Source of the DNA: a virus
Reading direction: 5' to 3' (one strand)
IMG/VR virus record: IMGVR_UViG_3300025276_000024
Location: 50,830-114,829 of that record
DNA: 64,000 nt
Under the pieces are notes generated by a model. The model had not been told where the DNA came from. It saw nothing but the letters and a program-made list of their open reading frames with translations, and made no database searches. Each line of letters starts with the position of its first letter. Position 1 is the stretch's first letter. A program made the position numbers and the translations under genes. Positions 1 through 64,000 of this stretch are shown here, one piece after another.

Positions 1-1
1 C

Positions 2-1519
2 CCTGATGAAACTCAACAAAAAGATTTATTGGGTAATATTATACAAACAGAAACTGAAAAGCAAATCAATAAGGCAAATGCACCAAGTGGATTATCAGAT
101 GTTTCTGCTAAATTAATAGAACAATGGAAAGCTGGTTCTGCTGCTACAAAAGCATATATTGAAAGTATATTAAAACAACAGGGAAAAACTATACCAGCTG
201 AAGAAGAAGTTGAAGAAGAAGTTGAAGTAGAGGTAGAAAAAGAAGAAGTATTAAGAAATGGTGGTTCATTACCAAGAGCTCAGTATAGTTTTCCAGATGG
301 TCCAGGTAGCTATGATGGTAGCTATGGTGGTGGTAAATATACTTTTCCGGATGGGTTTGACTCTAGCACAATGGACTTTAGTAATTACTTTAAACAATTT
401 CAAACAACTGATTATAATAGAGATACTCGTAATGCAGCAGATGCTGTTTTACAATCAGCAAATCCTACATTAGGGCCTACTCCACTACAACAGCAAACCA
501 ATCAAATGATGCAGAACTTAGCATCAGGACCACAAAATGTTAGCACTAAGGCAAAAGAAGAAAAAGGATTAGTAGAAGAAGTAAAACCTGAAACTGCAGA
601 AGATCTTTACAAAAAAATAGATCAAGGAAGTTTAGATGTAAACTATGGTGGTGTTGGTGGATTTATTGATAGAGTTAAAAATGGCAAAGTTGCAACAGCT
701 TTTGGAGATGTAAGTGATTTTCTTGTAAAAGGTGCAGGTGTAGTTAATGATTATTTTGATGAAGTAGAGCAAGAAGAAGCTATGCAAGATATGAGAGTTG
801 GTTTGTCTGCTGATAATATATATGGAACTAAGACAGATGCATTTAATAAAAGAGGTACCTTTGATATTAATACTGGGATAATGGGTAGTGAAGGTGATGC
901 TACTACAGGATTATATATGAGCAAAAAAGGTGGGGGTGTTAATAACCCAGGCTTTAAAGCATTGCCACCAGAAGCGCAACATAACATACTTAAGTTTATG
1001 CAAAATGCAGGTGAGATAGTTGAAGTTCCTGCCGAGGAAGAGCAATTAACTGTAGCACAAGATACGTTACAACCACTGCCAAAAGAATTTAGAGAAAGTG
1101 AACTAGGAAAACAACTTTATAATTTAAGTCAACCATCACAAGAAGAAGTAATGTCTGTATGGGATCAAGCTAAAAATATTGATTCAATAGGTACCGGTTT
1201 AGATTTCTTTTCAGAAGTATCTAAAAAAGATTTACAACGCCTTTTACAAGAAGCTCAAATAGAAAAGCAAGATGTAAGAGATTATGTTTATGATCAACCT
1301 TTTTATCAAGATGCTAGTGGAGTAAGTAAATTTGGAATTAGATCAGCAATGAAAATTAAAGGATTAAAAAAAGGGGGAGAAGCTGCGTACTTAGCAAATA
1401 GAGATAGAGTTATAAAAAGAGAAATGGCTAAAGCACAAGGTGGTGGTGAAATAGTACAAGTAGATTCAAGAATGTTGGCAAAATTAATTGCAGCTGGAGC
1501 TGACATAGAAAAATTATAA
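2..1519 (+). CDS. Large virion-type protein, 5' end cut by window edge
   Basis: The frame is open from the first complete codon of the window, so the true start lies upstream; the TTG at 29 is not needed as a start. About 505 residues are visible. I do not recognise a domain. It has a Glu/Val-rich stretch (about residues 60-82), Gly/Tyr/Ser/Pro-rich segments, and a basic C-terminal part with a KAQGGGEIV motif that recurs as KAQGGEEIV in the next protein. The stop is 2 bases from the next ATG, so the two are translated as a unit. Position before the giant ejected proteins suggests a virion or virion-cargo protein; this is inference from context and composition. No signal peptide or membrane segment is visible. 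Confidence 0.75.
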   Translation, partial: PDETQQKDLLGNIIQTETEKQINKANAPSGLSDVSAKLIEQWKAGSAATKAYIESILKQQGKTIPAEEEVEEEVEVEVEKEEVLRNGGSLPRAQYSFPDGPGSYDGSYGGGKYTFPDGFDSSTMDFSNYFKQFQTTDYNRDTRNAADAVLQSANPTLGPTPLQQQTNQMMQNLASGPQNVSTKAKEEKGLVEEVKPETAEDLYKKIDQGSLDVNYGGVGGFIDRVKNGKVATAFGDVSDFLVKGAGVVNDYFDEVEQEEAMQDMRVGLSADNIYGTKTDAFNKRGTFDINTGIMGSEGDATTGLYMSKKGGGVNNPGFKALPPEAQHNILKFMQNAGEIVEVPAEEEQLTVAQDTLQPLPKEFRESELGKQLYNLSQPSQEEVMSVWDQAKNIDSIGTGLDFFSEVSKKDLQRLLQEAQIEKQDVRDYVYDQPFYQDASGVSKFGIRSAMKIKGLKKGGEAAYLANRDRVIKREMAKAQGGGEIVQVDSRMLAKLIAAGADIEKL

Positions 1520-1521
1520 TT

Positions 1522-4515
1522 ATGGCAAAAATTAAAATAAATAAATTACCACAAGGTTTTAGTATCCGTAATGGAAATGTTGTAGAAGACAATACTATGA
1601 AAGATGGTGGAATGACTACAGGTGATCAAGCTGATTATGGTTTGGTTACAACTCCACAGGCATACTATGGTGAGACTAATTTTAACAATTCACAAGATGA
1701 ATCAGTTAGATACAGTTTATCAAGTGTACCTAGAGAAGATGCAAATATAGAAGCAGAAGGTGGAGAAACAGTATTAACTGATTTGAATAATGATGGTACA
1801 TTTGGTTTATATGACATACAAGGTCCTAGGCATGGAAGTGGTGGTGTTCCAATGTTTTTGCCTGATCAATCATTTATTTTTTCTGATACTAGAAAACTAA
1901 AGTTTACTAAAGATGAAATGAATGAGTTTAATGTAGGAGGTAGTAAGAAAACCCCTGCTAAAATATCTAAGAAATTTGGACTGCAAGATTATTATGCTGA
2001 ATTAGATTCACAATATGCTGATAACATATCTGCAACAAGTGCAGAGTTAATGTTAAAGAAAAACATGAATGATTTATCTAAATTAGCATTTGTACAAGAA
2101 GCTAAAAAAGATTTTTCTGATGGTGTACCTTTAGCATCACATCCTTATTTAGTTTCTATAGGGGAAGACCCAATAGAGTTTACAGCTAAAGTAGAAGAAA
2201 TATCAAGGAAAGAAGCAGAGGCCAAAGCACTAGCAGCATTACCCATTGAGCAACAGCAACAGATAATGATGATGCAACAAATGATGGCTCAACAAGAACA
2301 ACAACAGGGTATGCAACCACAAGGTATGCAACAGCAAATGCCACAACAAGGTATGCCTTCACCTATGGAAGAATTTATGCCTCAAGTAGGTGAGCCAGGT
2401 TTAGCTATGGAAAACAATGCTATGTTAGGAACTGCAATGTTTGGTTCTGAGTTAGGAGATTTCTTAACTAAAGCACAAGGGGGTGAGGAAATAGTATATG
2501 AGACAGTAGATACTGGAGATACTAATGATGGAGGTGTAACAACAGTTAATGATGGGTTTGGTTCATATTACGTACCTCCAACTAGTGCCGCTGAAGAAGG
2601 TAAGTATTATCTAAATAAAAACACTGGTCAAGGTTATCAATTTACAAATGGAAAGTATGTTGAAGTAGAACAGGTTACTCTTGATAGTGACAATAAAGTA
2701 GTCAGACCTCAAGTAGAAGTAGAAGAAACTTCTGAGGAAGTTGCATCAGGACCCACTAATGACGTTGCTGTGGAAGCTGTAACAACAGATAAAACTGTAG
2801 AGGCTACTGATAAACAAGTAGAAACTGTTGTTGATTCTGGGGGTAACAAAAACCCTTATAAAGCAGGAAGTGAAAAAGCTATAAAGTTTGATAAATTTAT
2901 TGCTGATGGATATACTCCTACTATAGTAAAAGATGGTAAGAAGAGTAAAATATCTTTTGTACGTGAGGCAAAAGATGGTAGAACAATAAAAGGAGCTACT
3001 GAGGTTCAGGTATTTGATCAAGATAAAATAAAGGGTGCAGGTGGTTTAGGTGATACATATACTCCTGATATTAGAGCTCAAGAAGAATTAAATAATGATC
3101 CTGATGTTGGTGATGTAGCTACATTTATATCTGGTAAGTTTTCTGGTAATAAATTACCTGACACACAATCAAGGAATACTGATGGTTTTGGATATGGTTC
3201 AGATATGTTTTCTAGTGAAGAATCTGAAGAAGATTTTTATTACAGAAATCAGACTGTTATAGATGAATTAAAAGCAGATGGTGTTGACTTCCAGTTTAAC
3301 ATGGATATGAAAGATCCAAACTATGATGCAAATTGGAGAGGCTTTCAAAACAAGTATGAAGAGAAAAGAAAAGAATACTTTGAGAAAAAAAATGTTCAAT
3401 ATATACCATACTTCTTTACAGATGAAGTATTACAAGAAAGACTTAAAAATGATCCTGATACTTATGATACAGATGGAGATGGTAAGTTAGATAAAGAATG
3501 GAAAAAAAGAAGGTTTGATGGTAAGAGAGGTGGTTATACTGTAAATGCTCCTGGGTTTGATATGAATTATCAAGCAAGAGATGAGCAGTTTATGGAACTT
3601 GATGAAGAACCACCAGAAACCAAAATACCACCAGTAGTCAAACCACCACCAAAAAAAGAATGGTGGAAACAAGATCAAAATAATATTCAAGCTTTAAATA
3701 ATATTGATGATGAATTGTACCTGCCTTGGGCACCACAATTAGAAGATCAAAAAATTGATTATGTTTTGGATGATTATACAGGCCGTGTTAATGCTAACCT
3801 TGCAAGTCAAAATACTATGGCTCAAGCATTAGGGGCATATGGTCCACAAGCTATTGCAAGAAGTAATATTCAAGGAAAAACTTTAGATGCTAATGCAAAA
3901 GCTATAAATCAAGTAAATCAAAACAATGTTAAAACAATGAATAGAGTAGCAACTATGCAACCTCAACTTGATATGAAAGTTGATATGGCAAACAATGCTA
4001 CAAATAAACAACTGTATGATGATACTACAGTAGCTCTTCAAAATGCTAATAACTTTGATAATTGGAAGACTGGTAAAATGAATGATTTATATAATGCTGG
4101 AATAACCAATGCAGCAAATACTTATAATATGAATCAGCTATATGATTATTATAATGTAAATACACTAAAAGGTGGGGATGTTGAATTTGGCCCTAATGGT
4201 AAAAAATTAATGAAAGATTCTTCTGGTAACTCAGCTCAGCAAAATATTGAGAATTACCAAGAGCTCCAAAAACTAATGGGTAAAGATGAAAAAGGTAATC
4301 AACAGCAAGTTCCTGAATGGTTATTTAATCAAACTTATGGTACTACTCCACCAAATGCAAGTAGAACAAATGGTCAAAATGAATTATTAAATAATTCAGG
4401 AGTAACTGGATATGACGCAGCTGGTAATAAAGTTGGTGGAGCAAGAAAAGGAAAAGAAATAAAGAAGTTATCAAAGTGGGCAGTACCTTTTTACAGTGGT
4501 AAAATGGGATTATAA
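1522..4515 (+). CDS. 997-residue putative virion cargo/structural protein
   Basis: Function unknown. Residues 101-122 hold a block ending LPDQSFIFSD that I associate with large proteins of crAss-like and marine Bacteroidota phages (memory, not a search). Residues about 245-275 are a Gln/Met-rich low-complexity run (PQGMQQQMPQQGMP). At 649-660 DTDGDGKLDKEW is a calcium-loop type sequence (thrombospondin type-3/EF-hand-like). A Pro/Lys linker (about 700-712) precedes a C-terminal Asn/Gln/Ala-rich part. KAQGGEEIV near residue 320 repeats a motif from the upstream gene. No catalytic motif, signal peptide or membrane segment seen. Likely a capsid-carried or tail-associated protein, inferred from its place in the operon. 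Confidence 0.8.
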   Translation: MAKIKINKLPQGFSIRNGNVVEDNTMKDGGMTTGDQADYGLVTTPQAYYGETNFNNSQDESVRYSLSSVPREDANIEAEGGETVLTDLNNDGTFGLYDIQGPRHGSGGVPMFLPDQSFIFSDTRKLKFTKDEMNEFNVGGSKKTPAKISKKFGLQDYYAELDSQYADNISATSAELMLKKNMNDLSKLAFVQEAKKDFSDGVPLASHPYLVSIGEDPIEFTAKVEEISRKEAEAKALAALPIEQQQQIMMMQQMMAQQEQQQGMQPQGMQQQMPQQGMPSPMEEFMPQVGEPGLAMENNAMLGTAMFGSELGDFLTKAQGGEEIVYETVDTGDTNDGGVTTVNDGFGSYYVPPTSAAEEGKYYLNKNTGQGYQFTNGKYVEVEQVTLDSDNKVVRPQVEVEETSEEVASGPTNDVAVEAVTTDKTVEATDKQVETVVDSGGNKNPYKAGSEKAIKFDKFIADGYTPTIVKDGKKSKISFVREAKDGRTIKGATEVQVFDQDKIKGAGGLGDTYTPDIRAQEELNNDPDVGDVATFISGKFSGNKLPDTQSRNTDGFGYGSDMFSSEESEEDFYYRNQTVIDELKADGVDFQFNMDMKDPNYDANWRGFQNKYEEKRKEYFEKKNVQYIPYFFTDEVLQERLKNDPDTYDTDGDGKLDKEWKKRRFDGKRGGYTVNAPGFDMNYQARDEQFMELDEEPPETKIPPVVKPPPKKEWWKQDQNNIQALNNIDDELYLPWAPQLEDQKIDYVLDDYTGRVNANLASQNTMAQALGAYGPQAIARSNIQGKTLDANAKAINQVNQNNVKTMNRVATMQPQLDMKVDMANNATNKQLYDDTTVALQNANNFDNWKTGKMNDLYNAGITNAANTYNMNQLYDYYNVNTLKGGDVEFGPNGKKLMKDSSGNSAQQNIENYQELQKLMGKDEKGNQQQVPEWLFNQTYGTTPPNASRTNGQNELLNNSGVTGYDAAGNKVGGARKGKEIKKLSKWAVPFYSGKMGL

Positions 4516-4574
4516 ACTTAAAGGGTTTATATAAAACACTTTGTAAACTTATATAATTATATTAATTTTACATT

Positions 4575-7500
4575 ATGGCAACATACGTTAAAGGAGTAGA
4601 AACATACTTACCAGATATTAAACCGTTTACACCGGATTATAAATTCTTGTCTGCAGTTTTAGAGACTAGAACAGATAAGTATGATAGAAACTATAAAGCT
4701 ACAAATGACTTATATAATAAAGTTGTTTATGCAGACTTAGCAAGAGAAGATACTAAAGAAAGAAGGGATCAATATGCAGAACAAATTGCTCCTAACATTG
4801 AACAAATATCAGGATTAGATTTATCATTGCAATCAAATGTTGATGCAGCTAAAGGTGTGTTTGCCCCTTTCTATGACGATGATATGACTGTAAGAGATAT
4901 GGTATATACCTCAAGGTTTAGAGACCAGAATAGGCAAGCACAGAACTTATTAAATTCTCCTGACCAAACTGTACAAGATCAGTATTGGGAAGTTGGTAAA
5001 CGAGCTATGCAATATCAAATGGATGAGTTTATTAATGCTGATCCAGATAAAGCTATGTCTATGAGGTTACCAGAGTTTGTTCCTCAAGCTAACTTATTTA
5101 AGATGAGTCAACAGTTGTTAGAAAACATGGACCCACCTCTTAAAATGAAGATGGATAGATTTGCTAAAGTTGCAAATCCTAATTTTAATCCAAATCAAGA
5201 TGTATCAAAATCAAACCCAAAAGAAATAGCAAATACTGATTGGGTTATTACTGAGCAAAATGGTTCTTTAGTAACTGGTGCTGCATTACAAACAATACGA
5301 GCAAGTTTAATTGATAATGCTGGAGTACAAAAAGCATATCAGACTGAGGCTTATGTAAAAAGTATGGACTGGGCTACACAAGCTGTAGAAAGCGGAAGTG
5401 CAGGTTCACTTGCTAATGGTCAAGAAATGTGGGCAACTGAAACTGTTAGAAGAATAGAAGCAGTAAATCAATATAAATTAAATAATGATTTAAAGAGTTT
5501 AGAAAAAGCAGAAAAAGCTGCAGTAACATGGGCAAATTATAAAGGTGGTAAAGGTCTTGTACCTGGTAGTCAATTAGATAACTTAGATAAAGAACAATTA
5601 TCTGATATAGAAAAATATAAATTAGATATTGAAGCTAAGAAAAGAATAGCTAATGAGGCCGTATTACCTTCTCCAACAAATCAGAACCTATTAAATAAAG
5701 CATATAGTTTATATATGCAAAGCAATATTTTAAATGATATGCAAGAGTCTGCACAATCATGGAGTGCTAGAGACTACATATATGAAATGAATCCTAATGA
5801 GTTTGCTCTTAAAGAAAAACAGTTTAAGTACAACATGGCTGAAATTTCAGCACGTAGTACTAATGCTTTTAATCAAGCAAAGTATAATGCAGATAGAAAA
5901 GATAATAATACTTTATTAGATAAAGGCTACCAATATGATGACGCAGGTAATTTGGTGAAAATGCCTTGGGCTGAAGGTGGTGGTGGAGCAAATAGTGGTT
6001 TAGGAGCTTTCCTTAATCAAGGAGGAGTAACTATTGGTGATGCTAATACAATTGAAGGAGCGGTAGATAAGGACGGAGATGTTTCTCCAAATTCAGATAT
6101 TATGGAAACAGCTAAAGCTGACCATGGTCTTCATATGCAAAATGTAGGTAGAGAGCAAATTTCTATGTTGTTAGGTTCAACGGGACAAGTGGGTATGTTA
6201 CAACAGCTTAATCCTAAAGGAAATACTGGTGATGATAATCAAAGGTTTAGAATTAATTTAGGAGGTAGAGAAGTTGTAGGTGATTTACAGGAAATAAGAA
6301 AAGAACTTTCACAACCTATGAATAGAGATGGTTCCGGTGGTTTAAAATATCTTAATGATATTAAAAACTTGTATACAGAGCAACAACTTCTTTTTAATGA
6401 TACAAGACAAGTAACTAAAGATAATATAGAAACTACACAAGGTGATGCTAATCAAAGGACACAATATGATGATCTATATGATTTGATGTCAGGACCTAAT
6501 GGTACTAATATAAAAATGAAAGCTGGTGATGTATTTATAAAAGAAGCATATAAGACATATAAACAAGCCTTTGATCAAAATCAAATATTAGAAACAGCAA
6601 GAAAAGATAGTGACATAAGAGGGTTTATGGATGCAGGAATGCCAACTCTTTTTGCTGAAGGATCAAACATGCCTTACAGTCTAAAAGAATATCAAGATGC
6701 AGTTATAGAAGGAGTTAAAAACGGTACTATAAAAAACTATGATGAATGGGGATGGGATATTGGTACAAGTGAAAGAAACTATTTAATTCCACTAAGGGAA
6801 AAGGTACAAGGGAAACCAAGTACTAGTATTTCACCAACAACTGGTGTAGTTACCACATCAGATGGTTCATATATGAGAGATGTATTTGAAGCAGATGGTG
6901 TTACTCCAGTAATGACTGTAGATGTCAGAGCTATTAGAGCTGAGGCAAAACAAGTATATGATGAATTAAAGACTAATCTTAATGCTGCACTTACAGATCA
7001 AAAAGATGCTAATACAAATTCAGCTTCTTTTAATTCTATTAAGTATGGTATAGAGGGTGGATACGCAGATGTCATTAGTAATTTTACATATAACTATACT
7101 GTTAATCCGTTATCACGGGATGCTGATAGTGAAAATGAAGTTATCAATTTTGTAGGACAAATGAGAGATATGGATTCTAAAGGTTTACCATATGGAATAG
7201 GCGTAGGTAAATTAGGTAATGTAGGTGAGTTAACAGAAAAAGATCCATTAGCTATTAAGGTTAGGGATAGATTGATGAAAGATCTTCAAACTTGGATTAA
7301 TAACCCTAAGAGATCTAACACTGCAGCAATTGCTCCTATATTTAATTTAGCTTACAAGCCTGTTTTTGGTAGAGCAAAAGAAGCTAATAAAGTTCATGCT
7401 GGTTATGAAGTTGGTAATATAGATGCTTGGCTTGCATCATATGTAAAAGGCGGAGTCAATGATGAGTATGGTGTATTTTCCAGGGATGATTTAAAAAGGC

Positions 7501-7946
7501 TTAAGGGTATTGGTGATGATAATGAAGGTTCAGGTATATTTGTTGTATTTGATCAAGAGTATGATTTAAATACTAAAGCTAAAAAGAATGATTATTATTC
7601 TAGTACTGAAGTAGATATATTAAGTGGAGATGATAGTGGCTATGCTGACTACAAAGTTCCTAATGATAATGGTATAACACCAACTGCTGAGTTTAGAGTT
7701 ATTAAAAATGGTACTGGTGATTATTCAGTTCAATATTCTGTCAATACATATAATCCAAAACCTGCAGATCCAGACTTAGCAGCAAACTGGTCAGAATATA
7801 CTCAAGAGACGGGAACAGTACCTATGGACTTTAAACATGGACTACGTGGTATAGATGTACAAGTTCAAAATTATCTCTTTGAATATAGAAATACTAGAGA
7901 TAATAATCAGCGCCTAAGACAAAAAGATGAGGCTATTAATAAATAA
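4575..7946 (+). CDS. 1,123-residue putative ejected virion protein
   Basis: No enzymatic motif recognised. The N-terminus (about residues 1-110, with YLPDIKPFTPDYKFL and later EQISGLDLSLQSNV) looks like a domain I associate with crAss-like and marine phage cargo proteins; this rests on memory only. The rest is mostly helical-looking Gln/Asn/Asp/Lys-rich sequence followed by a more beta-like C-terminal third. It is preceded by a 59-base AT-rich gap, the largest within the giant-gene block, where a promoter could sit, although I see no clear box. It ends 11 bases before the RNA-polymerase giant. A virion-internal protein is the likely role. Confidence 0.8.
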   Translation: MATYVKGVETYLPDIKPFTPDYKFLSAVLETRTDKYDRNYKATNDLYNKVVYADLAREDTKERRDQYAEQIAPNIEQISGLDLSLQSNVDAAKGVFAPFYDDDMTVRDMVYTSRFRDQNRQAQNLLNSPDQTVQDQYWEVGKRAMQYQMDEFINADPDKAMSMRLPEFVPQANLFKMSQQLLENMDPPLKMKMDRFAKVANPNFNPNQDVSKSNPKEIANTDWVITEQNGSLVTGAALQTIRASLIDNAGVQKAYQTEAYVKSMDWATQAVESGSAGSLANGQEMWATETVRRIEAVNQYKLNNDLKSLEKAEKAAVTWANYKGGKGLVPGSQLDNLDKEQLSDIEKYKLDIEAKKRIANEAVLPSPTNQNLLNKAYSLYMQSNILNDMQESAQSWSARDYIYEMNPNEFALKEKQFKYNMAEISARSTNAFNQAKYNADRKDNNTLLDKGYQYDDAGNLVKMPWAEGGGGANSGLGAFLNQGGVTIGDANTIEGAVDKDGDVSPNSDIMETAKADHGLHMQNVGREQISMLLGSTGQVGMLQQLNPKGNTGDDNQRFRINLGGREVVGDLQEIRKELSQPMNRDGSGGLKYLNDIKNLYTEQQLLFNDTRQVTKDNIETTQGDANQRTQYDDLYDLMSGPNGTNIKMKAGDVFIKEAYKTYKQAFDQNQILETARKDSDIRGFMDAGMPTLFAEGSNMPYSLKEYQDAVIEGVKNGTIKNYDEWGWDIGTSERNYLIPLREKVQGKPSTSISPTTGVVTTSDGSYMRDVFEADGVTPVMTVDVRAIRAEAKQVYDELKTNLNAALTDQKDANTNSASFNSIKYGIEGGYADVISNFTYNYTVNPLSRDADSENEVINFVGQMRDMDSKGLPYGIGVGKLGNVGELTEKDPLAIKVRDRLMKDLQTWINNPKRSNTAAIAPIFNLAYKPVFGRAKEANKVHAGYEVGNIDAWLASYVKGGVNDEYGVFSRDDLKRLKGIGDDNEGSGIFVVFDQEYDLNTKAKKNDYYSSTEVDILSGDDSGYADYKVPNDNGITPTAEFRVIKNGTGDYSVQYSVNTYNPKPADPDLAANWSEYTQETGTVPMDFKHGLRGIDVQVQNYLFEYRNTRDNNQRLRQKDEAINK

Positions 7947-7957
7947 ATCAACATTAG

Positions 7958-10900
7958 ATGGAAAACGAATCTAAAGGCCCTTTATCAGAGGAAATAGTAT
8001 CACAACAAAGACCTGCCCCAAGTATTATACCTGAAGGGCAGTTCCGCTTTGAACCAATTGCTGATTTGTTTGAAACTCCTGAAACTAACTTTAATGATCT
8101 ATTAATGAGTGGACCATTAGCTGCTGATGAAATATCAGGTGTTAATGAATATAAAGCTGATATAGATAAGTATGGTATAAGTGCTATGGCTTCTTTAGGT
8201 GTAGGTGTTCCAAGTTTTGCAACTGATACATATAATCCAATTGCTCAGGATCAACCTGATAAGAGTACATTTTCTAAAATGCAAGAGCTTTCTACTCTGC
8301 CAAATGCACCCGTGTCTACTAATAGATTAGCTCCTGTGTTTTCAGGAATGAGACAAACTCAATTTTTGAGATATTATAATCATCCTGAATTTGATAAGTT
8401 AGGTTTTTCACCATATGCAAATATGGAGAACTTTTATAATGAGAATTCTACTATATGGGATGATATGGAAAGAATGAGAGGACAATGGTTTTCTCTAGCC
8501 GGTACTGGATTAAATTCTGTATATGGATCACTTACAAGTGGTACTGATTACCTAGAACCAGACTTAGCTTCTGCTTCAGAATTTGAAGATATAATGGCAA
8601 TCTCTTCTTCTACTAGAGGTGGAGTAGGTGGTTTCATTAATAACTTAGCTGCTAACTCTGCATACACAGGGGGTATACTTGCATCAATAGCAATTGAAGA
8701 AGTAATACTTGCAGGAGCAGCAGCATTACAAGGTGGTATGAATCCTGTTTCTGATGCAGCTCTTATAGCAAGAACCGCTAAGAATACAGTAACAGGTACA
8801 AAAGCTCTTTATAGTTTTACAAAATTATTTGAGAGAACAAGAAAGATATTACAAAAAGCTAAAGAATTAGAAACAGCAAGAGATTTTTTTACTGCTGTAA
8901 AATCAGGAGGTAAAATGTCACTTAATCTATTAGGTAAAGGATTTACACCTAATACAGTAAAGGCATTTAGAAATATTAAGACTGCTGAAAATGCTGGTCA
9001 GAATATGTCTAATCTAGCTAAGATGTCTACTAAGTTTGGTGGATTTTATAGAGACCTTAGAGCAGTTAATTTAGCAATGGCTGAATCTAAACTTGAAGCA
9101 GGAATGGTTTACAACCAGGTAATGAGACAAGGTTTAACAGAGGCATCTAATAAAAATATGGGTAAAGGACCCGGAGAAGATTTTGAAGGAGATATAGCCA
9201 ATGCAGCAAACAATGCATCATTCAAAGCTATGTTAGCTAATGCACCTTTAATTTATGCAAGTAACTGGTTTGTTATTGGTAATGCATTAGGTGGTTTTCA
9301 AAGAGGAATACAAAGAACATTAGGTAATACATTTCAAAAAGGTTTTGCTAAAAATATAGTTAATACTGCAGGTAAGAAAGTAGTAAACTCTGCTGGTGAA
9401 TTAATTAAAAGCCCATTTAAATATGTAGGCAATAGCTTTTCAAACATGTGGGGTAAGGTTAAAGCTGGTGGCTTTAAAGGTCTTACCGGTGCAGGTAGTA
9501 TAGCAATGCTTGATTATTTTGCTGCTAACGTTGCAGAAGGTATACAAGAGATTGGACAGGAAGCTATCTCAGCAGCAACTGTAGGTTACTATACTGAAAT
9601 ACTAGATAATCCTGCACAAGGAGGTATTGATTTAAGAAATCAAATGATAATGTCTGCAATGGGTGATCAGTTTTCTGCTGAAGGAGCCAATGTATTTTTA
9701 TCTGGTTTTCTTATGGGTGGATTAGTATCTGGTCCACAAAAATTATTCTTTCAAGGTGTACCTTCTATATATAATTATGGGCTTCAGCAAGCTGGTATTG
9801 GTTTAGCATCTAAGTCTCAAAAAGAAGCATACGCAGAATACAAGAAGAACAGAGAGGAAATGATTGATGAGGTTGTGAAATCTTATAATAAATCATGGGA
9901 TACTCAAGCATATGACCCTTCAGACTTATTTGATCTTACAAGAATGAACTTTATGGTTCAAAAGGAAGCAGCAGAAAGTATCAGAAAGAATGTATTTAGC
10001 CAAGACAGGTTCGGTGTTATAGATGCAAAAGATGCATCTAAATTTTCACAGTATAATTATATGTTTGCTACAGGAGGATCAGCTAATTTTAAAAATCAAT
10101 TACAAGGATTTCTAGAATTATCAGATGAAGAACTCATACAAGCATTTCCTAATGTATCTAAACAAGATAAACAATCTGGAAAGTTAAGAGAACGTATTAC
10201 TAGTATGATGACTAGTATGGATAAAATTGAAGATTCCTATAATAGGAATAAAGATAAAAATGTAAACCCATTTAATAAAAATAAGTACAATAGAAAGACT
10301 CAAGAAACAGAATATATTGCTGAAGCATTAAATCAATATGCATATGATCATGTGCGTTATTTACAAATGTTTACTGAGAACGGTTTTAACAGAGCGTTAG
10401 AAAGAGCAGATGGTATTTATTCTATATTAGAATCTGAACCATTATTTAAAGGCATGTCTGCTAATGATATAACAGTTTTACTAGACTCAGATTCAATAGA
10501 GAAAGAAATATCAATGCTTCAACAACAAATTGCAGCTACTGAAGGTGCTGACAAAGGTCTTGGAGAAAGCAATAAAACCAAAAGACAAAAAATTAAAAGG
10601 TTGACAGCAATGTATAAGATTGTTACTGACCCACAAAATAGATTTAAGAATGGAACCTTTAAAAGAAATAAACTTTTAAAAGGAAAACTAAGAAGTGAAT
10701 TTAAAAATTATGTAAGATTCATGGCATCTAGTAAAGGTGAATTTGTATCTGAAGATAAAATAGATACAGCACTTGAACAGATAGTTGATTATGGTGCTCT
10801 TAAAGGTAGAGCAAGGGTATATGATAAAGCCATTCAGTATTTACAGAATCCTGAAAAGTTTGCTGAGATACAACAAAGACAGTATGAAGTAAATAAAGTT

Positions 10901-13900
10901 ATATATGGTAAGAGAGCTGAGATTACTAGAAGATCTGTAGAGAAGTATACAGAAGTAGTTGAAGCCAATGAGTTTGTAAACCAATTGGCTAAAGAAGGAA
11001 TATTTGCTGACATTGGTGAAATGGAAATGTTTTTAAAAACAGGAAATATTAATTTCTTACAAACATTTTATGATGATAATGGTTTGATAAATCCTGCTGT
11101 GCATGAAATTAAACATGGCATGATTCAAAGGCTAATTGGAGATTGGAAAAGTACTAGAAAAGATGTTAAGCCAGAAGAAGAAAAATCTGAGGAAGAGGCA
11201 GCTGTAGAACAAACAGAAGACTCAAGAAATAAATTAGATACACTATTAGATAAAGCAGGTATTACAATTGATATTGATACTACAACTAATAGCCCATTAG
11301 TTGTTAAAGCATTAAAGAAAAACTATGCTTTATATAGAGCTAGACAAACTAGACTAGGTCTACCTATTTTAGATAGTGTTGAATGGGCTAATTCAGCTGA
11401 AGCATTAGATGTTAGGAATACAGTAAATGCACTAAAAAGAATTTGGGCATCAGGTGAGGCATCTGTGAATAGTGCAGATGGAACTTTAATATTTAATAAT
11501 CCAAAAGAGTCAGATATAATTAATGGTGATATTGGATTTGAGGAATTTTTACAAGATTCAGAAGTTTTAATTAATAATCCTTTGGTTCAAAGTGTTTTAA
11601 ATCAAAGTACATTAGATCTATCTAATATAGTTTCAATGGCTGAAACAGAGTTAGAAGAAGGTGAATCTTTACCAGATACTCCACAAAGACAATTCTATAA
11701 AGGAGGCCTTGCTGGAGATATATATAAAATAACAACTTTTGATAAAACTAATAACACTACAGATGTATCATATCAAATTTTAGATAAATCAGGTAACCCA
11801 TTATCAAAAGAGTATTTAGATTTTCTAGATGACAACTTTGCATCTGTACAGGGTACTTTTCTAGAGAAAGAAGCACAGATAGCAAAAGATGCATTAGATG
11901 CCTTAGATGAGACTATGCCAGATACAACAGAGTTTTCTTTTGATGGTGTTGGTGGTTTAACATATGGTCAGCCTGTCTATAAAGGAAGTGTTAAATATAT
12001 AGTAGTTCAGAAGCCTCAGTATTCAAATAGATTTGGAGATAACCAAAAACTTAAAGTTATTAAAGAGTCTGAAAATGTTGGACCAATATCAGAAAGAAAG
12101 TTTGAATTTATTGAACAAGGTGATTTTGCTAACAACTTTACTGTTGAAGAAACAACGTTTAATTTATTACCTGATTCTGTTACTAAGATTCAAATAAAAG
12201 ATCTAACAACTTTATATCCTCATACAAACTATACTGAGCTAGGTGCTGGAGAAAATTCAATAGCAAGGGAAAGTGCTATACGTAGTGATAACCTAAAGGC
12301 TAAAGATAGATTTAATATGATATTGTCTGAACTAAGCCCTAGTGAAATTGAAGGTTTAGAATTTGTGGTGTCATTAGATCCTAATGGAGGTAATGTAAGG
12401 GGAGCTTATACAGCAAAAAATAGAGATGGTAAAATATATAAAGAAGCAAATCCATTAATTGATGCACGTACTAGTAAGTATATTATAGGTGTGAGAATTG
12501 CTAATCCAAAATTAAGGGCTGATATAAACAATAAGCTTATTGATAGTGGGATGGAAATTTCTAATAGCCCAGAAGAAGTATTTGCATATTTAAATAATGA
12601 AGCTTTTATAATTAGAGATCAACGTACAGGAAAAGAAATTGATCCTAGATCAATGAATAATGAGCAAGCAAGTAATGTTATATTACAACCAAATAAAAAC
12701 TTGACACTTGAAGAAAAACAAGCGGCTCTTAGCAAAGTACAAAATGACTTTGCATTAAATGCATTAATAGTTCAATCATTTGATAAACTAGATATAGGTA
12801 GTACACCTCAATACTTTGTAGCAGGTAGTAAAGAATTACCTTTTACAATTGACCTTACAGCTGGGGGTGGTAAAGTTGCTTATGCAAAATCAAGAGAAAG
12901 GGTTTATCCTATTCCAATGGATGCATTACAATATGATACAGCAGACAGTGAAGGTAATTTATTTGTTTTTAATTTAAAATATAATAAAGAAACAGGGCAA
13001 AGAGACTATGACTTTACTACAAATCTAAAAGGTGCTGAGAGAGATGCACTTGAAGATGCTGTTGAGTTACAACTTAAAAAGCAAAATCAATGGGATAATC
13101 TATTACGTGCTGGTAAAGGTACTGATAGATATCTTGCTATGGTTAGATTACCTAATGGTACATTTGCCAAAGTAAATCTAAAGCCTACTGTATATACTAC
13201 TGAAGAACTAGATGCTAAACAAGTAGAAGTAGTAGAGGCAGCTAAGAGAATTGGTGCTATTAAAAGTATGGAAAAAAGCATTGAAGAAGCAGTAAAATAC
13301 AATGCAGAATTACAAGACTCATTATTTTTAAGTAGCAAGCCTGGTAATTTAATTGAACTTAATGTGGGTCCTGATGGGTCCATCTTTCTTTCTTTAGATA
13401 ATACAAATACTAAAACTTCTTTTAATATAGGTTTAACCCCAGAAGAAGTTAATGCAACAGATAGATCTGCTAAAGATGTAATTAATGATTTAGTTGAAAA
13501 ATTTAATCTTGATACTGATGGTGGTGGAAGAGTAGAGAAGCTAAGTGCAGAATTAAAAAGTGGCAATTTTAGAAGATCTTTCCCTACAGATACAGATCCA
13601 CAAACAATATATGATAATGCAGTTACAGAAGTATTACCTGAAGTTGTTGAAGCTCAAACTGTTGAAGTATCTGCATCATCAGATGCAATACAACTTTCAC
13701 GTGATATTGCTTTTATTCCTTCTAATGATAAAAGCAAAAAGGTAGAAGAAGAAGGTGAACTTGGTAGAGAAAGACCTACGGCTGAGGAAGATGTTGATAG
13801 TGTAGCTTATATGGAAGATGCAGAGTTTGAGGAAAAACTAGCTAATGTATCACAAGCTGGTATAGGTGATATGCAAAAACATATTGATCACATCACAAAT

Positions 13901-16900
13901 AAGATTTTAAGGAATGAGGGAGAACTGAATGAGCGTGAATTGGAATTAATGAAAGAACCATTTATATCTCAATCAGTTAATCTTGGTGTTGCTACTATGG
14001 GAGGACCAGGTGCATTAGCATCTGCAGATAGTGTTGAAGCAGGAATTGAGACTAGATTAGATAAAGTAAATGCAGAGTTGAATTCTTTAAGAGCTGAACT
14101 TGAGAAAGGTTTATCTAAAAAAGAAAAAATAAAAGCTGTTAGATCAAGTGAAAAATATAAAAAATTATTAGCAGAGAAAAAGAAACTTGAAAAAGGAGCT
14201 AATAAACTTATAGAAGTAACAACAAATAGAGGCCGTATTGAAGACTATAATAAGTTTTTAGATTGGGCTGCTGATAATTTACCAGAAGTAATAGGTATAG
14301 CTAACCTAACAACCCTTGCTAATAATGGAATCTCTGAAGGATATCAAAGAGTAGGTGCTTTTGTAATGAACCTTGATAGAATTGCAAATGGTATAAATAT
14401 AAACGGTACTTTATATACAAGTGAAAATAGTCCATACAAATATCATGAAGCCTTTCATGGTGTATTTAGAATGGTGCTTAGTCAAGAAGAAATAAATAAG
14501 TATAGAAAAATAGCTAAGTCAGAGTTAAAAGCCAAATACGGAAGTACATATAAAACACAATTAGAAAGGTTTAGAAATTCAGCTGAAGCATATCAAGAAA
14601 TGACTGCTCTTGAATTAGAAAATGAATTTGCTGAAGAATATTTGGCAGATGAGTTTGATAACTTTAAAATGAAACCAAGCAGTAGTAAAACAAATGCAGA
14701 TGTTAAGAATTTATTTACTAGAATTATAGAGTGGATTAAATCTGTATTTGGAAAATATTCTGCTAATGAGTTGAATACTTTATTTGAAAACATTGATGCT
14801 GGTAAATATAAAAATGCTGTTATACAAGCAAATGAGTTTACTCAATTAGATACAAGCTTAAGCGGATCTATTAGTGTAGCAAATGCAACAGTAAGATATG
14901 GTTCTGCATCTAAAGTTGTAGCTGAAGGTGAGCCAGCTGGTCAGCTATATGTTGACACAGATGTAATAGATCCTTTAATTAGATCTATGGCTGGTATGTT
15001 TGTTAATAGAGTAAATAAACTTTCTTTAAAAGAACAATCATATAACCCAACTGAAATATATAATGATCTAGAAATTGACTTTATGCTTATGCTTGATCCA
15101 GCAGCAGCAATTAATTCTAGCTTCACTGGAGCTAAAAGAAAATATCTTGAACAATTAGATCAAGCATTTATTAACTATCCAGAAGATATCAAAAAAGAAG
15201 TATTTAATTTAATTAATATTATATCTGATATGGATCAGTCTAATGCTCTTATAGTTGAGAACATTGAAGATGCTACCGGATTAAGATCTACAAGTGAATT
15301 TAATAAAGATGCGGCAGAGATAGGGGGATATAATTCATTATCATTTAAGGTAAGATCATATATTGCTACTACTACGTTGGTTGGAACAGACTTTTTTGGT
15401 AAGACAGAATTAACAGAAGGAGAACCATTAATTGTACCAGTTAAGTTTAATGAAGCATATAATAGTATATTAAAATCTGTGTCAAATGAAAGTGACCCAG
15501 TTACTATGCTAAAAAGAATGTTTTCATATTCAAGATTAAACCCACAAGGAAAAGCAGTAGTAGATAAACTATTTAATGATACAGGATTAAGTATAGAAAA
15601 ATTAATGACTGAAGATCCATTTAAAGATTTAAAAGATGGATCATTATTAATTTCTATGCTAAAAGGATTTGAAAATTACAAAGTAGATTATATATTTAAT
15701 GAAAGGGATTCAAATGGTAACCTATTAATATATACTGCTTCAGAACGTGATGACATTAATTCACAATTAGATGAGTGGGCTCAGGCATTTATAACTAAAC
15801 AAAAGCTTGCGCTATCAGATCCTAAGAGGGTAAAAGACTTCTTAAGATTAACAAAGAATATGAAAGAAGTAATGACTTCATATCCAGAAGATACATCAAC
15901 AATAATTGGAGTGTCAAGAGAGTTTTCTCAAAAGATGTTTGATCTAATAGGTATTAGATTAAGTCCAAATTATATTGCGTTTAGTATTGCTTCTGCTAAA
16001 ACAGAATCTGACCTAGAAAACAGTCCAGAACTAGGTGCATTAAAGCAAGGGTATTCAGACTCTACTCCACTTTCAAATGAGCTTCTAGATCAATTATATA
16101 CTGGTTTTAAAAACAATGTAAACATATTCTCTAAGAAAGAAGATGGTATGGCATCTAGGTTAACTACATTAAGTATTAACAACGCTACATTTGATGAAAC
16201 TATTGGTGCATCAACATTTGTTAATCCTAATGGTGATGTAGTATATGCACATCAATTACCAACATATCATTTAAAAGCAATACAAGCATTAAACACATCA
16301 GTTAAAAGAGATCAATTAATGCAAGATGAGTATTTAAAAAACAATTACTTACTTAATAATGAAGCCTTTAATGAATTGGCAAATCAAAATAGAATAAAGG
16401 TTATTAGAATTGCTGGTAGTAAGCTTAAAAATCAAATTGAAACTAATGATGATAGTCAAACTACAGAAGATATACTAAATGAATCTATATCTAAAAATAA
16501 ATCAACACAAAGTTTTGGTGAGTTTACCCCTCAAGAGTTTGCTATATCTTTAATAAACAACTACACTGCTAACTTTAATAGAAGAAGTGGTAAAGTAGAA
16601 ACTGTAGTGGGCTTAGGTAAACAAGACATTGCACTAGCACCTGTGTTTCTTAGAGTAATGGAAGCAGCAAATACAGGAGATTTAACATCATTGCCTATTA
16701 TTAAAGCTGTGTCAATTAAAGCTGATGGTAGTATTAATTTAACTCCTCAAGCTATAAATGTTTTTATGGATTCTATCTCAGCTGAGTTTGAAAGAATAAA
16801 CAGAGAAACAATTGAATATCAAAAATCTACTGGTGAAATAGAAGGGTTTAATGACTCATTAGAAGGTAGAGCATTTTCATTTACTAATAACGAAATGCTT

Positions 16901-19900
16901 ATTTCTGGATCATTGCAAGAATCATTAATAAACATTGCAATGCAGTCTGGTGCAAAGGAAGAAGTTATTAGTTTTGAAAAAGCTGTTTCTTTAGCACAGG
17001 GTGTTTCAATGGCGGGTATAAGAAGTGAGGTAACTAAATCATTAAATGAAAGCTTTAAAGAATTTGATACACTACTACAAGATTTAAAAGTAAAAGATAA
17101 TTTATCTAAACAAGTACTACAAGGTTTAACAATTGGAGAAGGAGTTGCAAGAACTTCTATTGAATTATCTGGATTAAAATTAAATTTAAATACCAACACA
17201 TCTCATAACCTACAACAAATATTTTTTAACAATTGGATAATTTCTAAGTCCATAAATGATTTACTATTGGGAGACCAAGCCGTATCATTAAAAGATATGG
17301 TTGATAGAGTTAAGAGAGCTAAGCTTCAGAATGCTGCATATTACAGTGCTTCTAGTAAAGTTGTAGATCCGTCTAAGGGTATATTTCATGAAAGTACTAA
17401 TTTTGATATGTTTAGTTTTCAAGAACCAAAGGCTAAATCTTCATTAACAAATAATAATATAGATCTAGCTGATGCTCAAGCATACATAACTACTAAAGGA
17501 GTACGTTATGCTACGTTTGCATTTGGAAGATTGAGTCCTGCAATGTCAAACATGTTAGATGATATTGATGTTGGTAATCCTATTGATGCTGATAGAGCAT
17601 ATGGGACAGAAGAAAATACAATTAATTTATCTGAACAACAAGACTTTATAAATTCTAAGAAGTATGTATATATGGATGGTAAGACAGCTATTAAAATGTC
17701 TGTTACTGTCTTAACTAAAGAGTATACATCAAATTATAATGACAATCTTGGTAAGTGGGAAGCAAAACCTAACATGGTTGAGCTACATTATTTACGTGAG
17801 CAAATGGAAGCCAATGAGGAAAAGAATCAAAACTTTGCTATGGCCGCTCCATTATCTGCAATAAAGATGATGAAGCAATCAGTTAATAGACTTAATCCAG
17901 AGTCTGGTAAATTTGATAAGACAAGAGATTTAACATCTATTAATCTAGATACATCTTACCTAGGGCTACAAGTTATTAATCCATCTAACAAGAAGATTGT
18001 AACTGATATGTCACAAATAAAAGAGCTTATTACAAGTGAACAAGATGATAATGTAGAGGTTGAAGGCATGGTAGATGAAAATGGTGAAACAATGAATGTA
18101 GGTGCTCTTAAAGTTGCCTATAACAAAGCAGTATCTGAAAGAGTTACATTAAAATATAAGAACAAAAGAAATTTAATATTCTCATTTGATACAGCACTGG
18201 ATGAATTTGAATTATCTAAAGAAGCTGGAGCTATTACACCAAATCTAGCTGCCTTTTTACTTGAAGCACAAACATCATTACAGGCATCAGGAGTAAGTTC
18301 AAATTTATTAGAGTTCTTTTCTTTAGAAGACGGAGCACAAAAATATAATTTAAATAGTCCGGTGACTGCTAAGAGGTTTGAGTCATTATTTTTAACATAC
18401 TTTAGTAAAGGCACCTTAAGAGAAAAAGTACCTGGAGATGCGTTTGCACTTGTATCATCATTTGGTCACAAAGTTTACAGACGTGTATTTGAAATTAAAG
18501 ATGGTGTACCAATTAGATCTGAAATAGTAAGAGAGAGCTCAATGAAAGGTGTAACACCTGAAGTAAGCATAGATGATTTACTACAAAGTGCTATACCTGC
18601 AGAAGGAGTAATTGTTCTTGATGATCTGCGTACTGGAGTTATGGAATATAAAAATGGTAAACCAACTGGCTTAAGATATAGTGAGGTTATTATGCCTCCT
18701 ATGGACAAAAACATAATGAGCCTTATATATAATAGTGAAAATGCATCTATCCCAGATGCAATATCTAAAATGTTTGGTGTGCGTATTCCAACTCAAGATA
18801 AACATTCAGCTGTAAATATGAAAGTGGTAGACTTTATGCCTGTGTATTATGGTTCTTCAGCTATATTTCCTAAAGAGTTAGTAGAAATATCTGGAGCAGA
18901 TTTTGATATTGATAAAGTGTATGCTCTTATGAAGGAGTATTACTTAGATAGTAATAAAAACTTTGTAGAGTATGGTGCTGGTAATTCATATTTTGAATAT
19001 GTAAAATATATGAATAGGCAAGTTAAGCAAGCTGGTAACCCAATTAGAACTGCCTCTGACTTATATAAAGATGAAGTTCTTTCTATCAGAATAGATAATG
19101 CTTTAACTGATTCTGAAAAAAATAGACTTACTGATGCCAATGGTATAAATAAAATAAGTGAGGAAGCTCTAAGAGCTATGTTAGTATTAGGTCTCCCTGC
19201 TACACAAGCACAGTTTAAAAGCTATGTTGAAAAAAACGGAACACCTAATGAGGCTGTATTAAACAACAGAATTGTAGATCTGAGATATGCATTAGCTGGG
19301 AATAGAGGTATGACTGGTTCTGAATTATCTGTTTTAAATGATGGTCAATTAAAATATGATTTACCTATTGCATATCAATCTGCTGATTTAGCTGTACTAG
19401 AAGATTTATTTAAAAGATTTTCAAGTACTGATTCTGGTATGGAACTATTTCAAAATAGAGTTGACTCATCAGTTGATGTAGATAATCTTACTGGTATGAT
19501 CAAAGCTTTTGAAGCTAATAAAGGTGCAGCAATTGGTGCTATTGTAAAACCAAATTTATATTTAAGTTTGCTTAGAGAGTATAAAATAAAATTAAAATCT
19601 CCTATAAAATTTAATAATAACACCTATGATGGCTTTACTCAAAATGAAATAGATGGGGTTAGAATTCAGGATATTGTTTCTTCTCTAATTACAATGGAAA
19701 CAGATAATGCTAAAGAACGTTTAATATCTAAGTTAGGTTTAAATATACAAGCTGTAGGTATAGCAGGTAATATGTTATCACTTGGAGTTAGTCTAGACAC
19801 AACAATTCTTTTATTGAATTCAGCTGAGGTACGTGATTTATTTGCTCTTGCATTAAATAAAGATGATCAATTTGATCCAAGCTTAAATACATTATTAAAA

Positions 19901-21877
19901 CAAAGAATTGCACAATTAAGTAAAAACATTACAGATCAAAAAACCAAAGGTAATAAACCTACTTTTGTTAGACTAACAGATGAGTTTTTAAAGACTGCTG
20001 TAGATAGTACTGAAGACCTTACTGATAATGAAAGAATACAAATTTTATATCTATTTAAGAAGTTCAATGATCTTAAAACTTATACATCAAAAATGGGATC
20101 TGTTACTGCTCTTACAAAAGGCCTGCCTCAAAATATTCCTGCTGTAAAGAAAACTATACAAGATCTACAAGAATTGTTTGATAAGAAAACAGCCTTGATG
20201 AACTTATCTCCATTGTATAAAAGTAAAACATGGCAAAGCACATACTTAAAAATATTTAGTCAAATTTATTCTGACTTATTGCCAAACACTCTTTTAACAA
20301 TGAGCTCAGAGTTTGCTAGTGTTTTAGATCCAGTATATAGCGGTATGAATACTGATGACAGAGGTTTTGATAATGAAACAAGAAATGTTATTGAACAAGA
20401 TCTACTATCATATCTAACTATTAAGTCTTATCAAAAATTACTTAATAACAGTTCTGGTAATTCATCTGTAGAGAATACATTAATTTATCCAGGCCCTGTT
20501 GGAGCAACTGACTTGTCATTGATTAAAAAAATAAATGATTATCAGTTAGTAAGGGAAGAACAAGATTTAGAGTCTAATTACTTTTTAGATTCTTTTATAG
20601 GTACTAACTATGCCGGTACAGCAAGTAATAAAACAGGTCTAAACTTAGTAGTAGCAGATACATGGAGAAGACTCAACTCTGCTAATAAAATTGATTTACA
20701 AACTTCCTTTGCAAGGTTGTATGGTTCAATTGAAACAAGGGAATTAGCTGAGGATGTACTACATTACATGATGGTTAAAGATGGTCTACAACTTAAGTAT
20801 GGTACTTTAATGTCAGCAATGAGTCCATTTGTAATGAATAAGTATTTGACTAATGTTGCATCTGTAGAAAAAGCATTAAAAGGACAACTTGATTTTGAAA
20901 AAGTATTTGGTCTATCTAAACAAGAAGTAATGTCTGAGTTTAAGTATGGGTATCTACAATCTAATGTAGTAGGTCCATTATTACATACATATGATGCATC
21001 AGCTTTACAAGATGGCTTTGTTTGGGATCCAACAACTATACCTAATAAATTTACAGTTACTTCAGATGACTATCATGGAAAAGAGTTTATTAGAATTAAG
21101 AGTGAAAGAAATGGATTTTCAGGAATTGCTTATTACACTACATTCAGACTTCTAGAACAGGAACAAGAGAATGTATATGAATATGTAGAGATTTCATCTA
21201 TGGGATCTAATCAACAATTTGGAGGTGGCTTTGTAGGAGGTCCTAGATTAACATATCAACAAACCAGAAACCTAGGTAGAGGCACTCAACAAAATGACTA
21301 CCCGGCTAATGCATATGAATTGTCTAAGGATGAACTTCTAGAAGACTATTCACAAGTTGATGGTAAACCTGTAGGTACAGGTGTTGGTATTGTAGATACA
21401 AATCTTGAGAAAAAGCAGGAGATTACTGAAGCATTAAATTCTGAATCAGCAATTATAAATCAAACAAATGATAGCGTAAGTGTTAAGGTTGACGAAGATG
21501 CCAAAGAAGTAAATATTAGTAAGGAGCAGTTAATGCTGCAGGAGCTCTCTAAGAATCAAAAAAGTTTTATCTTTGATGAGAATGGTAATTCAATTATAGA
21601 GGATACTGATCAGTCTCTTCCTGAACAGACAGAAGAAGAACAACAGGAAACAGAAGAACTAAATGAAGGATTAAAAGATTCTGTAGAAGATGCTGAGGCA
21701 AGTATATTAGAAGAATGGTGGAGTAAGAATATAGTAGGTAATCCTGCAGCAATAGAAGCTTTAAGGGTTGATGGTATACAGAGTATAGATGATGCAAAAC
21801 TTTTATATGGGGATATGTTTTCTCAATCAGAAGATGGACAACAACAATTGATAGATAGACTTAAATGTCTTATATAA
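7958..21877 (+). CDS. Giant 4,639-residue virion protein with zincin motif and crAss-type RNA polymerase core
   Basis: One uninterrupted frame. The N-terminal ~150 residues (motif SGMRQTQFLRYYNHPEFD) resemble the leader of crAss-like giant cargo proteins. Hydrophobic stretches at about 225-260, 430-450 and 575-590 could help membrane passage. A Lys/Glu-rich helical segment near 2040-2090 leads into HEAFH at 2163-2167, a zincin metalloprotease signature, with further acids (EEYLADEFD) about 60 residues on. D3648-F-D3650-I-D3652 (GADFDIDKVY) matches the DFDID metal-binding loop of the double-psi beta-barrel polymerase of phage phi14:2, which enters the cell with the DNA and transcribes early genes. 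An acidic Gln/Glu stretch lies near 4557. The boundaries of the polymerase part are not resolvable by eye. Protease self-processing is plausible but not shown. Confidence 0.9.
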   Translation: MENESKGPLSEEIVSQQRPAPSIIPEGQFRFEPIADLFETPETNFNDLLMSGPLAADEISGVNEYKADIDKYGISAMASLGVGVPSFATDTYNPIAQDQPDKSTFSKMQELSTLPNAPVSTNRLAPVFSGMRQTQFLRYYNHPEFDKLGFSPYANMENFYNENSTIWDDMERMRGQWFSLAGTGLNSVYGSLTSGTDYLEPDLASASEFEDIMAISSSTRGGVGGFINNLAANSAYTGGILASIAIEEVILAGAAALQGGMNPVSDAALIARTAKNTVTGTKALYSFTKLFERTRKILQKAKELETARDFFTAVKSGGKMSLNLLGKGFTPNTVKAFRNIKTAENAGQNMSNLAKMSTKFGGFYRDLRAVNLAMAESKLEAGMVYNQVMRQGLTEASNKNMGKGPGEDFEGDIANAANNASFKAMLANAPLIYASNWFVIGNALGGFQRGIQRTLGNTFQKGFAKNIVNTAGKKVVNSAGELIKSPFKYVGNSFSNMWGKVKAGGFKGLTGAGSIAMLDYFAANVAEGIQEIGQEAISAATVGYYTEILDNPAQGGIDLRNQMIMSAMGDQFSAEGANVFLSGFLMGGLVSGPQKLFFQGVPSIYNYGLQQAGIGLASKSQKEAYAEYKKNREEMIDEVVKSYNKSWDTQAYDPSDLFDLTRMNFMVQKEAAESIRKNVFSQDRFGVIDAKDASKFSQYNYMFATGGSANFKNQLQGFLELSDEELIQAFPNVSKQDKQSGKLRERITSMMTSMDKIEDSYNRNKDKNVNPFNKNKYNRKTQETEYIAEALNQYAYDHVRYLQMFTENGFNRALERADGIYSILESEPLFKGMSANDITVLLDSDSIEKEISMLQQQIAATEGADKGLGESNKTKRQKIKRLTAMYKIVTDPQNRFKNGTFKRNKLLKGKLRSEFKNYVRFMASSKGEFVSEDKIDTALEQIVDYGALKGRARVYDKAIQYLQNPEKFAEIQQRQYEVNKVIYGKRAEITRRSVEKYTEVVEANEFVNQLAKEGIFADIGEMEMFLKTGNINFLQTFYDDNGLINPAVHEIKHGMIQRLIGDWKSTRKDVKPEEEKSEEEAAVEQTEDSRNKLDTLLDKAGITIDIDTTTNSPLVVKALKKNYALYRARQTRLGLPILDSVEWANSAEALDVRNTVNALKRIWASGEASVNSADGTLIFNNPKESDIINGDIGFEEFLQDSEVLINNPLVQSVLNQSTLDLSNIVSMAETELEEGESLPDTPQRQFYKGGLAGDIYKITTFDKTNNTTDVSYQILDKSGNPLSKEYLDFLDDNFASVQGTFLEKEAQIAKDALDALDETMPDTTEFSFDGVGGLTYGQPVYKGSVKYIVVQKPQYSNRFGDNQKLKVIKESENVGPISERKFEFIEQGDFANNFTVEETTFNLLPDSVTKIQIKDLTTLYPHTNYTELGAGENSIARESAIRSDNLKAKDRFNMILSELSPSEIEGLEFVVSLDPNGGNVRGAYTAKNRDGKIYKEANPLIDARTSKYIIGVRIANPKLRADINNKLIDSGMEISNSPEEVFAYLNNEAFIIRDQRTGKEIDPRSMNNEQASNVILQPNKNLTLEEKQAALSKVQNDFALNALIVQSFDKLDIGSTPQYFVAGSKELPFTIDLTAGGGKVAYAKSRERVYPIPMDALQYDTADSEGNLFVFNLKYNKETGQRDYDFTTNLKGAERDALEDAVELQLKKQNQWDNLLRAGKGTDRYLAMVRLPNGTFAKVNLKPTVYTTEELDAKQVEVVEAAKRIGAIKSMEKSIEEAVKYNAELQDSLFLSSKPGNLIELNVGPDGSIFLSLDNTNTKTSFNIGLTPEEVNATDRSAKDVINDLVEKFNLDTDGGGRVEKLSAELKSGNFRRSFPTDTDPQTIYDNAVTEVLPEVVEAQTVEVSASSDAIQLSRDIAFIPSNDKSKKVEEEGELGRERPTAEEDVDSVAYMEDAEFEEKLANVSQAGIGDMQKHIDHITNKILRNEGELNERELELMKEPFISQSVNLGVATMGGPGALASADSVEAGIETRLDKVNAELNSLRAELEKGLSKKEKIKAVRSSEKYKKLLAEKKKLEKGANKLIEVTTNRGRIEDYNKFLDWAADNLPEVIGIANLTTLANNGISEGYQRVGAFVMNLDRIANGININGTLYTSENSPYKYHEAFHGVFRMVLSQEEINKYRKIAKSELKAKYGSTYKTQLERFRNSAEAYQEMTALELENEFAEEYLADEFDNFKMKPSSSKTNADVKNLFTRIIEWIKSVFGKYSANELNTLFENIDAGKYKNAVIQANEFTQLDTSLSGSISVANATVRYGSASKVVAEGEPAGQLYVDTDVIDPLIRSMAGMFVNRVNKLSLKEQSYNPTEIYNDLEIDFMLMLDPAAAINSSFTGAKRKYLEQLDQAFINYPEDIKKEVFNLINIISDMDQSNALIVENIEDATGLRSTSEFNKDAAEIGGYNSLSFKVRSYIATTTLVGTDFFGKTELTEGEPLIVPVKFNEAYNSILKSVSNESDPVTMLKRMFSYSRLNPQGKAVVDKLFNDTGLSIEKLMTEDPFKDLKDGSLLISMLKGFENYKVDYIFNERDSNGNLLIYTASERDDINSQLDEWAQAFITKQKLALSDPKRVKDFLRLTKNMKEVMTSYPEDTSTIIGVSREFSQKMFDLIGIRLSPNYIAFSIASAKTESDLENSPELGALKQGYSDSTPLSNELLDQLYTGFKNNVNIFSKKEDGMASRLTTLSINNATFDETIGASTFVNPNGDVVYAHQLPTYHLKAIQALNTSVKRDQLMQDEYLKNNYLLNNEAFNELANQNRIKVIRIAGSKLKNQIETNDDSQTTEDILNESISKNKSTQSFGEFTPQEFAISLINNYTANFNRRSGKVETVVGLGKQDIALAPVFLRVMEAANTGDLTSLPIIKAVSIKADGSINLTPQAINVFMDSISAEFERINRETIEYQKSTGEIEGFNDSLEGRAFSFTNNEMLISGSLQESLINIAMQSGAKEEVISFEKAVSLAQGVSMAGIRSEVTKSLNESFKEFDTLLQDLKVKDNLSKQVLQGLTIGEGVARTSIELSGLKLNLNTNTSHNLQQIFFNNWIISKSINDLLLGDQAVSLKDMVDRVKRAKLQNAAYYSASSKVVDPSKGIFHESTNFDMFSFQEPKAKSSLTNNNIDLADAQAYITTKGVRYATFAFGRLSPAMSNMLDDIDVGNPIDADRAYGTEENTINLSEQQDFINSKKYVYMDGKTAIKMSVTVLTKEYTSNYNDNLGKWEAKPNMVELHYLREQMEANEEKNQNFAMAAPLSAIKMMKQSVNRLNPESGKFDKTRDLTSINLDTSYLGLQVINPSNKKIVTDMSQIKELITSEQDDNVEVEGMVDENGETMNVGALKVAYNKAVSERVTLKYKNKRNLIFSFDTALDEFELSKEAGAITPNLAAFLLEAQTSLQASGVSSNLLEFFSLEDGAQKYNLNSPVTAKRFESLFLTYFSKGTLREKVPGDAFALVSSFGHKVYRRVFEIKDGVPIRSEIVRESSMKGVTPEVSIDDLLQSAIPAEGVIVLDDLRTGVMEYKNGKPTGLRYSEVIMPPMDKNIMSLIYNSENASIPDAISKMFGVRIPTQDKHSAVNMKVVDFMPVYYGSSAIFPKELVEISGADFDIDKVYALMKEYYLDSNKNFVEYGAGNSYFEYVKYMNRQVKQAGNPIRTASDLYKDEVLSIRIDNALTDSEKNRLTDANGINKISEEALRAMLVLGLPATQAQFKSYVEKNGTPNEAVLNNRIVDLRYALAGNRGMTGSELSVLNDGQLKYDLPIAYQSADLAVLEDLFKRFSSTDSGMELFQNRVDSSVDVDNLTGMIKAFEANKGAAIGAIVKPNLYLSLLREYKIKLKSPIKFNNNTYDGFTQNEIDGVRIQDIVSSLITMETDNAKERLISKLGLNIQAVGIAGNMLSLGVSLDTTILLLNSAEVRDLFALALNKDDQFDPSLNTLLKQRIAQLSKNITDQKTKGNKPTFVRLTDEFLKTAVDSTEDLTDNERIQILYLFKKFNDLKTYTSKMGSVTALTKGLPQNIPAVKKTIQDLQELFDKKTALMNLSPLYKSKTWQSTYLKIFSQIYSDLLPNTLLTMSSEFASVLDPVYSGMNTDDRGFDNETRNVIEQDLLSYLTIKSYQKLLNNSSGNSSVENTLIYPGPVGATDLSLIKKINDYQLVREEQDLESNYFLDSFIGTNYAGTASNKTGLNLVVADTWRRLNSANKIDLQTSFARLYGSIETRELAEDVLHYMMVKDGLQLKYGTLMSAMSPFVMNKYLTNVASVEKALKGQLDFEKVFGLSKQEVMSEFKYGYLQSNVVGPLLHTYDASALQDGFVWDPTTIPNKFTVTSDDYHGKEFIRIKSERNGFSGIAYYTTFRLLEQEQENVYEYVEISSMGSNQQFGGGFVGGPRLTYQQTRNLGRGTQQNDYPANAYELSKDELLEDYSQVDGKPVGTGVGIVDTNLEKKQEITEALNSESAIINQTNDSVSVKVDEDAKEVNISKEQLMLQELSKNQKSFIFDENGNSIIEDTDQSLPEQTEEEQQETEELNEGLKDSVEDAEASILEEWWSKNIVGNPAAIEALRVDGIQSIDDAKLLYGDMFSQSEDGQQQLIDRLKCLI

Positions 21878-21891
21878 TTAAAAAATAGAAA

Positions 21892-24800
21892 ATGGCTACA
21901 TGTTATAATAAAAATGATGCAGGGTATAAAGCATTAAGGACACAATATAATTCAGATGTTGAAACATCTCAGGTCATTAATAACTGGCAGCTTCTTAATG
22001 ACTCTAAAGTTTTTCCTAGTGTTGTTCAAGCACAGACTATGGTTAAGGATCAAAATATTGTTTTTTCTCTGAAACAGAAAAGATTTGGAGAAAGTGTAAT
22101 TGATAACCTGAGAAGAGAGAGAATAGGTAGTAATCTTAACGGGCAATTTTTAATTAATAATTCTAATCCTGCCACACAATCTTATGATGAAGCATTTTTA
22201 CAAAGCAATCTAAAAAGATTTAATAGATATTTAGAAATTAATAATATCCCTGCTGAGTCATTTTCTGTTACAAGAACTCCAAAGAGTTATAAGATAGAAG
22301 CAGTTAATGATCTATTTAGTTCAAGAGATATATTAGAAAAATCTAGATCATGGGATACTAACAGATCTAGAGCAGTTGTAATGCATCTTAAAAGAATGTT
22401 CCCACAAGTAAAGGTAAAGATGTTATCTGTAGGTCAAGCTAAAATAATGTTTGAGTCATTACCAAAGTGGAGAAAAAATAATGTAGGGTTTGATCAAGTG
22501 AATTCTTTTTATATGGATGGCACAGCATATCTAATAAAAGGAAGAGTCACTGATGAAATAGCAATTGAAGAAATACTGCATCCATTTACTGATGCAATAA
22601 AAATGGAAAATGAAGAACTATTTAATAACTTATTAGATGAAGCAGTTAATAATTTTCCAGAGTTAACTCAGCAAATTGAAGCAGCATATAATAATAAAAA
22701 ATTCAGTGATACTGAAAGAGATCTTGAGATTGTAACACAAGCACTAGCAAGACACTTCAAAAAAGAATATGAAACAACACCTACTACAAACTTTTTAGCA
22801 AAAGTTAAAGAGGTTCTAGAGTGGTTTAAAACTGTTATAGAAAATTTAAACAAGTATTTAACTGGTAGACCTCTTCCTGTTTCAGCAATTAAAGCAGGAA
22901 CAAATCTAAGTGATATTGCAAAATTACTTAATACAGAAGGCATACAGTTTAAATTAGAAAAAAGAGTAGATGGTAAAGTTAGATATAGTTTAACTCCAGC
23001 AAAGGAAGCACAAGTAAGACAAGCATTAGCTGTAGCTAATGATGTTCAAAGACCTCTTATACTACAACTATTTAATGTAGCTCAACTAGAGGATGGTACT
23101 TTAGTTGACTCTCTCTCAGTATCAGTAAAGAATGCTGCAGCAGGTGATTCAATAGTTACACTTAATAAAGAAAATCATACATACATAAATTCAAAGGATA
23201 AAAATAAAGTATATACATCTGTAACTACTGCTATTAAAGGAAAGTTATCTCCTGAAAAGCAAGTTGAGCATCAGATCAATCTAGATATTGGTAATGAGGT
23301 AGATACTTTATTAGATGGTGTTATTGCAAATTTATCTTTTGAGGATTCATTAGCAGCTGTTGAAACCAATAATCTATCAAGAGAAGATATGCAGAAGACC
23401 TTTAATACTTTGGGAAGTATTATGGATAGTATAAGAATGAAAGGTGCTATTGTGTTATCTCAAGTTGTTTTATTTGATGAAGCATCTAAAATGGCAGGTA
23501 CTGCTGATATTTTTATCATTGACCAAAATGGTAAGGTAAATATCATGGACCTTAAAACAACTAAGAATGAACTTAGTAAAGAAGTAGCTCTTAATGATGC
23601 TAAAGGAAAACGTACAGTAAATCAATATAAAGGAAGAGAATATAAATTAGATAAAGACAGTAAGTTGTTAGCTCAATACGATAAGGCAGGTAAGTTGATA
23701 AGTGAAGGTGTTAATAAGCCAGGTACTTTAGAAGAACTTAAAGCACTTACAACAGAAACTCAACATAACTTACAGGTAAATCTATACAGAAGAATGGCAG
23801 AAAACATGGGGTATGAAGTATCCTATGATGAGTGGTCTACATCTACTATACATTTTAAAGTTAATATATCAGGTAAAGGTATTGATCAGGTATATGAGGG
23901 AGGTATAGATTTTGATAGATGGGTGCCTCACCCGGTAAGTCAGAACCTACCTTTAGTAGATAAAATAGTACCAGAAGCATTAAACTCATATCAAAAAAGT
24001 AAATTAGACCAACAACAAGAGGGTGCTTATAATAAATTCTGGAATGGTAAAGATCAAACAGAGACTACTAATGATGATGACAGAAGTAAAGCAGAAAATT
24101 ATGATGAGTATAATGCAGCTGCAGGATTACTAAACACTTATCAAAAAGCATTAATTGCTAAGAGAGATATGATTCCTTTACTGAAATCTAATATCTACAT
24201 GCAATCTACTAAAGATAAAGAAATTGATCAGATATCAAAAACTATTGCATATATAAACATTGCAATGGGAGATGGTGTTAAACAACAATCCACTGCATTG
24301 TCAGAGGTATTGCAAGATGCGCTTGAACAGATTAAAGACTTTCAAAATTTTATACAGGATCCTAAAAATATTAACTCACCAGAGTATGTATCATATGTAT
24401 TAAACTTTGATAAGTACATGAAGACTTTTGATGGGTTATATATAGTAAAAAATACTAAAGGATTAAATGCAACCCAACAAAGACTAATTTTATCTCTGCA
24501 AACACAACTAAATAATTTAAGTGGAGCAGGAACAGACACCGGTGGTATAGTTGGAATTGCACTTAAAGATTATGTTAAAGAACAAGTAAGACTTAAATCT
24601 AATAATGATTATGGTGGAGAAGGAAGCTACTTTACTGAAGCTGATTTAAACCTTCTACTGGAGAAAGCACAGGACATTAGTGATACGGAATATCAAACTA
24701 AAGATATGGCCACTTCTCCTGATGTACTTTTAGCAACAATGGATAAAATTAGAAAAGCACAAAATCAAAAGTTGCTTGATAGAATAGCTCAAAGAGAATC

Positions 24801-27738
24801 ATTAATTAGAGCAGCTGGTCAAAAGCTTCTAAAGTTATCTCCAGAAAGCAAACTAGAAGACTTGTATGATTTTATGTTAGAGTTTGATGCTGATGGTGTT
24901 TTCAATGGACAGTATGTAACTAAAATTGGTCAAAGATACTGGGATGAATATAATAAAGTTAGAGATCCTTTATATGACAATGAGGGAACACCTTATCAAT
25001 ATAGACCTATTTATGATACAGAACAAGCACAAAAGACTGAGCAAGGTAGGAAAGATTTAGAATACAATATAGATTTGGCAGGTAAGAAAAGAGCCTTTGG
25101 TGATTTCTTTATGGCAGAAACAAAGAGAGAGGATGGATCATTAGGCAAAGGAGATAAACATGAATACACTCAGGAGTTTAAAGATGCAAGAGATAAGTTT
25201 GAAGTATGGAAGCCAGGATCAGAAAGTAGTTATAGAGGATTTTGGGAAAAGAAAGCAGGTATAAAAGCAGGAGAGTATGCTGCATATCAAGCTAGATATT
25301 ACGAAGGGATACAATATACTAAAGCAGTTAGAGTTGATGGTGTAGCTACTGGAGCAATAATACAAGAACGACAGGGTTTTATGGTTCCTAAAGTTGAATA
25401 CAGAACAGTAAGAGAAATTTCTGGGTCAGGTATAAACTTCCGTAGTGATAAATATGATGCTATATTGTCAGGTAACGATGCTAAATCAGTAGCAGAAAGA
25501 GAGTTCTATAATCTGTATATTGATATGTTTGAGAATGACCTACTGAAAAAGATTCCAATTGGTCAAGCTGCAAATATGTTAGGCAGAGTACCTTTAGTAC
25601 AGAATAAATTATTAGATGAGGTAACTGAAAGGGGGTCCTTCTTTACTAAGGTCTGGGCTAAAACAGTGAGTAGTAAAGCATTTAATATGTTTAAGCAAAC
25701 GTCTACTCAAAAGAATGTTATACTAGATAACAATGGTTATATTATAGACCAGATGCCAGTATATTATACCGGGAGAGCTAAGATAGATAGTGACATGGCT
25801 GACTTAGAAAAAGAGATCAGTGCATTAAATGCTTCTTATAAAATAAACAAAATCACTGCTGATGAATATAAAACTAAAATTGCTGCTTTAAATGGTAAAA
25901 TGACTAGGCTACGAGCTACACCAAGTAGAGGTCAAATAAGTAAGGATATGGCATCAAGTCTTTTGAAGTTTAGTGCAATGGCAGAAAACTATGAGACTAT
26001 GGGTGCAATTGATGATACATTAAAAGCCTTTGTTAAAGTAATAGAAAAAAGAACTTATACTCCGGCTAAAGGAATGAAGCTAAAGTTATCATCTACATCC
26101 AAAGGTGAAACACAAGAAGACATTGGAACTAAAGCAAATACATCTACACAGGAAAAAAATACTGTCAGGAGAGCTAAGAAGTTTATGTCAATGATACACT
26201 ATGATAATGAAATGATAACCAAAGGTGCAGTAGATAAAATTGCAGATGGTCTAATTCAATTGTCTTCTTTATCTTATGTAGCATTTAACCCTTTTGGTAA
26301 CTTTAATAACTACTTGATTGGTAGATTAAACAATAATATTGAAGCAATTGGTGGTAGATTTTATTCTCAAAAAGCATTTAAAAGAGCAACTTGGGAGTTT
26401 AACAAAAGAGCTCTTCCAGGTTTAGTACAAAGAACTGCCCACGGTGGTGCAGAAAGTCTTTTAGATGTAGTTACATTAGGTATTATACCTGGCTTAGATA
26501 AAGCTGATTATAATAAAAAATTACCTAATAGTAAATATGAAGCTTTTGTTGATATGTTTAGAATGATGGACAACATGTCTGATTTACGTGAGCAAAGTAT
26601 TGTAACAGAGGATGGTAAGAGTTGGTTTGATAAAGCTACAGAGTGGGGTTACATCATGCAAGATGCTGCTGAGTACAATTCACAAACTAAGGTAGGTATG
26701 GCTATTCTAATGGATACGTTTGTAAAAAACACAAAGACAGGGGATAAGCTATCAATGTTTGATGCATTTGAATATGATACTGTAACTCATACAAATAAAT
26801 TAAAAGAGGGATATGACGTTGTTATAAAAAGAAATGGACAAGAAGTGCCATATAGTGATGAGTTTAGATATGAAATTAGAAATGAAATTAGAGAAGTAAA
26901 TAAACAAATTCATGGTAACTATGCTAAGGAAGACAGGATGGTATTACAATCTCATACTCTTGGTAATCTAGCTGTTCAGTTTAAGAAATGGTTGGCCCCT
27001 GCTATTAGAGCAAGATATCAAAGAGAATATTTTGATCAGAATCTTGGTTGGATGGAAGGTAGATATAGATCTGCTTTATCATTTATAAACTATGCTAGAA
27101 AGGAAGTTGTACAAGGTAATCTAGACTTTAAAAATATGGGTAAAAAATACTTAGATGCCCAGGTTAATTTTTATAGCAATGATAAATTTGGTGTAGATAG
27201 AGAATATGGTAAGGGAGGAAACATGGATCAAAGAGCAAAAAATAAATTGTTTGGTTTTTATAGATCTATGGGTGACTTAGGTATTATGTTTAGTACATTA
27301 TTTATATCTATGTTATTTGATGATATACTTTCTGGAGATGATGATGATAGTGATACTACTAAACGATTTAAAAACTTAACTAGATATCAAGCAGACAGAG
27401 TTTATAAAGAGCTTGTATTATTTATGCCATCATTTGCAGGGTTTAAACAAGTAGAGCAAATGTTTAACTCTCCAGTTGCTGCTTCACGTTCAGTAAGTGA
27501 ACTGTCTGAGCTTATGGAAATGTTCTTTATAGGAGGGTTTAAATATTCTATGGCAAGAGTAACAGGAAATCTAGAAGGACCTGATGGTTTTTATGGGAAT
27601 TCAAATTATGTATATCAAAGAGGTAATAGAAAGGGAGAGTTAAAGTTATATAAAAACTTTAAAGATGTATTTCCTATTGTTTATTCAATACAGAAGTGGG
27701 ACTCTTATCTTAAGAATAGTGATTTCTATATTAAATAG
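21892..27738 (+). CDS. 1,948-residue virion protein with PD-(D/E)XK nuclease core and degenerate zincin-like segment
   Basis: The gene follows the polymerase giant by 14 bases. Residues 226-230 read EEILH (context IAIEEILHPFTDAI), a position where HExxH would be expected for a zincin; the first His is Glu, so proteolytic activity is doubtful. Residues about 440-560 form a PD-(D/E)XK-like fold: GTAD539 in a predicted strand, then D553-L-K555-T after a turn. This is the usual D...(D/E)xK metal site. The C-terminal third (FKKWLAPAIRARYQREYF near 1700) is a region I associate with large ejected phage proteins. A hydrophobic patch near residues 1795-1815 precedes a DDDDSD run. Role inferred: co-ejected partner of the virion polymerase, possibly processing host or phage DNA. 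Confidence 0.85.
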   Translation: MATCYNKNDAGYKALRTQYNSDVETSQVINNWQLLNDSKVFPSVVQAQTMVKDQNIVFSLKQKRFGESVIDNLRRERIGSNLNGQFLINNSNPATQSYDEAFLQSNLKRFNRYLEINNIPAESFSVTRTPKSYKIEAVNDLFSSRDILEKSRSWDTNRSRAVVMHLKRMFPQVKVKMLSVGQAKIMFESLPKWRKNNVGFDQVNSFYMDGTAYLIKGRVTDEIAIEEILHPFTDAIKMENEELFNNLLDEAVNNFPELTQQIEAAYNNKKFSDTERDLEIVTQALARHFKKEYETTPTTNFLAKVKEVLEWFKTVIENLNKYLTGRPLPVSAIKAGTNLSDIAKLLNTEGIQFKLEKRVDGKVRYSLTPAKEAQVRQALAVANDVQRPLILQLFNVAQLEDGTLVDSLSVSVKNAAAGDSIVTLNKENHTYINSKDKNKVYTSVTTAIKGKLSPEKQVEHQINLDIGNEVDTLLDGVIANLSFEDSLAAVETNNLSREDMQKTFNTLGSIMDSIRMKGAIVLSQVVLFDEASKMAGTADIFIIDQNGKVNIMDLKTTKNELSKEVALNDAKGKRTVNQYKGREYKLDKDSKLLAQYDKAGKLISEGVNKPGTLEELKALTTETQHNLQVNLYRRMAENMGYEVSYDEWSTSTIHFKVNISGKGIDQVYEGGIDFDRWVPHPVSQNLPLVDKIVPEALNSYQKSKLDQQQEGAYNKFWNGKDQTETTNDDDRSKAENYDEYNAAAGLLNTYQKALIAKRDMIPLLKSNIYMQSTKDKEIDQISKTIAYINIAMGDGVKQQSTALSEVLQDALEQIKDFQNFIQDPKNINSPEYVSYVLNFDKYMKTFDGLYIVKNTKGLNATQQRLILSLQTQLNNLSGAGTDTGGIVGIALKDYVKEQVRLKSNNDYGGEGSYFTEADLNLLLEKAQDISDTEYQTKDMATSPDVLLATMDKIRKAQNQKLLDRIAQRESLIRAAGQKLLKLSPESKLEDLYDFMLEFDADGVFNGQYVTKIGQRYWDEYNKVRDPLYDNEGTPYQYRPIYDTEQAQKTEQGRKDLEYNIDLAGKKRAFGDFFMAETKREDGSLGKGDKHEYTQEFKDARDKFEVWKPGSESSYRGFWEKKAGIKAGEYAAYQARYYEGIQYTKAVRVDGVATGAIIQERQGFMVPKVEYRTVREISGSGINFRSDKYDAILSGNDAKSVAEREFYNLYIDMFENDLLKKIPIGQAANMLGRVPLVQNKLLDEVTERGSFFTKVWAKTVSSKAFNMFKQTSTQKNVILDNNGYIIDQMPVYYTGRAKIDSDMADLEKEISALNASYKINKITADEYKTKIAALNGKMTRLRATPSRGQISKDMASSLLKFSAMAENYETMGAIDDTLKAFVKVIEKRTYTPAKGMKLKLSSTSKGETQEDIGTKANTSTQEKNTVRRAKKFMSMIHYDNEMITKGAVDKIADGLIQLSSLSYVAFNPFGNFNNYLIGRLNNNIEAIGGRFYSQKAFKRATWEFNKRALPGLVQRTAHGGAESLLDVVTLGIIPGLDKADYNKKLPNSKYEAFVDMFRMMDNMSDLREQSIVTEDGKSWFDKATEWGYIMQDAAEYNSQTKVGMAILMDTFVKNTKTGDKLSMFDAFEYDTVTHTNKLKEGYDVVIKRNGQEVPYSDEFRYEIRNEIREVNKQIHGNYAKEDRMVLQSHTLGNLAVQFKKWLAPAIRARYQREYFDQNLGWMEGRYRSALSFINYARKEVVQGNLDFKNMGKKYLDAQVNFYSNDKFGVDREYGKGGNMDQRAKNKLFGFYRSMGDLGIMFSTLFISMLFDDILSGDDDDSDTTKRFKNLTRYQADRVYKELVLFMPSFAGFKQVEQMFNSPVAASRSVSELSELMEMFFIGGFKYSMARVTGNLEGPDGFYGNSNYVYQRGNRKGELKLYKNFKDVFPIVYSIQKWDSYLKNSDFYIK

Positions 27739-27833
27739 GACAAATTTACAGGTTTAATTCTTTCAGTATTCATTTAGATATCTTATATTATAGTATAAAC
27801 CAGCAGTACCAGTGTTAAATTATACAATTATAT

Positions 27834-29078
27834 ATGAAAAAATATTTAAACTTACTGCTGTTATTTACATTCTTCTTTGTTTCTAATAGTATATACTCTC
27901 AATCAACTGAAGCGCCAGTAAAACAAAAATTCTTTAAAGGTTTATATGAAGACTTTTTAAAGTTTGGAACTATATACGGGGCGGGTGATTTAAACAATTC
28001 AATAGAAGCTGATGAGTCAACTTACTTTGTTAGAACAGGAGACGGTGACGGCTTATATGATATACCTGTTGTAGTAAATAACACACCTGACTATCCATTT
28101 GATTATAGAGTGGGTATTGGTATTAGAAAGCTAGCAAGGTTTAGCTATGAGAGAAAACCCAAAAACTTTTATGATGGTACAGAAGAACAGCTGGCATTTA
28201 GTGCCCCAACTTCTGCATTAAGAGGTTTAGAATATCAACTGCATTGGGAAAAGGAACGTTGGAGAGGAGAAGACTTTAAAAACCACAGGTTCTTTATAAA
28301 ACATACAGGCAAATATCATATAGTTAAAGTTGAGTCAAGAGAAGTAGGAAAGATAAATCTAGCCTATCAATCTGCTGAGGCAAGATTAAGACTACCTATA
28401 GGGGAGAAGTTTAGTATTTCTGCAGGTGCAATCTACCGTACTCATAACCGTGCTTATGGTTATAACCCAATTGAAATATGGTTAAATGAAACACAAATGT
28501 TTACTGATCCTAATACAGGTGAGGAATTTGAATTCCCAGTTAATCCTTGGTATACTTTAGGATTTGAATATGGATACACTGATCATTTTACTACATATAC
28601 AGATGCAAACACAGGAGAAGAGATACAAGACTGGATCTGGAAAGATGCAGATGGAAACATTGTAGCTTATTCTGACATTGACTTTAGAGAAGGTGTATTT
28701 ACAGATTTGATGAACCGCTTTAATAGGGAAGCTTTATCAGAGATACCTGGATTTGGTGAGATAGCACCAATAGTAGGAATGGACTTCTATCATTACAAAA
28801 GAAACTTTTGGTTACATGCATATGCTAACTACATACTACCATATCACAGATATTTAAAAGGTGATGAAGTTGTCTCTTATTTAAATAGAAACAACTGGGG
28901 TAAGGGAGGCTTAAAAGATGATGCAGGATTAGAACAGTGGGCAGACTATTCATTTGGTGCTGATTTGGGTTTTAAAATAAATAAAAACTTAGGTATATTC
29001 ATAGAAGGAGAATATTCTAAGATGTGGGATAGTGAATTATATCAGACTACACTTGGTCTTAATTATACATTTAGATAG
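27834..29078 (+). CDS. Secreted outer-membrane beta-barrel-like protein
   Basis: Residues 1-23 are a classic signal peptide (MKK, a run of Leu/Phe, then SIYS|QS). The mature part is rich in alternating aromatic/polar strands (for example YRVGIGIRKLARFSYERK, SAEARLRLPIGEKFSISAG) and ends GLNYTFR, with the terminal aromatic-plus-basic strand typical of outer-membrane barrels assembled by BamA. About 390 mature residues would allow a 12-16 strand barrel. It starts 95 bases after the giant genes and 2 bases before a lipoprotein gene. In a phage this could be displayed in the host outer membrane (superinfection exclusion, receptor masking) or be part of lysis. Family not recognised; localisation is fairly sure, role is open. 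Confidence 0.85.
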   Translation: MKKYLNLLLLFTFFFVSNSIYSQSTEAPVKQKFFKGLYEDFLKFGTIYGAGDLNNSIEADESTYFVRTGDGDGLYDIPVVVNNTPDYPFDYRVGIGIRKLARFSYERKPKNFYDGTEEQLAFSAPTSALRGLEYQLHWEKERWRGEDFKNHRFFIKHTGKYHIVKVESREVGKINLAYQSAEARLRLPIGEKFSISAGAIYRTHNRAYGYNPIEIWLNETQMFTDPNTGEEFEFPVNPWYTLGFEYGYTDHFTTYTDANTGEEIQDWIWKDADGNIVAYSDIDFREGVFTDLMNRFNREALSEIPGFGEIAPIVGMDFYHYKRNFWLHAYANYILPYHRYLKGDEVVSYLNRNNWGKGGLKDDAGLEQWADYSFGADLGFKINKNLGIFIEGEYSKMWDSELYQTTLGLNYTFR

Positions 29079-29080
29079 AC

Positions 29081-29491
29081 ATGAAAAAATTATTAATTAT
29101 AGTATTAGCATTAACACTTACATCTTGTGGTAGCACATATAATCTCTCAACAGATTATAGAATTAAGAGTATACTAACTATAACTGAAAAAGGAGATACA
29201 CTTGCTGTACCAATTAGAGACTTTAAATTTAGAGTGCTTGATAGTAGAATATTACAGTTAATAGACCGCAATCAATTTAGATATAGACAAGACTGGCAAC
29301 GTTGGAATCCTTATCCTCTTCCATATATTAATAATAGGTCTTCAGTTATTCACGGTAATAACAACACTAGAGTGAGAGTAGAAAGAAATAATGTTAAACC
29401 GGTCAACACGCCTGTAATAATTAAGCCTTATAAGCCGTCTACCCCAATAAATGTAACACCAATTGTAAAACCTAATAAAAAAAGTAATTAA
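29081..29491 (+). CDS. Small lipoprotein
   Basis: A 136-residue protein with MKKLLIIVLALTLTSC: a short hydrophobic leader and lipobox LTSC, so Cys16 should be the lipidated N-terminus after signal peptidase II. There is no run of acidic residues after the Cys of the kind that sends Bacteroidota lipoproteins to the cell surface, so the inner leaflet of the outer membrane is more likely. The mature domain is basic, with Asn/Arg and Pro/Val-rich tails. It lies between an outer-membrane protein gene and a gene for a membrane/coiled-coil protein, which would suit an outer-membrane spanin, but no spanin family motif is recognised. Confidence 0.75.
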   Translation: MKKLLIIVLALTLTSCGSTYNLSTDYRIKSILTITEKGDTLAVPIRDFKFRVLDSRILQLIDRNQFRYRQDWQRWNPYPLPYINNRSSVIHGNNNTRVRVERNNVKPVNTPVIIKPYKPSTPINVTPIVKPNKKSN

Positions 29492-29492
29492 A

Positions 29493-29780
29493 ATGGCAGA
29501 AGTACCTCAGATAGGAGAACAAACAAAAGTAACTTTAGATTTAAAAACAATTGGGATGATAGTGGGTTTTGTAATATCACTATCAACAATGTGGTTTACA
29601 TTAAAGGCAGATATAGCAACGGCTATGGAAAATCCAAAACCACCAATTGAAAGAGTGGAGTATGATCTTAAAGATGAACTTGTAAGACAAACCATAATGG
29701 AAACACAGGAAGACGTTGAGATGCTTCTTATGAAATTTGAAAAGATGGAAGAGAGAATCTATGAGTTAACCAAAAGATAA
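29493..29780 (+). CDS. Single-span membrane protein with C-terminal coiled coil
   Basis: 95 residues. One membrane segment (about 18-36, TIGMIVGFVISLSTMWFTL) is followed by a Pro-containing linker and a Glu/Lys/Met-rich helix with heptad spacing (about 58-95). This layout is common among small phage lysis-region proteins (inner-membrane spanins, pinholin-like proteins, tape regulators). It begins 1 base after the lipoprotein stop, so a spanin-like pair with the upstream lipoprotein is a reasonable hypothesis. Nothing in the sequence proves a lysis role. Confidence 0.7.
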   Translation: MAEVPQIGEQTKVTLDLKTIGMIVGFVISLSTMWFTLKADIATAMENPKPPIERVEYDLKDELVRQTIMETQEDVEMLLMKFEKMEERIYELTKR

Positions 29781-29784
29781 TATT

Positions 29785-30210
29785 ATGAAAAAGGATCTTC
29801 TGTTTGTTATAACGTTATTATTTACTACTACAATAACTATACAGGCTCAAGAATGGGTTACAGATCTAAACTATGCTGATAAAGTAACAGGTAGTTCAGC
29901 ATTTGATGATGACTTACATGAGATTATTGTTGTAGAGTTTTGGGCAAAGTTTAATGAACAAAATGCATTTCCTGATTGGAAAAAGTTAGATGATATAGAA
30001 GGTGTAACATACTATAGATGTGACATAGCTACATCACCTAACTTAAAAAAAGAACTAAGAATAAGAATGGCACCAACCTTATTGATTTATACAAAAGGTG
30101 AAGCTTTTATAAAGTTTAAGGCTAAGGCAGGATTAGATCTTTTGTGTCCTGTGGATTATCCTAAAATGATCAGAGCTATAGAAGTTGTCAGAAGAGAGTC
30201 ACAGTATTAA
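29785..30210 (+). CDS. Secreted thioredoxin-fold protein lacking the CxxC active site
   Basis: A signal peptide occupies residues 1-21. The mature part follows a thioredoxin pattern: a beta strand VVEFWAKF (49-56), where CGPC should follow but NEQN (57-60) stands instead, then a helix, a YYRCD strand, and the cis-proline loop MAPTLLIY (Pro97). The fold call is good; a dithiol redox function is unlikely because both active-site cysteines are absent, leaving Cys79 and Cys121 elsewhere. Being exported, it cannot be the reductant of the nearby ribonucleotide reductase. It is the last clear gene of the envelope cassette, ahead of a terminator. Confidence 0.8.
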   Translation: MKKDLLFVITLLFTTTITIQAQEWVTDLNYADKVTGSSAFDDDLHEIIVVEFWAKFNEQNAFPDWKKLDDIEGVTYYRCDIATSPNLKKELRIRMAPTLLIYTKGEAFIKFKAKAGLDLLCPVDYPKMIRAIEVVRRESQY

Positions 30211-30361
30211 TAATACATGTTCAAGTTGTGCTAAACCCATGACTTATTATGGAGGCACCATCAAAGATGGGCCTTTTTTTTATTGTCATAACTGTGATGT
30301 TATAGAATTTATTTACCCTTCACAACTAGAACACTCTAATATATCACGTGCAAAATCTTGA
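30185..30361 (+). CDS. Possible zinc-ribbon mini-protein overlapping a terminator
   Basis: In the +1 frame relative to the thioredoxin-like gene an open frame encodes CSSCAKPM, then YCHNCDVIEF: two CxxC knuckles 20 residues apart, a zinc-ribbon pattern. The only usual start is TTG at 30185, inside the upstream gene; a frameshift product of that gene is an alternative. The frame runs through the terminator hairpin at 30254-30281 and overlaps the antisense end of nrdA. The paired knuckles argue for a coding past; the lack of ATG and the terminator argue that it may be a relic. Confidence 0.35.
   Translation: MSEESHSINNTCSSCAKPMTYYGGTIKDGPFFYCHNCDVIEFIYPSQLEHSNISRAKS
30254..30281 (+). terminator. 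Rho-independent terminator closing the plus-strand giant/envelope operon
   Basis: GGC-a-CCATC, an AAA loop, GATGG-GCC, then eight T. The eight paired bases with one bulged A followed directly by the T-run make a strong intrinsic terminator on the plus strand. It sits between the last envelope gene and the convergent nrdA gene. Confidence 0.85.
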
Positions 30362-31962
30362 GCACTACTCTTACTAAACTGATAATATAAAGTCTTTACA
30401 CCTTCTTCCCAGGCGTACATATAAAGTTTATTTATATCTTTAGCTGAGACAGATGGATCTATCATCAAGTTTAATGATTGTGACTGATCAATATGCTTTT
30501 GTCTTTGAGCTGCTTGAAGAACAATCTCTTTTGGAGATATTTCAACAAAAGACTTAAACACTTCTTTAGTAGGGAAATCTAAATGTTGCACGCTACCATC
30601 TTTCTTTAGGATAGACTTCCAAGTCTTGTCTGTATTTAGACCATACTTCTCAAGCTCCTCTTCTAAAAACGGGTTCCTGTAGATAGTCTTAGACTTAGCA
30701 AGATCCTTAATAAAGTAGTTAGACTTGATAGGCTCTATACCCATAGACACAGCACCGTGTATAAATGAACTAGACTTAGTAGGAGCAATGGCCATAAGAG
30801 TAGTATTAGCATACCCTTCTCTAAGAGATGTGTACCCATACTCTTTATGCAGCTCTCTGGAAGCAATCTCACTTCTATCTTTAAGTGTTCTAAATATCTC
30901 ACTATTTAATCCTTTAGCTTGCAATGAGTCAAACTCAAGAAGCTTAGATTGAAATAAAGAATGGTATCCTAACACACCAAGACCAATTGCTCTATGCTTC
31001 TCAGCAAAGTTAAACGCTCTCTTCATGCCCGGCATAGTCTCAGACTTAATAATGAATTCATCCATTACTGCATTTAAGAAATACACATATGTTTCAATTG
31101 CATCAGTTTCTTTTATCTGGTCCCAATGTAATAGGTTAATAGAACCCAAGCAACATACAAAAGAATTATAACTATCAGTAGGAAGCTGGATCTCTGAACA
31201 TAAATTAGATGCTGTGATATCCATTCCAAGCTCTTTGTAAGGAGAGTTGTTATTAGAGTTATCTTTAAACATAATATAAGGAAATCCAAATTCACTTCTG
31301 TTCTGAATGATCTTGGCCCATACTTTACGTTTACCTTTATCTCCTTCTTTCATCTCATTCATCCATTGATCAGTAACTGTTACACCATACTGTAAATTTT
31401 GTATGGGGTTACCTTCTGTACCAATATCTAAGAACTCTAAGATATCTGCATGCTCAACTGGTAGGTATACTGCACAAGCACCACGTCTTGCTTCAGATTG
31501 CTTACAAACATCTACTACAGTATCATACATTCTAGCATAATGAATAGGACCATCTGCATGACCTCCAGTAGAAATCTCAGTTCCTCTAGGCCTAATATTA
31601 CCCAAATAGGCGCTTGTACCCCCACCATATTTACTCATCATACCTATCTCACGTGCAGCATTTAAAATACTATCTAGGTTATCATCTACATTAGATCCAT
31701 AACAACTAATTGGCAGACCCTTTTGTTTACCAAAATTAATCCATACAGGAGTAGACAAAGAGTAAAATCCTTTTGTCATATAATCCTCAAACTTTTCTGC
31801 AAAGCCTTTTATATTTAAATATTTTTCTGCCTTAATAGCAATATCTTTTATTCTTTGCTCAGGTGTTTCTGTAATATATCCTCTTGATAAGAAGGTTCTG
31901 CTATCTTCATTAAGCCAGTAATATTTTTTGTATTCCATGTTTGGTTTTTTAGAAGAGATCAT
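30313..31962 (-). CDS. nrdA: Class I ribonucleotide reductase, large subunit
   Basis: Reduces ribonucleoside diphosphates to deoxy forms for phage DNA synthesis. Visible residues: Cys87 (ISCYGSN) and Cys270/271 for the redox pair, the radical site N253-L-C255-S-E257, the tyrosine pair in TLYYQFS, and the C-terminal CSSC that hands over electrons. At 549 residues it is far shorter than E. coli NrdA (761) because the N-terminal ATP-cone is missing, so activity regulation by dATP is probably lost. It overlaps the end of nrdB by 14 bases; a second ATG eight codons in (31938) would remove the overlap. nrdB comes first, the reverse of the usual order. Confidence 0.95.
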   Translation of the reverse strand: MISSKKPNMEYKKYYWLNEDSRTFLSRGYITETPEQRIKDIAIKAEKYLNIKGFAEKFEDYMTKGFYSLSTPVWINFGKQKGLPISCYGSNVDDNLDSILNAAREIGMMSKYGGGTSAYLGNIRPRGTEISTGGHADGPIHYARMYDTVVDVCKQSEARRGACAVYLPVEHADILEFLDIGTEGNPIQNLQYGVTVTDQWMNEMKEGDKGKRKVWAKIIQNRSEFGFPYIMFKDNSNNNSPYKELGMDITASNLCSEIQLPTDSYNSFVCCLGSINLLHWDQIKETDAIETYVYFLNAVMDEFIIKSETMPGMKRAFNFAEKHRAIGLGVLGYHSLFQSKLLEFDSLQAKGLNSEIFRTLKDRSEIASRELHKEYGYTSLREGYANTTLMAIAPTKSSSFIHGAVSMGIEPIKSNYFIKDLAKSKTIYRNPFLEEELEKYGLNTDKTWKSILKKDGSVQHLDFPTKEVFKSFVEISPKEIVLQAAQRQKHIDQSQSLNLMIDPSVSAKDINKLYMYAWEEGVKTLYYQFSKSSAQDFARDILECSSCEG

Positions 31963-32929
31963 CTTCAGTTATACTTTTACTTTTTTTATTATAGTCTACG
32001 CTTTTTTTGTAGAAGAAATCACCTTCTTTAGTTCCAGTAATTTCAATGTCAAACCACTCAGTTGATTTTAATAATTCTTGGTCAACTTTAAAGATGCTTT
32101 TCATGCCTATCTTTTCCAATGAGTTGTTAAATCTGTTTTTTATAAAATGACGTATAGTCTCTTTAGGCAAGAAACTTAATTCACCTTGTTCAAATATCCA
32201 GTCTAAAATACCACACTCTGCTTCATATGCTTTTCTACATGCAGAATCAATGAGCTCTTCAAATTCAGAATCAAACCACTCAGGATTTTCTTTTTTAATA
32301 ATATTTATAATTTCAGCACCAAAGTTTCCATGTATTTCTTCTTCCTTACTAGTAGCCTCAACAACATTAGATATACCTTTAAGTACATTTTTTTCTTTGT
32401 TAAAACTCATCATAATTAAGAACTGGCTAAATAAACTTACGTGCTCTATAAATAAAGAAAACAATAGTACGGACTTGGTATACATTTTATTGTCTCTAGA
32501 ACGTGTACCATCTAGGTATTTCTTTAGGTACTTAAGTCTACCGGCAATGGCAGGAACTTCAACAACTGATTCAAATTCTTTCTCTAAACCTAAGATCCTC
32601 AACAACCTAGCATAAGCATCTTTGTGTCTCACTTCTGATTCAGCAAAGGTAAAACCAACATCTCCAACTTCTGTAATTGGCATACGTTTATATAAATCTC
32701 CCCAAAAAGTTTTTACATTTACTTCTATTTGTGCAATAGCAAGCATAGTCTTTTTAATGACATCTTTTTCTTCATTTGATATAGTGATTTTAAAATCTTG
32801 TATATCTTCTGTAAAGTTAAATTCAGTATCAATCCAGTAAGAATGTCTAATTGCGTCTTTATAAGCTAATAGTTGTGGGTACTCATAAGGCAATATATTT
32901 ACCCGTGGTTTGAAGATGTCTTTATTCAT
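31949..32929 (-). CDS. nrdB: Class I ribonucleotide reductase, small (radical) subunit
   Basis: Forms the diiron/tyrosyl radical that activates NrdA. Ligand motifs are readable: Glu69 as likely first ligand, E99-x-x-H102 (SEVRH), then Tyr106 four residues on, matching the E. coli H118/Y122 spacing for the radical tyrosine; a second set follows in LFIEHVSLF and EEEIHGNFG. The C-terminal tail, which docks on NrdA, is present (ending ITEDDLF). 326 residues is a normal length. It is first in the two-gene minus-strand operon, with a 140-base leader from a candidate promoter at 33070-33077. Confidence 0.95.
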   Translation of the reverse strand: MNKDIFKPRVNILPYEYPQLLAYKDAIRHSYWIDTEFNFTEDIQDFKITISNEEKDVIKKTMLAIAQIEVNVKTFWGDLYKRMPITEVGDVGFTFAESEVRHKDAYARLLRILGLEKEFESVVEVPAIAGRLKYLKKYLDGTRSRDNKMYTKSVLLFSLFIEHVSLFSQFLIMMSFNKEKNVLKGISNVVEATSKEEEIHGNFGAEIINIIKKENPEWFDSEFEELIDSACRKAYEAECGILDWIFEQGELSFLPKETIRHFIKNRFNNSLEKIGMKSIFKVDQELLKSTEWFDIEITGTKEGDFFYKKSVDYNKKSKSITEDDLF

Positions 32930-33019
32930 AAGATTAAGTTAAGGATTAAAAAGCCCCATCCTTCATAAAGAAAAATGCGGCTACGTGATGTATTTAATTT
33001 ACTAAATGCAGCTGATATA

Positions 33020-33059
33020 TGAAAGACTTTTCTAAGTTTTGTTTTAGTTTTATCTTTCA
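33020..33059. repeat. Inverted repeat between nrdB and the fibre cassette
   Basis: TGAAAGA and TCTTTCA form a perfect 7-bp stem with a 26-base T-rich loop, extended by CTG/CAG with a bulge. It lies in the 227-base gap between divergent transcription units. It could be an operator or the leader hairpin of nrdB; no T-run makes it a terminator. Confidence 0.4.
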
Positions 33060-33069
33060 GCAGATTTGA

Positions 33070-33077
33070 CAAAGATA
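33070..33077 (-). promoter_or_regulatory. Candidate -7 box upstream of nrdB
   Basis: On the minus strand the bases read TATCTTTG, an exact match to the Bacteroidota TAnnTTTG box. A good TTG -33 element is not seen at the normal spacing (CTG is closest). The same ATTATCTTTG string recurs at the promoter near 62027. Transcription would start about 140 bases before nrdB. Confidence 0.45.
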
Positions 33078-33156
33078 ATATTTATATATCTTAATCAGTT
33101 GTATAAGTGACACAAAATTTGTATATTATTCATATAGCACTTTTAAAAAACAAACT

Positions 33157-33411
33157 ATGTTTAAAAAAATTATACATGTTCTCTGGACCTATAGCCTTCA
33201 GGATTACTGGAGAGCTGTTTGGTCAAGGACTTCAATTGATGAGAAAGCAGAAGCTACTCTAGTTGAAATAGTTAAGCGTTATAAACTTACAGCTGATGAA
33301 TTAGCTGATGTTGGTAAAGCAATTAAAGCTGTGGGAACTCAATTAGGACATGTCCCTAAAGCAGTTGCAGGCAAAACAAGAAAAGGCAGAAAGAAAAAGG
33401 AAATGAAATGA
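33157..33411 (+). CDS. Small basic protein, unknown
   Basis: 84 residues. The N-terminal part is amphipathic with aromatic residues (MFKKIIHVLWTYSLQDYW), the middle a helical segment (EIVKRYKLTADELADVGKAIKAV) and the tail strongly basic (KTRKGRKKKEMK). This suits a DNA- or RNA-contacting or membrane-adjacent protein, but no family is recognised. It opens the plus-strand fibre cassette, 227 bases from the divergent nrdB, and overlaps the next small frame by ATGA. Confidence 0.7.
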   Translation: MFKKIIHVLWTYSLQDYWRAVWSRTSIDEKAEATLVEIVKRYKLTADELADVGKAIKAVGTQLGHVPKAVAGKTRKGRKKKEMK

Positions 33412-33509
33412 AAAATATTTGTTTACTTATACAATGGATAACAAGAGGTAAAGTCTGTTTAGGACATTGCCGTAAAGGAATTTGTAACAAAACCAAAAGC
33501 AATATATAA
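33408..33509 (+). CDS. 33-residue cysteine-containing peptide
   Basis: The ATG overlaps the preceding stop (ATGA), the usual mark of coupled translation. The product MKNICLLIQWITRG... has four Cys, with CLGHCRKGIC in the second half, and a basic tail. It may bind a metal or be a short amphipathic peptide. Function unknown. Support is the coupled start, the immediate downstream gene and the non-random cysteines. Confidence 0.45.
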   Translation: MKNICLLIQWITRGKVCLGHCRKGICNKTKSNI

Positions 33510-33510
33510 A

Positions 33511-33657
33511 ATGGGAGATTGGCAATTAGAAATAGCTTTTCATTGGCCACATGACAGATTTGCCCTAGGGTGGGATATCATGAGACCAGATAGTGAATAT
33601 GATTATTATACATTAAAATTATACTTATTCTTTGTAACATTTACATTGGATATTTAA
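33511..33657 (+). CDS. 48-residue small conserved-looking phage protein
   Basis: The ATG follows the previous stop by 1 base. The product starts MGDWQLEIAFHWPHDRFALG and ends YYTLKLYLFFVTFTLDI. This layout (charged/aromatic N-terminus, short hydrophobic strand ending TLD) resembles small proteins I have seen in other tailed phages with no known function; that is memory, not a search. It may be membrane-associated. Confidence 0.55.
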   Translation: MGDWQLEIAFHWPHDRFALGWDIMRPDSEYDYYTLKLYLFFVTFTLDI

Positions 33658-33668
33658 AGCAAAAAGAA

Positions 33669-33914
33669 ATGGGTAAAAGTAGACCTAGCTTACCAAAGCA
33701 AAAGATTAGTAGACAGAAAAGCAAAATGCTTATGAGAACTGGTGGTGAACTGGAAGACATGATGCTTGGATCTGTTATAGAAAAGATGCGTAAAGGTGGA
33801 AAAGCCAAAAGAGTGGTTAAAGACTCAGAAACAGGTGGTGAAAGCATGCAAGAATATAATCTTGGTGGTGGCACCCACAATACGTATAGTGGTAAAAGCA
33901 AAAGAAAAAAATGA
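33669..33914 (+). CDS. Lys/Gly-rich small protein
   Basis: 81 residues, very basic at both ends (SLPKQKISRQKSK; SGKSKRKK) with Gly-Gly segments (RTGGELEDMM, RKGGKAKRV, NLGGGTH). No family recognised. It overlaps the next fibre gene by ATGA. The Gly-Gly motifs resemble those in other proteins of this phage (35507 and 35837 genes), suggesting virion-associated small proteins. Confidence 0.65.
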   Translation: MGKSRPSLPKQKISRQKSKMLMRTGGELEDMMLGSVIEKMRKGGKAKRVVKDSETGGESMQEYNLGGGTHNTYSGKSKRKK

Positions 33915-35101
33915 ATATTTTAACTGACATATTAAGTTTAATAAGACAAGGCAAGTATTCTAAAGTTGCTGAAAAAGATGATGTCTTAGTATTAGGTAAA
34001 TGGAATGAGACACCTGATATGACTGGTGTAGCTTCTCCTATTCCTTATAAAGCAGTTAAGCTTATTAAGATTAGTGACTTTAAAATAGAAGGTAAGGGAT
34101 GTATTAATGCAAATACACCTTTAGCACCTAAAGGAGATACAGCAACAGTATATCAAAAAACTGTTAATGATGAAGATACAGGAGAGTGTACAGTATTTTT
34201 CCGTACTCTTAAATCTATGAGTACTAATTTAACATTAGCATTATCAGCAGATGATGATTATGTTGAGATAGATACATCAGGAGAACCAAATCTTGCAGCT
34301 AATGCAGGAACAGGAAAAGGTGTATGGAAAGACAAAGTTGGTGAGACACTCAATTTTAAATCACTAGTTGCAGGATCTAATATTACAATAGGAGAAAGTA
34401 CTAATGAAATAACTATTTCTGGAACTGGTAGTAGTTATGTTTTACCAGCAGCAACAGCAACTACACTTGGTGGAGTTGAGTTGTTTTCAAACACAGTACA
34501 ATTAGAAGCAGCAGAAGCAGTTTCAACAATTAAAGATAGAACATATGGGCTTCAATTTAATTCATCTGGTCAAGCAGTAGTAAATGTACCATGGATTACA
34601 AGTGGTGGAACCATGAGTCAGTTTTCTGTAAACTCTGATAGTGGAATAGGAGCAACAACAATAGTTAATAATGATATTCTTTATTTAAAAGGTGGAACTG
34701 GAATTAATACAGTAGGATCTTCTCCTGATACTGTAACTTTTAATTTGGATTTGGGTTATACTAAATATGTAGCTCTTATAACTCAGCAGTTTGGTAATGC
34801 TCCTACACAAATAATATTAGAAAATAATACAGGAAGAATTTTACAATGGACACATACTAGTCCTGGACAATATAGAGCTGTATGGAAAGATGTAAACAAC
34901 CCAGGTACTGATTTAGCTTTAGTTGATATAGATAAAGCAGCACTCAGTATAGCACAAACTTTTAAAAGTGGTGCCTGTGGAGCTAATATAGTTTCTAGTA
35001 GTGTTGCTAGTTTTAATGTTATGACATTTGAAATAAGTGGTGGTGGAGTTCTTGATACTCTACTTTTAAATACACTATTAGAAATAAAAATTTATTCATA
35101 A
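33911..35101 (+). CDS. Tail/head fibre protein A (396 residues)
   Basis: Probable receptor-binding or decoration fibre. The first 60 residues (MNILTDILSLIRQGKYSK... then VKLIKISDF) align by eye with the start of the 744-residue fibre at 36757 and may anchor both to the virion. The middle is Ser/Thr/Gly/Ala-rich beta sequence with typical fibre phrases (ASNITIGEST-like repeats, ATATTLGGVELF). The C-terminal ~115 residues (YVALITQQFG...LENNTGRILQW) also resemble the end of the 744-residue fibre (YVALWNVVKG...LENTTGLTFAW). No chaperone gene is obvious next to it. Confidence 0.75.
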   Translation: MNILTDILSLIRQGKYSKVAEKDDVLVLGKWNETPDMTGVASPIPYKAVKLIKISDFKIEGKGCINANTPLAPKGDTATVYQKTVNDEDTGECTVFFRTLKSMSTNLTLALSADDDYVEIDTSGEPNLAANAGTGKGVWKDKVGETLNFKSLVAGSNITIGESTNEITISGTGSSYVLPAATATTLGGVELFSNTVQLEAAEAVSTIKDRTYGLQFNSSGQAVVNVPWITSGGTMSQFSVNSDSGIGATTIVNNDILYLKGGTGINTVGSSPDTVTFNLDLGYTKYVALITQQFGNAPTQIILENNTGRILQWTHTSPGQYRAVWKDVNNPGTDLALVDIDKAALSIAQTFKSGACGANIVSSSVASFNVMTFEISGGGVLDTLLLNTLLEIKIYS

Positions 35102-35105
35102 AACT

Positions 35106-35507
35106 ATGCCAAACTTTATAACAAAATTATTTTCAAGCGGAGCAACTAAATTAGTTGAAGGAATAGGTGGTGTCTTAGATGAACTCATTACTTCTAAAGA
35201 TGAAAAGCTAGCAGCTGAATTAAAGATAAAAGAACTGATTGTAAAACATGAAGTTGAGATGGAAAAAGAAATCTCTTCTAGGTGGTCCTCAGACATGACT
35301 AGTGATAGCTGGTTGAGTAAGAATGTAAGACCTATGGTTCTTATATTTTTAGTTGTATCAACAGTGCTTTTAGTATTTATAGATGCAGGTGTAATAGAAT
35401 TTGAAGTAAAAGATACTTGGGTAGACTTATTACAATTAGTTTTAATAACAGTTATAGGTGCCTATTTTGGTGGACGTAGTATTGAAAAGGTAAAGAAAAC
35501 AAAATAA
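35106..35507 (+). CDS. Holin-like membrane protein (3TM holin type)
   Basis: 133 residues: an amphipathic Lys/Glu helix (about 25-58), then SWLSKNVRPMVLIFLVVSTV and a second hydrophobic segment VDLLQLVLITVIGAYFGG with a basic tail SIEKVKKTK. The RPM before the first span and the GxYFGxRxIEK ending are typical of the 'holin of 3TMs' family (PF11351, as I recall). Holins make inner-membrane holes that time lysis. No endolysin is recognisable beside it. It overlaps the next gene's start by one base (TAATG). Confidence 0.7.
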   Translation: MPNFITKLFSSGATKLVEGIGGVLDELITSKDEKLAAELKIKELIVKHEVEMEKEISSRWSSDMTSDSWLSKNVRPMVLIFLVVSTVLLVFIDAGVIEFEVKDTWVDLLQLVLITVIGAYFGGRSIEKVKKTK

Positions 35508-35812
35508 TGGCAAAGAAAAATATATCACAAAATAGAGAGCGCATGTATTCATATGCTAAGGGTGGTGGGCTTAAAGGTTTCAAGAACGGTGGAGATGTTT
35601 TACAGCAAGCACAATTAGCCGGTGCTGTAAAAGCAATTGTAAAAGGTGTTAAAAAAAGTGCAAAGAAAGTTATACCTAAAATAAAAAAGGTCATTACAGA
35701 CTTAAAAGGAACAACATATGACGAAGATATGTTAAAAAACACAGGATATGCTAGACAAGTAGATCTTGATAAAGCAATTAAAAACAGAAAAATAGGAACA
35801 GGATCAAATTAA
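35507..35812 (+). CDS. Basic KGG-motif small protein
   Basis: 101 residues. Early AKGGGLKGFKNGGDVL matches AKGGGLMGFMEGGSVL in the next gene. The middle (VKAIVKGVKKSAKKVIPKI) is a strongly cationic amphipathic helix, which could bind DNA or membranes. No family recognised. Placed among virion/fibre genes. Confidence 0.65.
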   Translation: MAKKNISQNRERMYSYAKGGGLKGFKNGGDVLQQAQLAGAVKAIVKGVKKSAKKVIPKIKKVITDLKGTTYDEDMLKNTGYARQVDLDKAIKNRKIGTGSN

Positions 35813-35836
35813 TATAAATATTAAAAATTAGAAATT

Positions 35837-36064
35837 ATGGCAAAAGAATATAAAGGTAGTTACACACAAGGAGGACCAACAAGTAAAAAAATGAATTATG
35901 GTGGAGGTTTTACTGATGGTGCAGGAGATGGTGATATTACACCAAAAGATGCAATGATGCAAATGGCCAAAGGTGGTGGTTTAATGGGCTTCATGGAAGG
36001 CGGATCAGTATTAGATCCTATGATGAAAATGACTTATGGTGGTACTAAAAATAAAAATAAGTAA
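35837..36064 (+). CDS. Gly-rich KGG-motif small protein
   Basis: 75 residues, with many Gly and Met. It holds AKGGGLMGFMEGGSVL near residue 44, shared with the preceding gene. No enzymatic motif. Followed without a gap by the CDGSH mini-gene. Possibly a virion-packaged or protease-cleaved peptide; this is speculation from the repeated motif. Confidence 0.6.
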   Translation: MAKEYKGSYTQGGPTSKKMNYGGGFTDGAGDGDITPKDAMMQMAKGGGLMGFMEGGSVLDPMMKMTYGGTKNKNK

Positions 36065-36148
36065 ATGAAAAATAGAATAACTTGTCAGTGTGGAAATACA
36101 CAAGATCCAAATGGAAATTGTGATGGCTCACATTTACTCAAAAAATAA
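36065..36148 (+). CDS. 27-residue CDGSH-type iron-sulfur mini-protein
   Basis: The ATG directly follows the preceding stop. The product contains CQCGNTQDPNGNCDGSH, the CDGSH signature in which three Cys and one His hold a 2Fe-2S cluster. Consensus is CxC-x2-(S/T)-x3-P-x-CDG(S/A/T)H; here the spacing between Cys 2 and Cys 3 is nine residues instead of eight, with the Pro one place earlier. At 27 residues it is shorter than the usual ~40-residue domain, keeping little beyond the ligands and a basic tail (HLLKK). Known relatives act in redox or iron handling; the role in a phage virion-gene cassette is unknown. Confidence 0.7.
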   Translation: MKNRITCQCGNTQDPNGNCDGSHLLKK

Positions 36149-36153
36149 GAATC

Positions 36154-36387
36154 ATGGCAAAAAAAATATCATTCCCTATGCAGGGAGAAAATTTTAAGAG
36201 AGCTACTACTAATGGTTACTTCAACCCTACTTCTATTCCACAAGCATTACAAAATGCTAAGAATAAGAAAGAAGTTGCAGCAAGACAAAAGTTAGCAAAA
36301 AAAACAAATTTAAATCCACCACAAAAGTCTACTAGAGCTGCTGAGCCAGTTCAATCTATGGCTTTTAAAAGTGGATATTGTAAATAG
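36154..36387 (+). CDS. Small basic protein, unknown
   Basis: 77 residues, Lys/Ala/Gln/Pro-rich (NAKNKKEVAARQKLAKKTN), probably largely helical with flexible ends. It begins five bases after the CDGSH gene and precedes the decoration-like protein. No family recognised. Context suggests a virion accessory. Confidence 0.6.
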   Translation: MAKKISFPMQGENFKRATTNGYFNPTSIPQALQNAKNKKEVAARQKLAKKTNLNPPQKSTRAAEPVQSMAFKSGYCK

Positions 36388-36401
36388 ATAAATAATAAAA
36401 C

Positions 36402-36746
36402 ATGGCAACATTAACAGCACAACAAATATCACAGTCAGGCTTAAAGCCTACTACAGTAACTCCAGCAGCCGCAGGAGATCAGCTAGCTAATACAGCTATA
36501 CAGTTTTTTCATCTTGAAAATGATGGAGCTGTTTCTGTTACAGCAACCGTAGTACCAGTAGTAAAAACAGTAATAGATCCCCAGTTGGGAACTTTAGTAA
36601 AAGAGAATGCTGTTTTAATATTAGCTGCAGGTGAAGAGGGTTTTTTAGGACCTTTTGAGGTTGATGCTTTTAATGACACTTCAGGAAATATAAAAATAAC
36701 ATGTACTGTACAGACAAACGTTAAGTTGTCTGCTTTGTACCTATAA
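36402..36746 (+). CDS. Head-decoration or fibre-anchor-like protein
   Basis: 114 residues of beta-rich sequence with no Cys. ILAAGEEGFLGPFEVDAFND followed by a strand IKITCTVQTNV resembles small phage decoration/stabilisation proteins, in which a GPF turn leads into the last strands. Family assignment is tentative. It stands 10 bases before the large fibre gene, so it could also be an adaptor for that fibre. Confidence 0.6.
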   Translation: MATLTAQQISQSGLKPTTVTPAAAGDQLANTAIQFFHLENDGAVSVTATVVPVVKTVIDPQLGTLVKENAVLILAAGEEGFLGPFEVDAFNDTSGNIKITCTVQTNVKLSALYL

Positions 36747-36756
36747 AAAAAAGAAA

Positions 36757-38991
36757 ATGAGCATATTTATACAAGAAGTATTAAACTTACTTCAAAGAAA
36801 GAAAGTTAAAACATCAATTAATCTAAAGACAGATTACTTTGAGTTTGGAAGAAAGCAGCAAAGCACACTTAATACTGGTACTTCTTATGTTCCATCTATG
36901 GAACCATTTGCTATAAAAGCTCAGGATTTTGTATGTACAGTTACCAAAGGTCTTACAAAGACCATTGATGGATCAGGTACAGTTGATGTCTTTCCTATAT
37001 TTGCTACTACAGATGGTGTTTGTAGTTTAAAAGCATTGAAAGATAGTGTTATGACAATGAATGCTAACACAGTAACTGTTAATGCTAGTAATAAATTTTC
37101 AGCTAACTGGATTATACTTGGTGATATTTTAGAAGCAAGTGGTTCAACAGGAACAAGTGGCCAAGTATTACAAGTATCTGCTGCCGGTAAACCAGAATGG
37201 GCTACAGCATCAGGTAGTGGTACTGTTAAAGGAACAGGTACTGCTAATAATATTGCAATGTGGATAGATGCTAACACAATAGGTGATGCAGCTAAAGTAC
37301 CAATGATTGAATCAACAGCTGATAGTAAGAGCTTTTTAACTATTGGTGATGATCCAGAAACACAAACTACAATAGTAAAATCTATTTTACAGCTTGCAGG
37401 TCCAGTTTTAGATAAGTCTGGTAATCTAGGTACAGTTGGTCAAGTTTTAAAAGCAGATGGTAGTAGTAATGTAGGCTGGGCAACTCCAAGTGCACTACAA
37501 ACATATAAATTAACAGGAGATGTATCTGGTAGTACTAATTTTGCTGTTTCTTTAACTGAAAGTCCAAGTGGTGATATAGATAAAGTAGTTCTTATTGCTG
37601 GTTCTAATATTACACTTACTGACGATGGCTCTAATGGAGTAACTATTGCTTCTACTGCTGGTGGCGGTGGTGGTGGAACAGTAACAGATTTTTCTTCAAC
37701 AGTAGCTGGAGATGCATTAGATGTAACTGTATCTACCTCAACAACTACACCTGCCGCAGCATTTACATGGGCAGGATCTGAAGGACAATATATAAATGGA
37801 TTAGGAAATTTAATAACATTTCCTTCTATACCAGCTGTTAATTTTGTAAGTCTTACAACAAACAATACAAGTGGTGTAGCCACATTAGCAGCAGGTGTTT
37901 TAAATATACCTAATTATGCTAATACAGAATATACTTTAACAGTAAATGATGCAGCAGATGGTATTGCAACACTTACTGGTACTGTTTTTAACATACCTAC
38001 ACCAACTATACCTTTCAAAACCTTAACAACAAACAATACATCAGGTGCAGCTACTTTAGCTGGTGGGGTTTTAAATATTCCAAACTATGCTGTAGGTGGA
38101 GGTGGAACTGTAACTTCAGTATCATCTACTTTTGCAGGAACAGCATTCACATCAGAGGTTACTAATGCTTCAACTACTCCCGCAATTGCAATCACTGCAA
38201 ACGGAGCAAGTACTGATTATGTAAATGGAGAAGGTAACTTTATAGCTTTAAGTACATTACCTCAAGGTAGTGTAACAAGTGTTGGATTAGCAATGCCAGC
38301 AGCTTTTGCAGTTGCAGATTCACCAATAACTGGAAGCGGAACAATAACAGTATCAGGAGCAGGAGCAACAACACAATATGTAGACGGAACTGGAGCATTA
38401 CAAACATTCCCAGCAATTCCAGCAGCATTTACTGGTTGGAAACTTAATGGTGATACAGGCTCTGCACAAGAGATTTTATCTGGTGAAACTGCATCAATAC
38501 TAGGGGGTGTTGGTATATCAACTACAGCAGCTCTTACAGATAAAGTAACAGTTGATTTAGATAATACAGCTGTAACGCCAGGTACTTATACTAATACGGA
38601 ATTAACCGTAGATCAACAAGGTAGAATAACAGATGCAAAAAGTGGAGATGCTTCTATACCATATTTAACTTATGTGGCTCTATGGAATGTTGTGAAAGGT
38701 GTTGGATTTACTATAAAGGTATTAGAAAACACTACCGGTTTAACTTTTGCATGGAGTGATAATAATTTAGGTACACTTAATATAACTCCAAGTGGAACAC
38801 TAGAAGGTTATGAAGAAGTATGGGTATTAGTTAATGGTTCATGTGGAACTAGAGAACTTCCAGCACAAGTCTTCTTTAAAGAAATAGTTGGAGGTAAAGT
38901 AGCCTTGGAAGTTTTAGATAAAGATTTTAATTTACAAAATTATGGTGTTAATGATGGTAACGTTGAATTAAGATACTATAAAGCTAAATAA
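36757..38991 (+). CDS. Tail/head fibre protein B (744 residues) with internal repeats
   Basis: The N-terminus (MSIFIQEVLNLLQRKKVKTS... AIKAQDF) parallels that of the 396-residue fibre, and the C-terminal YVALWNVVKG... LENTTG domain does too. Between them are fibre repeats: a 23-residue unit LTTNNTSGxATLAxGVLNIP + NYA occurs twice, and blocks starting GTVT(D/S) or GSVTS and ending in (Y/V)(I/V)NGxGxL or YVDGTGAL occur three times. A Gly run (GGGGGTVTD) marks a hinge. Repeat copy number probably varies between relatives. It is the last gene of the cassette, ending 3 bases from the convergent minus-strand block. Confidence 0.8.
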   Translation: MSIFIQEVLNLLQRKKVKTSINLKTDYFEFGRKQQSTLNTGTSYVPSMEPFAIKAQDFVCTVTKGLTKTIDGSGTVDVFPIFATTDGVCSLKALKDSVMTMNANTVTVNASNKFSANWIILGDILEASGSTGTSGQVLQVSAAGKPEWATASGSGTVKGTGTANNIAMWIDANTIGDAAKVPMIESTADSKSFLTIGDDPETQTTIVKSILQLAGPVLDKSGNLGTVGQVLKADGSSNVGWATPSALQTYKLTGDVSGSTNFAVSLTESPSGDIDKVVLIAGSNITLTDDGSNGVTIASTAGGGGGGTVTDFSSTVAGDALDVTVSTSTTTPAAAFTWAGSEGQYINGLGNLITFPSIPAVNFVSLTTNNTSGVATLAAGVLNIPNYANTEYTLTVNDAADGIATLTGTVFNIPTPTIPFKTLTTNNTSGAATLAGGVLNIPNYAVGGGGTVTSVSSTFAGTAFTSEVTNASTTPAIAITANGASTDYVNGEGNFIALSTLPQGSVTSVGLAMPAAFAVADSPITGSGTITVSGAGATTQYVDGTGALQTFPAIPAAFTGWKLNGDTGSAQEILSGETASILGGVGISTTAALTDKVTVDLDNTAVTPGTYTNTELTVDQQGRITDAKSGDASIPYLTYVALWNVVKGVGFTIKVLENTTGLTFAWSDNNLGTLNITPSGTLEGYEEVWVLVNGSCGTRELPAQVFFKEIVGGKVALEVLDKDFNLQNYGVNDGNVELRYYKAK
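37852..37920 (+). repeat. Fibre repeat unit, copy 1
   Basis: 69 bases coding LTTNNTSGVATLAAGVLNIP plus NYA. Copy 2 at 38023-38091 is the same length and differs mainly at synonymous and conservative sites. Confidence 0.8.
38023..38091 (+). repeat. Fibre repeat unit, copy 2
   Basis: 69 bases coding LTTNNTSGAATLAGGVLNIP plus NYA; in-frame duplicate of 37852-37920, about 170 bases downstream. Confidence 0.8.
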
Positions 38992-38994
38992 ACT

Positions 38995-39387
38995 TTATAT
39001 CTGATCATTGACATTACGATTTCTATTATACTGTTCAACTGCATAGTCTTTATAGTATTGTGAATCTTCATTAAGAGGTTTGTTTTCTTCTAATTCCTTT
39101 TGTAGGCAGGCAAGTGCACGCCAAGCTACTTTAGCAGTATGACGAATTCCATCCTCATCAACGGTCCCGGCATCAATAAGATGTCTAGTCAATGCATCAA
39201 AATCATCATTGGATTTATTACGATCCCAATGTAGTGGTTTATCAGGATGATGTTGTTTATTCCCTTGTAACGAAACACGTGCTATTTCCATTATAGCATC
39301 TGGGAAGTATTTTAGTACACCAGAAAATACTGGGGTATCTTTTCTATCTTTAGCTTTATTCATAAATATCCATTCTTTTTTTATCAT
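38995..39387 (-). CDS. dATP/dGTP diphosphohydrolase-like protein (DUF5664-type)
   Basis: 130 residues. The pattern FPDAIMEIARVSLQGNKQH...W...DALTRHL + DxxHxAKVAWRALACL fits the small all-helical domain annotated DUF5664 / dGTP-diphosphohydrolase N-terminal (MazG-like superfamily), in which acidic and His residues bind metal and nucleotide. A role in trimming dNTP pools is inferred. The first ATG overlaps the stop of an upstream mini-gene (ATGA); an internal ATG at 39363 is possible. It is the last gene of the minus-strand block and converges with the fibre gene with no terminator visible between. Confidence 0.6.
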   Translation of the reverse strand: MIKKEWIFMNKAKDRKDTPVFSGVLKYFPDAIMEIARVSLQGNKQHHPDKPLHWDRNKSNDDFDALTRHLIDAGTVDEDGIRHTAKVAWRALACLQKELEENKPLNEDSQYYKDYAVEQYNRNRNVNDQI

Positions 39388-39473
39388 TTTAATTTTGCAT
39401 TACAATTTAGACATTTTAATTTAGGTAAGAGGTTATGTACTCCACAAGCTTTACATTGTATGTGTTTTTCCAC
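39384..39473 (-). CDS. 29-residue zinc-ribbon mini-protein
   Basis: A GTG-started frame ends in ATGA overlapping the next gene. The product has CKACGVHNLLPKLKCLNC: two CxxC knuckles 12 residues apart, a minimal zinc ribbon, with a basic tail. The coupled stop/start and the four well-spaced Cys support it; the short length and GTG start weaken it. No function is known; small zinc ribbons often bind nucleic acid. Confidence 0.45.
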   Translation of the reverse strand: MEKHIQCKACGVHNLLPKLKCLNCNAKLK

Positions 39474-39501
39474 TTTGAATCTTTTTTATAAGGTTTATTT
39501 A

Positions 39502-39558
39502 TAAGGGGAGCCAGAACCCAAGAATACAAAAACTCAGGTCCCGGTTGGTTACTCCTTA
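39502..39558. other. Imperfect long hairpin / open segment of uncertain nature
   Basis: Arms starting TAAGGGGAG and ending ACTCCTTA pair imperfectly across about 57 bases. The minus strand here also stays open in a frame with no usual start (NQPGPEFLYSWVLAPL...), running into the zinc-ribbon gene region. It could be a structured RNA, the remnant of a small gene, or a peptide gene with a rare start. It looks too ordered for neutral spacer. Confidence 0.35.
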
Positions 39559-39590
39559 CTTATTTAAGTTGTTATGACTGCTTATATATA

Positions 39591-39627
39591 AGAAAAAGAT
39601 AGCTAATAAGAATACTATAGCTATCTT
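39591..39627 (-). terminator. Rho-independent terminator after the DUF932-like gene
   Basis: On the minus strand AAGATAGCT, a 14-base loop and AGCTATCTT form a perfect 9-bp stem followed by TTTCT, giving a T-run of five from the stem end. The hairpin starts at the stop codon of the 291-residue gene, so it should end the polB-groL-DUF932 transcript. Confidence 0.75.
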
Positions 39628-40502
39628 CACCAATCACTATCTAAAAATACATTTTCAATTAATTGTGTATCTGTAATGTCTTCATCAACTTCCACAACTT
39701 CAACTTCTGTCTCACTAGAAACTTTAGTTTTTTCATTCATTACTTTACCGTGTACAGTTGTACTTAGGCATTCAGCAACAATAAAATCATGAAAGTTTTG
39801 ACTATCAGATAACCAGTATCTTGGATGGGCCTTCTTTAAAGCATGTGTAACATGATTATAAAATGTCCAACAATTATCTGGATCAGTACCATAATGAAAA
39901 GATGGCTTTTCTAATTCAGCTTTAATAATAGATGTTTGTTGAGAATCAATAAGTTCTTCCTGGACAAACATTCTACCTACTAGTTCTGCTTGTTCTCTTT
40001 GTGTAAGTTCAACACACTTCATAGCATCTCTATCTTTCAGTATACGTTTATAATACTTCTCAGCATTTTTAACTTGATCTGAAATATTCATATGACAATC
40101 TAAATTAGCAGTGCCAGTATGCTTTCTTTTGAAATTCATCATGTCTCCGGCAATCATACCATTATAACATACTCTAACATAGGCCCCAATTGCGCATTGG
40201 AATTTAGCTAGTTTATTATATGAATTGGTCCAGGCAAACATCATACCCATTTCTGTTTCATTAATGATATTTTCATCATCACTTCTACTTGGATAGATAT
40301 GATATATACCCTGTGCAATCTGGGCATTCATGTTTGCTCTATATATTTCTCTTTGAACAGTAAATCCACTCTTCTTGAGTAGCTTTAAAGTATTGTCAAT
40401 CACTTCTTTATGAGTAACAACTGTATATGTCTTACCGTGATTTGGTAAGGGTGCATTTTCTAAATAAGACCTGGTGGTCTCTGATGGTTTTTTATGTCCC
40501 AT
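39627..40502 (-). CDS. DUF932-like phage protein
   Basis: 291 residues. MFAWTNSYNKLAKFQCAIGAYVRVCYNG followed by a second block resembles DUF932 (phage/plasmid-like protein), where an S/TNS motif and a C(T/Y)NGL turn recur. The C-terminus is acidic (VEVVEVDEDITD). DUF932 proteins lie near replication and recombination genes of many phages, with no firm function. A 66-base gap separates it from groL. Confidence 0.6.
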   Translation of the reverse strand: MGHKKPSETTRSYLENAPLPNHGKTYTVVTHKEVIDNTLKLLKKSGFTVQREIYRANMNAQIAQGIYHIYPSRSDDENIINETEMGMMFAWTNSYNKLAKFQCAIGAYVRVCYNGMIAGDMMNFKRKHTGTANLDCHMNISDQVKNAEKYYKRILKDRDAMKCVELTQREQAELVGRMFVQEELIDSQQTSIIKAELEKPSFHYGTDPDNCWTFYNHVTHALKKAHPRYWLSDSQNFHDFIVAECLSTTVHGKVMNEKTKVSSETEVEVVEVDEDITDTQLIENVFLDSDW

Positions 40503-40568
40503 ATTATAAACTTTTAAGGTGTAAATATAATAAATTAATCTGACACAGCAAATTTATTATAATAAAAA

Positions 40569-44196
<3,628 letters not shown>

Positions 44197-44220
44197 ATTT
44201 ATCTTCTAATTTTTATAGCC

Positions 44221-44250
44221 AAAAAAAGCCCAAATTAATGAGCTTTTTTT
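44221..44250. terminator. Terminator upstream of polB
   Basis: AAAAAAAGC and GCTTTTTTT form a perfect 9-bp stem with a 12-base loop. The A and T runs make it work on either strand; given gene direction it should end the transcript of the 140-residue gene, so polB needs its own promoter in the 25 bases after it or read-through. Confidence 0.7.
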
Positions 44251-44273
44251 AAGTCAATAGAGTCAACCACGAA

Positions 44274-44696
44274 CTACTGACCTGGAACTATAAGGTTGGA
44301 TACTTTTGTTTCTTTTACATCAACTGCAAGATAAGCATCATAATCAAAATCCTTAGCATTTACTGCAAATGTATGAATGAATGAATCTATATCACTTTTA
44401 TCTGATAAATAGAATTCTGAAAATGTGTCTACTAATCTTCTTTCTTCTTTAACTGTTTTACCAGTCTGTTGATTAGGTTGTTTTAATCTAATAGGTTCTC
44501 CGTCATCATTCAATCTAGGAACCATGTGGTAAGATTGTTTCATAACCTTACTAATTACAGCTAAGATGCCTGACGCAGGGTCAAACATAGCTTCAACATA
44601 TGGTGAGTCAATGCTCACAGGAATTAACGTAAATGATTTAGCATTTCTAAATGTAGAATTTACTAACATCATATTTTGTCCAATTGGTTTTTGCAT
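44274..44696 (-). CDS. 140-residue protein, unknown
   Basis: No family recognised. Mixed alpha/beta composition: an N-terminal block with NSTFRNAKSFTLIPVSIDSP and a charged middle (KTVKEERRLVDTFSEFYL). It ends before a terminator and precedes polB, so a replication accessory role is possible by position only. Upstream on the minus strand lies TTTGACAAAATAAAATACAT, AT-rich but too close to the ATG to be a normal promoter. Confidence 0.7.
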   Translation of the reverse strand: MQKPIGQNMMLVNSTFRNAKSFTLIPVSIDSPYVEAMFDPASGILAVISKVMKQSYHMVPRLNDDGEPIRLKQPNQQTGKTVKEERRLVDTFSEFYLSDKSDIDSFIHTFAVNAKDFDYDAYLAVDVKETKVSNLIVPGQ

Positions 44697-44704
44697 AATG
44701 TATT

Positions 44705-45280
44705 TTATTTTGTCAAATATATGGAACTATTTTTTAATAATTGAGTGATAACGTGATTATTATCAATCAAAGTTTCTTTGTCAAGATCAGGTGGTGTACA
44801 TACTTCATATATATCAGCTATAAATTCTATATCTACACCTAGTTTTTCTGCATATTCTTCATGGACACCTTCAGGGGTCAAAAAGCCTTCTACATACTTA
44901 CTAATTTTATCTTGTTTACCAAAGAAATCTATTATACTGATCTTACTATCTAAACTGAATTGAGAATATTTACCATTGATAAACTTTTTCACATCAGATT
45001 TAAAAGAACTAAAATCATAAATAAATAACTGAGAGTTTTCACTTAACTGTATTGCATCTTCAAAGAAAGGATTACTTAACAAATTATCCTTAGCAAATTT
45101 ATCAAAGACTTTAGTCTTCTTGGTTTTATATTGACATAGAAACTTGTTGTCACTAGGTGAATAGACATTATCCCATGCCACATACGTTTGTATAGGGACA
45201 TGGGTAATACCTTTCCTAATCTTTAGTAAAGGATAAAGAAATACTTTGCTTTTTTGAAAATACTCTGTATAAACACCCAT
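44705..45280 (-). CDS. 191-residue protein, unknown
   Basis: No domain recognised. The N-terminal half has a strand-rich pattern (KVFLYPLLKIRKGITHVPIQ, KFLCQYKTKK) and the C-terminal half is helical and acidic (GVHEEYAEKLGVDIEFIADI). It begins 1 base after the PD-(D/E)XK nuclease gene stop, so it belongs to that operon. Confidence 0.7.
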   Translation of the reverse strand: MGVYTEYFQKSKVFLYPLLKIRKGITHVPIQTYVAWDNVYSPSDNKFLCQYKTKKTKVFDKFAKDNLLSNPFFEDAIQLSENSQLFIYDFSSFKSDVKKFINGKYSQFSLDSKISIIDFFGKQDKISKYVEGFLTPEGVHEEYAEKLGVDIEFIADIYEVCTPPDLDKETLIDNNHVITQLLKNSSIYLTK

Positions 45281-45281
45281 A

Positions 45282-46271
45282 CTATAATTTAACCTTTTTC
45301 ACTAGTAATTCATAAGGCAATGAATAGTTTTTCTCTGTATAATGATAATTTGCAGTCTTTAATACACCACCTAAACCTTCCGCCCAGTTAGACATAGATT
45401 CTTGTGAAACATCAAATACATAAACTTGATTATATTTATCAATAACAATAAACTTAAACTCTATAGTATAATCATCTCTATCATCTCCAAGAGAATCATA
45501 TACCATTTTAGAATATATAGCCGCTTGTAACCAATAGTTATAAAAATCAACACTTTCAGCAAATTTATCTACTGTTTTACCTGATGTTTTCAAGTCACAA
45601 ATTGTAACTGTCTTTGTCTCAGTGTCAACTGTATAATAATCAACATAACCATGTAGACCAAAAGCAAATGTATCTAAATCAGATTTAAGATACTGTTCTG
45701 CATATGTAGTTATTGGATCTAAATCAAAGTCAGTTTGCTCATTTTTAAATAGCTTCATGACCTCTTCATTAGATTTAATTACCTCAGCTTTAGCTGTACA
45801 ATCTAATAAAGTATCTTGGTTAATAACATCTATAGAAGTGTTAGATAAAAATTCCCAATAAGGTTCATTATCTAATGTTCTAACTTTAGCTATTCTAGCC
45901 TCATCTGCTTTTAGAGATTGATATAAATTAAACTCTATTAAAGAGTCAAGTATTACTTTGTCATCTACATCAGCAAGCTTTACAGCTTTAGTATGCAATG
46001 ACATGTTTTTTAGTATCTTTCTAACACTATCTGATGGTGCTTTACCGGGTACTACGTTAAACTTATCATTTAAGTTCTCAGGTTCAAACACTAAACAATG
46101 TACAAGTTTACCTTCTACTAAATGTTTATCAGTTCTGATCTCACGATCTTGTAATATATAGTCCTTATAAAATAAGGATGGTGAAAACAATAATTTATTA
46201 AGGGAAGAATAGCTAAATGCAAATTTCTTGTTTGCATAAAACGTTTCTTCCCTTTGGAGATTTCTATTCAT
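45282..46271 (-). CDS. PD-(D/E)XK exonuclease-like protein (RecB/Cas4-type)
   Basis: 329 residues. FSYSSLNKLLFSPSLFY is the opening helix typical of RecB-like/DUF3799 nucleases; H58-type region GKLVHCLVFEPE follows. The metal site is GYVDYYTVDTETKTVTICDLKTSG, with Asp on the first strand and D-L-K on the second, then the QAAIYSKMVY helix (Q-x3-Y motif). Such nucleases resect DNA ends in recombination or repair. It overlaps the end of the upstream 380-residue gene by 8 bases. Confidence 0.85.
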   Translation of the reverse strand: MNRNLQREETFYANKKFAFSYSSLNKLLFSPSLFYKDYILQDREIRTDKHLVEGKLVHCLVFEPENLNDKFNVVPGKAPSDSVRKILKNMSLHTKAVKLADVDDKVILDSLIEFNLYQSLKADEARIAKVRTLDNEPYWEFLSNTSIDVINQDTLLDCTAKAEVIKSNEEVMKLFKNEQTDFDLDPITTYAEQYLKSDLDTFAFGLHGYVDYYTVDTETKTVTICDLKTSGKTVDKFAESVDFYNYWLQAAIYSKMVYDSLGDDRDDYTIEFKFIVIDKYNQVYVFDVSQESMSNWAEGLGGVLKTANYHYTEKNYSLPYELLVKKVKL

Positions 46272-47406
46272 TTACTATCATTTTATTAGTTAGTTCTTCA
46301 TTAATATATAATGAATCTAAGTCTACTTTAAAGACTTGAGCTTCTGGGCCAACTGAACTATTAAGAAATGTTGAATGAAGCTTTTCCCGTGTGGTATCTA
46401 CAGCAAATTTAGTTAATTTTCTATCAGCGGCCAAAAGGTTTAAGTAATTATTAAATGAATAAATGGTCTGACTAGTGTGGTTACCTTCATATTTTCTCAT
46501 TCTTTTTCTAAAAGCTTTTACATTAACTGTATTCCAATTAGTAGTATTTTTCATCCAATCAAAATTCCAATAATATATACCAGAAACTACATCAAAAGAC
46601 TTATCAATATTACAATTAGCTAGCATCTCTAATGCAAGAGATCTATTTTCTATATCACTACTCATAATCATTTTTTCAACTTCAGCTAATTTATCAGATT
46701 CAAGTACAGCAAGATCCTCATCTATTAGATTACATACATTTGTATCAAGTATAAGTGTAGAATTAATATTTGTTAATCTAGCATAATTTGCAAAGTTTTC
46801 AGGTGTTAAAACAAAATCATGGTTTGGTCTGTCACGTAAATTTGTATCTAAATAGTTTTGTATAATATCATGATACTTTTCTACTGCAGCACTAGCATTC
46901 CAATTTTTATTATTCTTGAATAAGACTACTGAGTTTCTATCTGCTTGAGTCATAAAGTCTCTTAGGACAATTAAAGCTGATTCAGATAATAAATCTAAGT
47001 CTTTTAAATGCTTAAATATATTATAGTTCTCTATAAAACTTATTGAAGAATTCCATTCTCTAAGGATAAGCTTATCAAAAAATCTCATAGATACTATATG
47101 TATATCAGCTTTATTAGGATCTCTAATAACTTTACATTTATATTTATCTTTCAGTAAATCTACCTTTTGTCTAGGTAAATCTAATTTTGGATATCTATAT
47201 ACTTTTTTATCTTGAAAGTCTGTTTTATCAGTTAATGTAGGAATACCCAAATGTTTTAAATCATCCGTTGTAACTTCCCAACCATTACCTACAAACAGAT
47301 GCATATTATCACTTAAACTCCAAGTGATTGCATCTCCCATAAGTTGACCATTAGCATCTATATGTTTATCCTCTATGTTAATCTGTATTTGATATTTCTT
47401 TTTCAT
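46264..47406 (-). CDS. 380-residue unknown protein, likely paralogue of its upstream neighbour
   Basis: No known domain. An N-terminal block YRYPKLDLPRQKVDLLKDKY... ADIHIVS parallels FILPKCSVSQDRLKAALKEH... ADLVIGH in the 359-residue gene just upstream. A later block (ENRSLALEML...) also parallels (EDSAVALKVV...). The two genes overlap by 29 bases. Placed between the MoxR-VWA pair and a nuclease. Function unknown. Confidence 0.7.
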   Translation of the reverse strand: MKKKYQIQINIEDKHIDANGQLMGDAITWSLSDNMHLFVGNGWEVTTDDLKHLGIPTLTDKTDFQDKKVYRYPKLDLPRQKVDLLKDKYKCKVIRDPNKADIHIVSMRFFDKLILREWNSSISFIENYNIFKHLKDLDLLSESALIVLRDFMTQADRNSVVLFKNNKNWNASAAVEKYHDIIQNYLDTNLRDRPNHDFVLTPENFANYARLTNINSTLILDTNVCNLIDEDLAVLESDKLAEVEKMIMSSDIENRSLALEMLANCNIDKSFDVVSGIYYWNFDWMKNTTNWNTVNVKAFRKRMRKYEGNHTSQTIYSFNNYLNLLAADRKLTKFAVDTTREKLHSTFLNSSVGPEAQVFKVDLDSLYINEELTNKMIVNE

Positions 47407-48457
47407 TGGTTTTTTTTAAATATTGTTGATATTCTTTTTTCACAGCTACTTTAAATGTATAAAGATCTCTGTTATGAATGCTTATCTCTCTTCTTACTAT
47501 AGGTTCTAGATATCTGAATGTTGTTTTACACAACTTATCATTTTCTTCTAACCATAATATCATATCCTGTGCACTCTTCCGGTTAAAACTTTCAAAATTA
47601 GAAGCTTCAATCCAGTACTTAAGATCTTTATCTCTAGCATCTGCATAGGTTATACTACTACAATCTTGTGCAAATTGCCACAGTAAATGATAGTTTGTTT
47701 TATAATCTATAGTAGGAACAACTTTAAGAGCTACAGCTGAATCTTCACTATAACGTGAGGAATCCAATTGAACTTTAAGATCTGCTAGCAATTGTTCATC
47801 AAGAACCATTTTGCTAGCTGAACTATGTAACACGGTCTCTGGGTCAACAACACTTAAATCTGTTGTATCTATAAGATGTGCTAAGTTTAGTGCCATACCT
47901 GTGATCATCCATACATCATATACACTGCTTTCTATATCTAAATCATAGTATCTTACTTTATCTGTTAACCTGTTGGTTATTAAAGTTGGGATACCTGAGT
48001 TATAAATTGCCATTTCCATAGGATGAGTAGCTGATTCTCTACCTTCAGTAGTTTCATAATTCCATAACTTTGCCATCATAAGAGTACTAGGTATATTATC
48101 CCCATTACTTATCTTATCATGTGGCGTTATATCATCATGACCTATAACTAAGTCTGCTAATTCAAAATCATTAGTCACAGTTATACTATGCTCTTTAAGA
48201 GCTGCTTTTAACCTATCTTGTGATACACTACACTTAGGTAATATAAAAGCTTTCTTTTTAGTTCTAAAAGTTTGGTCATCTTCTGTAGGGACTGTTAATA
48301 TACTGTGTATTTTTTCATATGTTGTTTGATCTTCAGTGCATAATACTTTAGATACCTCACTTGAACTAGAGATGACACCATTCATGGTATCATTCTCTAA
48401 TCCAAAATGAGCTAAAGCATCAGCATTGTAATCTTGATATACTGATTTGTTTGCCAT
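47378..48457 (-). CDS. 359-residue unknown protein, likely paralogue of the 380-residue neighbour
   Basis: See the paired gene at 46264. Features here: a Ser-rich N-terminal part, the block KKKAFILPKCSVSQDRLK at about residue 67, and a helical C-terminal half rich in Trp/Tyr/Asp. It begins one base after the MoxR-like gene's stop, so it is probably made together with it and may be a client or adaptor of the ATPase. Confidence 0.7.
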   Translation of the reverse strand: MANKSVYQDYNADALAHFGLENDTMNGVISSSSEVSKVLCTEDQTTYEKIHSILTVPTEDDQTFRTKKKAFILPKCSVSQDRLKAALKEHSITVTNDFELADLVIGHDDITPHDKISNGDNIPSTLMMAKLWNYETTEGRESATHPMEMAIYNSGIPTLITNRLTDKVRYYDLDIESSVYDVWMITGMALNLAHLIDTTDLSVVDPETVLHSSASKMVLDEQLLADLKVQLDSSRYSEDSAVALKVVPTIDYKTNYHLLWQFAQDCSSITYADARDKDLKYWIEASNFESFNRKSAQDMILWLEENDKLCKTTFRYLEPIVRREISIHNRDLYTFKVAVKKEYQQYLKKTNEKEISNTD

Positions 48458-48458
48458 T

Positions 48459-49730
48459 CTATTTCATTGTCATTTTAATGATTTCTGGTATCATCATTAG
48501 TTTATTAAACTTCTTCTTGTTACCATTAAAAATTGTACGTACAACTAAATACTTTAGATCATTAGTAAAATAATCTTCAGTACATAAAGCTTTAAGTCTG
48601 TCAGTAACTTTCTGACCAACTGTATTTTCATGAGAATATACAACAGCATAATTACCCAGTCTAGTTGCTAAAGTTGCTGCAATATCAGCACGGTACGTAT
48701 CATCTTTTCCTATACATCCTCTTAGTTCACCAAGAATGTAAGCCTGGTTATCATGTGTCAACAAATCTTTAGGTGTAACAAGCTTATCTAGCTTATTATT
48801 AATAAAGGTTGTAAACATAGAAGCAAAAGCATCACCAACACTACCTTCTCCAATCATCTGAATCATGCTTAGATTATCTTCAAAAGAATCAAAGCTAGAT
48901 ATAGAGTTAAAGAATGTTGTAATTGATCTTGCATTAGTTTCTTGAGTAACTAGTTCTGGATGAAGCAACAGGAAATTAATACATCTAGTATCTATTCCTG
49001 CACCCTCAGCCCATTGTGCCCATACATTAACATCAAACTTAAGATTAGCAGTTACATATCTAGTCTTCTGTGCACTATCTACACTGTTAACCATATAGTC
49101 ACCATTATCTGGGTTAGCTGTTAAAATTATGTGCCAGTCTTTTGGTAATGACCATGAAATATAAGTTTGTCTATCTATCAATTCCATAACTGCTTGGATA
49201 AATCTTGTATCAGCACGGTTCCAGTCATCTAGTAATAAGATACCACCGGCCTTTGCATCAGCAATCCATTCAGGTGCACAATAAGACATTCTATTTTTAC
49301 CAGTCATCTTAAATCCTTGTTTAAGATATTCTTGCACTGCAAGTTCATCAACCCATTGGCCAACTTTCTTTATGACTGGTTGTCCAATAATTGCTAGACT
49401 ATTACCGGCAGCTCTTTGAGCAGCAGTAACCATAGTTATATCATCAATCTTTTTAGCAGGCATACTTTTTTCTTTATACATCTGGAATTGACGTACAGGG
49501 AAACCTACTAAGTCACCTAGTTCTTCTATCTGTGCTAAATTAAGTTTTACAAACTTTAGTTTATTATCTTGAGCCAGCTCAACTATGGTAGATGTTTTAC
49601 CAATACCTGATTCTCCTACAACTTCTACTGATACAGGGCTTTTCCCCGCTTCTTGTAGAAATCTATTATTTGTGATTATGTGATTTACAAAACCTTTTAA
49701 CTCTGTTACATTTAAATTTACTTGTGCCAT
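48459..49730 (-). CDS. MoxR-type AAA+ ATPase
   Basis: 423 residues. Walker A GESGIGKTS (39-47), Walker B ILLLDDWNRAD (about 165), a sensor-1-like ILTANPDNGDY and an Arg-containing SAQKTRYV follow the MoxR order. MoxR ATPases remodel or insert metal centres into partner complexes together with VWA-domain proteins. The VWA partner lies 6 bases upstream (49737-50900). The D-D-W in Walker B replaces the usual D-E, which may change hydrolysis rate. Confidence 0.9.
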   Translation of the reverse strand: MAQVNLNVTELKGFVNHIITNNRFLQEAGKSPVSVEVVGESGIGKTSTIVELAQDNKLKFVKLNLAQIEELGDLVGFPVRQFQMYKEKSMPAKKIDDITMVTAAQRAAGNSLAIIGQPVIKKVGQWVDELAVQEYLKQGFKMTGKNRMSYCAPEWIADAKAGGILLLDDWNRADTRFIQAVMELIDRQTYISWSLPKDWHIILTANPDNGDYMVNSVDSAQKTRYVTANLKFDVNVWAQWAEGAGIDTRCINFLLLHPELVTQETNARSITTFFNSISSFDSFEDNLSMIQMIGEGSVGDAFASMFTTFINNKLDKLVTPKDLLTHDNQAYILGELRGCIGKDDTYRADIAATLATRLGNYAVVYSHENTVGQKVTDRLKALCTEDYFTNDLKYLVVRTIFNGNKKKFNKLMMIPEIIKMTMK

Positions 49731-49736
49731 TTTCTA

Positions 49737-50900
49737 TTAATTTAATTTTATTACTTGTCCTGGTAACTCATCATTCATATCAGAAATACTGCTTAAACAC
49801 CATAAGGTATTCTTTGGGCAGTTCTCTGGAGAATATGCTTCACCATCTGTTAAATATACAAGAGCTGTATAAACTCCTTTCTTTTCATTAAAATGATCTA
49901 TTACTGGTTGAAAACTAGTTCCACCACGACCATGTATTTCCCAATCATGTTTTGGATTAAACTCCTTCACACTTTTGAGTTGTGTATCACACTGTGCTAC
50001 TGTAATTTTATGGCCAGTCTTAACCATGTGTGCTAATTCATTAAAGAATTCTTTTAGCTCATCATTATTTACAGATCCACTTGTGTCAACACCAACTAGG
50101 ATATGATTCTTAAATTTAATTTTAAGGCCAGGATTGGCAGCATATCTTTTGTTGTATTTACGTCTCAGCTTTTTAGTATATACTATAGAAGAATTACCAA
50201 CAAATCTTTTTAGGTAACCTTTCCAGTCAAACTTAGCTGGTTCTATATGAGTAAGCCTATGTATAAGCTCTGCTAATTCTCCTGGAATACTTCCTGACTT
50301 CTTAACTGTTTGTTCTGCAGTGTCCTTTAACTGATGCTCAATTTGTTTTTGCATTAGTTTTTTGTCTGCTTCAGGTAACTCATCAAACTCATTCCAAGTA
50401 CTATGACAATGTTGGCTATTACCATCCATAGTGTCCATTAAGCTATCTAATGATGGGCAACTCCCATCTTCTTGTGCTTGTTCCAAAAGTTCATAATACT
50501 TTTTAGTACCTGCTTTGGTAGGAAGATTTAATTCAGGAAAACTACTTAACAACAATCCACCTGTAGGTAGCTTGCTTTCCAGTATGTACTGGTTGATCTC
50601 TAGATCTGCAGCTATATTAAATAACTTATGATCTGCATATAGGTCCCTTAAAATAAGATGTCCAAAAGCTATATGTAATAACTCATGCTTTATTAAGCCA
50701 AATCTATGATCTTCACTTAGATCACTATAGAATTGTGGATTTATAGTTAATTGCATACCAATACCGTGCTTGCTTACACCTGCTGTAGGTATACGCTCAC
50801 TGTATTGTTTATTTATGCCAATTAAAAAGAGCCCGTAAAAGGGCTCTGAAAATATTAAACTTTTGGTTGTTCTTGCAACCTGATCTTGAATGTTTATCAT
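49737..50900 (-). CDS. VWA protein with N-terminal metallopeptidase-like domain (DUF2201-type)
   Basis: 387 residues. Residues 72-81 read HELLHIAFGH, a full HExxHxxxGH metal site. The C-terminal half is a von Willebrand A domain with MIDAS residues DTSGS (about 269), GGTSF (about 331) and TDGE (about 353). This two-domain layout (PF13203 plus PF09967, as I recall) pairs with MoxR ATPases in bacteria; here the ATPase is the next gene. The start at 50900 keeps the N-terminal domain whole; a terminator-like hairpin lies inside codons 18-26. Confidence 0.9.
   Translation of the reverse strand: MINIQDQVARTTKSLIFSEPFYGLFLIGINKQYSERIPTAGVSKHGIGMQLTINPQFYSDLSEDHRFGLIKHELLHIAFGHLILRDLYADHKLFNIAADLEINQYILESKLPTGGLLLSSFPELNLPTKAGTKKYYELLEQAQEDGSCPSLDSLMDTMDGNSQHCHSTWNEFDELPEADKKLMQKQIEHQLKDTAEQTVKKSGSIPGELAELIHRLTHIEPAKFDWKGYLKRFVGNSSIVYTKKLRRKYNKRYAANPGLKIKFKNHILVGVDTSGSVNNDELKEFFNELAHMVKTGHKITVAQCDTQLKSVKEFNPKHDWEIHGRGGTSFQPVIDHFNEKKGVYTALVYLTDGEAYSPENCPKNTLWCLSSISDMNDELPGQVIKLN
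50824..50847 (-). terminator. Terminator-like hairpin inside the start of the VWA gene
   Basis: On the minus strand AGAGCCC, TTTTAC and GGGCTCT form a perfect 7-bp stem followed by TTTT, giving a five-T run with the stem's last base. It lies 53-76 bases after the ATG. It would attenuate transcription of the VWA-MoxR block, or may be tolerated coding sequence. Confidence 0.5.
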
Positions 50901-51199
50901 CTCTTCATAATTTTATCTAGTATTGTTTTGTATATAGAATGCATTGTTTGCTCTTCTATGTATATATATAGTTGTTGTTTTCCAATTAGTGGAATTTCTT
51001 TAAATAATACTGCATCTGCAAACTTTTTTCTATTCTTAAACATTAAAGCTTTATGCATTAACAAATCTGTAGTATCATCTTGATAATTACCTTTATAAAT
51101 TTCCCAAGCTAATTCTTGATCTTCTTTAAGACCTTGAAACATCTCTTTTAATTTAAAAAATTCATCAATAGTAATTACTTTGAGATCAGTTCTATCCAT
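50897..51199 (-). CDS. 100-residue protein, unknown
   Basis: Helical, charged sequence with no recognised domain. It overlaps the RusA-like gene upstream by 25 bases and the VWA gene downstream by 4 (ATGA), so it is co-translated with both. Confidence 0.65.
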   Translation of the reverse strand: MDRTDLKVITIDEFFKLKEMFQGLKEDQELAWEIYKGNYQDDTTDLLMHKALMFKNRKKFADAVLFKEIPLIGKQQLYIYIEEQTMHSIYKTILDKIMKR

Positions 51200-51552
51200 A
51201 CCCCTGGGTTTTCTTTACTATATTTATATTTTTCAAATCCGGGTATAATAAACTCAGCATTATCATCTTCAATCCATCCATATTTAACCATATCATCTTG
51301 TACAGTCTGTGCAGGATTTATGTAGTCAAACTTATGACGGCTGCCTCTAATAAACTCAAACGTTATTTTAACTGGTAACTTATGTTTTTCTAACTCTGTT
51401 TTAAAGTCTTCAGCATAACTAAGATATATATCTTTAGTTGCTTTTCTATAAGTCATCACGGCCTTACTTGCTATAAAGTATTTACCTGTCCAACGTCTAC
51501 CATTCTTACTAGAAGGAACGTTACCTGGTATCCACCATTTTTTATTTTCCAT
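51175..51552 (-). CDS. RusA-like Holliday junction resolvase
   Basis: 125 residues, the normal RusA length. GNVPSSKNGRRW near the start matches the RusA N-terminus, and KFDYINPAQTVQDDMVKYGW followed by IEDDNAEFI carries the acidic metal ligands (the E. coli RusA D70/D72/D91 arrangement). It would resolve recombination or replication branches before packaging. Follows the primase gene by 1 base. Confidence 0.85.
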   Translation of the reverse strand: MENKKWWIPGNVPSSKNGRRWTGKYFIASKAVMTYRKATKDIYLSYAEDFKTELEKHKLPVKITFEFIRGSRHKFDYINPAQTVQDDMVKYGWIEDDNAEFIIPGFEKYKYSKENPGVWIELISK

Positions 51553-51553
51553 A

Positions 51554-52531
51554 TTATTTATTTAATGTTTCTTTTAATAAAGGTTTAAGCATTGCATGTA
51601 ATTTATCAAATCCTATTTCTTTCATAGCATCTGATATGTCTTTGCATATAGTTGGTACAAATCCATAGATATTATATGTTTTTGCATACATATCTACAGC
51701 ATGTCTACCGGCATCATCATTATCAAAAAGAGTTATTACTTTTTTGTATTTCTTCTTCAGGTGCTCTACTATGTGAGGTTTAATCATAGTATTCTCTGAG
51801 TCAGGACTAATAACTTCTATATTATATCCCATACTCTTCAGACACATAGCATCTTTAAGTGATGAACAAATAACTAAATACGGTTCAGTATATTGTAACT
51901 GATCTTTACCTTGTAAATATGACTTAGCTTTATAAAACTTGTACTTCTTACTAAAAGGTTGGTACATTTTATATACATCATCATTTTTATCAAAATATCC
52001 ATAACACCACTTACTACCTATAGTAAGCTTGTTTATCTCTCCCGCCTCTTCTTTGACTAAATTATAATAATCAATTGGTTTAACGTTGTACTCACTTAGC
52101 ATAGTCTTACCTATTCTAAATGATAACCAAAACTTTCTATCTTCAGTTGTCCACTGCCTTTCTTTAATGAAATCAATTTCCCATTTATTCTGAGGCTGAA
52201 ATTTTTGTTGTACATATTCAGATGATCTAACATGTTTGTTATAATCAGATACCATTCTTGTCATGGCACCATGAAAATCCATATTAAACATCACTTTTAC
52301 TAAGTCTATTTTATTACCACTTCTGCCTGTTGAAAAGTCTTTAAACTTATACTGCATAATAGATTTATCTACATATATGCAAAAACTAGGAGTACGTTCA
52401 TTAGGATTAAATATAGATTTAATCTTTATGTCTTGACCCGTTAGTTGTTCAGGAAGATCTAAGTAGTATTGAAAAACCCAAGTGCTTGGTACATCTTGTC
52501 CTTCTGCTACAATGTTTTTAGTGTTAAACAT
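51554..52531 (-). CDS. DnaG-like primase (TOPRIM)
   Basis: 325 residues. The N-terminal part has a DnaG-like pattern (NPNERTPSFCIYVDKS, DFSTGRSGNKIDLVKVM). The TOPRIM region is LVICSSLKDAMCLKSMGY then VITLFDNDDAGRHAVDMYAK; the DxD motif (DNDDAG) is intact, but the usual EG before xxDA reads SS, so the catalytic Glu is missing or shifted. No N-terminal zinc-binding domain is visible. It primes DNA synthesis with the DnaB-like helicase of the same block. Expression must start after the terminator at 52547-52578. Confidence 0.8.
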   Translation of the reverse strand: MFNTKNIVAEGQDVPSTWVFQYYLDLPEQLTGQDIKIKSIFNPNERTPSFCIYVDKSIMQYKFKDFSTGRSGNKIDLVKVMFNMDFHGAMTRMVSDYNKHVRSSEYVQQKFQPQNKWEIDFIKERQWTTEDRKFWLSFRIGKTMLSEYNVKPIDYYNLVKEEAGEINKLTIGSKWCYGYFDKNDDVYKMYQPFSKKYKFYKAKSYLQGKDQLQYTEPYLVICSSLKDAMCLKSMGYNIEVISPDSENTMIKPHIVEHLKKKYKKVITLFDNDDAGRHAVDMYAKTYNIYGFVPTICKDISDAMKEIGFDKLHAMLKPLLKETLNK

Positions 52532-52546
52532 AAAATCAAAGATATT

Positions 52547-52578
52547 AAAAAAAAAGGGCCCAGCATTACACTGAGCCC
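52547..52578 (-). terminator. Rho-independent terminator after the SSB-like gene
   Basis: On the minus strand GGGCTCAG, TGTAATG, CTGGGCCC then nine T: eight pairs including one G-U and a long T-run. It separates the Sak4/SSB-like transcript from the primase gene. Confidence 0.85.
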
Positions 52579-52600
52579 AATTTTCACAATTAACTAACTA

Positions 52601-53275
52601 CTACAATTCAAAGTCAGATCCTGCTGCAGGAGCTGGCTCAAAATTACTTGCAGGTGTTGATTCCTTTTTAATCATAGGTCTGAAATGATTGGTATCATTT
52701 TTATCAAACTCAGTTAAATTAGAATTCTCTGCATCTAGAGCTTCTAGAGGCACACCCATTCTATTTCTCTTTGGTAAAAATAAGTCATTGTTTACATAAC
52801 CTTCTTTGTTTTCCCATTCACGTGCACCCAAACATGCATTAATGTATCCTGTTTGAGAACAGATTTTTGCAGCCTTTAACATAAAGTCTTCAATTGTTCC
52901 TGCCTCAATAGCATCAAGTTCATCTCTCTTTCCTACAACTTCAGATAAGAAAACCATAGCTTTCAACACTTCTGTGTCTCTGCTGATTTCATTACCATTG
53001 TTTAGTGTAGCATCTTTAAATGGATACGGAGAGAATCTTACTCTGCCTACCTGGCCTTCATAACGTGGCCCATTAGGATTATTTACATCTTTTAGGAAAC
53101 CATTAAATTCACCTTCAACAGGCTCACCTTCAATGTGCAATGTGATGTTGTAAGCATCAGCATCATATGGAGTTTGATCAAATGTAATTGAATTGATCAT
53201 TACTTTTTGATTTCCTGTTCCAATTACTGGTTTTGTTCCACCTGTTCCGGCAGACATGTCTTTAGTACTTAACAT
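52601..53275 (-). CDS. Probable single-stranded-DNA-binding protein
   Basis: 224 residues. A central region with beta-strand pairs (KVMINSITFDQTPYDADAYN, LHIEGEPVEGEFNGF) could be an OB fold, and the end GSDFEL is a short acidic/hydrophobic tail of the kind SSBs use to recruit partners. It is the gene after the Sak4-like ATPase, a pairing seen in phage single-strand annealing systems. No direct family match is claimed; confidence rests on tail, length and neighbour. Confidence 0.6.
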   Translation of the reverse strand: MLSTKDMSAGTGGTKPVIGTGNQKVMINSITFDQTPYDADAYNITLHIEGEPVEGEFNGFLKDVNNPNGPRYEGQVGRVRFSPYPFKDATLNNGNEISRDTEVLKAMVFLSEVVGKRDELDAIEAGTIEDFMLKAAKICSQTGYINACLGAREWENKEGYVNNDLFLPKRNRMGVPLEALDAENSNLTEFDKNDTNHFRPMIKKESTPASNFEPAPAAGSDFEL

Positions 53276-53304
53276 AATTTTTGATTTTTTTTATTAATAA
53301 TTAA

Positions 53305-53988
53305 TTATTTGTTGTATGCATTGATACAACTGGTTACAAACTGTAGGTCATTGTCAATAAATTTATTTTCAAACATACCCATTGGTGATTTACATGTGTT
53401 CTCACCATTGTTTTGGGTCTCAAAACCATAGACAAGTTCACCATCATCATTTTTATTTACTTTTCCAAATAAAACAATAGAGAATAGGCCTTCTAAAGTT
53501 AAAGTGTTGTCAATCATTTTTCCAACAGTTTTAGCTTTAATCTTTCTATTTCCATTAATATCAGTTGAATCTTCTGAGTGAGTTAAGAAAATGATAGTCA
53601 AGTCTTCTCTTAGATCTTTAGGTAGCTTAGCAACTTGTGCTAAGTTAGCTGCAATCTGAGTAAACTTTTCATAACCTTTTTCATTAGCTCTATCAAAATA
53701 TTCAAAAGAACTCATATATTGCCAATCATCAACTACAATAGTTTTGATATGGCTCATTTTGTCATTTACATGACGCATTGCCTTAATAATACCTGGTGCA
53801 GTTGCAGCAGATGTTAAGTTACCTTTGGGGTTTTCTTTTGTTATCTGAGTATACTTACTCTTCCAACCCTTAAAAGGTAGAGGCTTGTTTGCTATGTTTA
53901 TAATGAAAGTCTCTTTTGGATCTAATGTCCTGATTGAGGTAGACTTTCCTGTACCTGAATCTGCAATTACTAATACGCTGTTTGCCAT
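53305..53988 (-). CDS. Sak4-like RecA-family ATPase
   Basis: 227 residues with Walker A ADSGTGKST (9-17) and Walker B KTIVVDDWQYM (about 87), then LTIIFLTHSED as a sensor-like strand. Size and motif order fit Sak4 proteins, phage ATPases that help anneal or exchange strands together with an SSB, and the SSB-like gene is next. A plain AAA ATPase of other role is possible. Confidence 0.8.
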   Translation of the reverse strand: MANSVLVIADSGTGKSTSIRTLDPKETFIINIANKPLPFKGWKSKYTQITKENPKGNLTSAATAPGIIKAMRHVNDKMSHIKTIVVDDWQYMSSFEYFDRANEKGYEKFTQIAANLAQVAKLPKDLREDLTIIFLTHSEDSTDINGNRKIKAKTVGKMIDNTLTLEGLFSIVLFGKVNKNDDGELVYGFETQNNGENTCKSPMGMFENKFIDNDLQFVTSCINAYNK

Positions 53989-53990
53989 GT

Positions 53991-54557
53991 TTATTTAATT
54001 AATTTATTGATTACTTTGGTTAATGTTATTAATGTTTGATTTATATCTTCCAACTTGTCAACCAGTGCTGTAGGACTGTTTGCATCAGGGTTAGGTAAAT
54101 CAAATAATGTTTTAGTTACATCTGCTATAAACTTTGGTTTTTCTATTACAGACTCACCTGATCTAGAGGTTATATCATTTATAACTTTTAATTCACTAAC
54201 CGGTATAAGATGTCTTTGAAACCCTGAACTAGATGTTACTAACTCATATTCTGATTTCCAATGAGGATTACATTTATGTAAATATAATGTTCTTTTTGGG
54301 TCTTCAGTGTCATAGTCAATAGATACAAACTCTGTGTAAATATCTTTATCTTTTTCAAGCTCACTAGGAAAGAATGATACATGTAGATCATCTTTACCTT
54401 TTGGTCTATAAGCCATCTTTGGTATATATAGAGCATTTACATTACCACTTTTTTGGAAATAATCTTCATGCTCTTCTTTTAATTTGTTTACTTTTTGTTT
54501 ACGTTCATCAGGAGTTAGTCCCATAATTTCTGTCTTTATTTTTTTAGTATTTATCAT
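53991..54557 (-). CDS. 188-residue protein, unknown
   Basis: No domain recognised. N-terminal helix with basic residues (TPDERKQKVNKLKEEHEDYF), a beta-rich middle (RTLYLHKCNPHWKSEYELV) and a C-terminal coiled-coil-like helix (LVDKLEDINQTLITLTKVIN). Overlaps the helicase gene by 4 bases, so it is co-translated with it. Confidence 0.7.
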   Translation of the reverse strand: MINTKKIKTEIMGLTPDERKQKVNKLKEEHEDYFQKSGNVNALYIPKMAYRPKGKDDLHVSFFPSELEKDKDIYTEFVSIDYDTEDPKRTLYLHKCNPHWKSEYELVTSSSGFQRHLIPVSELKVINDITSRSGESVIEKPKFIADVTKTLFDLPNPDANSPTALVDKLEDINQTLITLTKVINKLIK

Positions 54558-55510
54558 CTACGTTCTTGTTGTGCAGGTGTTGCCATTTCTGCAATTTGCA
54601 TTTTCTCAAATTCTGCTTTGAAAAAACTCATTCTTGCATCACCGTTTCTAGCTTTTAGGAAATGTAGCACAAGAGTTCTATCATTTTCTATAAGATATCT
54701 ATCAGGGCCATAGAATCTAATCTTTTGTTTAGCTGGCCTATTGATACCTATCAACATATCTGCATGTTGTAGCATAGCATCTGATCCAAATATATCTGAC
54801 TCAAGAATATAATTACCATACTTGCCATCAATTGCTCTGTCAGGGTTATCAATATTTCTATTGAGTTGTGATAGTGCAATAAATAAACAAGGATAGTCAC
54901 GCTTACATTGTGTAAAGAATTCACCTAGTTCAAATAACATATCTAATGAATTGTTTTGATAGGGTGCTCTCTTTACAAGCATAGTGTGATCTAATGTAAT
55001 AATTGTTTTCTTTCCTTGATGTTTAACCATGTAAGCGTCAACTTGCTCACGCATTTGATTTACTGTCAAGGGTGTTGATATAATGTCAACAGGATACTTT
55101 ACTCTTTCCTTTGCATACTGGTGACAATTGTTAAGTGTCTCTGTACTTAATACAGATCCTGCGCTACATAGTTCTTTATATGTTTTTCCTGTTATAGAAC
55201 TAAATTCTCTAATAGCTGATGTTCTACCAACCATCTCAAACTGAAATTCTAAAACTCTAAAGTCATCATTAGGATTAAGCATAAAAGACTCACGTATAAT
55301 TTGATCTTTAATCAAAGTTTTACCTGAACCTGGTCTACCACCAATAACAGTCAGTGTGTTCCATTCTAAGCCATCAGTAGCTGCATCATTAAACTTAGGC
55401 CATGGAGTATATATAGATTTCTCTTCTCCTGTTGACCTAGCATACATATATTTTAGTGCATCATTGAAGGCTGTGTATTGGCCCACCCATGCTGGTGTTG
55501 GTTTACCCAT
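54554..55510 (-). CDS. DnaB-like replicative helicase
   Basis: 318 residues. Walker A GGRPGSGKT (57-65), Walker B TIITLDHTMLV, and ALSQLNRNID (motif with sensing Gln) are typical of DnaB-family RecA-like motors; a conserved Arg-rich FLKARNGD is near the end (arginine finger region). The usual N-terminal primase-binding domain is absent, giving a short helicase. It should unwind DNA at the fork with the polymerase of this block. Confidence 0.88.
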   Translation of the reverse strand: MGKPTPAWVGQYTAFNDALKYMYARSTGEEKSIYTPWPKFNDAATDGLEWNTLTVIGGRPGSGKTLIKDQIIRESFMLNPNDDFRVLEFQFEMVGRTSAIREFSSITGKTYKELCSAGSVLSTETLNNCHQYAKERVKYPVDIISTPLTVNQMREQVDAYMVKHQGKKTIITLDHTMLVKRAPYQNNSLDMLFELGEFFTQCKRDYPCLFIALSQLNRNIDNPDRAIDGKYGNYILESDIFGSDAMLQHADMLIGINRPAKQKIRFYGPDRYLIENDRTLVLHFLKARNGDARMSFFKAEFEKMQIAEMATPAQQERR

Positions 55511-55527
55511 ATTTTTTAATTAATTAA

Positions 55528-56118
55528 TTATACTACGTTTTCTTTAAAGTGATCTTCTTCTGTGCTTACACCTTCTACTATCATATCACAATAGTCTGCC
55601 AATGTAGAATGTTTAACTCTATGCTTATCTTGCTTACATATGAAGTACTGACTTGTCTGCATATACAGGTAATCAGCATCTCTGTACTCATTAACGTACA
55701 TTTTAGAGGCCTTAATGACATCTTCCCATGTATATTCATATGTTTCAAAGAACCATCTAAATGCTTCTCCTAAAGCTTTGACATTATTTCTTGCTGGTTT
55801 ACCACTTGGTAGTTTTCTAGCAGGAAATATCTCTCTATATGCATTTATTTTTTCTACAAAGTTTTTACCCATTAGTTGGATATCAGTTTTCTTTTTAGCT
55901 TTAATAAAATAACTATCTAGAGTTGCACATATAACTAAAGCCTGTGCTGTCATAATATATTGACCATCTTTTAATTCAAGAAAGCCTTTCTTTACCAGTG
56001 AGTCTCTATCTTTAGCTACTGCTTCCGGTAATGAGATCCTTTGCTTCATGCCAAATAGGATCAAGCTTTGGTTTGGTGTCAGGTTTGCTTTTAGTATTTT
56101 CTGGAACAGTTCCCACAT
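55528..56118 (-). CDS. Winged-helix-like replication accessory
   Basis: 196 residues. The start LTPNQSLILFGMKQRISLPE looks like a winged-helix N-terminus, and the later EAFRWFFETYEYTWEDVIKA is a helical region. Next to the DnaB-like helicase, a loader or initiator role is likely but unproven. The ATG at 56118 gives a 107-base overlap with the DnaA-like gene; an ATG at 56049 would cut it to 38 but lose the winged-helix start. Confidence 0.65.
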   Translation of the reverse strand: MWELFQKILKANLTPNQSLILFGMKQRISLPEAVAKDRDSLVKKGFLELKDGQYIMTAQALVICATLDSYFIKAKKKTDIQLMGKNFVEKINAYREIFPARKLPSGKPARNNVKALGEAFRWFFETYEYTWEDVIKASKMYVNEYRDADYLYMQTSQYFICKQDKHRVKHSTLADYCDMIVEGVSTEEDHFKENVV

Positions 56119-56545
56119 AAGTTTCTAAGTGTTTTATAATGTTATTATATGCATCAACTACATGCTGATCTTTTGTAAAGAATCCATTCTCCATCATCTT
56201 ACATGAATTTATTACAGTTGCATGGTTGCGTTTAAGGTATTTACCTATACTTGATTTAGAATGACCTTCTTTATGAGCCATATATGACATAAGCTGCACA
56301 TAAACTAAATAATCCCTTAGCCTATTTCTATTCTGTAATGATTTAACATTTGAATAAATTGGGTGTGCTTCATGCAATGCAATTAATGCAGCTTCATGAA
56401 ATACACCTATAGGAACCTTCTTATCTTTTTCTGAAGGGGTGTAAATATACAACTTTACATTAAAAGTTTTATAAAAAGTTCTTTTAAATTGAGCTATAGT
56501 TTCTTGTTTGTCTAGTTTAACGTCAAGTTCTTGAATATCAGACAT
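56012..56545 (-). CDS. DnaA domain-IV-like DNA-binding protein
   Basis: 177 residues. Residues about 80-125 (YVQLMSYMAHKEGHSKSSIG followed by KYLKRNHATVINSCKMM) match the DnaA C-terminal pattern, where IG-x2-(F/L)-x-R-x-H-(A/T)-TV contacts the DnaA box. There is no AAA+ ATPase domain, so it would bind an origin without forming a full initiator. The C-terminus is Pro/Lys-rich (TKSKPDTKPKL) and lies in the overlap with the next gene. Confidence 0.75.
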   Translation of the reverse strand: MSDIQELDVKLDKQETIAQFKRTFYKTFNVKLYIYTPSEKDKKVPIGVFHEAALIALHEAHPIYSNVKSLQNRNRLRDYLVYVQLMSYMAHKEGHSKSSIGKYLKRNHATVINSCKMMENGFFTKDQHVVDAYNNIIKHLETYVGTVPENTKSKPDTKPKLDPIWHEAKDLITGSSS

Positions 56546-56582
56546 TTATATTAATTTTAAAGGTTTATAAAGGTAACAAATA

Positions 56583-57293
56583 TTACCAATTTATACAAGT
56601 TTTTTCTTGATTTTCTAACATAGAATTGGCTTTGTTAAATACGTCATTGCAATTCCATTCACCACCTCTATATGCGGCAGATGCAGGATGAGAACACTTT
56701 AAAATTTTGCAATCTGGAAGTAATGTTTGCCACTGTTCAGCTTTCTTACCCATCAATATAAAAACAGTATTCTTATTATGCCTATTTATATTTTCAAATA
56801 CATATTCTGTAAAGCTTTTCCATATACCATAATGTGAACCTATCTTATTAACTTCACAAGTAAATGCTGTATTAATTAGTAATACACCTTGATTAGACCA
56901 ACGTCTTAAATCACATTCTTCTGGTGTATATATAACTTTACCTGTGTCAGTATAATTACCTATAGTTTGTTTAAGAATATATTGCAGGGATTTTTCTGCT
57001 TTCTCTTTTCTACTACAACTAAATGCTATTCCATCAGCAACTCCTAGTTGTGGATATGGGTCTTGTCCTACAATAACAACTTTCATTTTGTCATAAGGAC
57101 ATTCATAAAACCCGTTAAATACATCTTTAAATCTAGGTGTAAAACGTTTGCCGTTTTCTACATGTTCTATCAATGTATTCATTATATGATCAAAGCTTAA
57201 ACCATTTACATATGGTGAAAGCATACGCCCCCATCCGCTTTGTTCTAATTTATCATTTAAATTATCTCTTAAGATATTTATGTCTATTTCCAT
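56583..57293 (-). CDS. ung: Uracil-DNA glycosylase, family 1
   Basis: 236 residues. VVIVGQDPYPQLGVADGIAF carries the water-activating Asp (GQDPYH family motif; His is Pro here). LLINTAFT and KCSHPASAAYRGG (the HPSPLS loop, with catalytic His kept) are present, and FILMGKKAEQWQ lies between. It removes uracil from DNA, a common crAss-like phage gene. The substitution of the motif His and of the Ser-Pro-Leu of the loop may affect activity. Confidence 0.93.
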   Translation of the reverse strand: MEIDINILRDNLNDKLEQSGWGRMLSPYVNGLSFDHIMNTLIEHVENGKRFTPRFKDVFNGFYECPYDKMKVVIVGQDPYPQLGVADGIAFSCSRKEKAEKSLQYILKQTIGNYTDTGKVIYTPEECDLRRWSNQGVLLINTAFTCEVNKIGSHYGIWKSFTEYVFENINRHNKNTVFILMGKKAEQWQTLLPDCKILKCSHPASAAYRGGEWNCNDVFNKANSMLENQEKTCINW

Positions 57294-57312
57294 TTTATTT
57301 AGTAATTTATAG

Positions 57313-57320
57313 TATATTTG
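57313..57320 (+). promoter_or_regulatory. Candidate -7 box for the isolated plus-strand gene
   Basis: TATATTTG matches TAnnTTTG exactly and lies 16 bases before the ATG of the only plus-strand gene inside the minus block. No clear TTG at the -33 position. Confidence 0.45.
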
Positions 57321-57335
57321 TTAAAACTTTTTATT

Positions 57336-57785
57336 ATGTCTGATACCCGCAAAAGAAACGTAACCACGTATGATTATGAAAAGAATCTTACTGATTTAAC
57401 AGTAAATCCATCATTTATTAATGGATTAGAAACTGTTACATCACTGTATATTCTTAATAGCAGTGAAGAAGACCAGTTAAAGGTTCCTGATGCTATGCAA
57501 AAATTTATTAAAATTGCTAATCATAATCCTGAATCAGGTGAATTACCTAAAGTTGAATTAGATAATTATGAGCAATCATTGTATATTTTGTTTTCTTTGA
57601 CTAATTATTTCAAATATGAAGCAGAAAAACAAGGTATTGCTACAACCAAAGAAGTAGAAATTAATACTGATGATCTAGAAACCATGCAAAAGGCACTTAG
57701 TGAAGCATCTGATAATGGTAATCTTATGGAAACCATGCAGGAACTTGCTAAAACATTTGGTGATTCTATTAAGCCGTCATCTTAA
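57336..57785 (+). CDS. 149-residue acidic protein, lone plus-strand gene
   Basis: I start it at the ATG at 57336 (a TTG further upstream at 57318 overlaps the promoter box). Starts MSDTRKRNVTTYDYEKNL; helical, acidic C-terminal half (TDDLETMQKALSEASDNG). No family recognised. It converges with the following minus-strand gene, overlapping 9 bases, and diverges from ung. Its orientation suggests separate regulation, possibly a regulator or late protein. Confidence 0.75.
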   Translation: MSDTRKRNVTTYDYEKNLTDLTVNPSFINGLETVTSLYILNSSEEDQLKVPDAMQKFIKIANHNPESGELPKVELDNYEQSLYILFSLTNYFKYEAEKQGIATTKEVEINTDDLETMQKALSEASDNGNLMETMQELAKTFGDSIKPSS

Positions 57786-58160
57786 CTGCATACCATTAAA
57801 GTCACCTATTTCCACGCAAGATTGTATTGCTAAATTCAATTCATCCTTATCACAGTCTGCAAAAGATTTACAATACTCTTGTTTATCTTTTACAAAACAT
57901 AATCCTGAAGATCTTTTCACTTGTATTTTGGCTTCTTCAAAGGTGTAACCAATTTCTTGTGCTATTTCTCTAATCATTGCATGTAAGCGTGCTAGCTGTG
58001 GATTACTACCCTTTGCACCACTTACACCAATGAATATTTCTAATTTAGAGTTGTCTTCTAATTGCTCAAAAAACTTTCTATACTTAGTTCCCATTGCTTT
58101 AATGGGGAAATGTAGCTGACCATCTTTTACAGATGCTTTTATATATAAGTTATCTTTCAT
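57777..58160 (-). CDS. NinB-like protein (tentative)
   Basis: 127 residues. KLEIFIGVSGAKGSNPQLAR followed by LHAMIREIAQEIGYTFEEAK has the helix layout of NinB/YbcN-type phage recombination proteins, which bind single-stranded DNA. The match is by pattern only. Four Cys are spread through the C-terminal half. Its ATG overlaps the upstream small gene (ATGA). Confidence 0.5.
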   Translation of the reverse strand: MKDNLYIKASVKDGQLHFPIKAMGTKYRKFFEQLEDNSKLEIFIGVSGAKGSNPQLARLHAMIREIAQEIGYTFEEAKIQVKRSSGLCFVKDKQEYCKSFADCDKDELNLAIQSCVEIGDFNGMQLR

Positions 58161-58300
58161 AAGCTTATTATATTATAGATGCTAAGAACAAGTGCAAATA
58201 CTAAACCTGCAATTATTGTCCAAAAACATCCTCTGTAAGTTTTTTCCATTTTTTCAGGAGATCTACCTTGATTACTCCTGTATTGTCTATGTTTTTTCAT
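58157..58300 (-). CDS. 47-residue single-span membrane protein
   Basis: Starts MKKHRQYRSNQG, basic and hydrophilic, then CFWTIIAGLVFALVLSIYN, one clear membrane span. The stop overlaps the next gene's ATG (ATGA), which supports translation. Function unknown. Confidence 0.6.
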   Translation of the reverse strand: MKKHRQYRSNQGRSPEKMEKTYRGCFWTIIAGLVFALVLSIYNIISL

Positions 58301-58442
58301 CTGTTTTCCTTTTTATTGGTGTAAATAATAAGTAATTAGGATCATGTGGATCTAATTCAACACCATAAACGCTGACCCAATGGCCTTCATCTAATATGTA
58401 TTTTGTTCCCCCTATGATTTTGGTTTCTGGATTATTCTTCAT
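58287..58442 (-). CDS. 51-residue protein, unknown
   Basis: MKNNPETKIIGGTKYILDEG then HWVSVYGVELDPHDPNYLLF: a compact beta-type small protein with a basic tail. It overlaps the neighbours upstream (11 bases) and downstream (14 bases), and the overlaps are in the style of this operon. No family recognised. Confidence 0.55.
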   Translation of the reverse strand: MKNNPETKIIGGTKYILDEGHWVSVYGVELDPHDPNYLLFTPIKRKTDEKT

Positions 58443-58683
58443 GATCTTCTAGTATTTTATCTTCTATGTTATCTTCTATTAAATTTTGTACATCTACTGA
58501 TATAATATTACCTAGTCTATCAGTAGCACTATACCATACATGGTATATATCTACACTTGGTCCTGTTCCTGGAGTACCTGGATCACCATTAGGTTCTGTC
58601 CAAACTTCTGGTTCTCCTGGATCATAAGCATATTCTACTAGAACTGTTTCTCCTGAATCTGTTGTATATTCTGTTTCTCTCAT
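58432..58683 (-). CDS. 83-residue acidic protein, unknown
   Basis: Pro/Gly/Glu-rich middle (DPGEPEVWTEPNGDPGTPGT) and an acidic tail (IEDNIEDKILEDHEE). No family recognised. It overlaps the zinc-ribbon gene upstream by 4 bases. Confidence 0.6.
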   Translation of the reverse strand: MRETEYTTDSGETVLVEYAYDPGEPEVWTEPNGDPGTPGTGPSVDIYHVWYSATDRLGNIISVDVQNLIEDNIEDKILEDHEE

Positions 58684-58934
58684 AAGAATCTTAATGCACC
58701 TCCATCAACGTAAACAAACTCTTGAGCACATTCAGTACACTTAGCATTTGATTCATTACGTAATAATGTAGGCATGTTACAGTTAGGACAAGGAGTATCT
58801 CCTTCTTCTATATATTCTTCTATTGCTTGTCTAGCATAGCTGTGAATCATAGAGTCATGAACACCTTTGTAAAAAGTGTTGTCTGCCTCCATTTCATTTT
58901 GTTGCTCAATAAAGAGCTCTTTCATTCTTCCCAT
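58680..58934 (-). CDS. 84-residue zinc-ribbon protein
   Basis: The second half holds CPNCNMPTLLRNESNAKCTEC: two CxxC knuckles at usual ribbon spacing, with a charged helical N-terminus (MKELFIEQQNEMEADNTFYK). Likely binds zinc and a nucleic acid or protein. Starts four bases after the SF2 helicase gene stop. Confidence 0.75.
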   Translation of the reverse strand: MGRMKELFIEQQNEMEADNTFYKGVHDSMIHSYARQAIEEYIEEGDTPCPNCNMPTLLRNESNAKCTECAQEFVYVDGGALRFL

Positions 58935-58938
58935 AATG

Positions 58939-60063
58939 TTATTTTTTTAGTGGATTATAGTAATTAATTTTAGTGTTATCAAACCCCTTAACTGCATCAG
59001 CTACCCATTTCTCATCTTGTGTACCTTTGTACATAAGTATGTGACAAGTTGCTGTCTCAGTTGGATTTAATCTTAGTAATCTTCCTATTCTTTGTGCTGT
59101 TTTTCTTTCATTACCATATGCATGCATAATGATACCTGCTTTTAGGTTAGGTATTGTAACACCTTCTGATAATTGCAACACACAGGATAACTTATCAATC
59201 CGTCCATCAGAGAATAACTCTAGGTTTTCCTCTGACTTTGGATTATTAGAATGATAACTTTGCTTGCATATTCTGTCTGCTTGTTTCTGGGTATTAGCAA
59301 ATACAATACATTTAGTACTGACATTGTTAAGTATACCTTTGACATAGCTCTCTTTACTTGCATAATCCATCAAAGCTCTCATACGCATAATTCTTCCAAA
59401 CTGTATTTGTTTGTCTGTATTAGCTTGTGCTAGTCTGTTGGTTACATAGTCATAATCCTTTTTTTCTGATGTATACCAGAATCCTCCTGCTTTGTTTTTC
59501 TTCTTTAAAGAAGGTAACTTAGACAGTTCTAATTCATGTATAACAATCTTATAATCATTTAGTATATTTGAATCAGTTGCATCATCCGTAGTAAATGTAA
59601 ATTTAATAGGACAATACTTGTGAACCATCATACCTTTTTCAGTATTGTTATTTTTTGGTGGTGTACCTGTTAATCCTAAGATCTTACCAACAAATGGACC
59701 CAAGAATAGCTCATGTGAATATTTAAGAGAGTGACACTCATCTAAATATACTATATCATAATCATTAGGATCTTTCTTTTTAAGAGATAAGTATGTAGTA
59801 AAAGTAATATGCTTAAGAAGGGAACTTAATCCCATTTTATCTAGTTCATCAATCCAAGATTGAGTAACTGAATGTTTTGGTACAACTACCAAGACTTCTA
59901 TAAGTTGGTTAAAGTTTTTTTGCAGGTGTTGTATTGCTATTCTTGTTTTACCTACACCCATAGATATACCTAAACCACATCTTTTATGTTTTGCTGCTAT
60001 TGTTAATGCATCTAACTGAACTATATCTCTAGTGGAAATATTTTCAGTAGTATTGTTTGCCAT
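58939..60063 (-). CDS. SF2 DNA helicase (SNF2/DEAD-like)
   Basis: 374 residues. Walker A GVGKT (36-40), DECH box YLDECHSL (about 107), motif III LGLTGTPP, and motif VI QRIGRLLRL with the arginine fingers. It is shorter than standard SNF2 proteins and lacks accessory domains. Such helicases are a common part of crAss-like replication blocks. A 38-residue membrane peptide frame overlaps its start by 43 bases. Confidence 0.88.
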   Translation of the reverse strand: MANNTTENISTRDIVQLDALTIAAKHKRCGLGISMGVGKTRIAIQHLQKNFNQLIEVLVVVPKHSVTQSWIDELDKMGLSSLLKHITFTTYLSLKKKDPNDYDIVYLDECHSLKYSHELFLGPFVGKILGLTGTPPKNNNTEKGMMVHKYCPIKFTFTTDDATDSNILNDYKIVIHELELSKLPSLKKKNKAGGFWYTSEKKDYDYVTNRLAQANTDKQIQFGRIMRMRALMDYASKESYVKGILNNVSTKCIVFANTQKQADRICKQSYHSNNPKSEENLELFSDGRIDKLSCVLQLSEGVTIPNLKAGIIMHAYGNERKTAQRIGRLLRLNPTETATCHILMYKGTQDEKWVADAVKGFDNTKINYYNPLKK

Positions 60064-60137
60064 AATATAATTGTTATTGATAAGATTAATGTCCAGGCTA
60101 ATATTTTAACTAACCTATCCTTGTTATGTTGCTTCAT
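60021..60137 (-). CDS. 38-residue single-span membrane peptide
   Basis: ATG start, product MKQHNKDRLVKILAWTLILS then ITIILWQTILLKIFPLEI: a basic N-terminus and one long hydrophobic stretch. It overlaps the helicase start and lies 14 bases from the tRNA gene. Short and AT-rich, so the call is uncertain. Confidence 0.4.
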   Translation of the reverse strand: MKQHNKDRLVKILAWTLILSITIILWQTILLKIFPLEI

Positions 60138-60151
60138 AATAAATTTATTAG

Positions 60152-60225
60152 TGATTCTGCTAGGATTTGAACCTAGAACCTACAGCTTAGAAGGCTGTTG
60201 CTCTATCCAGTTGAGCTACAGAACC
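60152..60225 (-). tRNA. tRNA-Arg (anticodon UCU)
   Basis: On the minus strand GGTTCTG pairs with CAGAATC (acceptor, one G-U), AGCTC...GAGC forms the D-arm, ACAGC/GCTGT flanks the anticodon loop CTTCTAA, and the T-arm reads CTAGG-TTCAAAT-CCTAG. Anticodon bases are at 60189-60191. The 3' CCA is not encoded. It reads AGA, a favoured Arg codon in this AT-rich phage. It lies 6 bases after an HNH gene. Confidence 0.93.
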
Positions 60226-60231
60226 ATATAA

Positions 60232-60501
60232 CTATGATCTTGAGCCTGAAAATCCTAATTCATAAGATTCTTCTGGGTGTTCTTCTATCCACATGTGACA
60301 GTTTCTACAAACAGGTAGCCATGTAGTAGTATCTAAATGATACACTCCACGACCATGTTTGTGATGAATATCAGTAGCTTGCACAGAACATCTATGGATC
60401 TTTGCATGACATACTGGTTTGTCTGTCAAATACTGCCTACGCAATTTGCTATAGGCTGTATTTAACTTAGACATTTTACTTGAGACTTTTTTAATTGCCA
60501 T
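60232..60501 (-). CDS. HNH endonuclease-like protein
   Basis: 89 residues from the ATG at 60501 (earlier codons would extend into the upstream gene and add a hydrophobic leader). VCHAKIHRCSVQATDIHHKH then LPVCRNCHMWIEEHP shows the Cys pairs and the DIHHKHG and NCHxxIExHP motifs of small HNH nucleases. It may cut DNA as a homing or packaging-linked enzyme. Being beside the tRNA suggests a mobile origin. Confidence 0.8.
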   Translation of the reverse strand: MAIKKVSSKMSKLNTAYSKLRRQYLTDKPVCHAKIHRCSVQATDIHHKHGRGVYHLDTTTWLPVCRNCHMWIEEHPEESYELGFSGSRS

Positions 60502-61018
60502 TTGGTTTAATAGTAAAAAAGTTATTAGGCAAGAGACCAACTGACATAAACTTAAGTATTAGATCTTCATAATCAATACCCAAATCTTTAAATGTCATTG
60601 TATTCTTGTAATCATCTAAAGTTTCCTCAGCAGGTATATTTGCAAGAAATAATGCAAGAGGGCTGTGAGGAAAAGTTTTCTTAAGATACGTATTTATTTG
60701 CTTATTGCAAAGTGTTTGTTTCCAAGCATTGATTTCTCTTTGCCCACGTTTCCATACTTTAGTTATACGTCTTCTTTTATCCCAATGTAGTTTAGTAACT
60801 TCTTCAGGTTTATAAACCTTGAGGCCATGCAACACACGTTTAAACAAAAAATGTTGATATGGATTAAGTTTATTGTACTCAAAAGAGTTAATAAGAGATG
60901 GAGGATGAAGCTGGTATTCAGCTAATAATCCTAAGTACTGATAACGTTCAATGCGTTTACTTAGTATTAATTCATTCTCATTTGTTTTTAATTTTGAAAT
61001 TTGTTCATTAGATAGCAT
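60491..61018 (-). CDS. 175-residue basic protein, unknown
   Basis: No family recognised. Rich in Lys/Arg/Trp in the middle (KLHWDKRRRITKVWKRGQRE), suggesting nucleic-acid binding. It overlaps the HNH gene by 11 bases. Confidence 0.7.
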   Translation of the reverse strand: MLSNEQISKLKTNENELILSKRIERYQYLGLLAEYQLHPPSLINSFEYNKLNPYQHFLFKRVLHGLKVYKPEEVTKLHWDKRRRITKVWKRGQREINAWKQTLCNKQINTYLKKTFPHSPLALFLANIPAEETLDDYKNTMTFKDLGIDYEDLILKFMSVGLLPNNFFTIKPNGN

Positions 61019-61065
61019 ACTTGTTTGATTTTTTAGTTATAAATTTAGTAAGAGATATGTTATAT

Positions 61066-61091
61066 AGGCTGAGGTTTTTACACCCCAGCCT
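61066..61091. other. Hairpin between two minus-strand genes
   Basis: AGGCTGAGG and CCCCAGCCT form a 9-bp stem with one G-U pair on the minus strand and an 8-base loop. No T-run follows, so it is more likely an RNA processing or stability element than a terminator. Confidence 0.5.
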
Positions 61092-61104
61092 CATAACTGT
61101 TTAA

Positions 61105-61686
61105 TTAAAGATCAAAAGTCTCCTCTTCAAGGATTTCTTCTTCTTCTTGTTCAACTGTATCTTCTACATCTTCTATGACATCTTCAACTACTTCATCAGT
61201 AGTCTCCGTTTTTAAATCAAAAGCTTCAGCTGTTGTACCTTTCTTGAATTTAACTGACTCAAGTTCAGTACTATTTGCTGCACGGATTGCATCACCATTA
61301 TTGTGAGCTACTAAAGTATCTAATGCATCTACATCATAAGTATACTCAGTTTTCCTATAAATAGGTTGTCCGTCTAGACAGCATATAATTCCAGTATCAC
61401 CTGCATATTTCAGGTCTCTATCTGGATTTGTATTATTAAAAGGCTCTAATGACTCTATTGCTATGATTTTACCAGGTAAAGTTTTACCTAAATTTTTAGC
61501 ATAAGCTGTTAGTTGCTCTGTTTGGCCCATAATTAAAGTTGTAAGGTTTCTTGGCTTTAACCAGCCACCTTTGCCAATTGATACGTCTTTGTATCCTAAT
61601 CTAATGTATCCAAATTCTGGATTGTTCTTGCTTAAGCGCACAACATTTCCCATGTCATCCGCTAGGACTTCTACTTTTTTTTGCAT
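61105..61686 (-). CDS. Acid-tailed protein, possible DNA-binding accessory
   Basis: 193 residues. The N-terminal ~130 residues are globular and mixed; the end is a long run of Glu/Asp/Val (EVVEDVIEDVEDTVEQEEEE) closing ETFDL. Acidic/hydrophobic tails of this kind mark phage ssDNA-binding proteins such as gp2.5-type, but I see no clear OB fold. It is close to the DNA metabolism genes. Function open. Confidence 0.6.
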   Translation of the reverse strand: MQKKVEVLADDMGNVVRLSKNNPEFGYIRLGYKDVSIGKGGWLKPRNLTTLIMGQTEQLTAYAKNLGKTLPGKIIAIESLEPFNNTNPDRDLKYAGDTGIICCLDGQPIYRKTEYTYDVDALDTLVAHNNGDAIRAANSTELESVKFKKGTTAEAFDLKTETTDEVVEDVIEDVEDTVEQEEEEILEEETFDL

Positions 61687-61731
61687 TTTTAATAAAGTTT
61701 AAATGATTAATAAAATAATTGTGTGTGATGA

Positions 61732-62007
61732 TTAACTATCATCTGAGTGAAAATACGGGTCTTCCAGTTTTTCATAAGCTTCAATTTCATCAAGGGCTGG
61801 TTCATACTCATCAATTTCTTCTTCTGATGATGATGATTCTTCTGCTTTCCCTGTGTTTCTTGCAAACTTATTATACCATGGATCTACCACTTCCTTTGTA
61901 TAAGCTGAGCTAAGGCCATTCAAGTCATTGTACTCTTCATCTGAAAGTGAAAGGTACTGTTCAAGTGAACACTCTATGATCCTGCCATTTGGTAGTTGTA
62001 TTATCAT
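61732..62007 (-). CDS. 91-residue acidic protein, first gene of a host-type promoter unit
   Basis: MIIQLPNGRIIECSLEQYLS then a Ser/Glu/Asp-rich second half (EESSSSEEEIDEYEPALDEI). Small acidic proteins with this style of start occur in crAss-like phages (memory only). It directly follows the best promoter in the window (62027-62058), so it is expected early and strong. Function unknown. Confidence 0.7.
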   Translation of the reverse strand: MIIQLPNGRIIECSLEQYLSLSDEEYNDLNGLSSAYTKEVVDPWYNKFARNTGKAEESSSSEEEIDEYEPALDEIEAYEKLEDPYFHSDDS

Positions 62008-62026
62008 TATCTTATTAAATGTTTAT

Positions 62027-62058
62027 CAAAGATAATAATATAACTTAACCTGTGTCAA
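62027..62058 (-). promoter_or_regulatory. Bacteroidota-type promoter
   Basis: Minus strand: TTG (62058-62056), 21 bases, TATCTTTG (62034-62027). This is the classic -33 TTG and -7 TAnnTTTG spacing of Bacteroidota housekeeping sigma. The start of transcription would fall around 62020, leaving a 10-15-base leader before the ATG at 62007. Confidence 0.7.
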
Positions 62059-62117
62059 GATAACAGAGTGAATTTAGGTCTTACTCAAAAATAAAAAGCA
62101 TAAATATAGCTAACGCA

Positions 62118-62369
62118 TCATAATATGGTCAACTTATTACCTATTCTTTTTATGTATTTATATGATTTTAGTTCTTTTATCCATCTTTTAACAGATGATT
62201 GACTTGAGCCAGTGTCATCAGCTAATGTACTTATAGATGGCCAACAAAGTCTATTTTTATTTGCATAGCAACATAATACTGCATACAACCCCTTAGCTTG
62301 TACTGATAGTTCAGGATCTGTGCATACTTTGTGCTTTACTATACCAAATCTACTTGATTTCCTGTACAT
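62118..62369 (-). CDS. Helix-turn-helix protein (HTH_36-type)
   Basis: 83 residues. LSVQAKGLYAVLCCYANKNR followed by SISTLADDTGSSQSSVKRWI is the pattern of the winged helix at the start of plasmid/phage replication proteins. With no other domain it probably acts as a regulator of the unit or a replication accessory. It overlaps the next upstream gene by 20 bases. Confidence 0.8.
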   Translation of the reverse strand: MYRKSSRFGIVKHKVCTDPELSVQAKGLYAVLCCYANKNRLCWPSISTLADDTGSSQSSVKRWIKELKSYKYIKRIGNKLTIL

Positions 62370-62562
62370 GATTCTTTAATAACATAAGCATGGCCATTGA
62401 TTCATTAACCTCATTGGATAATTCATCACTGTTCATCTTATATTTATCATTCATATACCTGCCAAAGGATATACTCTTACCATCAGCACTTTTAAGAGCA
62501 TTGTCCATTAATCTCCAAGAATTCTGTTCTGCTTGTAGCAGTTCCATTGATATTTTAGCCAT
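62350..62562 (-). CDS. 70-residue helical protein, unknown
   Basis: MAKISMELLQAEQNSWRLMD and an acidic Ser/Glu/Asn second half; probably alpha-helical. Overlaps both neighbours. No family recognised. Confidence 0.6.
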   Translation of the reverse strand: MAKISMELLQAEQNSWRLMDNALKSADGKSISFGRYMNDKYKMNSDELSNEVNESMAMLMLLKNHVQEIK

Positions 62563-63088
62563 TGTTTTCTAATTTTAGTTCAGTTTGATACTCTTCTTTA
62601 AGAAAGGGTATAAATCTTCTATTTATATATGTTGCATGTAAAGGACTTACATTAGTTTCATAATGTTTCAGTGTTTTGTTTTCATCATGATACATTAAGT
62701 TAACCTTTATTTGTGCATGAAATGGATTATATGGATCATTTGTACTCCATGATGTGTCATCTATAACACGTGCATATACATAATATTCATTGTGTTTATC
62801 TCCTTTACCCAAAAGACCCATGTCTTCCAGAACATCTAGTTCAAATTCACTACCCTCATGATATGATGGTGGTATCATTTTTACATAATCTCCAATTTTA
62901 GTAGGAACAAAGGTTTTATCAGTTAACATAAGATGAGCTACAGACTCTAAAGCAGACTCAGAAAGCTCTCTATATATTATATCTTTTATTGCAGATAGAT
63001 TCTTGTCCTGTCTTACAGAACGACTATCAAATATGTTTTCTAAGATACCCTCAAGTATCTCTCCTTGTACGTTATATTGTTTTGCCAT
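62555..63088 (-). CDS. 177-residue protein, unknown
   Basis: I start it at the ATG at 63088 (MAKQYNVQGEILEGILENIF); an earlier ATG at 63145 would add a hydrophobic 19-residue leader, possible but less likely. The rest mixes helices and strands with no recognised domain (SPLHATYINRRFIPFLKEEY near the end). Position early in the block suggests an early function. Confidence 0.65.
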   Translation of the reverse strand: MAKQYNVQGEILEGILENIFDSRSVRQDKNLSAIKDIIYRELSESALESVAHLMLTDKTFVPTKIGDYVKMIPPSYHEGSEFELDVLEDMGLLGKGDKHNEYYVYARVIDDTSWSTNDPYNPFHAQIKVNLMYHDENKTLKHYETNVSPLHATYINRRFIPFLKEEYQTELKLENNG

Positions 63089-63238
63089 TGATTTTATATT
63101 ATAACCATAGACTATACTGCAAACAAGTATGAAATGTAACAGCATAGTCTACGATTGGATTAAGGACACAGCCTAACTACACTAGTATTATTATAGTATA
63201 TAATTACTGGTGTTGTTAGTGGTCCATATGTGAGCCTT

Positions 63239-63550
63239 TTAAAGTCTTCTTTGGAAAATTAATACTATAAACGGTAGCTTAACTTCCCAATGGTGAGCTA
63301 CTTTCTCTACGTCAAGACCAATACCAGGTCTAGAGTTTATCTTAATACGAGGTATTAGGAAAACCCTGCTCATATTAACTGACCAGAAGATAGCATTAAC
63401 AAATGATAGCACGGTCATAATAAGAAATCCTGTTGTTAATATTGGTTCTACCGGTTGATATACTAATAGATTAACGACTACAATAGTCATAAGTACAGGT
63501 ACAACAACTACAAATAGTAGTTTGATTAGATATTTGAATAGGTATTTCAT
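63239..63550 (-). CDS. 103-residue membrane protein
   Basis: Two hydrophobic segments (LLFVVVVPVLMTIVVVNLLV, FLIMTVLSFVNAIFW) with a short linker and a basic C-terminal part. Probably an inner-membrane protein of the early region; no family recognised. Its ATG overlaps the stop of the upstream lipoprotein gene (ATGA). Confidence 0.7.
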   Translation of the reverse strand: MKYLFKYLIKLLFVVVVPVLMTIVVVNLLVYQPVEPILTTGFLIMTVLSFVNAIFWSVNMSRVFLIPRIKINSRPGIGLDVEKVAHHWEVKLPFIVLIFQRRL

Positions 63551-63717
63551 GATAGTTTATGGTTTAAGTGATTAATGATTAATACATCTTGACATGTATA
63601 TGAATATTTTCTATACTTTCTCATCTTCTTACATCCACGTCTAGAGGATCCACAAGATTGAAGCATTGGTCCTCCAACGAAGAGGAATAACATAAGGTAA
63701 AGGAATTTCTTTTTCAT
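63547..63717 (-). CDS. 56-residue putative lipoprotein
   Basis: MKKKFLYLMLFLFVGGPMLQ then SCGSSRRGCKKMRK: a signal peptide with lipobox LQSC, so Cys22 is the likely lipidated residue, followed by a short basic tail with Cys29. The stop overlaps the next gene's ATG, which supports expression. It opens the minus-strand block. Confidence 0.65.
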   Translation of the reverse strand: MKKKFLYLMLFLFVGGPMLQSCGSSRRGCKKMRKYRKYSYTCQDVLIINHLNHKLS

Positions 63718-64000
63718 AACGATTTAGTTTTACTGATTAATTTTCTTTCTTTGATTCTATATAACACTGCTTTAATTAGTGATAGACACTAGAGTGATCA
63801 ATCCCTAGTGTCATTGTAGTCATAAGATATACCGCCAAGTGTTACTACTTAAACCAAACCTTGGCACGGTGTAATAAATGAGTTTAGATTACTGTAAGTT
63901 CTCTCTTACGCCAACAGCTTATTGGATAGACTCAACCATATTTAGAGTGGTATTTAATCCGTTGCCACTATTAATTAAAGGGTGTGCTGTTACACACACC
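63718..64000. other. Non-coding, hairpin-rich leader region
   Basis: No open frame of note on either strand (longest about 15 codons). Short hairpins are dense: GACACTAG/CTAGTGTC (63785-63812, perfect 8 bp), CCAAG/CTTGG (63835-63864), GTAAG/CTTAC near 63896, CCAA/TTGG near 63912 and GGTGTG/CACACC at the window end. Being upstream of the first minus-strand gene, it could be a structured leader RNA, an early promoter region or an origin; no TAnnTTTG box is visible. Confidence 0.55.

Follow-up and report, generated by a model that had tools for sequence, protein, structure and literature searches.

What does a run of five tightly packed genes do in the replication region of a phage, and do all five belong to one system? 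The block encodes a MoxR-type AAA+ ATPase, a metallopeptidase with a VWA domain, two related proteins (here U1 and U2, of the U family) and a nuclease. An initial annotation took them as one candidate undescribed system that could act against host defences or process replication complexes. The stretch analysed, hereafter the window, is 64 kb long and is part of a 114.8-kb viral record.

Gene layout in a crAss-like marine phage

The terminase, portal and major head protein of the window phage match crAss-like phrog_6681, phrog_6547 and phrog_11589; that is, it carries the crAss-like TerL, portal and MCP by which Crassvirales are recognised. The matches of its TerL to named phages are mainly from Crassvirales, at about 20–26% identity, from which we take the window phage to be a deep marine relative of this order. 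The titles of MAGs conflict on the host (Pseudomonadales, Campylobacteraceae or Sphingomonadaceae), which is probably a binning effect. By eye, a 4639-aa protein (7958-21877) with a DFDID motif looks like the crAss-like RNA polymerase, a GroEL-like chaperonin gene (40569-42203) lies directly 3′ of the DNA polymerase gene, and two long structural-region proteins, encoded upstream of the window in the same phage (L381:11679-13895 and L382:2110-8298), show DxSxS sequences resembling VWA/MIDAS motifs.

The five genes lie where they were originally placed, all on the minus strand and nearly gapless, with spacings of 6, 1, -29 and -8 nt. Their assignment to a phage replication block also held, with genes for RusA, a primase, a Sak4-like protein and DnaB located 5′ and a polymerase gene 3′; the inventory of the block was nevertheless incomplete, because it missed a small related gene, mini-U, which is directly 5′ of the VWA gene and overlaps it. 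The features, in the direction of transcription, are:

51175-55510, minus strand: upstream replication/recombination cassette, whole (Pfam, PHROG; same order in Suoliviridae)
54554-55510, minus strand: DnaB, upstream cassette
53991-54557, minus strand: gene without assigned function, upstream cassette
53305-53988, minus strand: Sak4-like gene, upstream cassette
52601-53275, minus strand: SSB-position gene, upstream cassette
51554-52531, minus strand: primase, upstream cassette
51175-51552, minus strand: RusA, upstream cassette
50897-51199, minus strand: mini-U, 100 aa, resembles the U helical domain (hhalign; remote similarity)
49737-50900, minus strand: VWA-metallopeptidase, 387 aa, N4 gp25-like, phrog_1314 (Pfam, PHROG, motifs)
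48459-49730, minus strand: MoxR-type AAA+ ATPase, 423 aa, phrog_1297 (PHROG, Walker A/B)
47378-48457, minus strand: U1, 359 aa, proximal copy of the U family (AF2, Foldseek, profile alignment, tree)
46264-47406, minus strand: U2, 380 aa, distal copy, U-family paralogue by sequence comparison (AF2, Foldseek, profile alignment, tree)
45282-46271, minus strand: PD-(D/E)XK exonuclease, ExoVIII-like, phrog_412, neighbour in the same operon (Pfam, PHROG)
42205-45280, minus strand: downstream genes, whole, order kept in relatives
44705-45280, minus strand: gene whose homologue adjoins the exonuclease 3′ in Suoliviridae (E 0.001-0.002)
44274-44696, minus strand: downstream gene, order kept
42205-44196, minus strand: phage DNA polymerase, phrog_1252, order kept

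The VWA protein matches DUF2201_N (3.9e-17) and DUF2201 (7.1e-16) in Pfam and phrog_1314 (1.9e-63) among PHROGs, and joins a zincin, whose HExxHxxxGH motif spans residues 72-81, to a VWA domain with a MIDAS. The zincin motif is kept in all 78 distinct relatives and the MIDAS motif D-x-S-G-S in 75 of them; the protein is 386-390 aa long across the window clade, and the Pfam match runs to residue 386 of 387. The MoxR protein matches phrog_1297 (1.4e-34), with AAA_5 and AAA_3 from Pfam only below threshold, and its top PDB match is to the AAA module of midasin, over 66 residues. Its Walker A motif (GESGIGKT) is kept in 73 of 74 distinct relatives, and the core LDDWNRA of its Walker B motif (LLLDDWNRA) in 94 of the 95 haplotypes described below; the DD pair, also seen in six deep relatives, stands where DE is usual, which makes ATPase activity putative. 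The motor and its two-domain partner were therefore correctly recognised in the initial annotation. As phrog_1297 and phrog_1314 proteins encoded by adjacent genes (6 nt apart), they have the features of a pair of the N4 gp24/gp25 type, and 480 records of named phages, including N4-like phages, cyanophages and jumbo phages, match the VWA protein. Two faecal records also matched VWA, but they contain bacterial genes and were not kept as gut phages.

The name ‘HNH endonuclease’ given to the zincin-VWA family (phrog_1314) by PHROGs and RefSeq seems to be a misannotation that has spread, because the DUF2201 match is clear and there is no Pfam match to HNH. Several MoxR genes are interrupted: that of freshwater contig L412 contains a group I intron (1346-1767; Rfam RF00028, 91 bits, match 1467-1724) exactly at Walker B, and those of L413, L418 and L486 are in two pieces with an ORF of 249-264 aa between them. 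In phage Pollock (L084), the N4 gp24-like gene is likewise split, with an HNH gene.

The VWA–MoxR–U trio and the separable exonuclease

Hundreds of aquatic crAssphage-related phages carry a VWA gene followed by MoxR and by one or two copies of U. The gene order of the block recurs in 80 marine contigs, and hence its linkage is not a chance effect. The order was also invariant in the window's clade, where 363 loci gave 95 distinct four-gene haplotypes and genes were absent at contig ends only, except for a small variable gene before VWA; relatives carried either one U or both.

Linkage was evaluated using MoxR as the sole query, with relatives down to about 50% identity, and the count of downstream U genes was restricted to loci with at least 1.3 kb after MoxR. 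A U gene was next after MoxR in all 60 loci with room for it: within 300 nt in 57, after 614 nt in one, and as split U genes in two. VWA was directly 5′ of MoxR in 68 of 72 loci, and the remaining four had it at another place in the locus; the exonuclease, by contrast, was within 6 kb in 31 of 43 loci only. The scans covered the best 80 loci, and the inseparability holds for this MoxR clade, at about 50% identity or more; in the distant MoxR–VWA pairs of N4-like, cyano- and other phages U was not detected. Searches starting from U and from MoxR led reciprocally to the same type of locus. Partial rate correlations, a distance-based measure of co-evolution with a weak signal here, were small (VWA-U1 0.40, U1-U2 0.20).

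The trio also occurs in other surroundings. In contigs L472 and L487, which have a terminase/portal family different from that of the window phage, it lies within a few kb of TerL and portal, the packaging genes, and the replication context is therefore not obligatory. The cassette is missing at the trio locus of L472 and L479.

The nuclease shows another distribution. It matches PDDEXK_1 (7.3e-06) and DUF3799 (7.8e-07) in Pfam and exonuclease VIII, phrog_412 (3e-18). The cassette of gut Suoliviridae has the order DnaB – Sak4 – SSB – primase – RusA – (AAA ATPase) – exonuclease – small gene; it shares this order, as well as homologues of the primase, exonuclease and polymerase, with the window, and the window primase, exonuclease and gene 44705-45280 have homologues at matching positions. 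The gap between RusA and exonuclease, however, holds an AAA ATPase or nothing in Suoliviridae, and VWA, MoxR and U in the window. The 17 records of Crassvirales and crAss-like phages contained neither phrog_1314 nor U. Since Suoliviridae hold the exonuclease cassette without the trio, the run mini-U–VWA–MoxR–U1–U2 fills the RusA/exonuclease slot of an older cassette. The trio and the exonuclease of the crAss-like L436 (101 kb) lie about 10 kb apart, and the latter was not found in the partial contigs L472 and L487.

The exonuclease is, then, a gene of the crAss-like recombination cassette that is separable from the trio. We dropped the idea of a five-gene system with nuclease, because the exonuclease goes with its own flanking gene in Suoliviridae devoid of the trio and is unlinked in L436. 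Occurrence of the genes apart in relatives had been named at the outset as the observation that would speak against a common system: it was made for the nuclease and, within this MoxR clade, not for VWA, MoxR and U, so that these stay together and the nuclease leaves the block. The conserved core is VWA-metallopeptidase, MoxR and U, in this order, and both its third protein and the trio as such appear to be new.

Two further observations concern this region. An additional 278-aa gene without assigned function lies between U2 and the exonuclease in L410 (9480-10316). In gut crAss-like phages, a different AAA_5 ATPase and a DUF7192 protein are encoded between the SSB-position gene and the primase (L162:11042-13172 and L160:5570-7670); this pair is possibly a functional counterpart.

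The U family

U1 and U2 had no sequence match in Pfam, PHROG or PDB, and U1 and other family members had none in tblastn searches against named phages. Viral contigs queried with a single U2 sequence gave no recovery; the query patterns sat in variable parts of U2. Direct comparison of U1 with U2 hinted at paralogy at most: it was weak by BLASTP (E 0.019) and reached an hhalign score of 29.96, against a mean of 17.6 and a maximum of 29.1 for shuffled sequences. In freshwater contig L412, the single protein at the U position matches the profiles of both U1 (E 1.8e-7) and U2 (4.8e-11), and several further single relatives match the two HMMs alike. Against a profile of these bridging proteins, the U1 profile reached a probability of 99.3% (E 3.8e-20) and the U2 profile one of 99.8% (E 4.6e-28). 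Because bridging single-copy relatives align to each of them, the homology suspected initially is established at the level of sequence, with U1 and U2 as paralogues of one family.

In a midpoint-rooted tree of 56 U proteins, whose U1 side has a support of 0.99, the proximal copy of two-copy loci belongs to the U1 clade and the distal copy groups with U2 outside that clade; single-copy phages carry either a U1-type or a U2-type protein. This split points to one old duplication followed by losses.

The AF2 models obtained for each protein singly had pLDDT values of 81 (U1) and 90 (U2) and were collinear in secondary structure: both show an alpha/beta segment (residues ~60-110), another alpha/beta region and, at the C terminus, an array of helices. 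With Foldseek, U2 matched 2le0 (probability 0.99) and 2cok (0.93) in PDB over ~50 residues (E 0.08-0.2), and U1 matched a phage BRCT protein among viral models (0.87); Pfam BRCT was detected in 2 of 19 members, below threshold (best E 0.026). The segment at ~60-110 looks, on these models, BRCT-like, short of BRCT proper. Four viral proteins were matched by both models; a crAss-like virus is the source of one of them, and two come from one and the same phage. Foldseek matches of U2 to clamp loaders were dismissed, their probability being at most 0.15.

Members of the family combine a conserved core with a variable middle, and the top family signature, M-x2-S-S-D-x2-N-x3-A-x-E-x3-N-C-x-Y-x2-S, falls in the helical region. 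U2, the most divergent protein of the block, is well conserved at residues ~60-100 and ~220-300 only. Among open-access papers, searches for MoxR with crAss-like phages, BRCT with crAss-like phages, and BRCT with MoxR and phage retrieved nothing, and the U family appears to be new and undescribed.

Of 149 loci, 115 have a small U-like ORF ahead of VWA, and 54 of these ORFs are matches to the family of the window gene (g50897). This family aligned with U at 85% probability (E 5.8e-6), and the 135-148-aa mini-U of relatives at 97.8% (E 1.3e-12); mini-U thus resembles the U helical domain, with remote similarity.

Proposed role and known systems

We lean towards the view that VWA, MoxR and U form a three-component phage machine, to which a duplication of U and mini-U were added in the window clade. 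By analogy with CbbQ-CbbO, RavA-ViaA and midasin, a MoxR ring would bind the VWA protein, whose MIDAS site would hold a carboxylate of the client while ATP hydrolysis drives client remodelling or extraction. The zincin domain, which to our knowledge is absent from CbbO and ViaA, may cut the client or the VWA protein itself. U1 and U2 would be dedicated adaptors or obligate clients, their conserved helical domain docking on MoxR/VWA or on the other U and their fast-evolving N-terminal and middle regions recognising the target. MoxR is one of the two slowest-evolving genes of the block and U2 the fastest (median distances of 0.138, 0.21, 0.50 and 1.17 for MoxR, VWA, U1 and U2); a slow MoxR/VWA with a fast, partly conserved U fits a constant motor with a variable part for target recognition. 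As a first guess, and the weakest step of the scheme, the target would be a replication or recombination nucleoprotein complex, because the operon sits in that cassette and U looks BRCT-like in one segment. A narrower version, which we consider unlikely, makes U a new adaptor family whose BRCT-like domain directs the MoxR-VWA ring, equipped with its own protease, to DNA ends or to replication/recombination intermediates; if true, it would be the first MoxR machine dedicated to nucleoprotein remodelling during phage genome replication.

Alternatively, and with a lower but still appreciable probability, the trio may be a virion-assembly chaperone for capsid, portal or tail proteins, which it would fold, assemble or mature by proteolysis, with U as scaffolding adaptors or virion parts. 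Iyer et al. proposed this role for the jumbo-phage pair, with the archaeal ATV pair as the analogue (PMC7824862), and RPP1 genes close to gp24/gp25 encode virion proteins (PMC4193335); the proximity of the L472 trio to TerL and portal and the VWA-like segments seen by eye in structural-region proteins of the window phage agree with it, whereas the embedding of the trio in a replication/recombination operon in the window clade and most relatives, and the lack of resemblance of U to any virion protein family, do not. Location and the BRCT-like segment thus point to a replication/recombination target; L472 and the published proposals point to virion assembly.

All genes of the cassette are packed equally tight, as would be expected if the U proteins were independent recombination/replication factors merely sharing an operon with MoxR-VWA; this is improbable, given that the trio is intact where the cassette is not, as in L436, L472 and L479. 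Very improbable is the initially suggested action against host defences, in which the trio would dismantle or cleave a host immune complex recognised by the fast-evolving U: MoxR-vWA ternary systems do take part in bacterial conflicts (PMC7159879) and U2 outpaces every other gene of the block, but all members examined have the trio and none has exchanged it, in contrast to what is typical of accessory anti-defence genes, MoxR and VWA rank among the most conserved genes, and curated defence models (PADLOC) gave no meaningful match, only a 32-residue P-loop match to DolB.

If VWA, MoxR and U do form one machine, U is its informative part. The MoxR–VWA-peptidase is a core pair of N4-like and many other phages, and U, never apart from it in hundreds of aquatic phages, offers a handle on the target: its fold, partners and variable region can reveal what the machine acts on. 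The proper gene set for testing is therefore VWA–MoxR–U, nuclease excluded, with U as a new family for annotation.

The claim of an undescribed system applies to U and to the trio as such, since the MoxR–VWA pair is already known from N4, jumbo phages and cyanophages. Genes 24 (‘unknown’) and 25 (‘vWFA domain’) are core genes of N4-like phages (PMC4193335), and gp24/gp25 of Schitoviridae are, as in the window, a homologous MoxR-type ATPase and zincin-VWA protein encoded by adjacent or near-adjacent genes, although in reversed order and a different context; the whole record of Pollock, the schitovirus tested, lacks a U homologue. In jumbo phages, MoxR and a metallopeptidase-vWA were described as a chaperone–cochaperone pair with a suggested role in virion assembly (PMC7824862); the group 2.2 pair has the same two-domain cochaperone and MoxR motor as the window, but no third component was described for it, whereas the trio has U. 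The ternary conflict systems (with VMAP, iSTAND or FtsH; PMC7159879) likewise combine MoxR and vWA with a dedicated third protein, but are bacterial, whereas the trio belongs to a phage; their third component is VMAP, inactive STAND or FtsH, to which U is unrelated as far as its lack of a significant match to any Pfam or PADLOC family shows, and the window protein ends with the VWA domain, in place of the diverse effector domains that follow it in those systems. In CbbQ–CbbO, the VWA protein is the substrate adaptor and holds an acidic residue with its MIDAS site, while remodelling of the client falls to the MoxR hexamer (PMC4660213). An AAA+ ring with a VWA MIDAS grip on a client is the principle that the window trio would be expected to share with CbbQ-CbbO, RavA-ViaA and midasin (PMC4660213), each applied to a client different from that of the trio.
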